NCBI GenBank assembly: GCA_002428445.1 | Contig: DIWJ01000043.1 | Span: 1 to 47,935, forward strand | From: Syntrophaceae bacterium UBA6109 | GTDB taxonomy: Bacteria; Desulfobacterota; Syntrophia; Syntrophales; UBA6109 | Direction of reading: 5' to 3' | DNA length: 47,935 bases | Part shown: piece by piece, positions 1-47,935 of the stretch | Numbering within the stretch: the stretch's first letter is position 1 | Layout of the letters: every line of letters begins with the position of its first letter | Translations under genes and position numbers: made by a program | Notes under the pieces: model-generated | The model's input: only the letters and a program-made list of their open reading frames with translations | The model's database searches: none | Told to the model about the DNA's origin: nothing

Positions 1-90
1 ACATGCACCACCGTACTTGTTGAATCATCTGCCGTCCCGATTTCTGAAAAATTGGCAATAAAAATGAACATCAACAAAATTCGGAGAAAT

Positions 91-207
91 TCAAAGGTCT
101 CTGAGTTTCAGCGCCTCCAGCAGACATTCTTTCTCTTCCTTACCGGGATCGAGGTTCTCGGGATTCTTCAGAAGGAGCCAGCGGATTGCTTTCAGGAGAG
201 TCTTGCC
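91..207 (-). pseudogene. ISL3-family transposase C-terminal remnant
   Basis: A 38-codon open stretch with no start codon reads through GKTLLKAIRW and LLLKNPENLD and ends LRDL-stop. The tryptophan followed by LLLKNPENL is the hallmark of the C-terminal part of ISL3 (IS204/IS1001/IS1096/IS1165) transposases, where it normally continues into a longer tail. Here it stops after about 15 further residues and nothing upstream encodes the DDE domain. It overlaps the last bases of the methyltransferase in another frame, so the junction of an old insertion or deletion lies near 192-207. I recognised it by motif memory only; an alignment would settle it. Confidence 0.6.
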
Positions 208-929
208 TCAATCATGGCCCCGTATTTCACCCAGTTGGAATCATCCCACATTTCCCGAGATATTCTTGTGACCTCGATCTTCCCTCTTACGCCGCATTTT
301 TCGAAAAGCGACAGATAATTATGAATCCAATGGCCGTAATGATAACGATGGTCTGTCTCCGAGGACCCGCCCATGTCCCATTCGTTGAGTATGACCGCCT
401 TCCTTGCAATGCGTACCATATGCCCGACAATGTCCTGTATCTTGTCGGGGCCGATATACATGAGCGTCGCATCGGAAAATACGATGTCCATGCTCCGGTC
501 GCCGAAACGCTCCAGGCTGTCGGCCTTCCCGGCATCCAGAAATACATTGGATATCCCCATCCCCTTCAGATGCTTACGGCCTTCCTCGACTGCCTTGGTA
601 TTGATATCGATACCGTGGAGATCCGCTTCTTTGCATCGGCCGGACAGCAGAAGCAGATTCGGCCCCGCATTGCAGCCGATTTCCAGCACTTTCTTGAGAG
701 GCGAGTGCGACAGGATCTTTTCCATAAGAACGAGCCGGTGAGGATGTTGGGATGATTCTAGGTATTTCTGCGGCGAATTGGCGTTATCTTCCCTGCGTTC
801 TCTTCTCCAGATCCATTCCTGGACGATTGTTCCCAATATGTGCTTCTCCGCCACGCAGCGAAATCCGTAATAGGCATTTTGAAGAAGCCGGTAAAGAAAG
901 GGCCATTTTCTGAGAGTGGCTTTTAGCAT
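192..929 (-). CDS. Class I SAM-dependent methyltransferase
   Basis: This 245-residue protein carries a Rossmann-fold methyltransferase domain. Motif I is VLEIGCNAGP at residues 81-90, the acidic ribose-binding loop is GIDIN at about 106-110, and DIVFSDATLMYIG at 148-160 fits motif IV. The open frame extends further upstream, but the ATG at 929 has AAGG just upstream and begins after the preceding methyltransferase ends, so I chose it. It is the last gene of the minus-strand polysaccharide operon, 28 bases after another methyltransferase, and probably methylates a sugar or a sugar-linked group. Its C-terminus overlaps an ISL3 remnant, so the last residues may not be native. The substrate cannot be told from the sequence. 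Confidence 0.85.
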   Translation of the reverse strand: MLKATLRKWPFLYRLLQNAYYGFRCVAEKHILGTIVQEWIWRRERREDNANSPQKYLESSQHPHRLVLMEKILSHSPLKKVLEIGCNAGPNLLLLSGRCKEADLHGIDINTKAVEEGRKHLKGMGISNVFLDAGKADSLERFGDRSMDIVFSDATLMYIGPDKIQDIVGHMVRIARKAVILNEWDMGGSSETDHRYHYGHWIHNYLSLFEKCGVRGKIEVTRISREMWDDSNWVKYGAMIEARLS

Positions 930-957
930 CGGTCGCCTTGTATCCTGATTGCTTGCG

Positions 958-1794
958 CTACGCCTTGACCGGCTGGGAATAGCGCACCACGGATATCCAT
1001 GCCAGTCTGTTGAGATAGGGTATCGCCAGCAGCACCCGGTCCGCGGCTTCAAGGAGGGACAGCATCGGTTTGAAGAATCCCGTTTTCCGAAAAGGAACTG
1101 CCGCGAGGACGGCCAGGTGAAACATGCGGAAATCGATTTGAGCAAAGCATGATCGACCGCGCAGTATTTCCGGAACGCCCAAAATGTGCTCCACCTCCCA
1201 CTGCGTCCGCAAATTGGGCGTGCGTTTGCGGTACCGGTGTATCAGCGGGTTGTGGCGCATCGCCTCCGTGCATATCAACTCGCCGTCGCTTTTCAATATG
1301 CGGTTGAGTTCCTTGAAAGCCGCCGACAATTCGAGATGGTGCAGCGCACCGTATTCGTGAATCAGATCAAAGGTCCTCTCAGGGAAGGTCGTGTTCTCCG
1401 CGTCCATGACGAAAAAATCACATCGGTCCGAAACGCCGCGCTTCCCCGCGAGTTCTCTTGCATTCTCGACGGCAACAGGACTGATATCAATGCCCGTTAC
1501 ATGCCCCGCGCCGCGCACCGCCATCTCGACGGCTATTTCGCCGTTTCCGCAGCAGTAATCCAGCGCCCTCGCGCCCTTGATATTCCGAAAGAGAATCCTG
1601 TCACGATATTCGAAACTCGACCGGGTGATGCTGTAGAATTTCATGTTGCTGAAATGCGCATCATAACGCTCTGCATCTTCTATGGTCCCGGTCACGCACC
1701 GGTCCGGCGGAGCATCCGTGTAGTACTCGAAGGATTTTACAATCGAGCGGCGGCGGTCGGAATGCTCAGCCTCTAAACGTTTTCTTTCTTCCAT
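958..1794 (-). CDS. Class I SAM-dependent methyltransferase
   Basis: This 278-residue protein has a Methyltransf_11/25-type core: LDYCCGNGEIA (motif I, residues 78-88), GIDIS at 101-105, DAENTTFP at 131-138 and FDLIHEYGALHHL at 142-154. Such enzymes move a methyl group from SAM to a small molecule. It lies 12 bases downstream of a GT4 gene in the same operon. A methyltransferase in this position commonly modifies an O-antigen sugar, either on the nucleotide sugar or on the lipid-linked unit. The C-terminal 100 residues contain a hydrophobic patch (FHLAVLAAVPF, about 225-235) that could aid membrane association. The substrate is unknown. Confidence 0.85.
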   Translation of the reverse strand: MEERKRLEAEHSDRRRSIVKSFEYYTDAPPDRCVTGTIEDAERYDAHFSNMKFYSITRSSFEYRDRILFRNIKGARALDYCCGNGEIAVEMAVRGAGHVTGIDISPVAVENARELAGKRGVSDRCDFFVMDAENTTFPERTFDLIHEYGALHHLELSAAFKELNRILKSDGELICTEAMRHNPLIHRYRKRTPNLRTQWEVEHILGVPEILRGRSCFAQIDFRMFHLAVLAAVPFRKTGFFKPMLSLLEAADRVLLAIPYLNRLAWISVVRYSQPVKA

Positions 1795-1806
1795 TCGATT
1801 CCCTCG

Positions 1807-3051
1807 TCATTCGTGACGTCTTTCGCGGATCGCATCGAAGAGCAGCGCTTCGTAGCGTCTGGCCAGAACCCTGATGTCGAGCTGATTCTCGGCATAGGCG
1901 CGGCTTCTTGATCCGATCTCTTTCCTCTCCCGGGGCTGCATATGAAGAAAATGCAGAATCGCGTCCGCCATTTGTTCCGGATCTTGAGATGAAATGGAAA
2001 GCCCCCCTCCGGATTCCTTTACGGGGTCATTGGGCGCTTTCCCGGCAAAGATGATCGGGCGGCCGGATGCCAGATAATCGTAAATCTTGTTGGAATTGAT
2101 GCCGAATTGATAGACGGGTAGATCCTTCACACTTGAAATCAGAAGATCCGCCCGAAGTTGAAACTCAGGAATGTTCTTCTTCGGAACAGGCTCATGAAAG
2201 ACGACATTCGCCAATTTCAACCTTTCCGCCTCCGCAACACATGCCTCCCTGCCCTCTCCCTGGCCCGCAATGATGAACTCGATGCCGCCGATATCGTTCC
2301 TCGATAGGATGGAGGCGGCCTTTATGATCGTCATCACATCATGCGCAGTTGAGAAACCGCCGATATACATCACGCGCAATTTCCCCGTCTCCCCGCCGCT
2401 ATAGGGCGGCAGACCTGCAAAGCGGTCCAGGTTGATTCCGTTCGGGAGCCAGACCACTTTCCGAGGATCCTGACCGCCATCCCGCACGTGGTCGCCCGTC
2501 AGCGGCAGCACGGCGGAAATTCGCGCGGCTCTCGCATAAAGATATTTCTCCATCATGCGCAATACAAAATAGATGACGTTTTTCTTCCCGAAATATCCCA
2601 GATCCACAAGCGCCTGCGGCCATATATCGCGTACTTCAAAGATGAAAACGGACTTTTTCCTTTTTGACAAAAGATAGGCGGACAGGCCAGTCAGAAGCGG
2701 CACGGAAGGGCCGATGGCAATATCCGGCGGCGCGAGCCGTCCCCCGATCTTCTGTATCTGAACGGCGTTCGATACCATGTTGGCCCCGCGGAGCCAGCCG
2801 TTGCCCGCGTACGGGATCGTCTTCATCCATATCACGCGGAGCGGGCCATATAGTTCCAACCGCCATTCTTCATTCTTCGCGAGTCTTTCCTTATGCGTAA
2901 AATGGCAGTAACTGTTTGTGAACATGGTGACGCTGTGGCCCAGCCTGCAGAGTTCCATCGCGTAATCGAACGTCCGCGACGAGAACCCCTCCGGCTGATC
3001 GTATGCCGATATGTACCATATGTTCAAAGGCGGTCTTTCCGTGCCAAGCAT
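1807..3051 (-). CDS. GT4 glycosyltransferase, WbuB-like
   Basis: This 414-residue GT-B enzyme resembles the WbuB (WcaI-related) group, whose members transfer amino-deoxy sugars during O-antigen unit assembly. The N-terminal domain shows IWYISAYDQPEGF (11-23) and VRDIWPQ (140-146), both typical of WbuB-like enzymes. The C-terminal domain has LPNGINLD (202-209), YIGGFSTAHD (229-238) and NKIYDYLASG (321-330) in the nucleotide-sugar site. The enzyme would act on the cytoplasmic face on an undecaprenyl-linked acceptor. It sits between another GT4 gene and two methyltransferases in the operon, 31 bases after its upstream neighbour. Donor and linkage cannot be assigned. Confidence 0.85.
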   Translation of the reverse strand: MLGTERPPLNIWYISAYDQPEGFSSRTFDYAMELCRLGHSVTMFTNSYCHFTHKERLAKNEEWRLELYGPLRVIWMKTIPYAGNGWLRGANMVSNAVQIQKIGGRLAPPDIAIGPSVPLLTGLSAYLLSKRKKSVFIFEVRDIWPQALVDLGYFGKKNVIYFVLRMMEKYLYARAARISAVLPLTGDHVRDGGQDPRKVVWLPNGINLDRFAGLPPYSGGETGKLRVMYIGGFSTAHDVMTIIKAASILSRNDIGGIEFIIAGQGEGREACVAEAERLKLANVVFHEPVPKKNIPEFQLRADLLISSVKDLPVYQFGINSNKIYDYLASGRPIIFAGKAPNDPVKESGGGLSISSQDPEQMADAILHFLHMQPRERKEIGSRSRAYAENQLDIRVLARRYEALLFDAIRERRHE

Positions 3052-3082
3052 TTCTCAATCCGTCCTTCTCGGCGGCATCAGG

Positions 3083-4201
3083 TCATTCGCAGCTGACCGA
3101 CCCGCTCGGCCTCTTTCGCAAGCGGGCAAGGTCATGGTAGATCTTCTCCATCTTGGCCATTTCGGTGCCGTAGTCGTTCCTCTCGACAATGGTCTTCCTG
3201 TTGACCCTGCCGAATGCCTCCCTCGTCTTTCCGTTCTCGATAAGATGGATGATTTTCTCGGCCAGCGCCGCCGGGGCGCCCGTGGGCACCACGAAGCCTC
3301 CCCGGCCATCCTGAACCCAGAGTCGGTTTTCTCCACTGTCCGTTACGACAACCGGGAGGCCGCATGCCATAGCCTCCGCAGTGCTCGCTGCGATTCCCGC
3401 ATCTGAAAGCGACGTCGATACGTATACATCCATCGAGGCAAACAGCGCCGGCAGCTGCTCGTTCGGGATCGGGCCGGGAAAAGATATGCTGTCTTCCAGT
3501 CCGAGCGATTTTACCATCTCCTTCAGGTTGCTCTCCTGCGGCCCAGATCCCGCAAGGATGAACCGTGCGGAAGGCACTCTCGACACGACGATGGATGCGG
3601 CTTCGATCAGAGACTTCAGATCATAAACAGGGTGGAAACTCCTGAGGCTGATGATCCCCGGCCGTTCCGCATCTTTCCAATCTCCGGACTGCGCCCCGCT
3701 TCTGCCGCCGGGACGGAATCTCTCCGTGTCAATTCCAAAGCAGATAATTTCCATAACTCTTCTATCGATTCCCAGACGCTCCATGGCCGCGACCATGTGA
3801 TGCGCATCGCACGTAATAAGACTTGCCCTTCTCAGCGCATAACGGACAAGGTGCCTCTTCCACCATGATGCAGAGGCGGTCAGTACATCCGATCCCCATG
3901 CAGTGGCAACATACGGGCGGAATCCGCACAGCGCGCCTACCACCCCGTAAAGCGCAACCGAATGTACGTGAAGGACGTCCGGCTGTCGGCTCTTCAGCAT
4001 CGCACGCAACTTCAGAGCGGCGAGAGGAGCGCCCGCGGAACCGAGCGGTACGGCAATCTGCCGGATATCGATGCCCTCTATTCCATTGACCGTCACGGGA
4101 TGCAGGGACGCCCAGATGATCTCGTGCCCTTTGTCGGCAAAGTACTTGATCCATCGATAACTGTGAACGCTGTTCGCCGGCGCCAGAAAGCAAAGTTTCA
4201 T
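3083..4201 (-). CDS. GT4 glycosyltransferase
   Basis: This 372-residue GT-B glycosyltransferase has an N-terminal acceptor domain (KLCFLAPANSVHSYRW at 2-17; DVLHVHS at 75-81) and a C-terminal donor domain (GIDTERF at 156-162, ILAGSGPQ at 215-222, then a pocket ending EAMACGLPVVVTDSG at 276-290). The first acidic residue of the usual EX7E pair is replaced by an Asp in SDAGI (266-270), a common variation. The start ATG overlaps the stop of the Wzy-like gene in an ATGA overlap, so the two are translationally coupled. It should add one sugar to the lipid-linked repeat unit in the cytoplasm. Donor and linkage are unknown. Confidence 0.85.
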   Translation of the reverse strand: MKLCFLAPANSVHSYRWIKYFADKGHEIIWASLHPVTVNGIEGIDIRQIAVPLGSAGAPLAALKLRAMLKSRQPDVLHVHSVALYGVVGALCGFRPYVATAWGSDVLTASASWWKRHLVRYALRRASLITCDAHHMVAAMERLGIDRRVMEIICFGIDTERFRPGGRSGAQSGDWKDAERPGIISLRSFHPVYDLKSLIEAASIVVSRVPSARFILAGSGPQESNLKEMVKSLGLEDSISFPGPIPNEQLPALFASMDVYVSTSLSDAGIAASTAEAMACGLPVVVTDSGENRLWVQDGRGGFVVPTGAPAALAEKIIHLIENGKTREAFGRVNRKTIVERNDYGTEMAKMEKIYHDLARLRKRPSGSVSCE

Positions 4202-5556
4202 GAATACGCCGCCTTGCCCTCCTGGTTGATCAGTTGCTCAATGATTCCATTCGGCATGATCAACAGATACAGGAGCACAACATCGCAGATATTGTTGTTG
4301 AAGTGCCACATGTAAGCCAGAAAAATCACCGCCAGAAATATCGATGTCCCGGATGTCCTGCTCCGCAGTACCTTCAAACCCATGAAGATGAAATTGAGTG
4401 TATAGAGCATAATGCCAATGATCCCTGTATCGATGAGAAGGGCAGAAAACGCCGTCGTCCTGAATAATTTAATATCGTCTGCCGTATCGTCGCGTGTTTC
4501 CTTATGGCCTGGAATGAGGAATTTCTGCACCGGGAGATAAAGCTTATGGAGCTCTTGTATATGCGGAAGAATGGTGTAGCGGTGCGAATAGATGCCGTCT
4601 CCCACCATGAACGTCCCGGGATTGTCAAGTAGTCGATGAATACTGGCCTCGAACTGCAGTTTCCTGGTCACATCGCTCTCGCCCGGAGACCAAAGAGCTT
4701 GTGTGCTCTGAAAAGTGCCATAAAAGAATTCGCCCAATCTCTGCAGCGGTTGAGGAATATAGCTCATGTAAACAATACCAAATATGGATATCATTAGAGC
4801 AACTCTTGTGAGCCCAATCTTCTTAATGGATACGAAGAAGATGAAGAAGATGACAACCCAAGATATACGAGAGTCATAGTAAAATGCCGTCACCATCATC
4901 AGCATTATGGAAATGACTGCTAACACCCGAATTCCGACTGAATCCTCTCTAATGGCGAACACAGCAACCGGCATAGCCAGTAATGTAGGAAAGACAGCAA
5001 TTGCAGACCCCGACCAAAGAAATCCTTCTTTCATGAACTGATCCATAAAACGCCCCAGTTTCGGGACACCTAACCAGTACTCAAATACGATGCCGTGCAA
5101 AATGTATCCGGCATAATAGAAGGTAGTTGTGATCAGGACGAGGGATACAAACGTCCGTCTCGATGGAAACGGAAAGCGTTTCTCCTTATTAATCAAGAGC
5201 AGCAATATCCCGAGCATAAGATAATATAGTGACCATCTGATGATTCTTATGTCGTTATTGACGACGATACCAATAAACGATTCAATGAAAATATAGCCAA
5301 TCCAGATCAGAAAACACACCATGCGGTCATTCACAGATCTAAAGAGATCGCCGGGTATCCCACCAACCAGAGCACCCAGAATAACAGCACCCATAATCAA
5401 TTCATCCCAAAAAAAATAGCCAAAAAGGCGGGGCCCGGTTCCGAGAATGCTGCCGATGATGAGAATCGGCCAGAACCAACGCGGTCTCCTCGCAACCAGA
5501 ACCGCTACGGTCATTCCCATCGCGGCAGCCACTAAGATTTCAATGAATATTTGCAT
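4198..5556 (-). CDS. Wzy-like O-antigen polymerase (multi-pass membrane protein)
   Basis: This 452-residue protein is hydrophobic almost throughout, with roughly ten to twelve predicted membrane segments and a large periplasmic-type loop in its C-terminal half (residues about 265-360) that holds several His and Arg residues. This topology fits Wzy polymerases or the O-antigen ligase superfamily. Position supports Wzy: it lies next to a Wzx flippase, glycosyltransferases and, further up, a Wzz-like protein, while a separate WaaL-like ligase is at 27324. I chose the ATG at 5556; a TTG at 5580 would add eight residues. The stretch is visibly AT-rich. Wzy proteins diverge strongly, so the call rests on topology and context. 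Confidence 0.6.
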   Translation of the reverse strand: MQIFIEILVAAAMGMTVAVLVARRPRWFWPILIIGSILGTGPRLFGYFFWDELIMGAVILGALVGGIPGDLFRSVNDRMVCFLIWIGYIFIESFIGIVVNNDIRIIRWSLYYLMLGILLLLINKEKRFPFPSRRTFVSLVLITTTFYYAGYILHGIVFEYWLGVPKLGRFMDQFMKEGFLWSGSAIAVFPTLLAMPVAVFAIREDSVGIRVLAVISIMLMMVTAFYYDSRISWVVIFFIFFVSIKKIGLTRVALMISIFGIVYMSYIPQPLQRLGEFFYGTFQSTQALWSPGESDVTRKLQFEASIHRLLDNPGTFMVGDGIYSHRYTILPHIQELHKLYLPVQKFLIPGHKETRDDTADDIKLFRTTAFSALLIDTGIIGIMLYTLNFIFMGLKVLRSRTSGTSIFLAVIFLAYMWHFNNNICDVVLLYLLIMPNGIIEQLINQEGKAAYS

Positions 5557-5615
5557 ATGCGGGACGCCCCGGATATTCAACCAGAAAGCATATGTCTATC
5601 ATACTGAACAATGAA

Positions 5616-7121
5616 TCATCCCTTGAAAAGACCGATGACACTTCGCTTCTCTTCCCGGTTCAGCGCCACAGCATAATAAGCACAGCCGAAAAGAATCGAC
5701 ATAAATCCCCCTTTCAAGAACAGGTCCTGAAAGCCGCCGATATCGAGGAATGCTTTCCTGAAGGGGAAGATAAGGCCGAAGGAAACAACACCTGCCAGAA
5801 CGGCGGGCAGCAAGGCGGACAGCAGATAATCCCTTATCTTCAGCTGCGCATATTTAAGAACAGAACCATGCATCACCCAGAAGCTTGTGAAGATATGGGA
5901 GACAATCATGGCCAGGACAATCCCGGGAAGGCCGATGTTATTCAGCAGTGCTATGGAAAGCGCCAAGTTCAAGACGGCATTCCACATCTCGGAATAGGTT
6001 ACCCACTTATTTTTGCCGATGCCCTGCAGCAGTGCGATGGCGGGTGTGCCCAAAGCGTGAAAAATGTTCATGGCCACGAGCAGGAGCAAAACGGGGAAGC
6101 CTGCAAAGCCTGCAGGTCCGACCCACAGGTTGATAAAGGCTTCCCCCCAGGAAAGCAATAGAGCAGCCACGAATACGGCAAGCGCGAAAGTGATTTTTAC
6201 GGTCTTCAGGTAGATTTCGCTTAAAGTCTTTATATCCTTCAATGCATAGGCTTCTGCAAATTTGGGCAGCATGCTCGTGGAGATGATGGAGAACAGGTAC
6301 GTGGTGTAAAAGCAGAGTTTGAAGGTGATGTCGTATGGCGTAACTGCGGAGACCCCCAAAATAATCCCGACCAGAATGGGCCCGGTATAATAAAGCATCC
6401 GGCTCGTCACGCCCAGGACAAATGTGCGGATACTGAAAGGCGCTATTTCTTTGAGTGTGTTCATGCTGGCTAGTCTGTGTGTGAAAATCAAGCCGTATTT
6501 GCCGCGCCTGATAAAATACAGGTAAAGGTAAACCAAAAGCACACTGCTCACCATTGAGGCGGCTGCCAGGCCTACAAGACCGAACCCGAACTTTAGAAAA
6601 AGAATCACAAGCAATGCATTTGTCAAAAGCTGGATGATGCTGGATGCTTTCCAGATATCCACCCGCTGGAAACCATAGAGGATATTACCGAACACGCTTG
6701 CAAGTATCATGAGCGCAACGTTCGCGCTCATGACAACAAATGCTGTCTTCGCCGGGGAAACAAGGTCCGTGGGGATTTCAAAAATGCCATCGATAAAGCA
6801 TGCAAGCGTGAATGAAGCCAGAAGTACCAGCAGGGCAATTGCTCCGAATATAATGATCGCGGTGGATGCCATTGCGCTTATTTTATCCTGCCGCTCTACC
6901 GCCCTGTATTCTGCTGTATACTTAGCGACAGCCGTATTCAATCCGAAATCAAGGAGAACAAAATACGTCATGATTGAGCTGAAAGCGGCCCAGACACCGT
7001 ATCCCGCCTGACCAAGATATTTGAGCATAAGTGGGGTTAACGCAAAATTCAGGACAAAGGCGACAAGAAGCTGGCCATAATTGATAAATACCCCCCGGAG
7101 AAAGACCCTTTTTTCAACCAT
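5616..7121 (-). CDS. wzx: Wzx-type oligosaccharide flippase
   Basis: This 501-residue membrane protein has about 12 to 14 transmembrane segments and belongs to the MATE/MOP exporter superfamily. The N-terminus runs RGVFINYGQLLVAF, then an LTPLMLKYLGQAGYG stretch (about residues 28-42), which is typical of polysaccharide flippases (Polysacc_synt families). Wzx moves undecaprenyl-pyrophosphate-linked repeat units from the cytoplasmic to the periplasmic leaflet for Wzy. It lies between a GT2 gene and the Wzy-like gene, as in many Wzx/Wzy-dependent O-antigen loci. No frameshift or truncation is visible, and the length is normal for the family. Confidence 0.85.
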   Translation of the reverse strand: MVEKRVFLRGVFINYGQLLVAFVLNFALTPLMLKYLGQAGYGVWAAFSSIMTYFVLLDFGLNTAVAKYTAEYRAVERQDKISAMASTAIIIFGAIALLVLLASFTLACFIDGIFEIPTDLVSPAKTAFVVMSANVALMILASVFGNILYGFQRVDIWKASSIIQLLTNALLVILFLKFGFGLVGLAAASMVSSVLLVYLYLYFIRRGKYGLIFTHRLASMNTLKEIAPFSIRTFVLGVTSRMLYYTGPILVGIILGVSAVTPYDITFKLCFYTTYLFSIISTSMLPKFAEAYALKDIKTLSEIYLKTVKITFALAVFVAALLLSWGEAFINLWVGPAGFAGFPVLLLLVAMNIFHALGTPAIALLQGIGKNKWVTYSEMWNAVLNLALSIALLNNIGLPGIVLAMIVSHIFTSFWVMHGSVLKYAQLKIRDYLLSALLPAVLAGVVSFGLIFPFRKAFLDIGGFQDLFLKGGFMSILFGCAYYAVALNREEKRSVIGLFKG

Positions 7122-7144
7122 GCAACAAAGCTCTTGGATCGGCG

Positions 7145-7999
7145 CTAGGATTTTGAAGTGCCAGCTTTCTGTGAGTAAGGATACCGACTGCAGCGTCGGA
7201 AGGCGCGAAGCATGAACGGGAAAAAGGATTGAAGATGAAAAAGATCGATCATCAGGCTGGCATAATATCTCATCGCAAGAGGAGAGAAGCTGCTTCCGCC
7301 ATATTTCTTACTTACAAGATACGTGTTCCGGTAAACCGTCTTGCGCGCATCGAATGTCTGCGGATTGAACGCGCTTTCATGTATCATCGACCTGGACAAC
7401 ACCCTCTCGATGCTGTGAATTCGGAATTGCCTGGCTATCCTTAACATGACGTCGAAATCATCTCCAGAGGCATCCAGCCATCCGATGGAATCCATCACCT
7501 CTCGTCTGTAGAATGCGGACGTTGTACTGATATGCCGAGCGGTATTCGCAAATTCTCTGTAATCAAACGCTTCAACCTCGTGATGATATGCAACTTCTTG
7601 CTCCGCATCGACAAAATCGCAGTTCCCGTGCACAAAATGTGCTTCGGGGTGTTCGCAAAAAAAACGGACAACCGTCTCGACAGCGTCGGGCAGGTAGCGG
7701 TCATCGTATCCGATGGCTCCGAAGACGTTACCACTCGCCATCTTAAGCCCCTTGTTCCAAGCGTCACCCGGACCACTGTCAGGCTCAGATACAAATACAA
7801 TTCGGTCGGGATATCGTTCTCGGTATTTCGACAGAAGTTCGACCGTTCCATCCGTTGAGCCCCCGTCCACCAAAAGATGTTCTATACGAGGATACGTCTG
7901 CATGAGGACGCTCCGAATGCATCCTTCGAGATAATCCATGGCATTGAATGTCGGTGTTACGATGCTTACGAGTATATTGGTGTGCTTCTCCACGAACAC
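7145..7999 (-). CDS. GT2 family glycosyltransferase
   Basis: This 284-residue GT-A enzyme starts at a GTG codon. Diagnostic motifs are SIVTPTFNAMDYL (12-24), VDGGSTDGT (44-52), EPDSGPGDAWNKG (72-84) and GAIGYDDRYLPDA (94-106), where D99-D100 stand in for the metal-binding DXD. The EPDSG...DAWNKG segment is characteristic of the colanic-acid WcaA/WcaE-like GT2 subgroup. It would transfer a sugar from a nucleotide donor onto the lipid-linked oligosaccharide in the cytoplasm. The gene lies 5 bases after the radical-SAM gene and 23 before wzx, within one operon. The donor is not known. Confidence 0.85.
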   Translation of the reverse strand: MFVEKHTNILVSIVTPTFNAMDYLEGCIRSVLMQTYPRIEHLLVDGGSTDGTVELLSKYRERYPDRIVFVSEPDSGPGDAWNKGLKMASGNVFGAIGYDDRYLPDAVETVVRFFCEHPEAHFVHGNCDFVDAEQEVAYHHEVEAFDYREFANTARHISTTSAFYRREVMDSIGWLDASGDDFDVMLRIARQFRIHSIERVLSRSMIHESAFNPQTFDARKTVYRNTYLVSKKYGGSSFSPLAMRYYASLMIDLFHLQSFFPFMLRAFRRCSRYPYSQKAGTSKS

Positions 8000-8004
8000 T
8001 GCTC

Positions 8005-9972
8005 CTATCCGGCCTCGGTGATCTTATTTTCTGCCATTCGATACAGATAGGCCCCCTTCTTGTTGCCGTACCAGACAACTTCCCTGCACCAGAATTCCCA
8101 TGACGGCCAGGCGCTGGCCTCTCTGTCGATGATGTGACGGTAGTTGCCACTTTTCAGAGGAACTGAAATACCTTTCAGGGCTGATGTGTACAACTCCCAA
8201 ATGTTATGTCCAAGCGTCACGGCGGCATTCTCCTTCTGAAAAGGCTTTTTCAAAAGGACGTGGTTTAGGATCACCGCATCGTGGAGCGGACCCTCTGCTG
8301 CTTCTCCATTTCCGTCAAGAGAAAGGCGCTTCATCAAATGCTCCGCCTCGGCATAAAACTGGTCGAGCTCGCCTTGGGTACAAAGCCTGATAAACATCAA
8401 CTCATCTGCAGGCCACCAAAGATTCAGCCATTCCCTTGACTGGCAAAATTCCGCACCGCCGTTCTGCAGGTCCCCAGCTTTTTCAAAGAAGAATTGCCGA
8501 ATCCGGAAAAGGACGGGATAATCTTCACCGACATTCGCAAAGGCTTCAAGAAGCGTGCGATAACTCGTGGAAAAACATTGATGTAACAGGATAAAAGGTA
8601 TTTGGAGCAATTTGTCGAAATGGAGTAAAGAAGTGATCCATCCAAAAACCCTCACGCGAACCCACTCTTCCTTCGTCATTGAATTTGTGCCGACGACCAA
8701 TTCCTGGGTCTCTTCCACTTCCTCTTCATCCAAAAGGCTCCCGTGCGCGTTGATAATCTTCGTTTTAACGATCGCAAATCCATATCTTTTCTGGTACTGC
8801 TCATCCCCCATGTCCGAATTTGGAAGGATGGAAAGATTGTTAAACTGAATCCTGTGATGCTGCCCGCTTTCTATTACAGAGGACGCTCCATCAACAAAAG
8901 ATTCATACGTCTCGCAGGGCAATCCCAGAATAAGGTCTGTAAACGTCTCAATATTGTCCGCCGAGAATTTTTTCTGCAAGTCCTTGAAGTGTCCGATAGA
9001 AATATTCGACCGCTTAATGTGCGATAACGTTTCCCTGTTCAATGACTGCAAAGCAAGAGCCACGCCCTTGCTCAGCCCGGCTTCAGACATTATCTTTTCG
9101 ATCGCGTAAATGCGATCGGACGAATTTTTTGTGTTTTGCACTGAGAGGGCTTTCGGGAATCCCTTCGTCTTTTTGTTGGCCGAAAAATATTTGACAAATT
9201 CGATATCCCTCGGGAGTATTCCAAAATTCGCATCGCAGCAGAACACGAATTCGATCTCGTTGTTGCTGAACCAGTCGATTTCCCGATAAAGTCTTTCAAG
9301 ATCGAAGGCGAGCACCTTGCTTCTCGCGGCAGCCCCCCAGTCGCAGTACGCACAGGTGAATGGACACCCCCTGTTAGTCTCCCACAAAGCAATCCACTCC
9401 TCCTGAGGATACGCCTTCATGAGCGGCGCAAAAACGCCGCTCAAATAAGGAGATGGAATCGAATCAATGCAACCGATTCTTTCAACTGAAGGAGTAAGAA
9501 TCATCGCGCCATGATCGTCAAGAAAACCGATCCCGGGGATCTTCCGCCAATCCCCCGCAGCAAAATTTTCGAGAATCGACAGAGAAACCGCCTCGCCTTC
9601 ACCGGGCACGACAATGTCCACAAAGGGATGGGCCGCAAGAAATTCCCTTAATCTTCGAGATGGCACCTGCGGCCCGCCAAAGACGTTCACCACCTCCGGA
9701 TTCAATTGTTTGAGCTGTTCGGCAATCTTCAGCGAGAGTCCCATGTTCCACACATAAGCGCTGAAGAAAACGATCTGCGCAGGTTTGAGCCGTTCCACCG
9801 CGGGCACAACGTGAATCCTTTTGTAGAGTGGAAGAAGGAATTCTACCGGCAATGTCGCAGGAAGATGCTTCTGGATGTACGCCTGAATCAATCCGACTGA
9901 ATAGGGCAGATAATTGTGGTTTGCAAAGCTGTTATTGATCTGAACGAGACCGATGATTGTATGATTTCTCAT
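8005..9972 (-). CDS. B12-binding domain radical SAM protein
   Basis: This 655-residue protein has an N-terminal cobalamin-binding-like Rossmann domain (VFGGPQVP at 97-104, VDIVVPGEGE at 118-127) followed by a radical-SAM core with the cluster motif C203-x3-C207-x2-C210 inside GCPFTCAYCDWG. A long C-terminal region (about 400-655) has no motif I recognise. The B12 domain lacks an obvious DxHxxG base-off motif, as is usual for class B radical-SAM proteins. Such enzymes catalyse methylations, ring contractions or epimerisations. Its place between an aldo/keto reductase and a GT2 in a sugar operon suggests modification of a sugar or lipid-linked glycan; that is inference. It needs a 4Fe-4S cluster and low oxygen, which suits an anaerobe. 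Confidence 0.8.
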   Translation of the reverse strand: MRNHTIIGLVQINNSFANHNYLPYSVGLIQAYIQKHLPATLPVEFLLPLYKRIHVVPAVERLKPAQIVFFSAYVWNMGLSLKIAEQLKQLNPEVVNVFGGPQVPSRRLREFLAAHPFVDIVVPGEGEAVSLSILENFAAGDWRKIPGIGFLDDHGAMILTPSVERIGCIDSIPSPYLSGVFAPLMKAYPQEEWIALWETNRGCPFTCAYCDWGAAARSKVLAFDLERLYREIDWFSNNEIEFVFCCDANFGILPRDIEFVKYFSANKKTKGFPKALSVQNTKNSSDRIYAIEKIMSEAGLSKGVALALQSLNRETLSHIKRSNISIGHFKDLQKKFSADNIETFTDLILGLPCETYESFVDGASSVIESGQHHRIQFNNLSILPNSDMGDEQYQKRYGFAIVKTKIINAHGSLLDEEEVEETQELVVGTNSMTKEEWVRVRVFGWITSLLHFDKLLQIPFILLHQCFSTSYRTLLEAFANVGEDYPVLFRIRQFFFEKAGDLQNGGAEFCQSREWLNLWWPADELMFIRLCTQGELDQFYAEAEHLMKRLSLDGNGEAAEGPLHDAVILNHVLLKKPFQKENAAVTLGHNIWELYTSALKGISVPLKSGNYRHIIDREASAWPSWEFWCREVVWYGNKKGAYLYRMAENKITEAG

Positions 9973-10031
9973 GAACGCACCTGCACAGCGTAATGGGCCT
10001 GCTTGCCTTTCTTATGCACGAAAAGGATGGA

Positions 10032-11000
10032 TTACTCTGATCGTTTCCCTGCGGGAATAAAAAAAACTGACGAAGAATATATTTCTCGGATGAGGGAGAT
10101 TTCTTCTGCAGAAAGACAATCGAGGTCGCTCGCTGCCGTATTTTCTTCAACATGATTGCAGTGTGTCATGCCCGGTATGGTCGTGGAAATCCCGCTGAAA
10201 GCAAGGCAGAATTTCAAGGCAAAGCATGTTGCACTCCACCCGCGCGCTGTATAGAGAACCTTAAACTTGTCCATGGCGCCGGCCCATAGGTTTCTTTGAT
10301 CCCTTGACCAGTACGCACGGTGGTCGTCAGGCCCGAATTCAGTGTCGTGATCTATGCCCCCGCTTAAAAAACCGAAAGAAAGAGGTGTTCTTGCTATCAG
10401 GGCGTTATCACGCATCTGCGCCTTTTGAAGCAATCCGCAATCGATAAGACGTTGATCTATGATATTGAAATTCACCTGCAGCGTTTCAAACAGGTCAACG
10501 GAAAGGGCGCGGAGCCCCTCATCGGGGGAACGCACCGAGACTCCGATGAATCGGATTTTGCCTGACTGCTTCAAATTTTCAAGCGTCTTGAGCGTTTTAT
10601 CGTTGTTCCATACATCCGCAGTCGGACTGTGAAGCTGATACACATCAATGTAATCCGTCTGCAGTCTCCTCAGACTGCCCTCGACGCTTTCACAAATGTG
10701 TCTGACGGAGAAATCCTGCGTCATACTGGTGCCTTTATAAGATACAATTCCCGCCTTCGATGCGATAACGATTTTGTCTCTCACATCCTTCAGGGTTGCA
10801 CCGATGATCCTTTCACTGCGGCCGGCGCCATAGGCATCCGCTGTGTCGAAAAAATTTATCCCTTTCTCAAAAGAAAGCCGCAATGCTCGCGAGGATTCAG
10901 AATCGTCGATTGGCCCATAGGCGTCTCCACCTATCCCCCACGCGCCGAAGCCTATTTCAGAAACCTTCAGTCCCGTCCTGCCCAGTTTGCGATATTTCAA
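10032..11000 (-). CDS. Aldo/keto reductase
   Basis: This 322-residue enzyme has the complete AKR catalytic tetrad: D52 and Y57 in FFDTADAYGAG, K82 in ASKAG and H124 in YQLHSP. The N-terminus MKYRKLGRTGLKVSEIGFGA is standard for the family, but the codon used is TTG, one base after the TGA of the upstream SDR gene (TGAATTG), so translation is probably coupled. AKRs reduce carbonyls with NAD(P)H. In a nucleotide-sugar operon the likely role is reduction of a keto-sugar intermediate or of a transketolase-derived carbonyl; the latter is speculative. It is followed by the B12/radical-SAM gene after about 60 bases. Confidence 0.85.
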   Translation of the reverse strand: MKYRKLGRTGLKVSEIGFGAWGIGGDAYGPIDDSESSRALRLSFEKGINFFDTADAYGAGRSERIIGATLKDVRDKIVIASKAGIVSYKGTSMTQDFSVRHICESVEGSLRRLQTDYIDVYQLHSPTADVWNNDKTLKTLENLKQSGKIRFIGVSVRSPDEGLRALSVDLFETLQVNFNIIDQRLIDCGLLQKAQMRDNALIARTPLSFGFLSGGIDHDTEFGPDDHRAYWSRDQRNLWAGAMDKFKVLYTARGWSATCFALKFCLAFSGISTTIPGMTHCNHVEENTAASDLDCLSAEEISLIREIYSSSVFFIPAGKRSE

Positions 11001-11001
11001 T

Positions 11002-11985
11002 TCAAGTCTCTGATTTCATTTTCAGCTTGCTGGAAACCCTCAACAAAGAGGGATTCGTCTCATAGGTATCGATAAACCACCGGATGGTCTTCTCAACCCC
11101 TGTCCGGAAGGGTGTGTAGCAAAACCCGGACATTCCGACGAACATGGAATTGTCCGTGCTCTTTTTCTGAATGCCCTGCGGCTTTGTTAGATCAAATTCT
11201 ATCCGTCCTTTGTCGATATCCATGACTTCCGCAATCATATAGGCAATCTCTTTAACGGAATGCTCTTCCGTACTACCGATGTTCAGCACCTGCTCGCCAT
11301 CATAATGGAAAAAACTCCACATATAAGCTCGCGCTATATCTTTTGAATATGTATACTCCCTTAATGGCGACCCGTCTCCCCAGATAACGATTTTTGATTC
11401 ATTATATTTGTTCTCATAGAACCTGCGTATCAACGCCGGAAGCATCGATGCATCTTCGTAGTTGAAGCTGTCGTGCTCCCCGAATATCCCGTTGGGAATC
11501 AAACCAACGACATTCATCCCGTATTCAGTGCGATACGCTTTGATGGAAATATCCACAAGTCTCTTTGCAAATGCATAGCTTGCATTGGACGGATGCGGAT
11601 AGCCTTCGTGAATGGCATCCTCCCTGAGAGGATTCGGGGCATTTGCGGGGTACATTCCCGAACTCAGGGTCATGATGGTTTTTCTCACCTTGAAGCTTCT
11701 TGCGGCCTCCAATACGTTCAAGGTCATCAATACATTGTCGCGAAGAAGCGTCGCAGGGTGGTTGATGCTAAGCCCGACGCCGCCGCTGAGCGCCGCGAGA
11801 TGAATGATCGCATCGGGCCTGCAGCGATCCACAAATTGCATGGTTTCTCCGGCGTTCGTCAGGTCGCAGTCTTTAAAGCTGATTGGAAGGAATTGACATT
11901 CCGGGTAGTCATTTTGCAGAGAGCAAAGAGCGCTGCCAACAAGAGCAGTCCCTCCGGTAACAAGTATTCTCGTTCTGCCTTTGAT
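11002..11985 (-). CDS. GDP-L-fucose synthase-like SDR with a non-AUG start
   Basis: This extended SDR resembles GDP-fucose synthase: TLSSGMYP (about residues 106-113) holds the active-site Ser, and YAFAK (137-141) the Tyr and Lys. The first ATG, at 11841, would remove the cofactor fold. The open frame upstream of it encodes RILVTGGTALVGSAL, a perfect NAD(P)-binding motif, so the real protein begins earlier. There is no ATG, GTG or TTG between that motif and the in-frame TAG that ends the upstream transketolase gene (11998-12000). The best-placed codon is ATC at 11985, seven bases after GGGGAG, giving 327 residues; CTG at 11991 is the alternative. Either initiation is non-canonical, the base is a variant or error, or the TAG is read through. 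Confidence 0.75.
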   Translation of the reverse strand: MKGRTRILVTGGTALVGSALCSLQNDYPECQFLPISFKDCDLTNAGETMQFVDRCRPDAIIHLAALSGGVGLSINHPATLLRDNVLMTLNVLEAARSFKVRKTIMTLSSGMYPANAPNPLREDAIHEGYPHPSNASYAFAKRLVDISIKAYRTEYGMNVVGLIPNGIFGEHDSFNYEDASMLPALIRRFYENKYNESKIVIWGDGSPLREYTYSKDIARAYMWSFFHYDGEQVLNIGSTEEHSVKEIAYMIAEVMDIDKGRIEFDLTKPQGIQKKSTDNSMFVGMSGFCYTPFRTGVEKTIRWFIDTYETNPSLLRVSSKLKMKSET

Positions 11986-11997
11986 AAACAGTCTCCC

Positions 11998-12954
11998 CTA
12001 CGATCCTTTTCGCATTTCGTTAATCGTGTTGACGATGCTTTCCTCATCAATACCGTTCAATTTGTGCAGATATTCCCTGGATCCCAGTTCGAAAACATGC
12101 CTTTCGCTGAAGCCCATTCTTTTTATTTCGCCGCTGTCGTTGCTCCGAATTCCCGATATCAGACTGTCAAGCCCGCCTCCATGGATAAAGCCCTCTTCAA
12201 GGGTTACGAGTTTGCGATACTTCTTTAAAGTATTGCATAGTGCATCCTCGTTGAGCGGCTTCAGCATAAATACATCGACAACCCCAACGTCGACATTTCT
12301 CTCGCCCAGTATCTCTGCAATCTTCAGCGCCTTGTGGGTCATGTAACCAGTCGAAACGATGCCAATGCCGTCTTTACCCCTTTTCAATTCGCAAAAACCA
12401 TCTTCAAAATTGACTTCATCGCCTTTGTAGATCTCAGCTACCGCTTTCCCCTCCAGACGGAGATATTTCGGTTTGTGTACTGTCAGAGTATTATCAACAA
12501 ATTTCTCCACCAGCGTGCAATCGCTGGGGACGAACGTCGTAAAATTTGGAAGGAGCCTCATGAGCGTCAGATCTTCAAGACAATGGTGGGTTGGCCCGGA
12601 TACATTATAGCTTAAGCCGGCGCTGACGCCGATGAGATTCACGTTAAGAGGCTTTGTTTGAGCCATAAGCGATAAGTTCGTGCGTATCTGCTCGTAACAG
12701 CGCATCGTAATGAAAGCCGACACCGCGTAAGCATACACGATAAATCCTTCCAGGGCGAATCCTGTCGCGACATTTATCAAATTTTGTTCCGCAATTCCCA
12801 CATTGATAAACCGGTCGCTAAATTTCTCCTTCAGCTTATCCAGCGCAGGGGCCCCAAAATCTGCGGATAGGAACATGATCCTTTCATCACCATGCATTCT
12901 GGTGAAGATGTTTTCAATCAACACATTTCTCATTATCCTTGGCTGCTGCTGCAT
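11998..12954 (-). CDS. Transketolase, C-terminal subunit (split enzyme)
   Basis: This 318-residue protein matches the pyrimidine-binding and C-terminal domains of transketolase. NVGIAEQNLINVATG at 51-65 contains the catalytic glutamate (E56) that activates thiamine diphosphate. LGSREYLHKLNGID near the end is typical of split TktB/DXS-like subunits. It pairs with the N-terminal subunit just upstream (1-base gap) to form an alpha2-beta2 enzyme that moves two-carbon ketol units between sugar phosphates. A split transketolase inside an O-antigen operon suggests a dedicated role: supplying sedoheptulose 7-phosphate, or adding a C2 unit to a keto-sugar. Its stop codon is in frame with the following SDR, which has no normal start. 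Confidence 0.88.
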   Translation of the reverse strand: MQQQPRIMRNVLIENIFTRMHGDERIMFLSADFGAPALDKLKEKFSDRFINVGIAEQNLINVATGFALEGFIVYAYAVSAFITMRCYEQIRTNLSLMAQTKPLNVNLIGVSAGLSYNVSGPTHHCLEDLTLMRLLPNFTTFVPSDCTLVEKFVDNTLTVHKPKYLRLEGKAVAEIYKGDEVNFEDGFCELKRGKDGIGIVSTGYMTHKALKIAEILGERNVDVGVVDVFMLKPLNEDALCNTLKKYRKLVTLEEGFIHGGGLDSLISGIRSNDSGEIKRMGFSERHVFELGSREYLHKLNGIDEESIVNTINEMRKGS

Positions 12955-12955
12955 T

Positions 12956-13777
12956 TCAATTTCCTATCAGCTTATCGATCTCGTCGCTCCTCAGCGACTT
13001 TATGTGGCAGAGCGAGTCGCCTTCCAATTGAGGCACTCCCTTGCCTTTCACTGTATTGGCGATCATGACCCTGGGACAGGAACTTTCGTCATCCTTTATC
13101 TTCTTCAGTCTGGTATATACTTCGGTGATGTCGTGCCCATCTACGACATCGACTTTCCAGCGGAAGGCTTCGAATTTTTCGTTCAAAGGCTCCAGATCCA
13201 AGACTTTTTTGCAATAATCCAACATGCAGATCTTGTTATAATCGATAATCAGAATGAGATTGTCGATCTTATGGTGCCCGGCAAACATGATGGCCTCCCA
13301 TACGGAACCTTCATACAATTCACCGTCACCCATCAGGACAAACACCTTTGAGCCGTTCTTCTTCCTCTTCAACGCAAGGGCGGAACCGCAAGCGACCCCA
13401 AGCCCCTGACCGAGGGATCCGTTGATCGTCTCAACACCCGGGATCATCGTGTCCGGAATTCCCCCCAAAAAAGATCCCTCGCTGCAAACCTTACTCAATG
13501 AACCCCGATCGAAGAAACCGAGATCGGCTAAAATGGGATACATCGACACCGCTCCATGTCCCTTGCTGATAATGAACCGATCTCTATGGTCCCATTGCAG
13601 ATCGTCATGCTTGAAGGCCAGAATCTCACCATAGTACAGTGAAACGAATACTTCAATGTCCGACAGTGAGGAGGCAAGCCGCGTCTCCGGGGCGATCCTG
13701 TGGATTTTCAATGTTTCTTGTCTGACCCAGTGGACCCTGTCAAGAAGATACTGAATCTTGTCACTCTCGTTTTTCAT
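12956..13777 (-). CDS. Transketolase, N-terminal subunit (split enzyme)
   Basis: This 273-residue protein is the thiamine-diphosphate pyrophosphate-binding half of transketolase. It has SKGHGA at 71-76, GSLGQGLG at 120-127, and the GDG signature at 150-152 (MGDGELYEGSVWEA) leading to the metal-ligand Asn in IDYN (178-181). The length is typical for stand-alone N-terminal subunits (270-285). It starts immediately after the TGA of the SDR upstream and is followed one base later by the C-terminal subunit, so the two are made together. Which sugar substrates it uses cannot be read from the sequence; the context points to the activated-sugar pathway rather than central metabolism. Confidence 0.88.
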   Translation of the reverse strand: MKNESDKIQYLLDRVHWVRQETLKIHRIAPETRLASSLSDIEVFVSLYYGEILAFKHDDLQWDHRDRFIISKGHGAVSMYPILADLGFFDRGSLSKVCSEGSFLGGIPDTMIPGVETINGSLGQGLGVACGSALALKRKKNGSKVFVLMGDGELYEGSVWEAIMFAGHHKIDNLILIIDYNKICMLDYCKKVLDLEPLNEKFEAFRWKVDVVDGHDITEVYTRLKKIKDDESSCPRVMIANTVKGKGVPQLEGDSLCHIKSLRSDEIDKLIGN

Positions 13778-14734
13778 TCAGTTACCCGTTTTTTCTCTGT
13801 TCTCCCGATACCATTTGTACGTTATCCGCAGACCGTCTTCAATGGATGTGGCGGGTTCCCATCCCAATTGAAAGATTTTCGAACTGTCCAGAAGTTTTTG
13901 GAAAGGACCGTCAGGTTTCGATATATCCCATCTGATTTTTCCACTGTACCCTATTTCTCCTGCGATCAGATTGGCCAGTTCGCTGATGGAAAGATCGACT
14001 CTCGTACCGACGTTATAATGTGTGTTCTCAAGTTTTTCTGCATTCTGCACCATGAAGATCGATGCCTCAGCCACATCCTCGGAAAAAATAAATTCTCTTC
14101 GAGGGTTGCCGCTTCCCCAAAGCGTAACTTCCTCCAATCCGAGTTCTTTGGCTTCATGGAACCTCTTTATCAAGGCGGAAAATACGTGAGAATGTTCAAT
14201 GCTGAAGTGGTCGTTTGGACCATATAGAGTGCTGGGAATGAGACAAATGAACCGATTCGTCTGGTACTGAATGTTGTAAGCCTTGGATGCAAGAATGCCG
14301 CTCAACTTAGCGGCGGCATAGGCCTCGCTCGTTTCTTCCAGCGATCCTTTCAGAAGGAATGACTCTTGAATAGGCTGCTTTGAGTCCTTTGGATATGTGC
14401 AGGAGGATCCGTAATAAACAACGTGCTTTGCTTCACATCTATTGGAAGCTTCGAAAACAATATTCTGAACCATGGAGTTTTCGTATAGAAACGATGCTGG
14501 ATAGGTGCTGCACATTCTGATATTACCAGCGCGTCCAGCAGCCATAAATACGATTTCGGGTCTTTCTTCGCTGAAAAAATCGTCCACGGCTCTCTTGTCA
14601 GTCAGTTCCATCTCCTGATGGGAGCGCGTTACAATGTTCGTCCAGCCGGACTCCGTCAGTTTCTTCATCAGTGCTGACCCGAGAAGCCCCTTGTGCCCTG
14701 CTACGAATATTTTGGAATTCTTCGATATTTTCAT
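13778..14734 (-). CDS. GDP-L-fucose synthase-like SDR (epimerase/reductase)
   Basis: This 318-residue extended SDR has the fucose-synthase-type cofactor motif AGHKGLLGSAL (12-22), the NIRMCSTYP segment (71-79) that follows AAGRAG, the catalytic GSSCTYP (109-115) and YAAAK (139-143). Fucose synthase converts GDP-4-keto-6-deoxymannose to GDP-fucose by 3,5-epimerisation and 4-reduction; homologues act on GDP-heptose intermediates in capsule loci. No GDP-mannose 4,6-dehydratase is recognisable in the window, whereas heptose kinase- and guanylyltransferase-like genes are directly upstream, so a GDP-heptose substrate is at least as likely. Its ATG overlaps the GHMP kinase stop (ATGA). A second homologue is at 11002. 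Confidence 0.82.
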   Translation of the reverse strand: MKISKNSKIFVAGHKGLLGSALMKKLTESGWTNIVTRSHQEMELTDKRAVDDFFSEERPEIVFMAAGRAGNIRMCSTYPASFLYENSMVQNIVFEASNRCEAKHVVYYGSSCTYPKDSKQPIQESFLLKGSLEETSEAYAAAKLSGILASKAYNIQYQTNRFICLIPSTLYGPNDHFSIEHSHVFSALIKRFHEAKELGLEEVTLWGSGNPRREFIFSEDVAEASIFMVQNAEKLENTHYNVGTRVDLSISELANLIAGEIGYSGKIRWDISKPDGPFQKLLDSSKIFQLGWEPATSIEDGLRITYKWYRENREKTGN

Positions 14735-15843
14735 TTTTCCGCCGAAGGGTCACGTCGTTTTGCCGATACAAGATCACCTGCTGCGCTATCCATTTTAAGT
14801 TCTTTGAACGGATTGATGGGATTTCTTCTACGCTCCTCATCCAAGTCGGGGTGGTTGTCGCGAGGGTCGTAAAATATGACTTGGCTTCCGGCATTCTCAA
14901 ACTGAAACGGGACATAGATCAGGTTACTGAAGGTAGCGATAATTTTTTTCTGCGCATCCGGTGGCGCGAAGAGGAGCATAAAACCACCTCCGCCTGCACC
15001 AAGAAGCTTGCCTCCAATGGCTCCGAGTTTCAGCGCCCGATTATATAAGTCATCCACACTTTCGTTTGTCACATGAGTGCTGAGGCTCTTCTTTATGCAC
15101 CAGGCCTCATGCAGCAGTTTCCCGAAAAAAACGATATCGGAAGAACCGTTCAGGAGTGAAAGGGCGTCCCCGACAAGCCTTTGAAATTCACTCATCTGCC
15201 GCCCGCGCGACTGGATATTATTTACATAGCTTTCGGCTACGTGCGCCGCCGTGCGTTTTATCCCCGTATAGAACAACATCATGTGCGCGTTCAGCTCAGC
15301 GACCCTTGATCTGTCAATCGTGATCGGTATCACGGATATATCGCCACCCTGCGGGAAGACAATCCGATTCAGTCCTCCGTAGGTAGCCAAGACCTGATCT
15401 TGCGATCCGACCGTCTCCTTCATGACTTGCTGCTCAAGGTAGATACTCTCTTGCGCAAGTCGATGCTTATCGATCATACGGCCTTCAAGAGAGTATAGAG
15501 CATGCAGCAGGCCAACCACAAACGATGAGCTCGATCCTATGCCGCTGCGCGCCGGAAGGTCGCCGTCATGATGAATTTCCACCCCTCTGTGAATGTTCAG
15601 AAAGCGCAGTCCCTCACGCACGGCAGGATGCTGAATTTCATCGACCGAAGAGCAATTCTCTATCTTCGAATAGACGATCCTGATTCTATGCTCAAAAAAC
15701 GGCGGCAAATAACGACACGTCAAATAGCAGTACTTATCTATCGTTGTTGCGAGCACTTCCCCGCCGTTCTTCAGGTACCATCCCGGATAATCTGTGCCTC
15801 CTCCAAAGAAGGAGATTCGGTAAGGGGTTCTGGTGATAATCAT
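14731..15843 (-). CDS. hddA: GHMP kinase, HddA/WcbL-like heptose-7-phosphate kinase
   Basis: This 370-residue sugar kinase opens with TRTPYRISFFGGGTDYP (4-20), the signature of HddA/WcbL kinases that phosphorylate D-glycero-D-manno-heptose 7-phosphate at O1. The GHMP glycine/serine-rich ATP loop is PARSGIGSSSSF (97-108), and the C-terminal motif KLLGAGGGGFMLL (about 285-297) completes the active site. Substrate assignment within GHMP kinases is uncertain, since fucokinase-like enzymes look similar. The neighbouring guanylyltransferase-like gene, with which it overlaps by four bases, supports a GDP-heptose route. The isomerase GmhA and phosphatase GmhB needed for that route are not in the window. 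Confidence 0.75.
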   Translation of the reverse strand: MIITRTPYRISFFGGGTDYPGWYLKNGGEVLATTIDKYCYLTCRYLPPFFEHRIRIVYSKIENCSSVDEIQHPAVREGLRFLNIHRGVEIHHDGDLPARSGIGSSSSFVVGLLHALYSLEGRMIDKHRLAQESIYLEQQVMKETVGSQDQVLATYGGLNRIVFPQGGDISVIPITIDRSRVAELNAHMMLFYTGIKRTAAHVAESYVNNIQSRGRQMSEFQRLVGDALSLLNGSSDIVFFGKLLHEAWCIKKSLSTHVTNESVDDLYNRALKLGAIGGKLLGAGGGGFMLLFAPPDAQKKIIATFSNLIYVPFQFENAGSQVIFYDPRDNHPDLDEERRRNPINPFKELKMDSAAGDLVSAKRRDPSAEK

Positions 15844-16553
15844 AATTTCTTGAAAAGCAGATCCGCTTTCGCGTAATCATCGGGGGTCCCGATGTCTAAA
15901 AAAATAGCCTCATTCGTGAACCCATAGAATTTCTTCCCAATGAATAACGGGAGAATTTCTCTCTCTAAAGAGACACAACGATCCTGCGGAATCGATGCAA
16001 TGATCTCCCGGTCCAGGAAATAGACTCCTGCATTAATCCATCCCCGTCCCGCAAATGCACCTTTTTCTTCAAAAGCCAGGATACCATTCCGTTCGTCGAT
16101 TTTAACGCGGCCATATCTACTCGTGTTGCTGACAGAAGTCAAGATAATTGACGCAACTGCGCTATTTTGCTCATGGAAATTCAAAAAGTCCCACAAATCA
16201 CATTCGCAGTAGGAGTCTCCATTCATGACCAGGACGGTGTCGGAATTCATCAAGCTCAGTGCATTGCGGAGTGCGCCTCCGGTGCCCAGGGGTTCATATT
16301 CATACGAATAACGCAGAGACAGATTTCCGTAAGACGGACCCATTTCCGCTTCTATGTACTTCCCCATGTATCCTACGCAGAGGATGATATCCTTGAAGCC
16401 CGCAGCGTTGAGCTGATCCAAGATGTAGGCCAAAAAGGGCCTTCCATGAATCAAGGCCATCGCCTTAGGGCGATCGCTTACAACAGGCTTCAAGCGAGAT
16501 CCCAAGCCACCGACGAGGATGGCTGTGCTGATATTCTTCAATCGCAATACCAT
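15840..16553 (-). CDS. hddC: Sugar nucleotidyltransferase, HddC-like (heptose-1-phosphate guanylyltransferase)
   Basis: This 237-residue enzyme is a GT-A-like nucleotidyltransferase with the pyrophosphorylase motif AILVGGLGSRL (11-21), the conserved DRPKAM lysine region (28-32), LGTGGAL and the metal-binding VMNGDSY. HddC-type enzymes join heptose 1-phosphate and GTP to make GDP-heptose; close relatives use other sugar 1-phosphates. The ATG at 16553 is chosen. A TTG at 16571 that overlaps the upstream stop codon would add six residues. The gene overlaps the downstream kinase gene by four bases, so activation by kinase and guanylyltransferase is coupled at the translation level. The sugar is inferred from context. 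Confidence 0.72.
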   Translation of the reverse strand: MVLRLKNISTAILVGGLGSRLKPVVSDRPKAMALIHGRPFLAYILDQLNAAGFKDIILCVGYMGKYIEAEMGPSYGNLSLRYSYEYEPLGTGGALRNALSLMNSDTVLVMNGDSYCECDLWDFLNFHEQNSAVASIILTSVSNTSRYGRVKIDERNGILAFEEKGAFAGRGWINAGVYFLDREIIASIPQDRCVSLEREILPLFIGKKFYGFTNEAIFLDIGTPDDYAKADLLFKKL

Positions 16554-16567
16554 GACTGTAAAAGCGA

Positions 16568-17506
16568 TCAAACGTTCTTGAACAGACTTTTCCCGAGCAT
16601 GCCGTAGCCCTTCAACAATTCTTTGATCCCGAAATCAATGGATTTCTTCGCCTCAAAGCCGGCCTCCCGCAGACGCTGATTCGAAACAATGTAATTCCGC
16701 TTATCCGGATCGCTGCCCACCTCTGAACAATGTATGAAGAAATTCGGCACGTATTCCTTTACCTTCAGCGCCAGTTGCTCTTTGGACAGATTCGCCGCAT
16801 CGAGACCCACGTTGTACGGCAACCCCTTCATCTTGTCCCTATTCTTGATGCAGTGGCAGAAACAATCCGCCACATCGCGAACATGGATGTAGTTGCGCTT
16901 GAAGTCCTTCTCATAAATGACGATGTAGCCGTCTGTGATCGCCGCATAAACGAAATGATTGACGAGAAGATCGAGACGCATGCGCGGCGACATCCCAAAA
17001 ACAGTGGCCAATCTCAGGGTAATCGCGTTGGGGCTGTTCAACAGCCCCTGTTCCGCCTCCACTTTCGTCCGCCCGTAAAGAGTGATCGGTTCGAGCGGCG
17101 TTTCCTCCGTACAGTAAACGTCCCCCGACTTGGTGCCGTAGCCGCTGTTCGTTGTGGGATAGACGACCCACTGAGACTGGCTTCGCAGGCGGTTGATCAT
17201 TGTTATCGCATCGAGGTTGATGGACGTGGCCGCCCACGGATCCCTGTCACAAGCGGGCGCCCCGACGATGGCCGCCAAGGGGATGATCACATCGGGATTC
17301 CGGAGCACTTGCTTAAGGATTCTTTCGTCCCGTACGTCTCCCCTTACAAAATCGAATTTCTCGTGAGCGCAAAGATGAAAAAGGAAACCCTGCCCATAGA
17401 GAAGATTGTCAAGGACCGTCACATGATATCCATCTTTCAATAAATGCTCGCAAAGAATAGACCCTAGATAGCCCGCTCCGCCCGTGACCAATACCCTCTG
17501 CTCCAT
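16568..17506 (-). CDS. NAD-dependent epimerase/dehydratase (extended SDR)
   Basis: This 312-residue protein starts with RVLVTGGAGYLGSILCE (4-20), the dinucleotide fold of extended SDRs. The catalytic region is TTNSGYG (118-124) and YGRTK (144-148), with Asn-Ser in place of the usual Ser-Ser. The family converts nucleotide sugars by epimerisation, dehydration or reduction. It begins the compact block of sugar-nucleotide genes and has a good GGGAGG ribosome-binding site, with a 120-base gap behind the Wzz-like gene. Its stop overlaps the alternative TTG start of the guanylyltransferase gene. It may act on the GDP-heptose made by the next genes, or as a 4-epimerase; the substrate is unknown. Confidence 0.8.
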   Translation of the reverse strand: MEQRVLVTGGAGYLGSILCEHLLKDGYHVTVLDNLLYGQGFLFHLCAHEKFDFVRGDVRDERILKQVLRNPDVIIPLAAIVGAPACDRDPWAATSINLDAITMINRLRSQSQWVVYPTTNSGYGTKSGDVYCTEETPLEPITLYGRTKVEAEQGLLNSPNAITLRLATVFGMSPRMRLDLLVNHFVYAAITDGYIVIYEKDFKRNYIHVRDVADCFCHCIKNRDKMKGLPYNVGLDAANLSKEQLALKVKEYVPNFFIHCSEVGSDPDKRNYIVSNQRLREAGFEAKKSIDFGIKELLKGYGMLGKSLFKNV

Positions 17507-17626
17507 GCAAATGACCTCCCGCTATTTTTCTATTTCCCCGCCGCGCCTCCCCCTATAGTTCACTTCGTTTGTCGCGGTAGCGATCTCTTCCATCGATGAA
17601 AGGACTATCGTGATATAATGATCTCC

Positions 17627-18652
17627 CTACTTTAGATCATCTTGATCTATTCTTTTCTTCCCGACGCGGAAAGACAGGTATCTTCGCAGCAGCATGTACT
17701 GATCATGCCTGTTTTCCTTCAGTCCATTGACATATTCAATAATGAATATGAGGAATGCTGCAAAAACCAGTGACGCAAAGGCCATAAGAAAAATTGTCAT
17801 TCCCCTATGCCCCTTCTTTACAGCAAGAGTTTTTTTTGTCATTTTTTCGTATTCTTGGTCAAATTCACCCCCTATCTTCTTCTCCATCTCCGCAATTTTA
17901 TAATTAACATGAGCCACTTCCTTGGCGCTCAGCTTATAAGGCTCTGACGGATAATCCAATATAGAAAAACCGTAATACCTATCCTTCAACCGCAACTCCG
18001 AATATTTAAGATTTATCATCTCGCTTGATAAATTCTTCTTTGCTGCCACATCGGATTCCAATTGCATTTGTCGAGTCAGAATGCGTATTTTTGATTCAAT
18101 AAGCTCCTTATCTCTCTGGCGCAGATACTCGCTTAGTCCAGTCACATAGCAGTCGACTATCTTTTGCGGAACTTCCCGATTCGATGAAAGGTATCCGATT
18201 GTAAACAGATTACCACTTACAAAGAGCCCCAGGTTCGGTTTCAGCATATTATACGTGTCCCTGCGGGATGGAGGTTCGGAGGTCTTCCATCTCTGGCTCT
18301 CTGCACTCCAGAGATTCGGATAAAGGACAGAGTAGATCTCTGTTCTTTCTAACAATTTAACCGACGCTACCGGTCTTTGGAGGATTGTTAACACGGCATT
18401 TACAGTCGCAGCGTACGGCTCGATTACGCATTCGGAATAATATAAATTCTGAACCACTCGATCCTCCGTCTGCACTGCTCTTTCTCTATCTGCGGAAGTG
18501 ATTGCAAGAAAGGCTAGTGTGCCGATAATCGTAATGATCACAATGCCAATAATGAGCCACTTATATTTTAATAACGTGATAATTAAATCAATTAATGAGA
18601 TATCGCTATTTTTCTCCACTCGGCTATCGTTACCTCCTTCCGAACCATTCAT
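17627..18652 (-). CDS. Wzz-like chain-length determinant protein
   Basis: This 341-residue protein has a short cytoplasmic N-terminus, a first membrane helix at about 31-52, a long polar periplasmic part with predicted coiled coils (about 180-280), a second helix at about 276-300 and a basic cytoplasmic tail. This is the architecture of Wzz/PCP-type polysaccharide co-polymerases that set O-antigen chain length; there is no BY-kinase domain. I chose the ATG at 18652 because GAGGAGGG lies just upstream; an open frame continues nine codons further to 18679 without a ribosome site. Sequence similarity to named Wzz proteins is weak, so the call rests on topology and position. Confidence 0.65.
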   Translation of the reverse strand: MNGSEGGNDSRVEKNSDISLIDLIITLLKYKWLIIGIVIITIIGTLAFLAITSADRERAVQTEDRVVQNLYYSECVIEPYAATVNAVLTILQRPVASVKLLERTEIYSVLYPNLWSAESQRWKTSEPPSRRDTYNMLKPNLGLFVSGNLFTIGYLSSNREVPQKIVDCYVTGLSEYLRQRDKELIESKIRILTRQMQLESDVAAKKNLSSEMINLKYSELRLKDRYYGFSILDYPSEPYKLSAKEVAHVNYKIAEMEKKIGGEFDQEYEKMTKKTLAVKKGHRGMTIFLMAFASLVFAAFLIFIIEYVNGLKENRHDQYMLLRRYLSFRVGKKRIDQDDLK

Positions 18653-19013
18653 CTTTACCCTCCTCATCATCACGCCCATCGGGCCAGGTTCACCAGATTG
18701 ATCAAGAATGCCCTGGAGTCACTCTGCAGGCAGTTGGCCTTCAACCTATTCAGCAGGCTCGAAGGTATTCTCGCATAGGAAAGGGGGCGCGTGTCTCATA
18801 TGAGCCCGGGATAACATAAGCGGCATCCGAATCGTCCGGTATAGCGAGGGGAACATGAACTCTTCGTAATGCTCAGTAGGATACACGGGGTCTCTCTGAA
18901 GACCCTGCAAGCATTGCTCATCAATTTTTCCGGTGAAATTCCATCCCGTACCAATTCAGGTTATTTTGGACAGCAATGAGCAAGGATGATAATTGACAGA
19001 AAGGTCTCGCCCA
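18653..19013. other. Intergenic gap, no gene seen
   Basis: This 361-base stretch separates the uronic-acid genes from the Wzz-like gene on the minus strand. I see no convincing coding frame. It holds a six-base-pair hairpin (GGGTCT/AGACCC at 18889-18906) without a T-tract, so it is a poor terminator. A promoter for the distal part of the locus would be expected here, but no clear -35/-10 pair stands out. Confidence 0.5.
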
Positions 19014-20600
19014 TTACGATGCAATTTCTTCAATGCCTGCACCCGCCAAAACATACCGGCGTTCGCAGTATGAACAGACGGCCTTGTCATCCTTGAATTG
19101 CAGTGTCGTTCCACAACGGCAGGCCCAGCCTTTCTGTGTTGCGGGTACTCCCACCATGATGGCATGAGCGGAAACGTCCTTTTTGACAACGGCCCCTGCC
19201 CCGACGACGGCATACTCGCCGATTGTCACACCGCAGACAATCGTGGCGTTGGCCCCGATCGTTGCCCCTTTCCTGACGAGTGTGTTCCGGAATTCATGTT
19301 TGCGCTCGATAAAGGCCCGCGGATTGTAGACATTGGTAAATACACAGGAGGGACCGCAAAACACATCATCTTCAAGAGTGACGCCCTTATAGAGGGAGAC
19401 ATTGTTCTGTACCTTGCAACCGTTCCCGATCGTCACGTCGGGTCCTACGACGACATTCTGGCCAATATTGCTTTTCTTACCGATCCTCGACCCTGATAAG
19501 ACGTGCGAAAAATGCCAGATCTTGGTTCCCGCGCCGATCTCGGTTCCCTCGTCGATCACGGCCGTTTCGTGAGCATAATAGGCGGGCGGAACGGGTGAGG
19601 GGACGGGCGGCACTCTTCTTTCCTTTGATTCAATAGATCTGTGGCAGTCCTCCAAGACTTTGAGGACACGCAAGCCTTCTTCGCCGTCTGTAAGGGGGCG
19701 CTGTCCCGTACCGGCGGCCTCAAGAAACGCGCGACATTCGGCTTTCAGGGGTTCTTCCCAATGGTCGGACAGACCTATTGGTCTGGCTTCTGCTTTTTCC
19801 GGGGTGGGGATTCCATTTTTCCAGTTGATCGTATGAGGATACAGGAGGAGCTTTTCATCGACCGGCTGGGTATCATCGAAAACAAGCATCCCCTGACTGC
19901 CGATGACGACAAGACGCTGTTCCTTAAAGGGATTCAGCCAATTTACAAATATGTGAGCGCCGATACCGGACGGAAACTTCAGGTTCGTCATCGTAACATC
20001 GGCGATGAGTGCGTGGAGAAAATTGCTGCCTACCGAATCTATATAGGAGGGTTCTTCTCCCGTAATGCTCAGGATCAGGGAAATATCATGAGGTGCAAAA
20101 GACCAGAGGATGTTCTCTTCCCGGCGTATCTTGCCGAGGGAGAGACGCCGGGAATAGATGTATTGAAGGCGGCCGATTTCCCCGGCCTTGACCAGTTCTT
20201 TCAATTTGATGACGGCGGGATGATAGTGAAGAATGTGGCCGATGAAAAGAATCTTTCCCGCTTGACGGGCCAGAGCCACCAGGTGCGCGCCGTCCTTGTA
20301 CGCAAGCGAAAGGGGTTTTTCCACAAAAACATGCTTCCCGGATTCCAAGGCTTTGCGCGCCAGGGTATAATGGGCCGCCGCCGGGGCCGCGATCACCACC
20401 GCGGGGACGGATTTGTCCGCAAACACATCCTCCGCATCCCCGAAAATGCGCACGTCCGGATAGCTGGACGCCGCCCTTTTGCGAATCGCTTCATCCGCAT
20501 CGCATACGGCTTTCAACGCTCCCAGTCCATGAAAATTGCGAACCAGATTCTTTCCCCAGTAACCGGCGCCGATAACGGCAACCGGCATGTGATCTTTCAT
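19014..20600 (-). CDS. Fused WbpB-like dehydrogenase, WbpD-like acetyltransferase and C-terminal Cys4 tail
   Basis: This 528-residue protein joins two enzymes. Residues 1-330 are a Gfo/Idh/MocA oxidoreductase ([15 protein letters not shown] at 9-23, VEKP at 93-96), as in WbpB, which oxidises UDP-GlcNAcA at C3. After a proline-rich linker (about 331-345), residues 345-490 form a left-handed beta-helix acyltransferase with hexapeptide repeats (such as [16 protein letters not shown]), as in WbpD, which acetylates the 3-amino group. The tail has C494-x-C496 and C509-x2-C512, a likely zinc ribbon. With the adjacent aminotransferase and epimerase this makes a UDP-diacetamido-dideoxyuronic acid pathway. 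The dehydrogenase and transferase functions flank the aminotransferase step, so fusion could channel intermediates. The ATG overlaps the upstream TAA by one base. Confidence 0.85.
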
Positions 20601-21712
20601 TATTTTGCGAAGCTCCTTTCCAGTATCGAATGGACGATCTTGTCGGCGGCATAACCATCCCCATAGGCTTGAGGTCTTTCTGTCCTGCGGTGTTCACCGT
20701 GGTAGTCCCGAAAGAGGATGTTCCAACCAGATTGAACTGTTTCCACCCACTCCGTTTCATCGCGAAGGGTGATGCACGGGACCTGCAACCAGTAAGCCTC
20801 CTTTTGCATGCCCCCCGAGTCGGTCAGCAGACGGCCGGCGTTTTTCAAGGCCGTCAAGAGGTCAAAGTATCCCAAGGGCTCGATGATCCTCACATTTTCC
20901 GCAAATGGTTTTTGAACCTCCTCATAGACCCCGGACATTCGGGGATGCATGGGGAAGAGCACAGGCGTTCCTGCCGTGACGTCATTCACGAAGGTAATGA
21001 TTTCCTCCAATCTCCGCGGTTCATCCGTATTTTCCGCCCGGTGAAGCGTAAGAAGATCGTACGCCTTGGGCTCGATCTTCAGTTCTGCAAGGATTCGGGA
21101 TTTCTTTTCGGCATAGCCTGAGGCGTGCAGCAACATGTCGAACATTACATCCCCCGCCAGGGCCACCAGGGGATGATCAACGTCCGGCATTCTGATCGAC
21201 TGCGAGGTATCCGGTGAGAATCCCTCCCGGCGCAGATTCGCAACGGCGGTTTCCGACGGGCAAAACAGATAGGTAGAGACGTGATCTGTGAGAACTCGAT
21301 TCACCTCTTCGGGCATCTTCTTGCTGAAACTTCGCAGCCCGGCCTCTATGTGGGCAACAGGAACATGCCGCTTGGCCGCAGCCAGCGCACCGCCGAGCGT
21401 GGAATTGGTGTCGCCGTAAACGATCACAACGTCGGGTTTTTCATTGACAAGCACTTCTTCAACACGCTGGAGAACGAGGGCCGTCTGCTGCCCATGGCGA
21501 CCGGATCCCACTTCCAGATGAAAGTCCGGCTCCAGGATTCCCAGTTCATCAAAGAAAATCTTCGACATGCGGTAGTCGTAGTGCTGGCCCGTATGAATGA
21601 CTCTGTTTTCAACGGACCACTTAGCAGCGGCCCTGCGGATCGCCTGTTGAAGGGGGAAATACTTGATGAACTGGGGTCGAGCACCGATTACGTGGAGAAG
21701 CCTAAACGGCAT
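20600..21712 (-). CDS. wbpI: UDP-N-acetylglucosamine 2-epimerase family (WbpI-like)
   Basis: This 370-residue enzyme is a non-hydrolysing UDP-sugar 2-epimerase of the WecB/WbpI family. Motifs are [12 protein letters not shown] (10-21), [11 protein letters not shown] (40-50), [15 protein letters not shown] (98-112), HIEAGLRSF (121-129) with its catalytic Glu, TLHRAENTD and DSGGMQKEA. In the diacetamido-uronic acid pathway WbpI epimerises UDP-GlcNAc3NAcA to the manno form. The gene overlaps the aminotransferase by 11 bases upstream and the fused dehydrogenase/acetyltransferase by one base downstream, which supports this pathway rather than enterobacterial common antigen. A second, divergent member is at 30795. 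A plain WecB activity cannot be excluded. Confidence 0.85.
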
Positions 21713-22862
21713 AGTTTATCACACGAGCGATCGTTTCCTGTGTTTGGGCATCCAGGTAGGGATGCATGGGAATACTGAAGATCCGGTTCGCCGTATCTTC
21801 ACTGACCGGAAACGAAGCGGGCTGATAATTCAAAGGTGCAAATGCTGTCTGGATGTTCAGAGGTTTCGGGTAATAGATCGCCGTGGGGATTCTGTCTTCC
21901 TGGAGTTTTTTCTGCAGCAGGGCGCGGTGACTTCCATCCTTCGCCAGAATGGAGTACTGCGCCCAGGCGCTCCGGCAGTCCGGCGGAACATGGGGCGGGA
22001 TGATCGAGGCATTCGTCTTCAGGAAATCTCCGTACCGCTTCGCCACGATCTGACGCAATTCTATTTCTTCCGGAAAGATCTCGAATTTCGCCAGGAGAAT
22101 GGCTGCCTGCAGCGTATCAAGGCGGCCGTTGATGCCGATCCGCACATTGTCGTACTTATGATCCCCCTTTCCATGGACGCGGAGCGAATCCATGATTTTT
22201 GCCAGCTTTTCATCGTCGGTAAAGCACATGCCGCCGTCCCCGTAGCATCCAAGGGGTTTTGCCGGAAAGAAAGACGTGCAGCCGATATCCGCCAGAGAGG
22301 AGGCTTTCCTGCCGCGATATTCGGCGCCAAACGACTGTGCCGCATCCTCGATAACAAAGAGTCCGTGTTTTTGGGCGATCTGGTTGATTTGATCGTAGTC
22401 TGCGGTCAATCCGAACAGATCGACGGGAATGATCCCTCTGGGAACAAGCGCCGGGTGTTTCCCCGGCAGGGGATGCTTGGAAGCATCATTGGTCTTCACG
22501 GCGATGATCGCCTTTTCGAGTTTATCCGGATCGATATTGAAGGTTTCAGAATCGATATCTACAAATACGGGCGTAGCTCCAAGGAGACTGACAACCTCGG
22601 CCGTGGCGATGAAGGTAAAGGGCGTCGTGAAAATGGCCGATCCCGGACCGATACCGTAGGCCATCAGGGCAAGGAGAAGGGCATCCGTACCGGACGCGCA
22701 CCCAATGGCATATTTCACACCCACGTAATCAGCCAGTTGCCTCTCCAGTTCCCTGACCTCCGGCCCCATGATATAGCTTCCATGGGCAAGCACCTTTCCG
22801 ATATTTTCGTCAAGCCTTTCTTTGATGCGCCGCTGCTGAGCAGCCAGATCGATAAAATTCAT
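21702..22862 (-). CDS. wbpE: DegT/DnrJ/EryC1/StrS aminotransferase (WbpE-like)
   Basis: This 386-residue PLP enzyme belongs to the nucleotide-sugar aminotransferase family. The Schiff-base lysine is K202 in FFPAKPLGCYGDGG; IEDAAQSFGA (171-180) holds the PLP-pyridine Asp. GCASGTDALLLAL (54-66) binds the PLP phosphate. WbpE aminates C3 of UDP-3-keto-GlcNAcA using glutamate, between the dehydrogenase and acetyltransferase steps that are fused in the neighbouring protein. The gene follows the MarR-type regulator after a 179-base gap and overlaps the 2-epimerase gene. WbpA, the UDP-GlcNAc 6-dehydrogenase that starts the route, is not in the window. Confidence 0.88.
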   Translation of the reverse strand: MNFIDLAAQQRRIKERLDENIGKVLAHGSYIMGPEVRELERQLADYVGVKYAIGCASGTDALLLALMAYGIGPGSAIFTTPFTFIATAEVVSLLGATPVFVDIDSETFNIDPDKLEKAIIAVKTNDASKHPLPGKHPALVPRGIIPVDLFGLTADYDQINQIAQKHGLFVIEDAAQSFGAEYRGRKASSLADIGCTSFFPAKPLGCYGDGGMCFTDDEKLAKIMDSLRVHGKGDHKYDNVRIGINGRLDTLQAAILLAKFEIFPEEIELRQIVAKRYGDFLKTNASIIPPHVPPDCRSAWAQYSILAKDGSHRALLQKKLQEDRIPTAIYYPKPLNIQTAFAPLNYQPASFPVSEDTANRIFSIPMHPYLDAQTQETIARVINYAV

Positions 22863-23041
22863 GCTGACATGTCACCCCTTCCGCGTAATTGTTCCTCCTG
22901 TAATCTCTTCAAACCCCGGCAGCGTCCGGTTCCGCTTTTCGATCCCACCGTGCATCCTCAATATAGCTCCGCCCCCTGGATTACATTTTTCTCCAATCCA
23001 GCGGGCCCAAGATACGATGCGTGATCCATCGCCGGCGATGT

Positions 23042-23443
23042 TCAGCGAAGATCTTTATTCCGGGGATCGGACGGGATTGCCGCGCCGATATCCGATGCCT
23101 CTTTGCGCAGTTGGCGGATTTCCTCCTCCAGCTGCTCGTACTCCCTCATCTTCCGCTTCAGGAAGAAATAGGTTGTCCTCGCCTTTTCCTCCATTCCGCT
23201 TGGCGTCAGATAGTACAGATAGGCATTTTTGTTGTGGGAATTCTTGAAATTCTGCACCTTGACAAGACCGCGTTTGACCACCGCTCTCATGAGAAAATTT
23301 GTCTTGCCGAGGCTGAGCCCAAGGCGGGAAGAGAGTTCCCGCTGGGTCATTTCTGGCTTGTCATTCAACAGGCGAAGGACCTTGAGGATCTCCTCGCTTT
23401 GTGTGTCTTCCTGTATAGGCATAATGATTTCAGCCTTGTTCAC
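23042..23443 (-). CDS. MarR-family EPS-associated transcriptional regulator
   Basis: This 133-residue protein has a winged helix-turn-helix (residues about 17-85; LNDKPEMTQRELSSRLGLS, then LMRAVVKRGLVKVQNFKN) and a C-terminal helical coiled coil rich in Glu and Arg. It matches the small MarR-like proteins found at the head of exopolysaccharide loci (the MarR_EPS group). It is the first gene after a good promoter and probably regulates the locus. The long start is a GTG with no ribosome site and only a short predicted leader. The ATG at 23422, with AAGG upstream, would give 126 residues and may be the true start. DNA target and signal are unknown. Confidence 0.82.
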   Translation of the reverse strand: MNKAEIIMPIQEDTQSEEILKVLRLLNDKPEMTQRELSSRLGLSLGKTNFLMRAVVKRGLVKVQNFKNSHNKNAYLYYLTPSGMEEKARTTYFFLKRKMREYEQLEEEIRQLRKEASDIGAAIPSDPRNKDLR

Positions 23444-23461
23444 ATCATGAACGAGTGGTGC

Positions 23462-23490
23462 AAGCTACTCTACCTATGTAATTAAGTCAA
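23462..23490 (-). promoter_or_regulatory. Sigma70-type promoter for the polysaccharide locus
   Basis: On the minus strand TTGACT (-35) and TAGCTT (-10) are separated by exactly 17 bases, and transcription would begin about 12 bases before the GTG start of the regulator gene. This is the clearest promoter in the window. It overlaps the last bases of the neighbouring glycosyltransferase gene. Confidence 0.6.
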
Positions 23491-24416
23491 GAAGAAAAAG
23501 GGCGGAAATGCCAGCGGATGATCTGAGAGTAGACGCGCCACCGGTCCCGAAGCGGACGGCATAATCCGAGTGTCAAAAGAACCCCAGCCAGGCAAGAGAG
23601 ATAGTTCACGGCGAGCCTCGACATGATGACGACACGGATAAGGCGGCAATAGGCCGGGCCCTTCCACTTTTGAAAAAATTGGTAGCGCGCACGGTAAAAC
23701 TGGATGCGGGCTCTCTCGTTCTGTCCGACGCTTTGCCCCTGATAATGGTAAATGCGGGCCGTCGGCACATGGTAGACTTTCCATCCTGCATGCCGCATGC
23801 GCAAGGCAAGATCCGTCTCCTCAAAGAAGAAGAAGTATCGCTCATCGAAGAGCCCGACTTGATCCAAGGCTTTCCTTCGCAGGATCAGACATGCTCCGAC
23901 GCCGGACTCGATCTCAATAGGCGTATTATGCCGATATCTCTTGCTTGGATACCGCTTGGGGAAGAGATATTCCAAGAGAGAAAGGTTCACCATCAGCGTT
24001 AAAGGAGTCGGGAAGGGGGCGATGGAATTCTGTTTCGATCCATCGGCGTTTAGAAGCTGGCCGCATGCCATACCAGCTTCCGGAAAGTTCTCCATGAATC
24101 GAAACAACTCCGATGCCGCGTTCTCCGCCAGGACACTATCGGAATTGAGGAGCAGGGCGTACCGGCCCGACATCGTGGCCAGCGCCTGGTTATTGGCCGC
24201 CGCAAAACCTCGATTCGTTTCATTTTCGATCAGCCTGACACGGGGGAACTCCTCCTTCACCATATTCTGGCTTCCGTCCGTCGATCCATTGTCGACGATG
24301 AAGGTTTCAAAGGAGACAGTCTCCCCCAACGTTCCATAGATGGATGCCAGGCAATTGCGGAGCAGTTCCCTGGTGTTCCAATTGACAATGATAATCGAGA
24401 TCTCTGTCTCCGACAT
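23487..24416 (-). CDS. GT2 family glycosyltransferase (rhamnosyltransferase-like)
   Basis: This 309-residue GT-A enzyme has SIIIVNWNTRELL (7-19), VDNGSTDGS (41-49), ETNRGFAAANNQA (66-78) and LLLNSDS (88-94), where the NSDS motif replaces DXD. The acceptor side shows a YFFFFEETDLALRMR segment. This signature is shared by the WcaE/rhamnosyltransferase-like group of GT2 enzymes in LPS and exopolysaccharide loci. A hydrophobic C-terminal segment (about 270-290) suggests membrane association. The gene lies 21 bases downstream of another GT2 gene and ends at the promoter of the regulator gene. Sugar donor and linkage are not determined. Confidence 0.83.
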   Translation of the reverse strand: MSETEISIIIVNWNTRELLRNCLASIYGTLGETVSFETFIVDNGSTDGSQNMVKEEFPRVRLIENETNRGFAAANNQALATMSGRYALLLNSDSVLAENAASELFRFMENFPEAGMACGQLLNADGSKQNSIAPFPTPLTLMVNLSLLEYLFPKRYPSKRYRHNTPIEIESGVGACLILRRKALDQVGLFDERYFFFFEETDLALRMRHAGWKVYHVPTARIYHYQGQSVGQNERARIQFYRARYQFFQKWKGPAYCRLIRVVIMSRLAVNYLSCLAGVLLTLGLCRPLRDRWRVYSQIIRWHFRPFSS

Positions 24417-24437
24417 GAGGGACGCACTCGCTGCCGT

Positions 24438-25256
24438 TCATGGATGAGAACTGAGGGACGAATCCGGTCCGGATCTGGCCTTTTCTCTCGCAGATCGGCT
24501 GAGTTCCGCAAGCTTTGCGTACTTGAAGAACTTGTTGACGGAATCTGTAACGGCCAACGTCAGGCCGGGGGCGCCGTCGAGAAAACCGCCCCGTATCGCA
24601 TAATCCTGAACAAACGTGAAAAGCGCCCGGGAAAAGGCCGCGGGTACGGAGGACTTTTGACCTGCAGAGAAGGCTTTCTGCGCACCCAATGTCGAATAGC
24701 GGTCGATCTTCTTCAAGACCTCGCTGAGACGGCTTTCCGTGAAATGTTCAATCGGGACATCGAGATCGCGGACAGCCCCTTCAACCTCGACGGATTCATG
24801 CACCTCATCGGGCGTCATTCTGCCGCGGTCTTTGCGGAAAAGGCGTACGATGCGGTCCGGCCACCACCCCGCATGGCGTATCCACCGCCCCTGAAAAAAG
24901 TTCTTACGGGGAAAGCTGAAACCGGCGGGCACCTCCCCGGAAGACAGGACAAACTCCTCGATGACCTTCGCCGTCTCTTCAGGAATTCTTTCATCGGCGT
25001 CCAACACGAGGACCCAGGGATGCCGGCATCGATCAATCGCAAATTGTTTCTGACGGCCAAATCCACGCCAAGGTTCGTTGAAAATCTCGCACTTGAACTC
25101 GAGGGCTATCCTTAACGTATCGTCTATACTTCCGGAGTCAACAATGACAATCTGCGCGGCAAAGCCCACACTTTGGAGACAACCGGGCAAGAGCTCAGCT
25201 TCATTCAACGTTATGACTGCCACCGAGAGAGGAATCTTCCCCATCTGCCCGTCCAT
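24438..25256 (-). CDS. GT2 glycosyltransferase, LPS core WaaE-like
   Basis: This 272-residue enzyme resembles WaaE/KdtX-type GT2 glycosyltransferases, which add glucose to the first heptose of the LPS inner core. Motifs are LSVAVITLNEAELL (10-23), IVDSGSIDDT (38-47), PWRGFGRQKQFAID (62-75) and VLDADERI (84-91, the DXD). The frame is open up to 25337, but the ATG at 25256 begins the conserved domain and avoids overlap with the divergent gene at 25315; an ATG at 25244 is also possible. It is the first gene of a two-gene minus-strand unit. The WaaE-like role is from family resemblance. Confidence 0.82.
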   Translation of the reverse strand: MDGQMGKIPLSVAVITLNEAELLPGCLQSVGFAAQIVIVDSGSIDDTLRIALEFKCEIFNEPWRGFGRQKQFAIDRCRHPWVLVLDADERIPEETAKVIEEFVLSSGEVPAGFSFPRKNFFQGRWIRHAGWWPDRIVRLFRKDRGRMTPDEVHESVEVEGAVRDLDVPIEHFTESRLSEVLKKIDRYSTLGAQKAFSAGQKSSVPAAFSRALFTFVQDYAIRGGFLDGAPGLTLAVTDSVNKFFKYAKLAELSRSAREKARSGPDSSLSSHP

Positions 25257-25314
25257 TTCCGAGACTTGCGTGGTTCTCTTATAGTAACAAACTTTTTGGC
25301 AATCAACATATATT

Positions 25315-26409
25315 ATGTCCCGATCCATCAAGTCCATTTACAATTGCGGGGCGTTATTGTATTGTGCGCTCGTTTCTAAAATCCGTCTCTCTTTTCGAGA
25401 CACGACAAATAAGCAACAGCCTGCGCCAGAGGCACTTCCGCATTTCGTAATGCTAATGTTCTGGAATGAGAACGATTACGGGCGTGACGTCTCCATGGAT
25501 ATCCGCGAATTATTGAAGAAGGCGATAAACAAGTTTGGAGTTGAAACGAGCCTGCTCGAGTTCATGCCGGCCAACCGCTACAATACCAGCGTCTTCGCGG
25601 CGACGGGTCAATACGACTGGTTCTCGGGACAGTTGCTTTATTGCCTGGTCCGCGATCTCCAGCCCGGCAGGATTCTCGAAATCTCCACTGCTTCCGGATA
25701 TGCGACCATGTTTATGGCATTGGCGCTGAAAAAAAACGGTCATGGAAATATCGACACGTGCGAATTGGATCCAGGGCTCGCGAGAAAAGCGATGAACCTT
25801 TTTGTCAGTCATGGGCTTCGGGATTATGTCAATCTGCATGTTGGCGATGCGCGAAGAATCCTCGGCAGCAAGACAGCGGATTATCAGATCTATTTCCTTG
25901 ACAGTCTTCACACTGAAGATTTCGCCCGGTGGTTCATAGAGACTCACGTAATGACGGCAAGCAGGCCAGATGCCCTTTTTCATATGCACGACATACTCCC
26001 CCCACGTGCCGACATTCGTTTTCTCAATCCAGCCCCAAGAAAAAATGCTGATTCGAACGGAATATTTGCTGCGCTCGCGACACGCATTTTCCAAAACGGG
26101 AAGAACAAGAGGCGTTCCGAAGTGGCTTCAAAGTCCGCCGGAGAAGGTGCGTACGCAACCTATGAAAAGGTGTGCACTTCAGAAGCCGTTCTTGGACATC
26201 AGTTGGCCAATCTGATGAGTGGACACGACCATGTATTTCTTCACGACATCGCCGGCGAATATCCGCAATTGCAGCCGAGAAAGTACGATTCGTACGCAAT
26301 CGGCAGGAAGGACACATCCAATATGCCGATGGAGTGGAACGAATCCTGGTGGTGCAGGGTTCCTGCTCTGAAGGATGCCTACCGCAGACTTTCCGCGTCG
26401 AAGAAATAG
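25315..26409 (+). CDS. Class I SAM-dependent O-methyltransferase-like protein
   Basis: This 364-residue protein has a Methyltransf_24-like Rossmann core: RILEISTASGYATM (119-132) as motif I, CELDP (149-153) for the acidic loop, GDARRI (177-182) and YFLDSLHTEDFA (193-204). The C-terminal 150 residues are unusual, with a HMHDILPP segment, a long polar loop (about 245-280) and an aromatic tail (WNESWWCR). No strong ribosome site precedes the ATG at 25315. Internal ATGs at 25450 and 25495 would still keep the whole domain. It is convergent with the DUF268 gene and divergent from the WaaE-like gene. The substrate is unknown; a glycan or lipid role is inferred from location. Confidence 0.68.
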   Translation: MSRSIKSIYNCGALLYCALVSKIRLSFRDTTNKQQPAPEALPHFVMLMFWNENDYGRDVSMDIRELLKKAINKFGVETSLLEFMPANRYNTSVFAATGQYDWFSGQLLYCLVRDLQPGRILEISTASGYATMFMALALKKNGHGNIDTCELDPGLARKAMNLFVSHGLRDYVNLHVGDARRILGSKTADYQIYFLDSLHTEDFARWFIETHVMTASRPDALFHMHDILPPRADIRFLNPAPRKNADSNGIFAALATRIFQNGKNKRRSEVASKSAGEGAYATYEKVCTSEAVLGHQLANLMSGHDHVFLHDIAGEYPQLQPRKYDSYAIGRKDTSNMPMEWNESWWCRVPALKDAYRRLSASKK

Positions 26410-26413
26410 CGAT

Positions 26414-27175
26414 CTACAATTTCGAAAGCTCAAAGATACCGCAGCCGTAATGGCAGGAAAAATTTCTTGTCACGTCGGCTTCTTGCAGAGGGACATCGAC
26501 AAATAGCGCGCCTGCATCGTCGATATAGGAAAATGAATCCAATCTGTATTTCCCATCCAAGAGGTCCAGCAAATATCGTATCGAAAACACGCGGTGAGCA
26601 TCAAACTCAATGCGCTGTTCGCCGATGGGAACGGAGAGATATAGCTTTCCCTGTTTTTTCAGCATGCAGGAAATGTTTTCCAAACCCTTGACATGGCCGT
26701 GATAGTCGACGGGATCTCCGTACCGGCCCAAGCCGAAATGCTCGAGCGCATGCAGGCAGGAGACCGAATCACAATAGTCTCGGAGCCGGAATTGATCGTC
26801 CATGATATTGGCACGTCGAAAGCGGATATTACGGATATTGCATTCAAGACCCCGTATATCGAGGACTTCGATCTCCCGGAAGGCCGCCACATGCGCGATG
26901 AAGCCGTCAACTCTCGAGCCAATGTCCACGTGTTTCAGCGGCCGATTCTGGAACACCCGCTGTGCCACCAGCAGGTCCTGTTGAAAGTAGTGCCTCGGCG
27001 TTTCCCCGCTTTCCTTGTAGCGATCTTCTACGCAGGGATACATTTTCCCGAAGGGAAATTCCCTGGCGTCCTGACACGCCTGGTTTCTTATCCGTGCGTA
27101 GTTCCTGAGATACACCGGCATGCCGCGCAGGAAAACGAACAGTGGAACACCCCTCACAAAACATCGGAGTCGCAT
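26414..27175 (-). CDS. DUF268 family protein (methyltransferase-like fold)
   Basis: This 253-residue protein carries the conserved blocks of DUF268: HVDIGSRVDGF (82-92), LDIRGL (105-110), CLHALEHFGLGRYGDP (140-155), SVPIG (181-185) and IEFDAHRVFS (189-198). The layout (GS-loop, acidic turn, LHALEH segment) resembles a SAM-dependent methyltransferase, but the family is uncharacterised as far as I know. An N-terminal hydrophobic stretch (about 9-23) could be membrane-associated. The gene is alone on the minus strand, convergent with the methyltransferase at 25315 (4-base gap) and divergent from the O-antigen ligase. It is often seen in polysaccharide loci; its function is unknown. Confidence 0.75.
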   Translation of the reverse strand: MRLRCFVRGVPLFVFLRGMPVYLRNYARIRNQACQDAREFPFGKMYPCVEDRYKESGETPRHYFQQDLLVAQRVFQNRPLKHVDIGSRVDGFIAHVAAFREIEVLDIRGLECNIRNIRFRRANIMDDQFRLRDYCDSVSCLHALEHFGLGRYGDPVDYHGHVKGLENISCMLKKQGKLYLSVPIGEQRIEFDAHRVFSIRYLLDLLDGKYRLDSFSYIDDAGALFVDVPLQEADVTRNFSCHYGCGIFELSKL

Positions 27176-27233
27176 GGGTGATTATGTCCTCAATTTTTTG
27201 ATTGTTTTCCCATAACACAAACGGAGCCCCATG

Positions 27234-27253
27234 CAAATCGTGAAATCGATTTG
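27234..27253. promoter_or_regulatory. Inverted repeat in a divergent promoter region
   Basis: CAAATCG and CGATTTG form a 7-base inverted repeat with a 6-base spacer in the 148-base gap between the divergent DUF268 and O-antigen ligase genes. The position fits an operator for a dimeric regulator, but no regulator or second copy was found. Confidence 0.3.
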
Positions 27254-27323
27254 AAAATATGATAGTTGAAATTCGTTATCTTGAATGTGCATTCGTTCTA
27301 CCGTCCGGGACAAAGGCTAAAGC

Positions 27324-28613
27324 GTGGAAGAAAATCAGGATACTAAGGACTTAGAAAGATTCTATGCTCTTCTGAGTCAAAGCATCCCTTGGCTTATCGG
27401 CATCTTTCTTTTTTTCAACCCTTTCCCGCACACGACGGCCATTCGGGAAATCAGCTTCTATCTCTGTCTGCTGATTTTTCTTGTTTTACTTTTCACGCAG
27501 AAAGGAAATTTCTTATTTCGCACGCCCCTTTCAGTGCCCTTCGTGTTATTCGTCATCTGGAGTTGTCTAGGACTGCTTTTTGCTTTGAACAAGGCGAACA
27601 GTATCCACGATATCTATGCGCATTTACTAAAATATTTATTTCTCTTCTTTATGGTCATCAATTTTTTCAACTCAAGAAAACATTTTCAGATCCTCGCATG
27701 GACCTTTGTCATCTCCACAAGCATCCTTGTTTCCGTACTGCTGATCCACGACTATGCAATTTTACACCGCCCGCTCATTGATAAGCTCGGATATGGTTTC
27801 CCGGAGACATCGCCGAATATTGTAGGCGTACTTACTTTGTTTAGCATGTTATTATCCTTTTTTCTTTTCTCAAGACGATTTTCCTTCTATCAGAATGCTC
27901 TTCTCATGGCATCCTTTTGCCTTTCTACCTTTGCGACATTGGCGACACAGGCGAGGAGCGCCGTGCTTGCTATGGTTTTGGCTGTCGCCGTAATGTTTCC
28001 TGTAAGAAGAAAAGTGCTCATATGGTTTCTTGTTGCTGCTGTTGCGCTGGCAGCATTATTCATGCCCGTAAAAAACCTGTTTTCTCCAGAAGCAATCCTG
28101 GCGAAAATGAAATCCGACGATCGGATACGCATCTGGTTATGCTACGCCGAGATCATCAAAGACCATCCGATCTTCGGCGTCGGTTTTGGAATGCAGACCT
28201 GCTACGACACCAAACTTCTGGCGAAATACAATGCCAGAGTGCCTGAAAAATACAGGCAGTCTTATCTATACAATGCACCCCACAACATGCTCGTCGATAC
28301 GGCTACACGCACCGGCCTTGTCGGTCTGGCCCTGTTCCTCTATATCCTTCTTTCCTTCGTGAAAATGGGATGGCAGCTGATTCGGAACGGGCGGAACCAA
28401 TTCATCAGGGATTGGAGCCTGTGCGTCATGGGGACGTTTGTCGCCGTTTTCGTTCAGGGGATGTTCGAAAACACCCTGAGCGGCCCGCCGGCGGTGATCC
28501 TGTACAGCATCCTTGCCATGATGACCATCCTCTGGCGGATGCAGCATGAACCGCCAAGCATACCCCGGGCCGGGGTATCAGCGTCAAACAGCACCGGCGA
28601 GCCGAATGCCTGA
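27324..28613 (+). CDS. waaL: O-antigen ligase family protein (WaaL-like)
   Basis: This 429-residue membrane protein has about 11 to 12 transmembrane helices and a periplasmic loop (about 265-335) with the Wzy_C/WaaL hallmark: DDRIRIWLCYAEIIKDHP followed by FGVGFG, then APHNMLVD, which gives the conserved Arg and His of the ligase. WaaL moves O-antigen from undecaprenyl pyrophosphate to the lipid A core. The start is GTG, preceded by AAAGG. It heads a plus-strand unit of LPS genes. A Wzy role is possible, since the superfamily is shared, but another candidate at 4198 lies beside wzx. Confidence 0.72.
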   Translation: MEENQDTKDLERFYALLSQSIPWLIGIFLFFNPFPHTTAIREISFYLCLLIFLVLLFTQKGNFLFRTPLSVPFVLFVIWSCLGLLFALNKANSIHDIYAHLLKYLFLFFMVINFFNSRKHFQILAWTFVISTSILVSVLLIHDYAILHRPLIDKLGYGFPETSPNIVGVLTLFSMLLSFFLFSRRFSFYQNALLMASFCLSTFATLATQARSAVLAMVLAVAVMFPVRRKVLIWFLVAAVALAALFMPVKNLFSPEAILAKMKSDDRIRIWLCYAEIIKDHPIFGVGFGMQTCYDTKLLAKYNARVPEKYRQSYLYNAPHNMLVDTATRTGLVGLALFLYILLSFVKMGWQLIRNGRNQFIRDWSLCVMGTFVAVFVQGMFENTLSGPPAVILYSILAMMTILWRMQHEPPSIPRAGVSASNSTGEPNA

Positions 28614-28629
28614 AGGCAGAAGACCTACA

Positions 28630-29838
28630 ATGCCAGCGGACTTCACAAAAAACAGAAGGAAGGTTGCCGTCGTCATCCCCAAGTACGGCCTTGTGGGCGG
28701 AGCGGAGCAGTTCGTCGCTGAACTGACGGAAAGAATCGCCCGAAATACCGCCTACGACATCCACGTCCTCGCGAACCGCTGGAAGGTCCTGTCGGACCGC
28801 GTCACCTTCCACAAGGTCCCCGTCATCTTTTTTCCGAAATTCCTGACGACGCCGAGTTTCGCGTGGTCTGCCGATCGTATCATCCGCGCGGAAGGCTTCG
28901 ACCTCATCCACGCCCACGACAGGATCTTCGCCGCCGACCTCTTCACGATGCACGGCATCCCCCACCGGCTCTGGATCGAAGAGGTCCGCAGGAAAAGACT
29001 GAGCCTCTACGACCGGGCAACCGCGTGGACGGAGGAGCGCCTGATCCGGAATCCCCGGTGCAGGCTTTTCCTTTCTGTTTCCAGCCTGGCAAAAGAGTAT
29101 TTCCTGAAGGCATACCCGGAGACGACAGGGGTGGAGGTCATGCATCCGGGCGTGGATCTCGACCGGTACGACAACCCTCAAAAGCATGCCCTGCGCGGGG
29201 AAACGCGCCGTCGTCATGGAATCTCTCCGTCCGAAACCCTCATTCTCTTCGTGTCCATGAATTTTGAAATCAAGGGCCTCGACCATCTGCTCGCAGGTCT
29301 GTCCGTCCTGAGATCTCGAGAGGCCGGGCGCCCATGGCGTCTGATGGTTGTCGGCCGCGGGGATATCCGGAAGTATCAGAGAATTGGAGATGGTCTGGGA
29401 ATCGGAGACCGGATCGTTTTTACAGGCGCACTGGAGCGGGAAGAACTGGTGCGGATGTATGGGGCCGCCGACCTCTTCTGCATGCTTTCGGAATTTGACA
29501 CCTTCGGTTTGACCGTCCTGGAGGCCATGGCGTCTTCGCTGCCAGTCGTCGTCAGCGCCCATGTCGGGGCAAAGGACCTGGTCGAACAGGGGGGGAACGG
29601 ATTTGTTCTGGAACGGCCGCAGGATTCCGCGGCGACGGCCGATGTCCTCGCCCGCCTGCTCGACGGGAACCAAAGAACGCAGATGTCAAAGGAGGCCCTG
29701 CACACCGCCCGCGCCCACGGCTGGGAGGCCGCCGCGCAGCGGATGCTTGCCGCCTACGAACGGCTGCTCCATCCCCGCGGCAGGGAAGAAAATGTGCAGG
29801 TGCCGACTTCGCGGCTTCCCGCCGAATATTCTCGTTGA
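28630..29838 (+). CDS. GT4 glycosyltransferase (WaaG-like)
   Basis: This 402-residue GT-B enzyme resembles LPS core glucosyltransferase WaaG. It has VAVVIPKYGLVGGAEQF (12-28), HAHDRIF (95-101), TMHGIPHR (106-113), SVSSLAKEYF (149-158), PGVDLDRY (173-180) and the donor-site segment SEFDTFGLTVLEAMA (287-301), with Asp at the first acidic position. I chose the ATG at 28630; one at 28606 overlaps the ligase gene by eight bases. The sequence is markedly GC-rich compared with its upstream neighbour. It should extend the LPS core or O-antigen on the cytoplasmic side. Donor and acceptor are inferred. Confidence 0.8.
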   Translation: MPADFTKNRRKVAVVIPKYGLVGGAEQFVAELTERIARNTAYDIHVLANRWKVLSDRVTFHKVPVIFFPKFLTTPSFAWSADRIIRAEGFDLIHAHDRIFAADLFTMHGIPHRLWIEEVRRKRLSLYDRATAWTEERLIRNPRCRLFLSVSSLAKEYFLKAYPETTGVEVMHPGVDLDRYDNPQKHALRGETRRRHGISPSETLILFVSMNFEIKGLDHLLAGLSVLRSREAGRPWRLMVVGRGDIRKYQRIGDGLGIGDRIVFTGALEREELVRMYGAADLFCMLSEFDTFGLTVLEAMASSLPVVVSAHVGAKDLVEQGGNGFVLERPQDSAATADVLARLLDGNQRTQMSKEALHTARAHGWEAAAQRMLAAYERLLHPRGREENVQVPTSRLPAEYSR

Positions 29839-30051
29839 AGATTCCCGCCCTATACGGTATGCATTCGGCATGATTCAACCATCGGGCAATGCCGGAAAGC
29901 ATCAAAAGGGGCCCTTATCCGCAACATCTTACGATGGTCGCCTGTTTCCCGGAGACATTACAGGTTGTCCGCACGAGATCCCGGCATCTTCGCTTGATCT
30001 TGAAATGTCTGATTGATTGCCCTCACAAGAGACAGCAGATTATCAATACGA

Positions 30052-30798
30052 ATGACGATGAAGAAAATTTCAGTTATTCTGACGGCATGGATGAGGCCCC
30101 AATATCTGGAAGAGCAGGTGGATCGTATCCTGAACCAGACCATTCGGCCTCACGAAATCGTCTTGTGGTATAACATGCCTCCGAAGAAACTCGGGTTCTT
30201 TGAACAAAAACAGCTCGTCTCCTTCCAGAATGATCGTTATGTGAAAAAAATCATCTGCGATCACAACTTTGGCATTATCCCCCGCTTTACCGTGGCTTCG
30301 TGCATGGAAGGCGATTATGTATGCATCCTTGATGACGACACGATGCCTGGAGAGCGCTGGTTTGAGAACTGCCTTGAATATGTAGACAGCCGCCGGGTCC
30401 TGTGCGGAACGATCGGCCTGCGCTATCTTTCGACAACGGAACTCAAGACGGAAAAGCCGCGGATGGGGTGGGAAACGATGAATCGAACCATCGAGGCCGT
30501 TGATCTGGTGGGTCACAGTTGGTTCTTCCGAAGAGAGTGGGCTCGATATTTCTGGGACGAAGAGCCCCCATCTCGAACCTTTGGAGAAGATATCCATTTT
30601 TGCGCCATGCTCCAACGCCATGAGATTGGAGCGGCCTGTCCGCCTCATCCTCCTGAGGACAAATCACTTTGGGGTTCGGTAAAGCCCCATCTCGGCGTGG
30701 ATAAAGTGGCGATCAGCTGCAGTTCGGACAAGTCGGCAGATTTCTGGATGGTCGTCCGCAGTGAAATAGAAAGGGGGTACAAACCTATCCTCTTATGA
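30052..30798 (+). CDS. GT2-like glycosyltransferase
   Basis: This 248-residue protein has a GT-A-type core: ISVILTAWMRPQYLEEQ after the start, a PHEIVLWYN strand, and CILDDDTMPGERW with a DDD triad for metal binding. It lacks the usual DNGSTDGT motif, so it is a divergent GT2. The conserved REWARYFW and GEDIHFCAML segments suggest an acceptor-binding GEDI-type acidic cluster. Its stop overlaps the start of the UDP-GlcNAc 2-epimerase gene in an ATGA overlap, so the pair is coupled and the transferred sugar may be a ManNAc derivative. The start could also be the ATG at 30058. A 213-base gap precedes it, without visible features. Confidence 0.72.
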   Translation: MTMKKISVILTAWMRPQYLEEQVDRILNQTIRPHEIVLWYNMPPKKLGFFEQKQLVSFQNDRYVKKIICDHNFGIIPRFTVASCMEGDYVCILDDDTMPGERWFENCLEYVDSRRVLCGTIGLRYLSTTELKTEKPRMGWETMNRTIEAVDLVGHSWFFRREWARYFWDEEPPSRTFGEDIHFCAMLQRHEIGAACPPHPPEDKSLWGSVKPHLGVDKVAISCSSDKSADFWMVVRSEIERGYKPILL

Positions 30799-31847
30799 TT
30801 CTGATCGCATACGGCACAAGGCCTGAAATCATCAAACTCTTCCCGGTTATTCATGCCTTAAAAAGGCGCAAGGTCCGTTGCACGACCCTTTTTACCGGTC
30901 AGCAGAGGGATCTGTACGAGGACGTGAAGAACCTGGTTCCCGAGCCTTCCTTGAGTTTCGCCGACTCCTTTTCCGGCAGGGGGAAAAACAACACCCTGGG
31001 AACAAGCTTCATAAAGATCTGCAGAGCAGCGGAAGAGCTCTTCAGCAAGCGTTCTTTTTCGATCGTGCTCGTCCAGGGCGACACCACGACGTCTTGGGCG
31101 CTGGCGCAAATGGCCTTTTACAATCATATCCCGGTGGCGCATGTGGAAGCCGGTTTACGAACCTTTGACCTGCAGAATCCTTTTCCGGAAGAACTGAACC
31201 GCACCCTGATCTCTCAAGCGGCGGCCATCCACTTTGCACCGACAAGCGAGGCAGCCGGGAACCTCGAAAAAGCCGGCATGAAGAATGTTCATCTGACGGG
31301 GAACACCATTGTCGATGCCGTCATCTATTTCAGGAAACGGCTGAAGCTTTCCATAAAATCTTCGAACAAAGTTCTCATCACACTGCACCGAAGAGAAAAT
31401 CATGCCGTCATGGACCGGCTTTTTGACGAGTTGCAGGGCATTGCCCTGGAATACCCTGATCTGAAATTTGTCTTTCCCGTTCATCCAAATCCGAATGTCC
31501 GGAAGCACCGCAAACGGCTGACGGCGCCGAACATTCATATTGTGGCTCCAATGGGTTACAGGGAAATGCTCAAATTGATCAGCGGTTGCCGCTTCATCAT
31601 CTCTGACAGTGGCGGCCTTCAGGAGGAAGCGACCTGCTTTAACAAGAAAATCATTATCGTGAGAAAAAAAACAGAACGGCCCGAGACGCTCGACTGTGGT
31701 CTTGGGCGGCTGGCGGGAACAGAAATTCGTGAGAACGTCGCCTGGGCTTTGGAAAGGCCGCCGCGTCTATCACGGTCTCCATATGGAGACGGCAAGGCAT
31801 CTGAAAGAATTGCCGATCTCCTCGCCCCATATGGCTGCAGACGGTGA
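30795..31847 (+). CDS. wecB: UDP-N-acetylglucosamine 2-epimerase (WecB-like, second copy)
   Basis: This 350-residue enzyme is a second non-hydrolysing UDP-GlcNAc 2-epimerase. Motifs are YGTRPEIIKLFPV (5-17), VQGDTTTSWALAQMA, HVEAGLRTFDLQNPFPEE, TLHRRENH and SDSGGLQEEA. It differs from the copy at 20600 in that it is shorter and has Gln for Tyr in the GDT loop region. WecB makes UDP-ManNAc from UDP-GlcNAc. It overlaps a GT2-like gene upstream by four bases, which hints that the transferase uses a ManNAc-type sugar. No UDP-ManNAc dehydrogenase (WecC) is next to it. It is followed by the GT-D gene after about 57 bases. Confidence 0.88.
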   Translation: MILIAYGTRPEIIKLFPVIHALKRRKVRCTTLFTGQQRDLYEDVKNLVPEPSLSFADSFSGRGKNNTLGTSFIKICRAAEELFSKRSFSIVLVQGDTTTSWALAQMAFYNHIPVAHVEAGLRTFDLQNPFPEELNRTLISQAAAIHFAPTSEAAGNLEKAGMKNVHLTGNTIVDAVIYFRKRLKLSIKSSNKVLITLHRRENHAVMDRLFDELQGIALEYPDLKFVFPVHPNPNVRKHRKRLTAPNIHIVAPMGYREMLKLISGCRFIISDSGGLQEEATCFNKKIIIVRKKTERPETLDCGLGRLAGTEIRENVAWALERPPRLSRSPYGDGKASERIADLLAPYGCRR

Positions 31848-31904
31848 TGCGCCTCGCGGATGAGAATGGCAAATGGCAGGCGGAGCGGAAAGGAACCATG
31901 TCTC

Positions 31905-32633
31905 ATGATGACACAAGATTTCAAGGCCGATTTTTTTGAAGTGATGAGACTCATCAAAGAGTCCAATTCCTTAGCGCTTGCCCGGTTTGCCGACGGGGAG
32001 GCCAATATTCTTAAGAACAATACCATCGGCAACAAGGATGGCTGGCTCTATAAGCGCGACAAGAACCTTGTTTTTCGAAGAGATCTCCGGAAATCCCTTT
32101 TATGCGCCGATCCCGGTTACCTCTATGGAATCTCCTGCACCTGCTGTGACGAAGTCAACCATGATTTTCTCTTGAAAAATCTGCTGACGGAAAAGAAGTA
32201 TCTGACCTTTTCGAATATCTTTGTTAATGCCAATTTCAGCCTGTTCAACGAGCGCTTCTTCACGACGCTGAGGGAAGCACAAAAGAAGATCATATTGTGC
32301 ACGGGAGAAAAGGCGAAGATCCGTAACATTCAGCCATTCTTGACAATCGCCGATTTTATCCCCGTCCCGGGAAATTGTGTGGTCTGGTGGGAAAAGAACC
32401 GCGATTTCATCAGGGGACTGCTGGATCTCAAGGGAAGCACTTATCAGGATGCTGTTTTCCTGTTCGCCGCCGGCCCTTTATCTGAGATCCTGATCCATGA
32501 GCTGTGGCAAATCAATCGCCGCAACGTCTATTTGGATATCGGATCTACGCTCGACCAATATCTTTTCAACAGGGAATCACGGGTATATCACCGTGCGAAC
32601 AACGAATTCTCTCTGAGAGAGTGCCGCTGGTGA
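31905..32633 (+). CDS. GT-D fold glycosyltransferase-like protein
   Basis: This 242-residue protein has the signature ALARFADGEANIL (24-36), which matches the RFGDGE motif of GT-D (DUF1792-like) glycosyltransferases, where the Asp and Glu bind metal and nucleotide. GWLYKR and a GEKAK-type loop downstream fit the family, as does the C-terminal AAGPLSEILIHELW and YLDIGSTLDQY block. The frame is open from 31860, but the ATG at 31905, preceded by AAAGGA, begins the conserved part. GT-D enzymes add sugars in O-glycan or surface polysaccharide pathways. The acceptor is unknown. It belongs to the plus-strand LPS run. Confidence 0.65.
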   Translation: MMTQDFKADFFEVMRLIKESNSLALARFADGEANILKNNTIGNKDGWLYKRDKNLVFRRDLRKSLLCADPGYLYGISCTCCDEVNHDFLLKNLLTEKKYLTFSNIFVNANFSLFNERFFTTLREAQKKIILCTGEKAKIRNIQPFLTIADFIPVPGNCVVWWEKNRDFIRGLLDLKGSTYQDAVFLFAAGPLSEILIHELWQINRRNVYLDIGSTLDQYLFNRESRVYHRANNEFSLRECRW

Positions 32634-32666
32634 TATGCTTCAGGACCTTCAAGGAGCCGCCGAGCA

Positions 32667-33830
32667 GTGGATGATCCGCTGAAAACCCTGCGCAGACGAT
32701 TCCGGGCTTGGAGAAGTGCCGCACGGCTCCGCCGCGAACGCAACCATTACGAGCGGACGCTTGCCGCGCGGGGCCTCGCCATTCCCGACGACACGCGGAT
32801 AAGACAAATCATCAAAGACAAATTCCCCTCCCTGTTGCCCGGGACAAAGAGAAGCCTCCGCATCATCGCCGTCTATCACCACTACAACTGGGAGAATTTT
32901 TCCCTTCTTCCCGCACTGCAGAAATTCGGTTCCGTGCGCCATTACGATTGGGGCGCGCAGTTCGACCATAGCCGGGAAGAGGCCTGGCACAGATCCGTCA
33001 AAGAGAAAATGAACCGGGATCTTGTTGAGCACGTCCGATCATCCATCGACACGGGCGGAGCCGATGTCATCTTTACATACCTTTCCGGTGCACTGGTTTC
33101 TCCGGAAACCCTCCGTTCCCTGCGGTGCCTCGGTGTTCCCCTGGTCAATCTTTCTCTCAACGACAAGGAAAATTTCGTGGGAAAAGTCCGTCGGGGCCTC
33201 GCGATGGGCTCCCGTGATATAGGCCGCTTCTTCGATCTGTGCTGCACGAGCACGGAAGACGCCCTCGAGAAATACGTCGTTGAAGGCGCCGTTCCGCTCT
33301 ATCTTCCCGAGGGGGCCAACCCGGAGGTCCACCGCCCTTATGAACTTGACAGAACGGTGGACGTCTCCTTTGTCGGCCAGTGCTACGGGAACCGGCAAGA
33401 GACGATCGAGCGATTGCGCCAATGCGGCATTCCCGTGGAAGCCTACGGCCCCGGCTGGCCGAAAGGCCCGTTGTCCGCGGAGGAGATGGTGCGGATGTAC
33501 TCCCGGAGCCGGATCAGCCTGGGGTTCGGGGGCGTCATGGGACATCGGGAGACGTACTGCCTGAAGGGAAGAGACTTCGAAATCCCCATGAGCGGCGGGC
33601 TCTATCTGACGGAACACCATCCGGAACTGGAAAAGGTCTACACGGTGGGAGAGGAAATCGTTACGTACAGAGGCTTTGACGATCTCCTGGAGAAAACCCG
33701 CCACCTGCTAGTGGATCCCGAAGAAGCGGAACGCATCCGCTTGCGGGGGTACGAGCGCGCGCTTCGGGAGCACACCTGGGAAATGCGTTTCGAAAAGGTC
33801 TTCCGCCTGATGGGGCTGCTTCCCGGATAA
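32667..33830 (+). CDS. CgeB-like glycosyltransferase (Glyco_trans_1_2)
   Basis: This 387-residue protein resembles CgeB/YkvP-type GT-B glycosyltransferases. It has RIIAVYHHYNWENF near residues 65-78, FTYLSGALVSPETL, VPLYLPEGANPEVHRP, then VDVSFVGQCYGNRQETIE and the C-terminal RDFEIPMSGGLYLTEHHPEL segment, with FDDLLEKTRHLL near the end. These blocks are standard for the family. It starts at GTG with AAGGAG ten bases upstream, and ends three bases from the convergent folD gene. It closes the plus-strand LPS block, so a role in glycan assembly is inferred. Its donor is unknown. Confidence 0.75.
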   Translation: MDDPLKTLRRRFRAWRSAARLRRERNHYERTLAARGLAIPDDTRIRQIIKDKFPSLLPGTKRSLRIIAVYHHYNWENFSLLPALQKFGSVRHYDWGAQFDHSREEAWHRSVKEKMNRDLVEHVRSSIDTGGADVIFTYLSGALVSPETLRSLRCLGVPLVNLSLNDKENFVGKVRRGLAMGSRDIGRFFDLCCTSTEDALEKYVVEGAVPLYLPEGANPEVHRPYELDRTVDVSFVGQCYGNRQETIERLRQCGIPVEAYGPGWPKGPLSAEEMVRMYSRSRISLGFGGVMGHRETYCLKGRDFEIPMSGGLYLTEHHPELEKVYTVGEEIVTYRGFDDLLEKTRHLLVDPEEAERIRLRGYERALREHTWEMRFEKVFRLMGLLPG

Positions 33831-33833
33831 CCC

Positions 33834-34679
33834 TCAGGACGCCGACGCCGCCTGAAGCGTATTGCGCAGCAGCATGGCGATCGTCATCGGGCCGACGCCG
33901 CCCGGAACAGGCGTGATATGCGAGGCCTTCGGCGAAACCTCCGCGAAGGCCACATCCCCGAGCAATTTCCCGTCAGCGCCGCGGTTGATCCCTACGTCGA
34001 TGACGACCGCACCTTCGCGGACCATGTCGCCGCGGATCATCTGCGGCTTCCCCGCGGCAGCCACGAGGAGATCGGCCTGGTTCGTGACAACCGCCATCTC
34101 CCGCGTTTTCGTGTGGCAGACCGTAACCGTCGCATTGCGCGCGAGAAGCATGAGGGCGAGCGGCTTGCCCACGAGGTTGCTCCGTCCGACGATAACGGCG
34201 CGGCGGCCTTCGATCCCGATGCCGGTGCGATCGAGAAGCTCGATGACGCCGGCGGGGGTGCAGGCACGATGGGCGGGGCGCCCCGAGAAGAGGCGCCCCA
34301 CATTGTACGGGTGCAGGCCGTCCACGTCTTTCTCCGGCCGGATCGCCTCGATGACGGCATCGGCGCGGATCTGCTTCGGCACGGGGAACTGGACGAGGAT
34401 CCCGTGGATGTCATTGTCGCGGTTCAGTTCATCGATTCTCGCCAGGACCTCCCGCTCCGGAATATCGCCGGGAAGGGCGAACTCCCGGGAGAGAAACCCG
34501 GCTTCTTCGCAGGCGTTCTTCTTGCCCCGGACGTAGATGCGGGACGCCGGATCGTCGCCCACGAGGATCACGGCGAGACCCGGTGTGATCCCGCGCTCCT
34601 CTTTCAGTCTTGCCGCGGCCGCTCGGACTTCCGCCCGAACGGCGGCGGCGATGCCCTTGCCGTCGATGATAACCGCCAT
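33834..34679 (-). CDS. folD: Methylenetetrahydrofolate dehydrogenase/cyclohydrolase
   Basis: This 281-residue enzyme is FolD, which converts 5,10-methylene-THF to 10-formyl-THF in two steps. The catalytic Tyr49 and Lys53 lie in RIYVRGKKNACEEAG (48-62). HGILVQFPVP (93-102), VGRSNLVGKPLALML and the C-terminal PGGVGPMT (259-266) are diagnostic. Length is normal. It supplies one-carbon units and, in acetogenic or syntrophic anaerobes, also serves the C1 branch of the Wood-Ljungdahl pathway. It is convergent with the CgeB-like gene and is followed upstream by an inverted-repeat element. Confidence 0.96.
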   Translation of the reverse strand: MAVIIDGKGIAAAVRAEVRAAAARLKEERGITPGLAVILVGDDPASRIYVRGKKNACEEAGFLSREFALPGDIPEREVLARIDELNRDNDIHGILVQFPVPKQIRADAVIEAIRPEKDVDGLHPYNVGRLFSGRPAHRACTPAGVIELLDRTGIGIEGRRAVIVGRSNLVGKPLALMLLARNATVTVCHTKTREMAVVTNQADLLVAAAGKPQMIRGDMVREGAVVIDVGINRGADGKLLGDVAFAEVSPKASHITPVPGGVGPMTIAMLLRNTLQAASAS

Positions 34680-34721
34680 AGATCTTTGCTCCTGACAAAA
34701 TCCGACACAAGATCAAAAACA

Positions 34722-34843
34722 CGGCTTCGCAAAAAACCTCAGAGGCAAGGCGCGCGAAGGCCGAGGAATGCGGCGTACAGAAGCGTACGCCGCAGTGACG
34801 AGGAGTGAAGCGCAACGCGGCCTATGAGCTTTTTCCGAAGTCG
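34722..34843. repeat. Intergenic inverted-repeat element (MITE/REP-like)
   Basis: The 122-base element is bounded by near-perfect 14-base inverted ends (CGGCTTCGCAAAAA and TTTTTCCGAAGTCG, 12 of 14 matching). It has an internal 9-base-pair hairpin (GCGGCGTAC/GTACGCCGC) and a conserved interior resembling GTGACGAGGAGTGAAG. A similar element is at 47025-47149 and a minimal end-pair at 39600. It lies between folD and the YtfJ-like gene. Confidence 0.6.
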
Positions 34844-34848
34844 CCCGG

Positions 34849-35376
34849 CTATTTCACCTGGTATTCCTTGATGAGCGCGATGACTTTTTTCACTTCGTCG
34901 TCCGGTAGTTTCCCGGAATAAAGGTAGCGGCAGATCCTCTCCTTGTCGACGAGAACCAGCGTCGACGCGTCCTGCTTCAGCCCCCACAGGTTCACGAGGG
35001 TGTGGTCGTAGTCCATGAGAATGATGGCGCCGGTTTTTTCCTGCTTGCTCTTCACGATCGACTTGATGATGAAGTTCGGCTTGAACGTCGATTTCAGATC
35101 GGCAATGCCCAGGCCCTTGTAATTCTTGTCGCGGTCGAGCCCCGGATCCGCCTTCAGGGCGTCCTCGGCATGGGAATTCGTGTCCTTCTCGTCGGGATCG
35201 ACGTAAAAAATGGAGATCACCTTGCCCTTGAACTCCGGAGAATCGAGGGAGTATTCCTTTCCCGTCGGGTCCTTCAGCTGGAATCCCTCCACCTTGTCCC
35301 CTACCTTGAGTTCAGCGGCGACAGCGCCGACCGTCCACAGCAATACCAACGCAACGGCAAACCATCCCTTTTTCAT
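34849..35376 (-). CDS. YtfJ-like periplasmic thioredoxin-fold protein
   Basis: This 175-residue protein begins with a signal peptide (MKKGWFAVALVLLWTVGAVAA) and then shows a thioredoxin-like fold: GDKVEGFQLKDPTGKEYSL, KGKVISIFYVDPDEKDTNS, KTGAIILMDYDHTLVNLWGL and DASTLVLVDKERICRYLYSG. The pattern matches YtfJ (PF09695), whose function is not established. There is no CxxC redox motif; the only cysteine is in ERICRYL. The frame is open further upstream, but the ATG at 35376 has AGGAG just before it. It is single, next to an inverted-repeat element, with a divergent ligase gene on the other side. Confidence 0.8.
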   Translation of the reverse strand: MKKGWFAVALVLLWTVGAVAAELKVGDKVEGFQLKDPTGKEYSLDSPEFKGKVISIFYVDPDEKDTNSHAEDALKADPGLDRDKNYKGLGIADLKSTFKPNFIIKSIVKSKQEKTGAIILMDYDHTLVNLWGLKQDASTLVLVDKERICRYLYSGKLPDDEVKKVIALIKEYQVK

Positions 35377-35565
35377 CGGCTTCTCCTTTCTCCCCGAGCT
35401 TCCAGCGATACCTCCATGATACCGACCGGCTCGCGGGGCATTATAGGGAAAATGCCCGGGACGATCAAGGGAATTGTCGCTCGCCGGGTAAGGAGGAGCC
35501 CGTTGTCTTTTCCTTGCCGGCAACCCACCGCGGCACAGCCGGCGGGGAATGTGCTCATCGTTGGA

Positions 35566-35595
35566 TTGCATTGGAAAATAATCGGCCTCTATGTT
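35566..35595 (+). promoter_or_regulatory. Possible sigma70 promoter of the acyl-CoA ligase operon
   Basis: TTGCAT and TATGTT are separated by 18 bases, about 35 bases ahead of the ligase start. This is a plausible but imperfect match in the 252-base divergent gap. Confidence 0.35.
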
Positions 35596-35628
35596 AAGAA
35601 ATCACCAAAAAACAGGGGGATTGTAGCC

Positions 35629-37086
35629 ATGGATTTGGGTCGAATGCTTGAGGATGTCGCCGGCCGTTTCGGGGACAGAACGGCTTTTATCTACGAGGAA
35701 GATTCCATCTCCTACGAGCGGCTGAATCGGAACGTCAATGCATTCGCGAACTATCTGAAGACGCTCGGACTTCGGCGAGGGGACCACATCGCCGTCATGC
35801 TGGCCAACTGTCCCGAATTCGTGATCTCCTATTTCGCCATCCAGAAAATCGGCGTCGTCGCGGTGACGCTCAATGTCCTGTCCACGCCCCATGAACTCCG
35901 GCATCTGCTCGGTAACAGCGATTCCAAGGCATTCATTACCTCGGCGTCGTCCGCCAAGCGCTACGAGGAAATCAAGCCTGAGATCCCCCTCTGCCGCCAT
36001 CTGATCCTCGCCGATGGAGAATCCTCTCCCTTCAAGAAAGCCCTTGAAGAGGGACCTTTCACGATCGAGATTCCCGACATCGGCCCTGACGACCCGGCTG
36101 TCATGATCTATACCGCCGGCCTTACGGGCAAACCACGGGGAGCCGTCCTGACCCATAACAACCTCTACACCCAGTCGGATCTTCTGGAATCCATCTGCCA
36201 GGCCGATGAGCGGGAACGCGGGCTGGCGATCATCCCCTTTTTCCACTCCTTCGGCGCCGTCGCCAACATGCTCGCCGTCATCAGGGTCGGCGCCAGCGCC
36301 GTCCTCATGGATCATTTCACCCTGGACAGCATCTTCGGCGCCATCGAACGGCAGAAGGTAACCTACATCGCCGCCGTGCCCAGGCTCTTTCTCGGAATGG
36401 TTTTCCATGACCGAAAAGCCAATTTCGACGTGAGCTCTCTTCGTTTCTGCGTTACCGGGGGATCGGCGATGCCGCCGGATTTCATTCCCGTCTTTGAGAA
36501 GGAATTTCACGTGAAGATCCTGGAGGGATACGGCCTCACGGAGGGTTCTCCCGTCAGTTCCTTCAACCGGCTCGACATACCGCCCAAAACGGGGTCCATC
36601 GGGGTCCCCATCCCGGGAGTCGAGATCCGCATCGTGGACGAGCAGGACAGGGAAGTGTCCCGAGGGACGGTGGGAGAACTGGTCGTCCGAGGCGAGAATG
36701 TGATGAAGGGCTACTACAAAGACGAGGAAGCCACCGCTCAGGTGATGCGAAGCGGCTGGCTCCATTCCAGCGACCTGGGTTTCATGGACGAAGAAGGCTA
36801 TATCTTCCTCACCGGCAGGAAAAAACGGATGGTCATCACGAGCGGCTTCAATGTCTATCCGCGGGAAGTCGAAATCGTTCTGGAGATGCATCCGGCCGTC
36901 CAGCAGGCCCGGGTTGAAGGAAAAGCCGATCTTCTGCGCGGCGAAATCGTCAAGGCCTTCATTGTGAAAAAGCCCGGCGCGACCGTCGAAGACAGGGAGT
37001 TGTCCCGTTACTGCCGGATCTATCTGTCGTCGTACAAGGTGCCGCGGGAGATCGAGTTCGTCGATCACATCAAGGAATCAGCGTAA
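35629..37086 (+). CDS. Acyl-CoA ligase (AMP-forming), C-terminally truncated
   Basis: This 485-residue protein is an ANL-superfamily enzyme. It has MLEDVAGRFGDRTAF at the N-terminus, a P-loop-like YTAGLTGKPRGAVLTH (161-176), YGLTEGSP (301-308), SDLGFMDEEG (381-390) and the hinge GRKKRMVITSGFNVYP (396-411). Two features are odd. The P-loop reads TAGLTG instead of the usual TSGTTG. The protein also ends at PREIEFVDHIKESA, just where family members continue into a TGK motif holding the catalytic lysine of the adenylation step. It may be a degraded or repurposed ligase. It is followed by thiolase and acyl-CoA dehydrogenase, suggesting beta-oxidation. The start ATG has AGGGGGA upstream. Confidence 0.85.
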   Translation: MDLGRMLEDVAGRFGDRTAFIYEEDSISYERLNRNVNAFANYLKTLGLRRGDHIAVMLANCPEFVISYFAIQKIGVVAVTLNVLSTPHELRHLLGNSDSKAFITSASSAKRYEEIKPEIPLCRHLILADGESSPFKKALEEGPFTIEIPDIGPDDPAVMIYTAGLTGKPRGAVLTHNNLYTQSDLLESICQADERERGLAIIPFFHSFGAVANMLAVIRVGASAVLMDHFTLDSIFGAIERQKVTYIAAVPRLFLGMVFHDRKANFDVSSLRFCVTGGSAMPPDFIPVFEKEFHVKILEGYGLTEGSPVSSFNRLDIPPKTGSIGVPIPGVEIRIVDEQDREVSRGTVGELVVRGENVMKGYYKDEEATAQVMRSGWLHSSDLGFMDEEGYIFLTGRKKRMVITSGFNVYPREVEIVLEMHPAVQQARVEGKADLLRGEIVKAFIVKKPGATVEDRELSRYCRIYLSSYKVPREIEFVDHIKESA

Positions 37087-37108
37087 CCAACAAGAAAGGA
37101 GTTCGTCC

Positions 37109-38398
37109 ATGCGGGAAGTGGTGATCGCAAGCGGGGCAAGGACAGCCGTCGGGAGTTTCGGGGGAGGTCTCAAGGGCGTTCGAGCCGTCGATCTGGGCGC
37201 GCTGGTGATCCGCGAGGCCCTGCGGAGGGGCGGGCTGAGGCCGTCCATCAATCCGGCGGTGAAGTGCTGCCGTCCCGATGGTCTGGGAGAATTCGACAGG
37301 ACGGAACTCAACAAGAAATTCGATTCCTTCGATCGCAGTCTTCAGCCGGTCTATATCGACGAATGCATCATGGGAAACGTCCTGACGGCCGGGCAGGGAC
37401 AGAATCCGGCGCGCCAGGCTTCCATCTATGCGGGCCTGCCCGAGGAGACGAACGCTTTTACGATCAACAAGGTTTGTGCATCGGGCATGAAGGCCATCGC
37501 CCTGGCGGCCCAGTCGATCGCCGGAGGCGATGCCGATATCGTCGTCGCGGGGGGCATGGAAAATATGACGGAAACCCCCTTCGCCCTGCCCGACGCCCGC
37601 TGGGGTTATCGCATGAGCATGCCTTTCGGCCAGATCGTGGACTTGATGGTTCACGACGGACTCTACGAGATCTTCAACCGCTACCACATGGGCATGACGG
37701 CGGAGAACATCGCCGCCCAATACGGCATCTCCCGCCGGGAACAGGACGAGATCGCGCTGGTCAGCCACCAGCGGGCGCGCGCCGCCATCGCCGACGGTTC
37801 GGCCGCCGAGGAGATCGTGCCGGTGGTCATTCCGAAGAAAAAAGGCGACCCCGCCGTATTCCAGGTCGACGAGCGGCCGATGGAGACCAGCATGGAGAAG
37901 CTGGCGAAACTGGCGACGGTGTTCAAGAAAGACGGCACGGTTACGGCCGGCAACGCCTCGGGGGTGAACGACGGTGCAGCCGCCGTTGTGGTGATGAGCC
38001 TGGAGAAAGCGCGGGCACTGGGCATCAAGCCGCTGGCGAAGATCCGGGGCTTTTCCTCGGGAGGCGTCGATCCCGCCTATATGGGCCTGGGACCGATCCC
38101 GGCGACGCGAAAGGTCCTGAACAGGCTCGGGATCGGGACGGGGGATATCGATCTCGTCGAGTTGAACGAGGCCTTCGCCTGCCAGGCGATCGCCTGCATG
38201 CGGGAGCTGAAGCTCGACCTCGATCACTGCAACCTGAGGGGGAGCGGGATTTCGATCGGCCATCCCATCGGGGCTACGGGCGCGCGGATCACGTACAGCC
38301 TTGCCGTACAGCTGCAGAAGAAGAACTTGAATCTGGGCCTGGCCACGCTCTGCATCGGCGGAGGCCAGGGAATGGCCATCGTTCTGGAGCGCGTGTAG
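37109..38398 (+). CDS. Acetyl-CoA C-acyltransferase (thiolase)
   Basis: This 429-residue thiolase catalyses cleavage of 3-ketoacyl-CoA in beta-oxidation, or the reverse condensation. The nucleophile Cys123 is in [11 protein letters not shown] (120-130), the His385 site in [10 protein letters not shown] (384-393), and the second catalytic Cys415 in LCIGGGQG (414-421). It is about 35 residues longer than typical 390-residue thiolases: residues 44-81 form an extra segment with [19 protein letters not shown] between the first helix and the [11 protein letters not shown] strand. The gene has AAAGGAG upstream of its ATG and lies 22 bases after the ligase gene in the same operon. Confidence 0.92.
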
Positions 38399-38441
38399 GT
38401 CGCGTATCGGGGGGGGACGGTTCGTCAGAGGAGGAATTGCC

Positions 38442-39590
38442 GTGAATTTTGCGCCGACGGAAGAGCAGCAAATGGTACGGGAGATGGCGAGGCGTTTTGC
38501 CGAAACGGAGATCAAGCCGGTTGCGGCGGAACTGGACAGGACGCATCGCCACCCCGAGGAGATCTGCCGGAAGCTGGGTGAGATCGGCATCATGGGAGTC
38601 GCCGTTCCAACGGAATACGGCGGGGCGGGAATGGACAACGTGAGCTACGTCATGGCGCTGATCGAGATCTCCAAGGCCTGTGCGAGCTGCGGCGTGATCG
38701 TTTCGGTGAACAACAGCCTGTACGGGTATCCCGTGAAGACGTTCGGAACGGACGAGCAGAAAAAGAAATTTCTCGCCCCGGTGGCAAGCGGCCAGGTGGA
38801 AGGATGCTACGCCCTCACGGAAGCGAACGCCGGATCGGACGCGGCCTCTCTGCGCTGCCGCGCGGTGCTGAAGGGAGACAAGTACGTCGTCAACGGGACG
38901 AAGACCTTCATTACGAACGGGAACGTGGCCCGCTACTGCGTACTGGCGGCAACGACGGACTCTGCGAAGGGCTACAAGGGGATCATCAATCTGCTGGTGG
39001 ATTTGAAGGAGACGCCGGGATTCAAGGTCGGAAAGGTTGAAGAGAAGATGGGGATTCTCGCCTCGGGTACGGCGGAGCTGGTCTTCGAGGACGCCGAAGT
39101 TCCCGCCGGGAACCTGCTGGGCAAGCCCGGCCAGGGCTTCCGTCAGATGCTGTCGGGTTTGGACGCGGGACGGATCGGGATCGGCGCCCAGGCCTGCGGA
39201 ATCGGCCGCGCGTCCCTCGACGACGCCGTCGAGTATGCCAAGCAGCGGGTGCAGTTCGGAAAGCCGATCGGAAGTTTTCAGGCGATCCAGTTCAAGATCG
39301 CCGACATGGCGACGGAACTGGACGCGGCGGAGCTGATGCTGCTGCGGGCCGCCTGGCTGGAGGATCAGGGCAAGGATTTCGAGAAAGAGGCGGCCATGTC
39401 CAAGTACTATGCGTCGGACGTCGCGATGCGTGCCGCCATCGAATGCGTGCAGATTTTTGGCGGCTATGGCTATATCCGGGAATACCCGGCCGAGCGTCAC
39501 ATGCGCGACGCCAAGATCTGCCAGATCTACGAAGGCACCAACGAGATCCAGCGCGTCGTGGTCGCCCGGAAGGTGATCGGGCTGAGGTGA
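38442..39590 (+). CDS. Acyl-CoA dehydrogenase
   Basis: This 382-residue flavoenzyme oxidises acyl-CoA to trans-2-enoyl-CoA. The catalytic base is Glu364 in YEGTNEIQR (363-371), as in short-chain (butyryl-CoA type) enzymes. The FAD-binding segment CYALTEANAGSDAASL and RVQFGKPIGSFQAIQ are clear, as is FGGYGYIREYPAERHMRD. The start is GTG behind AGAGGAGG. It is 43 bases after the thiolase gene. Its electrons would pass to EtfBA (45201-46971) and then to the membrane Fe-S oxidoreductase (42922-45138), all in the same window. Confidence 0.93.
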   Translation: MNFAPTEEQQMVREMARRFAETEIKPVAAELDRTHRHPEEICRKLGEIGIMGVAVPTEYGGAGMDNVSYVMALIEISKACASCGVIVSVNNSLYGYPVKTFGTDEQKKKFLAPVASGQVEGCYALTEANAGSDAASLRCRAVLKGDKYVVNGTKTFITNGNVARYCVLAATTDSAKGYKGIINLLVDLKETPGFKVGKVEEKMGILASGTAELVFEDAEVPAGNLLGKPGQGFRQMLSGLDAGRIGIGAQACGIGRASLDDAVEYAKQRVQFGKPIGSFQAIQFKIADMATELDAAELMLLRAAWLEDQGKDFEKEAAMSKYYASDVAMRAAIECVQIFGGYGYIREYPAERHMRDAKICQIYEGTNEIQRVVVARKVIGLR

Positions 39591-39599
39591 ATAGACTTC

Positions 39600-39629
39600 A
39601 GGCTGTTGAAACGACTTTTTCAACAACCT
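39600..39629. repeat. Small inverted repeat before apgM (element ends only)
   Basis: AGGCTGTTGAAA (600-611) pairs with TTTCAACAACCT (618-629), 11 of 12 bases. Its sequence matches the terminal inverted repeats of the element at 47025. It ends just before the AGAGGAGGG ribosome-binding site of apgM, so it could fold over or near it. Confidence 0.5.
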
Positions 39630-39649
39630 TTTCAGAGGAGGGTATCTCC

Positions 39650-40858
39650 ATGCAGAACGAACTGGTCGACAGCCTCGTCGCAAAAAACGAAAAAAAGATC
39701 GTGTTCCTGGTGATGGACGGGCTCGGCGGCCTTCCCGCCGGCGGGAGGAACAAGACGGAGCTGGAGGCCGCCCGAACGCCGAACCTGGACGAGCTGGCGA
39801 AAAAGGGCATCTGCGGACTTCTGGACCCCATCGAACCGGGGATCACGCCCGGCAGCGGCCCTGCGCATTTTGCCCTTTTCGGCTATGATCCGGTGAAGAA
39901 CAACGTCGGCAGAGGGATCCTCGGGGCGGCGGGGCTCGAATTTCCGATGACGGAAAAGGATCTCTTCATGCGGGTGAATTTCTGCACCATCGACGCCCAG
40001 GGGATTATCCGCGACCGCCGGGCCGGGCGGATCGACACGGACACGAATCGCCGTCTCTGCGGTCTCCTGCGTGAGAAGGTGAGGCTGCCCGAGGGCGTGC
40101 AGGCCATCTTCGAGACGGAGAAGGAACACCGGGCGCTGTTTGTCCTGCGCGGCGAGGGACTGCGGGAAGAAATCGAAGAGACCGATCCTCAGAAGACCGG
40201 CCTCCCGCCGCTGGCGCCGCGGGCGCTCGTTCCCGAAGCGGAAGGCACCGCCGCCTTGCTGCGCGTTCTCGCGGAGCAGGCGCGGGACATTCTCAAGGGT
40301 GAGCCGAAGGCGAACATGGTTCTCTTGCGCGGCTATTCCTGCTTTCACAAATTCCCGGGCGTCGGCGAGCGCTTTGGCCTGAAGCCGCTTGCCATCGCCA
40401 GCTATCCGATGTACCGCGGCATTGCGAGACTGCTGGGCATGAATGTCCACAAACCGACGAATACGATCCGGGAAGAATTCGAGGCGCTGCGCGGAGAGTT
40501 CGCGAATTACGATTTTTTCTTCGTCCATGTGAAGCCGACGGATTCCCGCGGCGAGGACGGCCAGTATGAGGAGAAGGTCAAGGTCATCGAGGAAGTGGAC
40601 GAACTGCTGCCGCTTCTCACCGATCTGAAGCCCGACGTCCTCGTCGTGACGGGCGACCATTCCACGCCGGCGGCACTGGCCTCGCACAGCTGGCATCCCG
40701 TGCCGGTGCTCCTGGCCGCTTCGACCTGCCGCCCGGACCGGGTGGAATGCTTCGGAGAAGGCGACTGCCTCGCCGGCGGCCTGGGGAGAATGCCGATGAA
40801 ACAGCTCATGGCCGTGGCGCTGGCCCACGCGGGCAAGCTGGAAAAATTCGGGGCCTAG
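39650..40858 (+). CDS. apgM: 2,3-bisphosphoglycerate-independent phosphoglycerate mutase, archaeal type
   Basis: This 402-residue enzyme interconverts 3- and 2-phosphoglycerate in glycolysis and gluconeogenesis. It belongs to the ApgM family in the alkaline-phosphatase superfamily. The metal site is seen in FLVMDGLGGLP (19-29; D23), the phosphoserine nucleophile in PGSGPAHFALFGYDP (67-81; Ser69), and HVKPTDSRGEDG plus TGDHSTPAALASHSWH supply further metal ligands. The ATG has a strong AGAGGAGGG upstream. ApgM occurs in archaea and several anaerobic bacteria. It follows the acyl-CoA dehydrogenase by 59 bases, with a small hairpin between, and ends at a strong terminator. Confidence 0.93.
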   Translation: MQNELVDSLVAKNEKKIVFLVMDGLGGLPAGGRNKTELEAARTPNLDELAKKGICGLLDPIEPGITPGSGPAHFALFGYDPVKNNVGRGILGAAGLEFPMTEKDLFMRVNFCTIDAQGIIRDRRAGRIDTDTNRRLCGLLREKVRLPEGVQAIFETEKEHRALFVLRGEGLREEIEETDPQKTGLPPLAPRALVPEAEGTAALLRVLAEQARDILKGEPKANMVLLRGYSCFHKFPGVGERFGLKPLAIASYPMYRGIARLLGMNVHKPTNTIREEFEALRGEFANYDFFFVHVKPTDSRGEDGQYEEKVKVIEEVDELLPLLTDLKPDVLVVTGDHSTPAALASHSWHPVPVLLAASTCRPDRVECFGEGDCLAGGLGRMPMKQLMAVALAHAGKLEKFGA

Positions 40859-40907
40859 AAGGTCCCGGCAGGACACCTTCCGTCTTTTGGCTTTGTTCAC
40901 AAAAAGG

Positions 40908-40939
40908 GAGGGCGGGGAGCCGATCGGTTCCCCGCCCTC
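40908..40939. terminator. Bidirectional rho-independent terminator
   Basis: An 11-base-pair GC-rich stem (GAGGGCGGGGA with TCCCCGCCCTC) closes a ten-base loop that can itself pair (CCGATCGG). TTCTTCTC follows on the plus strand, and CCTTTTT on the minus strand. It lies between the convergent apgM and fadD-like genes and should stop both. Confidence 0.85.
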
Positions 40940-40968
40940 TTCTTCTCTTGACGGTCTCTTCAGCGGTC

Positions 40969-42669
40969 TTATTTCTTCTTTCGTTTCTCCAGTTCGTCGG
41001 CCCGCAGCTGTTTGCGGAGGATCTTGCCCACGTTCGTCTTGGGAAGCTCCTTGCGGAACTCGATCTCCGTAGGAAGCTTGTAGGCGGCCAGTTTCGTCTT
41101 GCAGTATTCGATGAATTCTTCCTGCGTCGCCGATTGCCCTTCTCTCAGAACGACGAAAACCTTGATGCTCTCGCCGCGGCTGGGGTGGGGTACGCCGATC
41201 GAGCAGGCCTCTTGGACCTTGGGATGCTCGTAGAACACCTCGTCGATATCGCGCGGATAGACGTTGAAGCCGCCGGAGATGATCATGTCCTTCTTGCGGT
41301 CCACGATGTAGAAGTAGCCGTCCTGGTCCATCGTGGCGATGTCGCCCGTGTAGCACCAGCCGCCGCGGAGCGTATTGGCCGTCTCCTCGGGCCGGTCCTT
41401 GTACCCCTTCATGATCTGGGGACCCTTGACGATGAGTTCGCCGCGTTCGCCCACGGGCATGTCCTTCACGCCGTCTTCGAGATCGACGATGCGGCAGAGC
41501 GTGTCGGAAATGGGCACCCCCACGCTGCCCACCTTGCGGGCGCCGCCCGCAAAGGGGTTGACGTGCGTCACCGGCGTCGTCTCCGTCATGCCGAATCCCT
41601 CGACGATGACCGCCCCCGTGAGCTTCTCGAAGTCGTGGATCACCTCCACCGGCAACGGCGCGCTGCCGGAAAAGGCGCCCTTGATGCAGCTCATGTCCGT
41701 TTCCTTGAGTTTCGGATGGTTCAGCATGTTGATGTACATGGTCGGCACAAGCGGCGCAAAGGTCGGGCGGAACTTGGCGATCGCTTCCAGAAGCGGCTCC
41801 GGCTGCGGCTTGGGAATGAGAATCTGTGACCATCCCATGAAGACCGAGAAATTCATGGCGACGGAGAGCCCGAAGACGTGGAAATAGGGAAGCGCGCCCA
41901 GCATGATTTCCGGCGTATTGGCAAACGCCGGGAACCACGCCTTGAGCTGCTGCACCTGCTTGCTGAGGTTCCCGTGTGTCAGCATGACGCCCTTGGATAC
42001 GCCCGTCGTGCCTCCGGTGTACTGATACATCGCGACGTCTTCGAAGGTCAGGGCGGCCTTTGCGGGCGCCGCGCCGGCCTGCGCCAGACATTCCTTCCAC
42101 CGGTAGACATCGGGCGCCGCCTTGACGTCGGCGGCGAGTTTCTTCTTCTTGGCCACCAGGGGGAAGAGGAGACTCTTGGGGAAGGGCAGGTAATCGCCGA
42201 TCGAGGTGTAGACGATCTGCTTGATCTTGGTCTTGGGGCGCAGATCGATCATCCGGTTGCCCAGAAGATCCAGCGTGACAAGGACCTTGGAACCGGAATC
42301 GTTGAACTGGTGCTGGAGTTCAGGATCCGAATAGAGGGGATTGTTCATCACGACAATGCCGCCGAGCTTGATGATGGCAAAATAGGCGGCGACGCAGGGG
42401 ATCAGGTTCGGCAGCAGGATGGCGACCGCATCCCCTTTCTTGACACCGAACCCGCTCAGACAGGCGGCAAATCGGTCCACCATGTCCTTGAACTGGGTGT
42501 AGTTGACCTGAAATCCCTGGAAGATGAGGGCGGTTCGATCAGCGTAGGCCTTGGCCGTCCGTTCCAGGATGTCGGGCAGGCAGATCTCCTCGAACTTGAT
42601 GGACTCGGGGACCCCTTTTTCATAGGATTTCAACCACGGTTTGTCCTGATAAGAAATGTTTCCCGCCAT
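40969..42669 (-). CDS. fadD: Long-chain acyl-CoA ligase (FadD-like)
   Basis: This 566-residue enzyme activates fatty acids to acyl-CoA using ATP and CoA. The P-loop YTGGTTGVSKGVMLTH, the GFGMTETTP motif, the hinge DRKKDMIISGGFNVYPRDID and the C-terminal PKTNVGKILRKQL with Lys549 are all intact, in contrast to the ligase at 35629. I chose the ATG at 42669 because GGAGGG precedes it, although the frame is open to 42795. It lies downstream of the Fe-S oxidoreductase gene on the same strand but across a 252-base gap with hairpins, so it may be its own unit. Confidence 0.9.
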   Translation of the reverse strand: MAGNISYQDKPWLKSYEKGVPESIKFEEICLPDILERTAKAYADRTALIFQGFQVNYTQFKDMVDRFAACLSGFGVKKGDAVAILLPNLIPCVAAYFAIIKLGGIVVMNNPLYSDPELQHQFNDSGSKVLVTLDLLGNRMIDLRPKTKIKQIVYTSIGDYLPFPKSLLFPLVAKKKKLAADVKAAPDVYRWKECLAQAGAAPAKAALTFEDVAMYQYTGGTTGVSKGVMLTHGNLSKQVQQLKAWFPAFANTPEIMLGALPYFHVFGLSVAMNFSVFMGWSQILIPKPQPEPLLEAIAKFRPTFAPLVPTMYINMLNHPKLKETDMSCIKGAFSGSAPLPVEVIHDFEKLTGAVIVEGFGMTETTPVTHVNPFAGGARKVGSVGVPISDTLCRIVDLEDGVKDMPVGERGELIVKGPQIMKGYKDRPEETANTLRGGWCYTGDIATMDQDGYFYIVDRKKDMIISGGFNVYPRDIDEVFYEHPKVQEACSIGVPHPSRGESIKVFVVLREGQSATQEEFIEYCKTKLAAYKLPTEIEFRKELPKTNVGKILRKQLRADELEKRKKK

Positions 42670-42761
42670 ACTGCAGAACCCTCCTTTCCTGCATCGTGCA
42701 ATGCGTTTCCCCCCTCGACGCCTCCATGGCAACCGCGACGCCCTGAAAACCTGCCGCGATT

Positions 42762-42782
42762 TCCCGGGCAGTTTGCCCGGGA
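42762..42782. other. Stem-loop upstream of the fadD-like gene
   Basis: TCCCGGGCA and TGCCCGGGA form a perfect nine-base-pair stem with a three-base loop, about 90 bases before the ligase start. A second small stem (GATGC/GCATC) follows. There is no T-tract, so this is more likely a leader structure or operator than a terminator. Confidence 0.35.
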
Positions 42783-42870
42783 TGCATGAAAGCATCTCAT
42801 GCCGTGTCGGCAGGTCGCCCTCCGGAACCGGCCTCTTTTCAAAGAACGCAAGACATCTTACACAAACCGC

Positions 42871-42895
42871 GCGGCTTTCTCCAGAAGAAAGCCGC
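42871..42895 (-). terminator. Terminator-like hairpin after the Fe-S oxidoreductase gene
   Basis: A perfect ten-base-pair stem (GCGGCTTTCT with AGAAAGCCGC) with a five-base loop lies 27 bases after the stop of the membrane oxidoreductase gene. On the minus strand it is followed by GCGGTTTGTG, a weak T-tract, so termination may be partial. Confidence 0.55.
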
Positions 42896-42921
42896 CTGAG
42901 TTCATGGCAAAGCAGAAATCG

Positions 42922-45138
42922 TCAAGCCGCGGGCGGCGCGCAGACGTCGGCGGGAGGTTTTTCTTCCTCCAGGCCCATGGCCTTCCAGACGATCTCCGCG
43001 ACATCCAGGGCGGCCGCGGCCTCTTCCTTGCCGCGCGCCTTGAGGCCGTCGCTCATCATCGTCAGACAGAACGGACAGCCCACCGCGATCCGGTTCGCCC
43101 CCGTTTCCAGCGCCTGGTCGGTGCGCATGTTGTTGATGCGCTCGCCGATGTCCTCTTCCATCCACATCCTCGCCCCGCCGGCGCCGCAGCAGAAGCTGCG
43201 GTCCCTGTTCCGCTCCATCTCCGCCAGTTTCATCCCCGGAACGGCCTTGAGGATCGAACGCGGCTGCTCGTACAGGCCGTTGTAACGGCCAAGGAAGCAG
43301 GAATCGTGGAACGTGAAGAGGCCGTCAACGGGCTTCTTCAGCGAGATCTTTCCCCTGGCGATCAGATCCGCGATGATCTCCGTATGATGGTACACCTCAA
43401 ATTCACCGCCGAAGTTCGGATAATCCTTCTTCAGGGCATTGTAGCCGTGCGGACAGGTGGCGATGATCTTCTTCACACCGTAGCCCTTCATGAGTTCGAT
43501 ATTCGCCTGGGCCAAGGTCTGGTAGAGATACTCATTGCCGCCGCGCATCGCCGAATCGCCGCAGCACCCCTCCTCGTTCCCCAGGATACCGAAGCTCACA
43601 CCCGCCGCCTTCAGGATCTTGGCAAAGGCAACCGACACCTTCTTGCCGCGGTCGTCGAAAGAACCCGAACAGCCGACATAGAAGAGATACTCCACGTCCT
43701 TATCTTCCGCCAGCGTCTTGACGCCCAGTTCCTTCGCCCAGTCCGCCCTCAGGTGCGAGCCGATCCCCCAGGGGTTCGAATTGTTCTCCATGTTCCGGAA
43801 CGTCAGCTGCAGTTCCTGGCCGAAATCCGCCTCCATGAGGACCTTGTGCTGCCGCATTCCCACAACCTTCGGCACGTGCTCGATCGACGCGGAACAGTGC
43901 TCCTGGCAATACATGCAGTTCGTACAGGCCCAGAGCTCGTGGAGATCGATCACTTCGCCGACCATCGCCTTATCCGGCGCTTCCTGCACGCCGACACCCT
44001 TTGCCCCCTTCAGTGCCCAGTCCACCACCGCATCGACCTTCTCCAGAAGTTTCAGGACCGCATTCTTCGCGGCGGGCTTCCCCTCCTGTCCCTCGGCCGG
44101 CGCCGCGGCCTTTGCCGCATCGGCGGCCGGCGCCTTCTCCAGCCAGTATGTCTTCAGGTCCTGGACCAGTTTCTTGGGCGACAGCGGTTTCCCGGACAGG
44201 TAGGCCGGGCAGCCGTCCTGGCAGCGCCCGCATTTCGTGCAGGCGTCCGAATCGAAGATCTGCTTCCAGGTGAAGTCCTCCAGCTTCCCCGCCCCGAAGG
44301 ACTCCGCCGTCTCGAAATCCCGGATGGGTTCGAGATGTCCCGCCGGCTTCAGCGACGCCATGAAATGGTTCGCCGGCGCCGTGATGATGTGCAGGAGCCT
44401 CGAATAGGGGATATAGGCGATGAATCCCAGCGCCATCAGCGCATGAACCCACCACACGACCTTGTGGAAAACCCTCGCCGTTCCGTGGTCGATGCCGATG
44501 AACGTCTTCGACAGCGCCCACCCCGCGAAGGACCAGTACTCCCAGGACGGATTCGTCACGTAGATGCGCAGCGCCTCGCCGATGAATCCTGTCACGATGA
44601 TGCCGCCAATCAGCAAGAGGACAACCGCATCATCGGGCGTGCTGTCGGGACGCCCCTTGTAACCCAGGCGATCCGGCCTCGCGATGTACCTCCGATCCAG
44701 TGCCATCCATATCCCGATCAGCACAAACAGTCCGAAAAGGTCCATCATGAACGAGAAAAACAGGTAGAACCATCCCCGCAAAAATGTCCATCCCAGGAGG
44801 GGGCCCGTGATGTACGTCTCCTTGGCGATGAGGGCGGTCCCGATGGAAAGGACCACAAAACCGAAAAAAATCAGTCCGTGCATGACCCCCGGATAGGCGT
44901 CGCGGAAGGTCTTGACCTGCAGGAGGCCGTTGGCTAGGAGCAGCTTGATCCGCTCTCCGATACGGTCGTCGCGCTTCTCCGACTTCCCCAGCGCCGTCCA
45001 CAACCGCCAGCGCCGGTAAACACCGTATGCGAAAATCGCCATCGCAAGGGCCGCAAGGGGATAGAAAAGGATACCAAAAGATTCGGCATTCCAGTACACC
45101 TGACGCCCCTCGTTGCCGATCGAAAACTCCTCCATCAT
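42922..45138 (-). CDS. Membrane-bound EtfAB:quinone oxidoreductase (Fe-S/CCG-domain, EMO-type)
   Basis: This 738-residue protein has an N-terminal membrane part with about six helices (residues 20-255) and histidines (H87, H225, H232, H250) suited to heme b. Two 4Fe-4S clusters follow: C300-x2-C303-x2-C306-x3-C310 and C405-x2-C408-x2-C411-x3-C415. An alanine-rich insert (about 335-360) lies between them. Two CCG-type domains then contain GCCGD and FCCGAGGARMW. This matches the heterodisulfide-reductase-related proteins that accept electrons from EtfAB in beta-oxidising syntrophs and reduce menaquinone. etfA and etfB lie just upstream on the same strand, which supports the call. A terminator-like hairpin sits between them. 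Confidence 0.85.
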   Translation of the reverse strand: MMEEFSIGNEGRQVYWNAESFGILFYPLAALAMAIFAYGVYRRWRLWTALGKSEKRDDRIGERIKLLLANGLLQVKTFRDAYPGVMHGLIFFGFVVLSIGTALIAKETYITGPLLGWTFLRGWFYLFFSFMMDLFGLFVLIGIWMALDRRYIARPDRLGYKGRPDSTPDDAVVLLLIGGIIVTGFIGEALRIYVTNPSWEYWSFAGWALSKTFIGIDHGTARVFHKVVWWVHALMALGFIAYIPYSRLLHIITAPANHFMASLKPAGHLEPIRDFETAESFGAGKLEDFTWKQIFDSDACTKCGRCQDGCPAYLSGKPLSPKKLVQDLKTYWLEKAPAADAAKAAAPAEGQEGKPAAKNAVLKLLEKVDAVVDWALKGAKGVGVQEAPDKAMVGEVIDLHELWACTNCMYCQEHCSASIEHVPKVVGMRQHKVLMEADFGQELQLTFRNMENNSNPWGIGSHLRADWAKELGVKTLAEDKDVEYLFYVGCSGSFDDRGKKVSVAFAKILKAAGVSFGILGNEEGCCGDSAMRGGNEYLYQTLAQANIELMKGYGVKKIIATCPHGYNALKKDYPNFGGEFEVYHHTEIIADLIARGKISLKKPVDGLFTFHDSCFLGRYNGLYEQPRSILKAVPGMKLAEMERNRDRSFCCGAGGARMWMEEDIGERINNMRTDQALETGANRIAVGCPFCLTMMSDGLKARGKEEAAAALDVAEIVWKAMGLEEEKPPADVCAPPAA

Positions 45139-45150
45139 AAATCCTCCACG

Positions 45151-45189
45151 AAAAAAGGGGGGGGCGATTTTCTTTCCGCCCCCCCTTTG
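45151..45189 (-). terminator. Intra-operon terminator between etfA and the Fe-S oxidoreductase gene
   Basis: AAAGGGGGGGCG on the minus strand pairs with CGCCCCCCCCTTT (one bulged base) and is followed by TTTTTTCG, a classic intrinsic terminator. It lies just after the etfA stop and only 12 bases before the oxidoreductase start, whose GGAGG ribosome site follows at once. It could reduce, not abolish, readthrough. Confidence 0.75.
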
Positions 45190-45200
45190 AATCTCGTCAT

Positions 45201-46184
45201 TTATGCGAGCAATTTTTTGACTTCTTTGGTCAGTTCGGGGACGACCTTGAAGAGGTCGTCGACGATCCCGTAGTCCGCCTTCTGGAAGATCGGCGCCTCG
45301 GGATCCTTGTTGATCGCCACGATGTACTTCGATGAGCTCATCCCCGCCAGATGCTGGATCGCTCCCGATATCCCGCAGGCAATGTACAGGTTCGGCGAGA
45401 CCACCTTCCCCGTCTGCCCCACCTGGTCCGACTGCGGACGCCAGCCCGCGTCAACCGCCGCGCGCGATGCGCCTACCGTCGCCCCCAGCGCCGCCGCCAG
45501 CTCCTCGATCACCACGTAGTTCTCCGGGCCTTTCATGCCGCGCCCGCCCGATACGATCACGTTCGCTTCCGTCAGGTCCACCTTGCCCGCCGCGTCCTTC
45601 TGTACTTCCGCCACCTTCGTCCGCAGCTTCGCCGGATCCAGGCCCGCATCGAACTTCACCACCTGGCCTGACTTTGCAGCCTCCACCGCCGGAAATACGT
45701 TCGGTCGCAGTGTCGCCATCTGCGGGTTCGACGCAACCGCCACTTCCCCGTAACACTTCCCCGCATACATCGGCCGGATCGCCAGCAGCCGTCCGTCCAC
45801 GATCTTCGCGTCCGTGCAGTCCGTCGCCAGACCCGTCGCCAGCTTCCCCGCCAACCGCGCCGACAGGTCCTTCCCCTGAACCGATGCGCCCAGCAGCAGA
45901 ATCGCCGGATCGTTCTCCTTCACCACCTTCGCCGCCGCCGTCGCATGCGCATCCGTCGTATAGGGATCCAGCAGGGCGTTCTCCCCTACGAATACTTTGT
46001 CCACGCCGTACTTGCCCAGCTGGGACGCCAGACCTTCCACGCCCGCTCCGCCCAGCAATACCGCGCATACCTCCTCGCCGCCCAGCGCATCCGCCAGCTT
46101 CCTCGCCGTGCTCGCCAGCTCGAAACTGATCTTCCGCAGGACCCCTTCCCTCTGTTCCGCAATAAACCATACCCCTTTGGACAT
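45201..46184 (-). CDS. etfA: Electron transfer flavoprotein alpha subunit
   Basis: This 327-residue subunit carries the FAD-binding C-terminal domain: [50 protein letters not shown] and the final [16 protein letters not shown]. These are the standard EtfA signatures. With EtfB it forms a heterodimer that accepts electrons from acyl-CoA dehydrogenases. It starts with ATG behind GGGGAGAGAG, 16 bases after etfB, and ends before a strong hairpin. Whether this Etf bifurcates is not evident; the membrane oxidoreductase downstream suggests a classical role. Confidence 0.95.
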
Positions 46185-46200
46185 CTCTCTCCCCTCCTCC

Positions 46201-46971
46201 CTAGATCACCTTCGCCTCTTCCCGGAGCAATTTCGCCAGCTGCGCCGCCTTCTGCGCAGGATCATCCCCGCAGATGATCTTTCCGGGAGGCCGCGCGGGA
46301 GGCGGGGTCAGCTTCACGACCTTCGCCTTCGCCTCTGCCGTTACGCCCAGCGCCGCACCATCCTTAACCTCCACAGGCTTCTTCTTCGCCTTCATGATCC
46401 CCGGCAACGATGCGTACCGCGGTTCGTTCAATCCCTTCTGCGCCGTAATCACGCATGGAAGCGTCCCCTCGATCACCAGCTGCGCCCCCTCGATCGGCTT
46501 TACCGCCTTCACGTTCTTCCCCTCGATCTCCACCTTCGTGATGATCGTCAGCTGCGGAATGTCCAGAAGCTCCGCCAGGATCGCCCCCACCTGACCCGAG
46601 TCGTCGTCGATCGCCCGCTGCCCGCAAAAGATCACGTCGTGCGGGATCCCCTTGATCGCCGCCGCCAATACCGACGCCGTCCCGTACGCATCCGCGTTGT
46701 TGAACGCCGGATCGTTGATGTGGATCCCCTTGTCCGCCCCCATCGCCAGCGCCGTCCGGATCGTCTCGATCGCCCGCGCCGGGCCCACCGAAACGATCGT
46801 CACGTCCCCGCCGAATTTCTCCTTCAGCCGCAGCGCCTCTTCAACCCCGAATTCATCGTACGGGTTCATCACCCACTTGATCCCGCCTTCCTCGATCCCC
46901 GATCCGTCCGCCTTCACCTTGATCTGCGCTTCCGTGTCCGGTACCTGCTTCACGCATGCCACGATATTCAC
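46201..46971 (-). CDS. etfB: Electron transfer flavoprotein beta subunit
   Basis: This 256-residue protein is EtfB. It has NIVACVKQVPDTEAQIK (2-18), MNPYDEFGVEEALRLKE, and the beta-subunit signature with NEPRYASLPGIMKAKKKPV. The AMP-binding loop VSVGPARAIETIRTALAMGAD is also clear. The start codon is GTG behind GGAGGAGAAG. It precedes etfA by 16 bases and pairs with it. A 53-base stretch separates it from an inverted-repeat element, so its promoter lies there or within the element. Confidence 0.95.
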   Translation of the reverse strand: MNIVACVKQVPDTEAQIKVKADGSGIEEGGIKWVMNPYDEFGVEEALRLKEKFGGDVTIVSVGPARAIETIRTALAMGADKGIHINDPAFNNADAYGTASVLAAAIKGIPHDVIFCGQRAIDDDSGQVGAILAELLDIPQLTIITKVEIEGKNVKAVKPIEGAQLVIEGTLPCVITAQKGLNEPRYASLPGIMKAKKKPVEVKDGAALGVTAEAKAKVVKLTPPPARPPGKIICGDDPAQKAAQLAKLLREEAKVI

Positions 46972-47024
46972 AGTCTTCTCCTCCTCCCCTCAACTCTGAT
47001 CGGTTAACTGGAAAAAACTTTTCT

Positions 47025-47149
47025 GCAGCCTGTTCAAAAATGCCCGAATGCAAGGCCCCCGCAATCCCCGTCTGTGGAGCGCGATGCCGGCGCATCGAGT
47101 GACGGAGGATGGAGGGAACAGGGCAGGCGGGCCTTTTTCAACAACCTGC
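47025..47149. repeat. Intergenic inverted-repeat element (MITE/REP-like), second copy
   Basis: The 125-base element has 21-base imperfect inverted ends (17 of 21 matching; GCAGCCTGTTCAAAAATGCC against its mirror), and an internal hairpin (GATGC/GCATC). Its interior, with GTGACGGAGGATGGAG, resembles the element at 34722. It sits between acs and etfB. Confidence 0.6.
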
Positions 47150-47156
47150 GCAGGAT

Positions 47157-47198
47157 CCCTGCGCCCCTTCGCCGGACATCGGGCAAAAGGGCGCAGGG
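47157..47198 (-). terminator. Terminator-like hairpin after acs
   Basis: CCCTGCGCCC and GGGCGCAGGG form a perfect ten-base-pair stem 14 bases after the acs stop codon. There is no T-tract after the stem on the minus strand, so it may act with the following element or only protect the 3' end. Confidence 0.45.
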
Positions 47199-47212
47199 TC
47201 TCCTTGATCGCC

Positions 47213-47935
<723 letters not shown>

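Follow-up and report, generated by a model that had tools for sequence, protein, structure and literature searches.

The window, by which we mean the whole stretch of 47,935 nucleotides analysed from contig DIWJ01000043.1 of Syntrophaceae bacterium UBA6109, carries nine genes on its minus strand between positions 8005 and 17506. All nine were confirmed, and gene coordinates together with Pfam assignments bore out the earlier description of a one-strand run of mostly overlapping or adjoining genes: neighbours overlap or have 0-1 base between them, apart from the radical SAM and aldo/keto reductase genes, which are separated by 59 bases. Adjoining this cassette on the same strand are genes for a family 2 glycosyltransferase (7145..7999, Pfam PF00535) and a Wzx-type flippase of polysaccharide assembly (5616..7121, Pfam PF01943). 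No 3-dehydratase, GmhA or GmhB gene was found among the nine.

At the high-coordinate end lies an SDR of the Pfam epimerase family (16568..17506) that matched PDB 6vo6/6vo8, with 361 bits to 6vo6 over residues 1-311, a full-length match at 52% identity. Across the SDR family (the window plus 55 family rows), identity to 6vo6 ranged from 48 to 67% with a median of 56%. We take 6vo6 to be Campylobacter Cj1427, the enzyme oxidising GDP-heptose to GDP-4-keto-heptose, and on this resemblance the window SDR would likewise make GDP-4-keto-heptose. This SDR had stayed generic in the earlier note, and it is key to reading the locus. It is followed by a putative sugar-1-phosphate nucleotidyltransferase resembling HddC and mannose-1-phosphate guanylyltransferases (15840..16571, NTP_transferase; 179 bits to man1P_GTase_Rv, also below cut-off) and a GHMP sugar kinase, a candidate HddA-like anomeric kinase (14731..15843, Pfam; PDB 4usk, 3k85 and 4n3o). 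Based on their scores against the NCBIfam models for HddC (162 bits, cut-off 300) and HddA (127 bits, cut-off 600), the two proteins appear to belong to the same superfamilies as HddC and HddA, a subfamily resemblance only, and are not filed as members.

Two fucose-synthase-like SDRs, both of the Pfam epimerase family, flank the transketolase genes. The first (13778..14734) contains all five residues that, with their roles, we take to be catalytic in E. coli GMER (S107, C109, Y136, K140 and H179), as do 34/54 rows of the Fcl-like cluster, and is predicted to be of the C3/C5 epimerase / C4 reductase type; it has 5/5 residues but falls outside GDP-L-fucose synthase proper at 362 of 500 bits (GDPFucSynFcl). 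The second (11002..about 11990), apparently of reductase type, is without the epimerase Cys and His (residue set SGYKS), scored 208 bits against a cut-off of 500 and has a relative in Azospirillum sp. B510 (59%). No ATG, GTG or TTG start precedes its Rossmann motif, so an ORF opened at the first ATG would lack the NAD-binding end. The HddA, HddC and fucose-synthase names proposed previously hold as subfamily-level resemblances, whereas as family assignments they do not, all scores lying under cut-off (127/600, 162/300, 362/500 and 208/500). A reading in which the locus makes only GDP-fucose was rejected: the nine genes include no GDP-mannose 4,6-dehydratase, while its kinase, nucleotidyltransferase and Cj1427-type SDR are in keeping with a heptose. 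The remaining tailoring genes encode an aldo/keto reductase (10032..11000, Pfam PF00248), a candidate side-chain ketone reductase also found near the transketolase in locus L005 and Azospirillum sp. B510, and a B12-binding, radical SAM protein (8005..9972, Pfam) with CxxxCxxC at residue 203. Despite this motif and the B12 domain, the latter reached 273 of 700 bits against NF033712, a resemblance only to KedN5-like C-methyltransferases.

The split transketolase comprises a ThDP-binding (N) half (12956..13777, Transketolase_N, PF00456; PDB 6yak) and a pyrimidine/C half (11998..12954, Transket_pyr and Transketolase_C, PF02779/PF02780; PDB 6yaj). Of the TktA residues that we take to be ThDP/Mg-binding and catalytic, H66, D155, N185 and H261 were retained in 75/75 N rows and E411 and H473 in 82/82 C rows, window included, in an alignment of transketolase ORFs above 150 bits and N halves longer than 240 residues. 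Those presumed to recognise sugar phosphate and hydroxyls (H26, H100, S385, H461, D469 and R520) have almost all been exchanged. In the window, R stands for H26, I for H100, P for S385, S for H461, S for D469 and G for R520. Family-wide, H26 was replaced in 74/75 N rows (all R) and H100 in 74/75 (I in 73/75), with S385 replaced in 81/82 C rows (P in 77/82), D469 by S/A/T in 81/82 and R520 by G/A/S in 81/82; the H461 position held G in 80 and S in 1 of the 81 rows located by motif. The enzyme has thus kept its cofactor and catalytic residues and lost those presumed to recognise sugar phosphates. Canonical H26, H100, D469 and R520 were kept in a related transketolase beside an SDR and kinase in Azospirillum sp. 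B510 and in a second-copy transketolase beside some cassette genes (L020), while L084 kept H26, H100 and D469 with K at 520; the residue change is therefore not needed for pathway membership. In L083 and L085, Q aligned at H66.

To place the cassette among its relatives, the transketolase C half was used as the scan query, and the best 80 of 188 loci, spanning many phyla, were compared using gene clusters named from one or two members each by comparison with family libraries. Of these, 37/80 had at least 7 kb on each side and 43/80 fell outside this well-flanked set, including L058, absent from the neighbourhood count with its C-half ORF not picked. The 37 well-flanked loci contained the transketolase N half (36), SDR (33), kinase (31), nucleotidyltransferase (31), B12 radical SAM (29), DegT-like (27), Fcl-like (21), L-2-hydroxyglutarate-oxidase (11) and GmhA (6) clusters. 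The ThDP enzyme gene is thus accompanied by a Cj1427-type, predicted 4-keto-sugar-forming SDR in the window as in 33/37 loci, and the suggested tie between split transketolase and HddA/HddC-like heptose activation was confirmed across phyla (31/37 for each activation gene). The SDR was missing from 4/37 loci and the kinase or nucleotidyltransferase from 7, and the split transketolase was retained in cassettes without the first Fcl-like SDR. Most DegT-like proteins, for which RfbH was the best family (one member compared), are predicted to be of the 3-dehydratase type, with His at the PLP-lysine position in 48/52, Lys in 3 and one giving no motif match but His by eye. The oxidase occurred in 11/33 loci with the SDR versus 0/4 without, a difference that was not significant (0.23), and 3/18 oxidase loci (L022, L061 and L062) showed no SDR. 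GmhA-like genes were detected in 9 of the best 80 loci, and GmhA and GmhB are present in some sister cassettes. Related gene sets were found in many unrelated bacteria and some phages.

Co-occurrence, which the earlier note had proposed as a check, was also better than chance within a 297-genome sample of one phylum. Under limits chosen after the scores were seen (transketolase clade at least 250 bits, kinase at least 350 bits), the clade was present in at least 7/297 genomes, and the kinase in 7/7 of these versus 9/290 others (Fisher 3e-10), on which chance clustering of the two was rejected for this sample; with E 1e-60, the search threshold, kinase matches came from 34/297 genomes. Six more distant split transketolases (L086-L091) sit in other loci, and no kinase of at least 350 bits was detected in their genomes (0/6), with weaker matches on other contigs in G125 and G233. 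Among 23 host genomes of relatives, 22 encoded a further transketolase-type (Transketolase_N) protein, 12 with a match above 400 bits, and all 23 contained the GmhA family, compared with 3/14 controls. Some sister loci carried a different ThDP enzyme near the SDR: seven SDR-bearing plasmid records encoded a PDH-type E1-alpha/beta pair (4), a split transketolase (2) or neither (1). SDR and C-half matches among the 297 genomes are lower bounds, the best seven or fewer candidates having been scored per genome; the at least 13 SDR-bearing genomes included the clade transketolase (5, one on another contig), a transketolase fragment at a contig end (1), an E1 pair (5, two weak) or neither (2). In the stretches read, no ThDP enzyme was detected in two SDR-bearing genomes and one plasmid; one of these contigs is 3 kb and another cuts the SDR. 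PDH-type E1 enzymes are described as acetylating keto-sugars (PMC12247030).

We consider it probable that the locus serves to make a nucleotide-activated, C4-branched heptose for a surface polysaccharide, its two-carbon branch added by the split transketolase. The sequences themselves show the gene families, their conserved co-localisation, the active-site replacements and the E1 pairs of sister loci; from these we infer the acceptor, donor, step order and product. Sedoheptulose 7-phosphate would be turned into GDP-D-glycero-D-manno-heptose by GmhA, GmhB, the kinase and the nucleotidyltransferase together, and the Cj1427-type SDR would oxidise C4 of this nucleotide sugar. The tightly bound NADH of this SDR may be re-oxidised by 2-oxoglutarate, giving a by-product open to recycling by the L-2-hydroxyglutarate oxidase of some cassettes. 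The C3 hydroxyl would next be lost, in most relatives, through a PLP 3-dehydratase, a step with no gene among the window's nine, and epimerisation at C3/C5 may be the work of the first fucose-synthase-like SDR. The C4 ketone would then receive an activated two-carbon unit from the split transketolase and become a tertiary alcohol, as in yersiniose formation by YerE. Reduction or tailoring of the branch might fall to the aldo/keto reductase and second fucose-synthase-like SDR, and C-methylation of the product is the probable task of the B12 radical SAM enzyme. The two-carbon unit could be hydroxyacetyl, as in ordinary transketolase chemistry, or acetyl drawn from pyruvate; the lost phosphate-binding residues and Ile in place of H100 would favour the latter. 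Addition of a two-carbon unit to a keto-sugar, one of two options in the earlier note, gains support from the neighbouring Cj1427-type SDR, the 3-dehydratase-type protein (27/37) and the sister-locus E1 pairs. Against C4 branching, the intact epimerase/reductase residues of the first Fcl-like SDR leave room for reduction of C4 instead, although the split transketolase persists in cassettes that lack this gene. The missing 3-dehydratase, GmhA and GmhB, and the relatives showing no SDR, no kinase or nucleotidyltransferase, or no ThDP enzyme, also count against it. More tentatively, and at somewhat less than even probability, this C4-branched GDP-heptose pathway may be widespread and horizontally exchanged (many phyla, plasmids and phages) with split transketolases and PDH-type E1 pairs as interchangeable ThDP carboligases. 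The main lineage of these transketolases (H26R, H100I, S385P, H461G, D469S and R520G) may, on this view, have given up sugar-phosphate recognition and become YerE-like by evolution, taking its two-carbon unit from a 2-oxo acid and passing it to a ketone on a nucleotide sugar.

The other option, that the locus makes its own sedoheptulose 7-phosphate with the split transketolase, is prompted by the adjoining HddA/HddC-type kinase and nucleotidyltransferase and by the GmhA-like genes in 9/80 loci. We rejected it as highly improbable on paralogue and active-site evidence: 22/23 genomes contain a further transketolase-type protein (12 above 400 bits) and hardly any family row retains the sugar-phosphate-binding residues. 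Moreover, the ThDP enzyme near the SDR of some sister loci is a PDH-type E1 pair, which does not make sedoheptulose 7-phosphate by known chemistry. In lincosamide biosynthesis, a longer ketose is made by a transaldolase route and then activated to GDP-octose. A similar extension here, by transketolase to, for example, octulose phosphate, could be served by the kinase, nucleotidyltransferase and GmhA-like isomerase, yet it appears improbable given the lost phosphate-binding residues, an SDR family 48-67% identical over 56 rows to what we take to be a GDP-heptose dehydrogenase (6vo6), and E1-alpha/beta pairs that point to a ketone acceptor.

Somewhat less improbable, though still unlikely, is action of the ThDP enzyme on a later intermediate or other carbonyl (another ring ketone, exocyclic C6/C7 or the finished glycan), yielding a chain-extended rather than C4-branched sugar. 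The reductase/epimerase SDR and radical SAM enzyme could create such carbonyls, and step order is unreadable from sequence; however, the core association is with a C4-oxidising SDR (33/37), and the analogue YerE uses a 3-deoxy-4-keto sugar (PMC12247030), DegT-like proteins, mostly of predicted 3-dehydratase type, being present in 27/37 loci.

If correct, C4 branching would give the sugar a structure open to testing, a heptose with two carbons at C4, for which Azospirillum sp. B510 and Solidesulfovibrio magneticus RS-1 are suitable strains, and would widen the range of ThDP enzymes that branch surface sugars. It would also account for a large family of transketolases (5067 members at E <= 1e-30, many of which may be ordinary transketolases) and offer many candidates for biocatalytic tertiary alcohols, a transketolase reaction that, according to a 2025 review, still awaits demonstration in vitro (PMC12247030). 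Consistent with the earlier statement that no described pathway has this set, no description of it was found in open-licence PMC papers; the use of split transketolases for keto-sugar branching has, however, already been proposed, for miharamycin and amipurimycin (PMC12247030).

Among known systems, the GDP-heptose pathways of Campylobacter jejuni likewise combine HddA/HddC-type activation with a Cj1427-type C4-dehydrogenase, and include a PLP 3-dehydratase (the C3-dehydratase of HS:5) acting on GDP-4-keto-heptose and C4-reductases (PMC10680097). The main text of that source mentions no ThDP carboligase and lacks the word "transketolase" (PMC10680097), whereas most loci here include a split transketolase or E1 pair. 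YerE, in yersiniose branching of LPS, is likewise a ThDP enzyme that adds two carbons to a 3-deoxy-4-keto nucleotide sugar of a surface polysaccharide, but belongs to the decarboxylase superfamily and acts on a CDP-hexose (PMC12247030); here the enzyme is a split transketolase and the substrate presumably a GDP-heptose. The aldgamycin and kibdelomycin acetyltransferases, PDH-type E1-alpha/beta enzymes (alpha-keto acid dehydrogenase 2), also perform ThDP-dependent two-carbon branching (PMC12247030), and the sister-locus E1 pairs are likened to them by Pfam make-up, PDH-type E1 being a ThDP superfamily different from the window transketolase. In the miharamycin and amipurimycin clusters, a split-gene transketolase is likewise proposed to add hydroxyacetyl to a keto-sugar; the 13 candidate split transketolases of the review come without exception from Streptomycetes, and in vitro characterisation is reported for none of them (PMC12247030). 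Likened to these by description, the loci reported here differ in being surface-polysaccharide loci of many phyla that carry GDP-heptose genes.

The split transketolase of the cassette (ThDP-binding N half, 12956-13777; pyrimidine-C half, 11998-12954) probably adds a two-carbon unit to C4 of GDP-4-keto-heptose, for a C4-branched surface heptose. Gene calling and family searches recovered the nine minus-strand genes at 8005-17506 as the earlier note had described them, within a surface-polysaccharide region encoding a Wzx-type flippase, glycosyltransferases, a UDP-GlcNAc 2-epimerase, a DegT protein and an O-antigen ligase-family protein. G+C was ~0.47-0.50 across the cassette vs ~0.57-0.62 beyond 33 kb of the window. 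A second glycan group occupies the plus strand at 27324-33830 (O-antigen ligase-family protein, several glycosyltransferases, another UDP-GlcNAc 2-epimerase), and the flank at 33834-46184 encodes FolD, thiolase, acyl-CoA dehydrogenase, AMP-binding protein, iron-sulfur/CCG protein and ETF alpha, which we take to be typical for a fatty-acid- or aromatic-oxidising anaerobe.

The SDR at 16568-17506 aligned end to end (361 bits, 52% identity) with PDB 6vo6/6vo8, titled 'putative sugar-nucleotide epimerase/dehydratease' and presumably Cj1427. In the literature, Cj1427 is described as carrying out the C4 oxidation in the Mlgh pathway (PMC7949155) and GDP-4-keto-heptose as the substrate of a PLP C3-dehydratase and C4-reductases (PMC10680097). 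Among the fucose-synthase-like SDRs, Fcl1 (13778-14734) retained all five GMER residues and could epimerise C3/C5 ahead of branching; Fcl2 has lost C109 and H179. Upstream of its Rossmann motif, the Fcl2 gene (11002-11997) had no ATG, GTG or TTG, and a purine-rich stretch, a possible ribosome site, stood a few bases upstream of CTG and ATC codons; the gene may use a rare start codon, or the sequence may contain an error. No 3-dehydratase was detected among the nine genes, and the product may therefore retain its 3-hydroxyl. The radical SAM protein (8005-9972) resembled KedN5-type methyltransferases with a score below the cut-off.

Related loci were retrieved by searching genome contigs with a C-half profile built from 26 sequences (that of the window plus 25 of the 120 listed out of 5067 matches). 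By record title, the best 80 of 188 confirmed loci spanned Planctomycetes, Nitrospirae, Omnitrophota, Elusimicrobia, several candidate phyla, archaea and delta-, epsilon- and gammaproteobacteria. Counting same-strand genes within 10 kb, the 37 loci with at least 7 kb either side of the C half encoded the N half (n = 36), SDR (n = 33), HddA-like kinase (n = 31), HddC-like nucleotidyltransferase (n = 31), B12 radical SAM cluster (n = 29), DegT-like cluster (n = 27), Fcl-like SDR (n = 21), FAD protein (n = 11) and GmhA (n = 6); across all of the best 80 of 188, flank-limited loci included, these counts were 73, 54, 54, 53, 56, 49, 44, 18 and 9, respectively. One locus, L005, nearly matched the window in gene content and order, with the SDR at another position (nucleotidyltransferase, kinase, SDR, Fcl1, N half, C half, Fcl2, aldo/keto reductase, radical SAM, glycosyltransferase, flippase), and another, L071, encoded a GmhB that passed the cut-off of a subfamily model, as well as a GmhA-like isomerase whose score fell short of its cut-off. 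The 3-dehydratases ColD and RfbH carry His at the PLP-lysine position, and His replaced this lysine by motif in 48 of 52 DegT-like proteins, Lys being present in three and His, by eye, in one without a motif match. The nearest family of the DegT-like protein in locus L045 was RfbH, below cut-off.

Residues were compared with E. coli TktA over 75 N-half and 82 C-half rows, the window among them. H66, D155, N185, H261, E411 and H473 were retained in every row, whereas H26 was replaced by R (74/75; R33 of the N half), H100 by I (73/75), S385 by P (77/82), D469 by S, A or T (81/82) and R520 by G, A or S (81/82). For H461, a motif-based reading gave G in 80 of 81 rows and S in one, and R358, which did not align automatically, matched an invariant R9 by eye. 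The replaced residues are phosphate and donor-hydroxyl contacts, and their loss would therefore disfavour ketose phosphate donors; pyruvate would fit. The strong exception was the second copy in L020, a locus with two split transketolases, one with signature and one with canonical residues.

A 95-row C-half tree, built with signature columns included, separated the signature family (82 rows) from the remainder by a branch at 100/100; around it lay a larger group of 86 rows, also at 100/100, to which L083-L085 and the second L020 copy belonged. Q aligned at H66 in L083 and L085. The window's C half grouped with L006 and L005. Phylum labels required 32 changes on this tree (least possible 15; shuffled mean 50.0), a partly clustered, partly scattered pattern compatible with transfer, which bins and paralogues can also give. 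More distant split transketolases (34-39% C-half identity) occurred in other loci, L086-L091, several with sugar-type genes and no kinase or nucleotidyltransferase in the stretch read; these may represent other uses of split transketolases. Two of these loci, L087 and L090, had as common neighbours a 221-aa protein and, by eye, an HAD-like protein. Four phage contigs from IMG/VR also bore cassette genes: L095 (nucleotidyltransferase, kinase, both transketolase halves, B12 radical SAM, DegT-like; portal and terminase by PHROGs), L094 (both halves, radical SAM, DegT-like, portal, terminase), L096 (apparently like L095, without nucleotidyltransferase and kinase in the stretch covered) and L097 (DegT-like, Fcl-like, both halves, adjoining primase-type and Mom-like genes). 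Phage transketolases had R/I and P/(S, T or V)/G at the signature positions, and no Cj1427-type SDR was found in the four contigs beyond one weak match.

Further Transketolase_N proteins were present in 22 of 23 genomes tested, with a match at >400 bits in 12 and weaker matches, mostly split halves, in 10; G004 had a single Transketolase_N match. The role of the locus transketolase is thus predicted to be other than central metabolism. GmhA-family matches occurred in 23/23 genomes vs 3/14 controls, above the curated cut-off in 4/23. The earlier note had asked whether split transketolase and HddA-like genes co-occur in other genomes, and they did so among 297 genomes sampled evenly across the phylum to which the L005 genome belongs: at limits chosen after scores were seen, all seven genomes with a transketolase at ≥250 bits had a kinase at ≥350 bits vs 9 of 290 others (Fisher 3e-10). 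With at most seven candidates scored per genome in the C-half and SDR searches, the SDR was found in five of these seven vs 8/290 (1.4e-6). C-half alignment matches at E ≤1e-60 occurred in at least 13 of the 297, and none of the six genomes with a weaker transketolase match had a kinase at ≥350 bits. Kinase and SDR were both encoded in six genomes that lacked a transketolase of this clade; the transketolase is therefore an add-on to a GDP-4-keto-heptose route and not a constant component.

A search of plasmids with the SDR gave seven records. Azospirillum sp. B510 encoded SDR, kinase, tktN, tktC, Fcl2-like protein and aldo/keto reductase (56, 55, 43, 30, 59 and 47% to the window, respectively), with SDR and kinase on the opposite strand and no nucleotidyltransferase in the stretch examined; its transketolase retained canonical H26, H100, D469 and R520, and transketolases of this type may use ordinary donors. 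A. argentinense Az39 carried tktN/tktC, B12 radical SAM protein, SDR and kinase. Instead, A. lipoferum 4B, A. thermophilum, A. ramasamyi and Solidesulfovibrio magneticus RS-1 had an E1-alpha/E1-beta pair (Pfam assignment run for three of the four) and a DegT-like protein with His, and plasmid pDMC1 of S. magneticus added kinase, nucleotidyltransferase, Fcl-like SDR, the L-2-hydroxyglutarate-oxidase-type gene lhgO, SIS protein and radical SAM protein. Sinorhizobium fredii had no ThDP enzyme within 9 kb, and its DegT-like proteins had Lys. The 13 SDR-bearing genomes of the 297 comprised five with the clade transketolase (in G141 on a separate contig), five with an E1 pair (weak in G238 and G288, 97-115 bits), G222 with a partial transketolase where its contig ends, and G177 and G198, with no ThDP enzyme in 12 kb of a contig that cuts the SDR and in a 3-kb contig, respectively. 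The occurrence of two unlike ThDP enzyme types in this pathway context would be best explained by a common chemistry, carboligation to the 4-keto sugar.

L-2-hydroxyglutarate-oxidase-type genes, hinting at by-product recycling, occurred in 18 of the best 80 of 188 loci (e.g. L005, L045, L071 and L076); the Cj1427-type SDR was present at 15 of these and was not found at the other three; the L045 FAD protein scored 336.8 bits against a model cut-off of 299. Among well-flanked loci the oxidase accompanied 11 of 33 with the SDR vs 0 of 4 without, a difference that was not significant (0.23), and the weakness of this link slightly lowered our confidence in C4 branching.

Precedents exist both for ThDP enzymes that accept ketones and for pathways through GDP-4-keto-heptose. 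The review PMC12247030 describes PDH-type E1 pairs that use pyruvate to acetylate keto-sugars, as YerE does in LPS; for miharamycin/amipurimycin it lists split transketolases as proposed enzymes that lack in vitro proof (13 sequences, all Streptomycetes). The main text of PMC10680097, on GDP-heptose modification pathways, does not contain the word transketolase, and among the titles and abstract openings listed by searches of open-licence PMC literature none described a transketolase with GDP-heptose genes. The union of a ThDP branching enzyme with a GDP-4-keto-heptose pathway, and the spread of that union, appear to be new.
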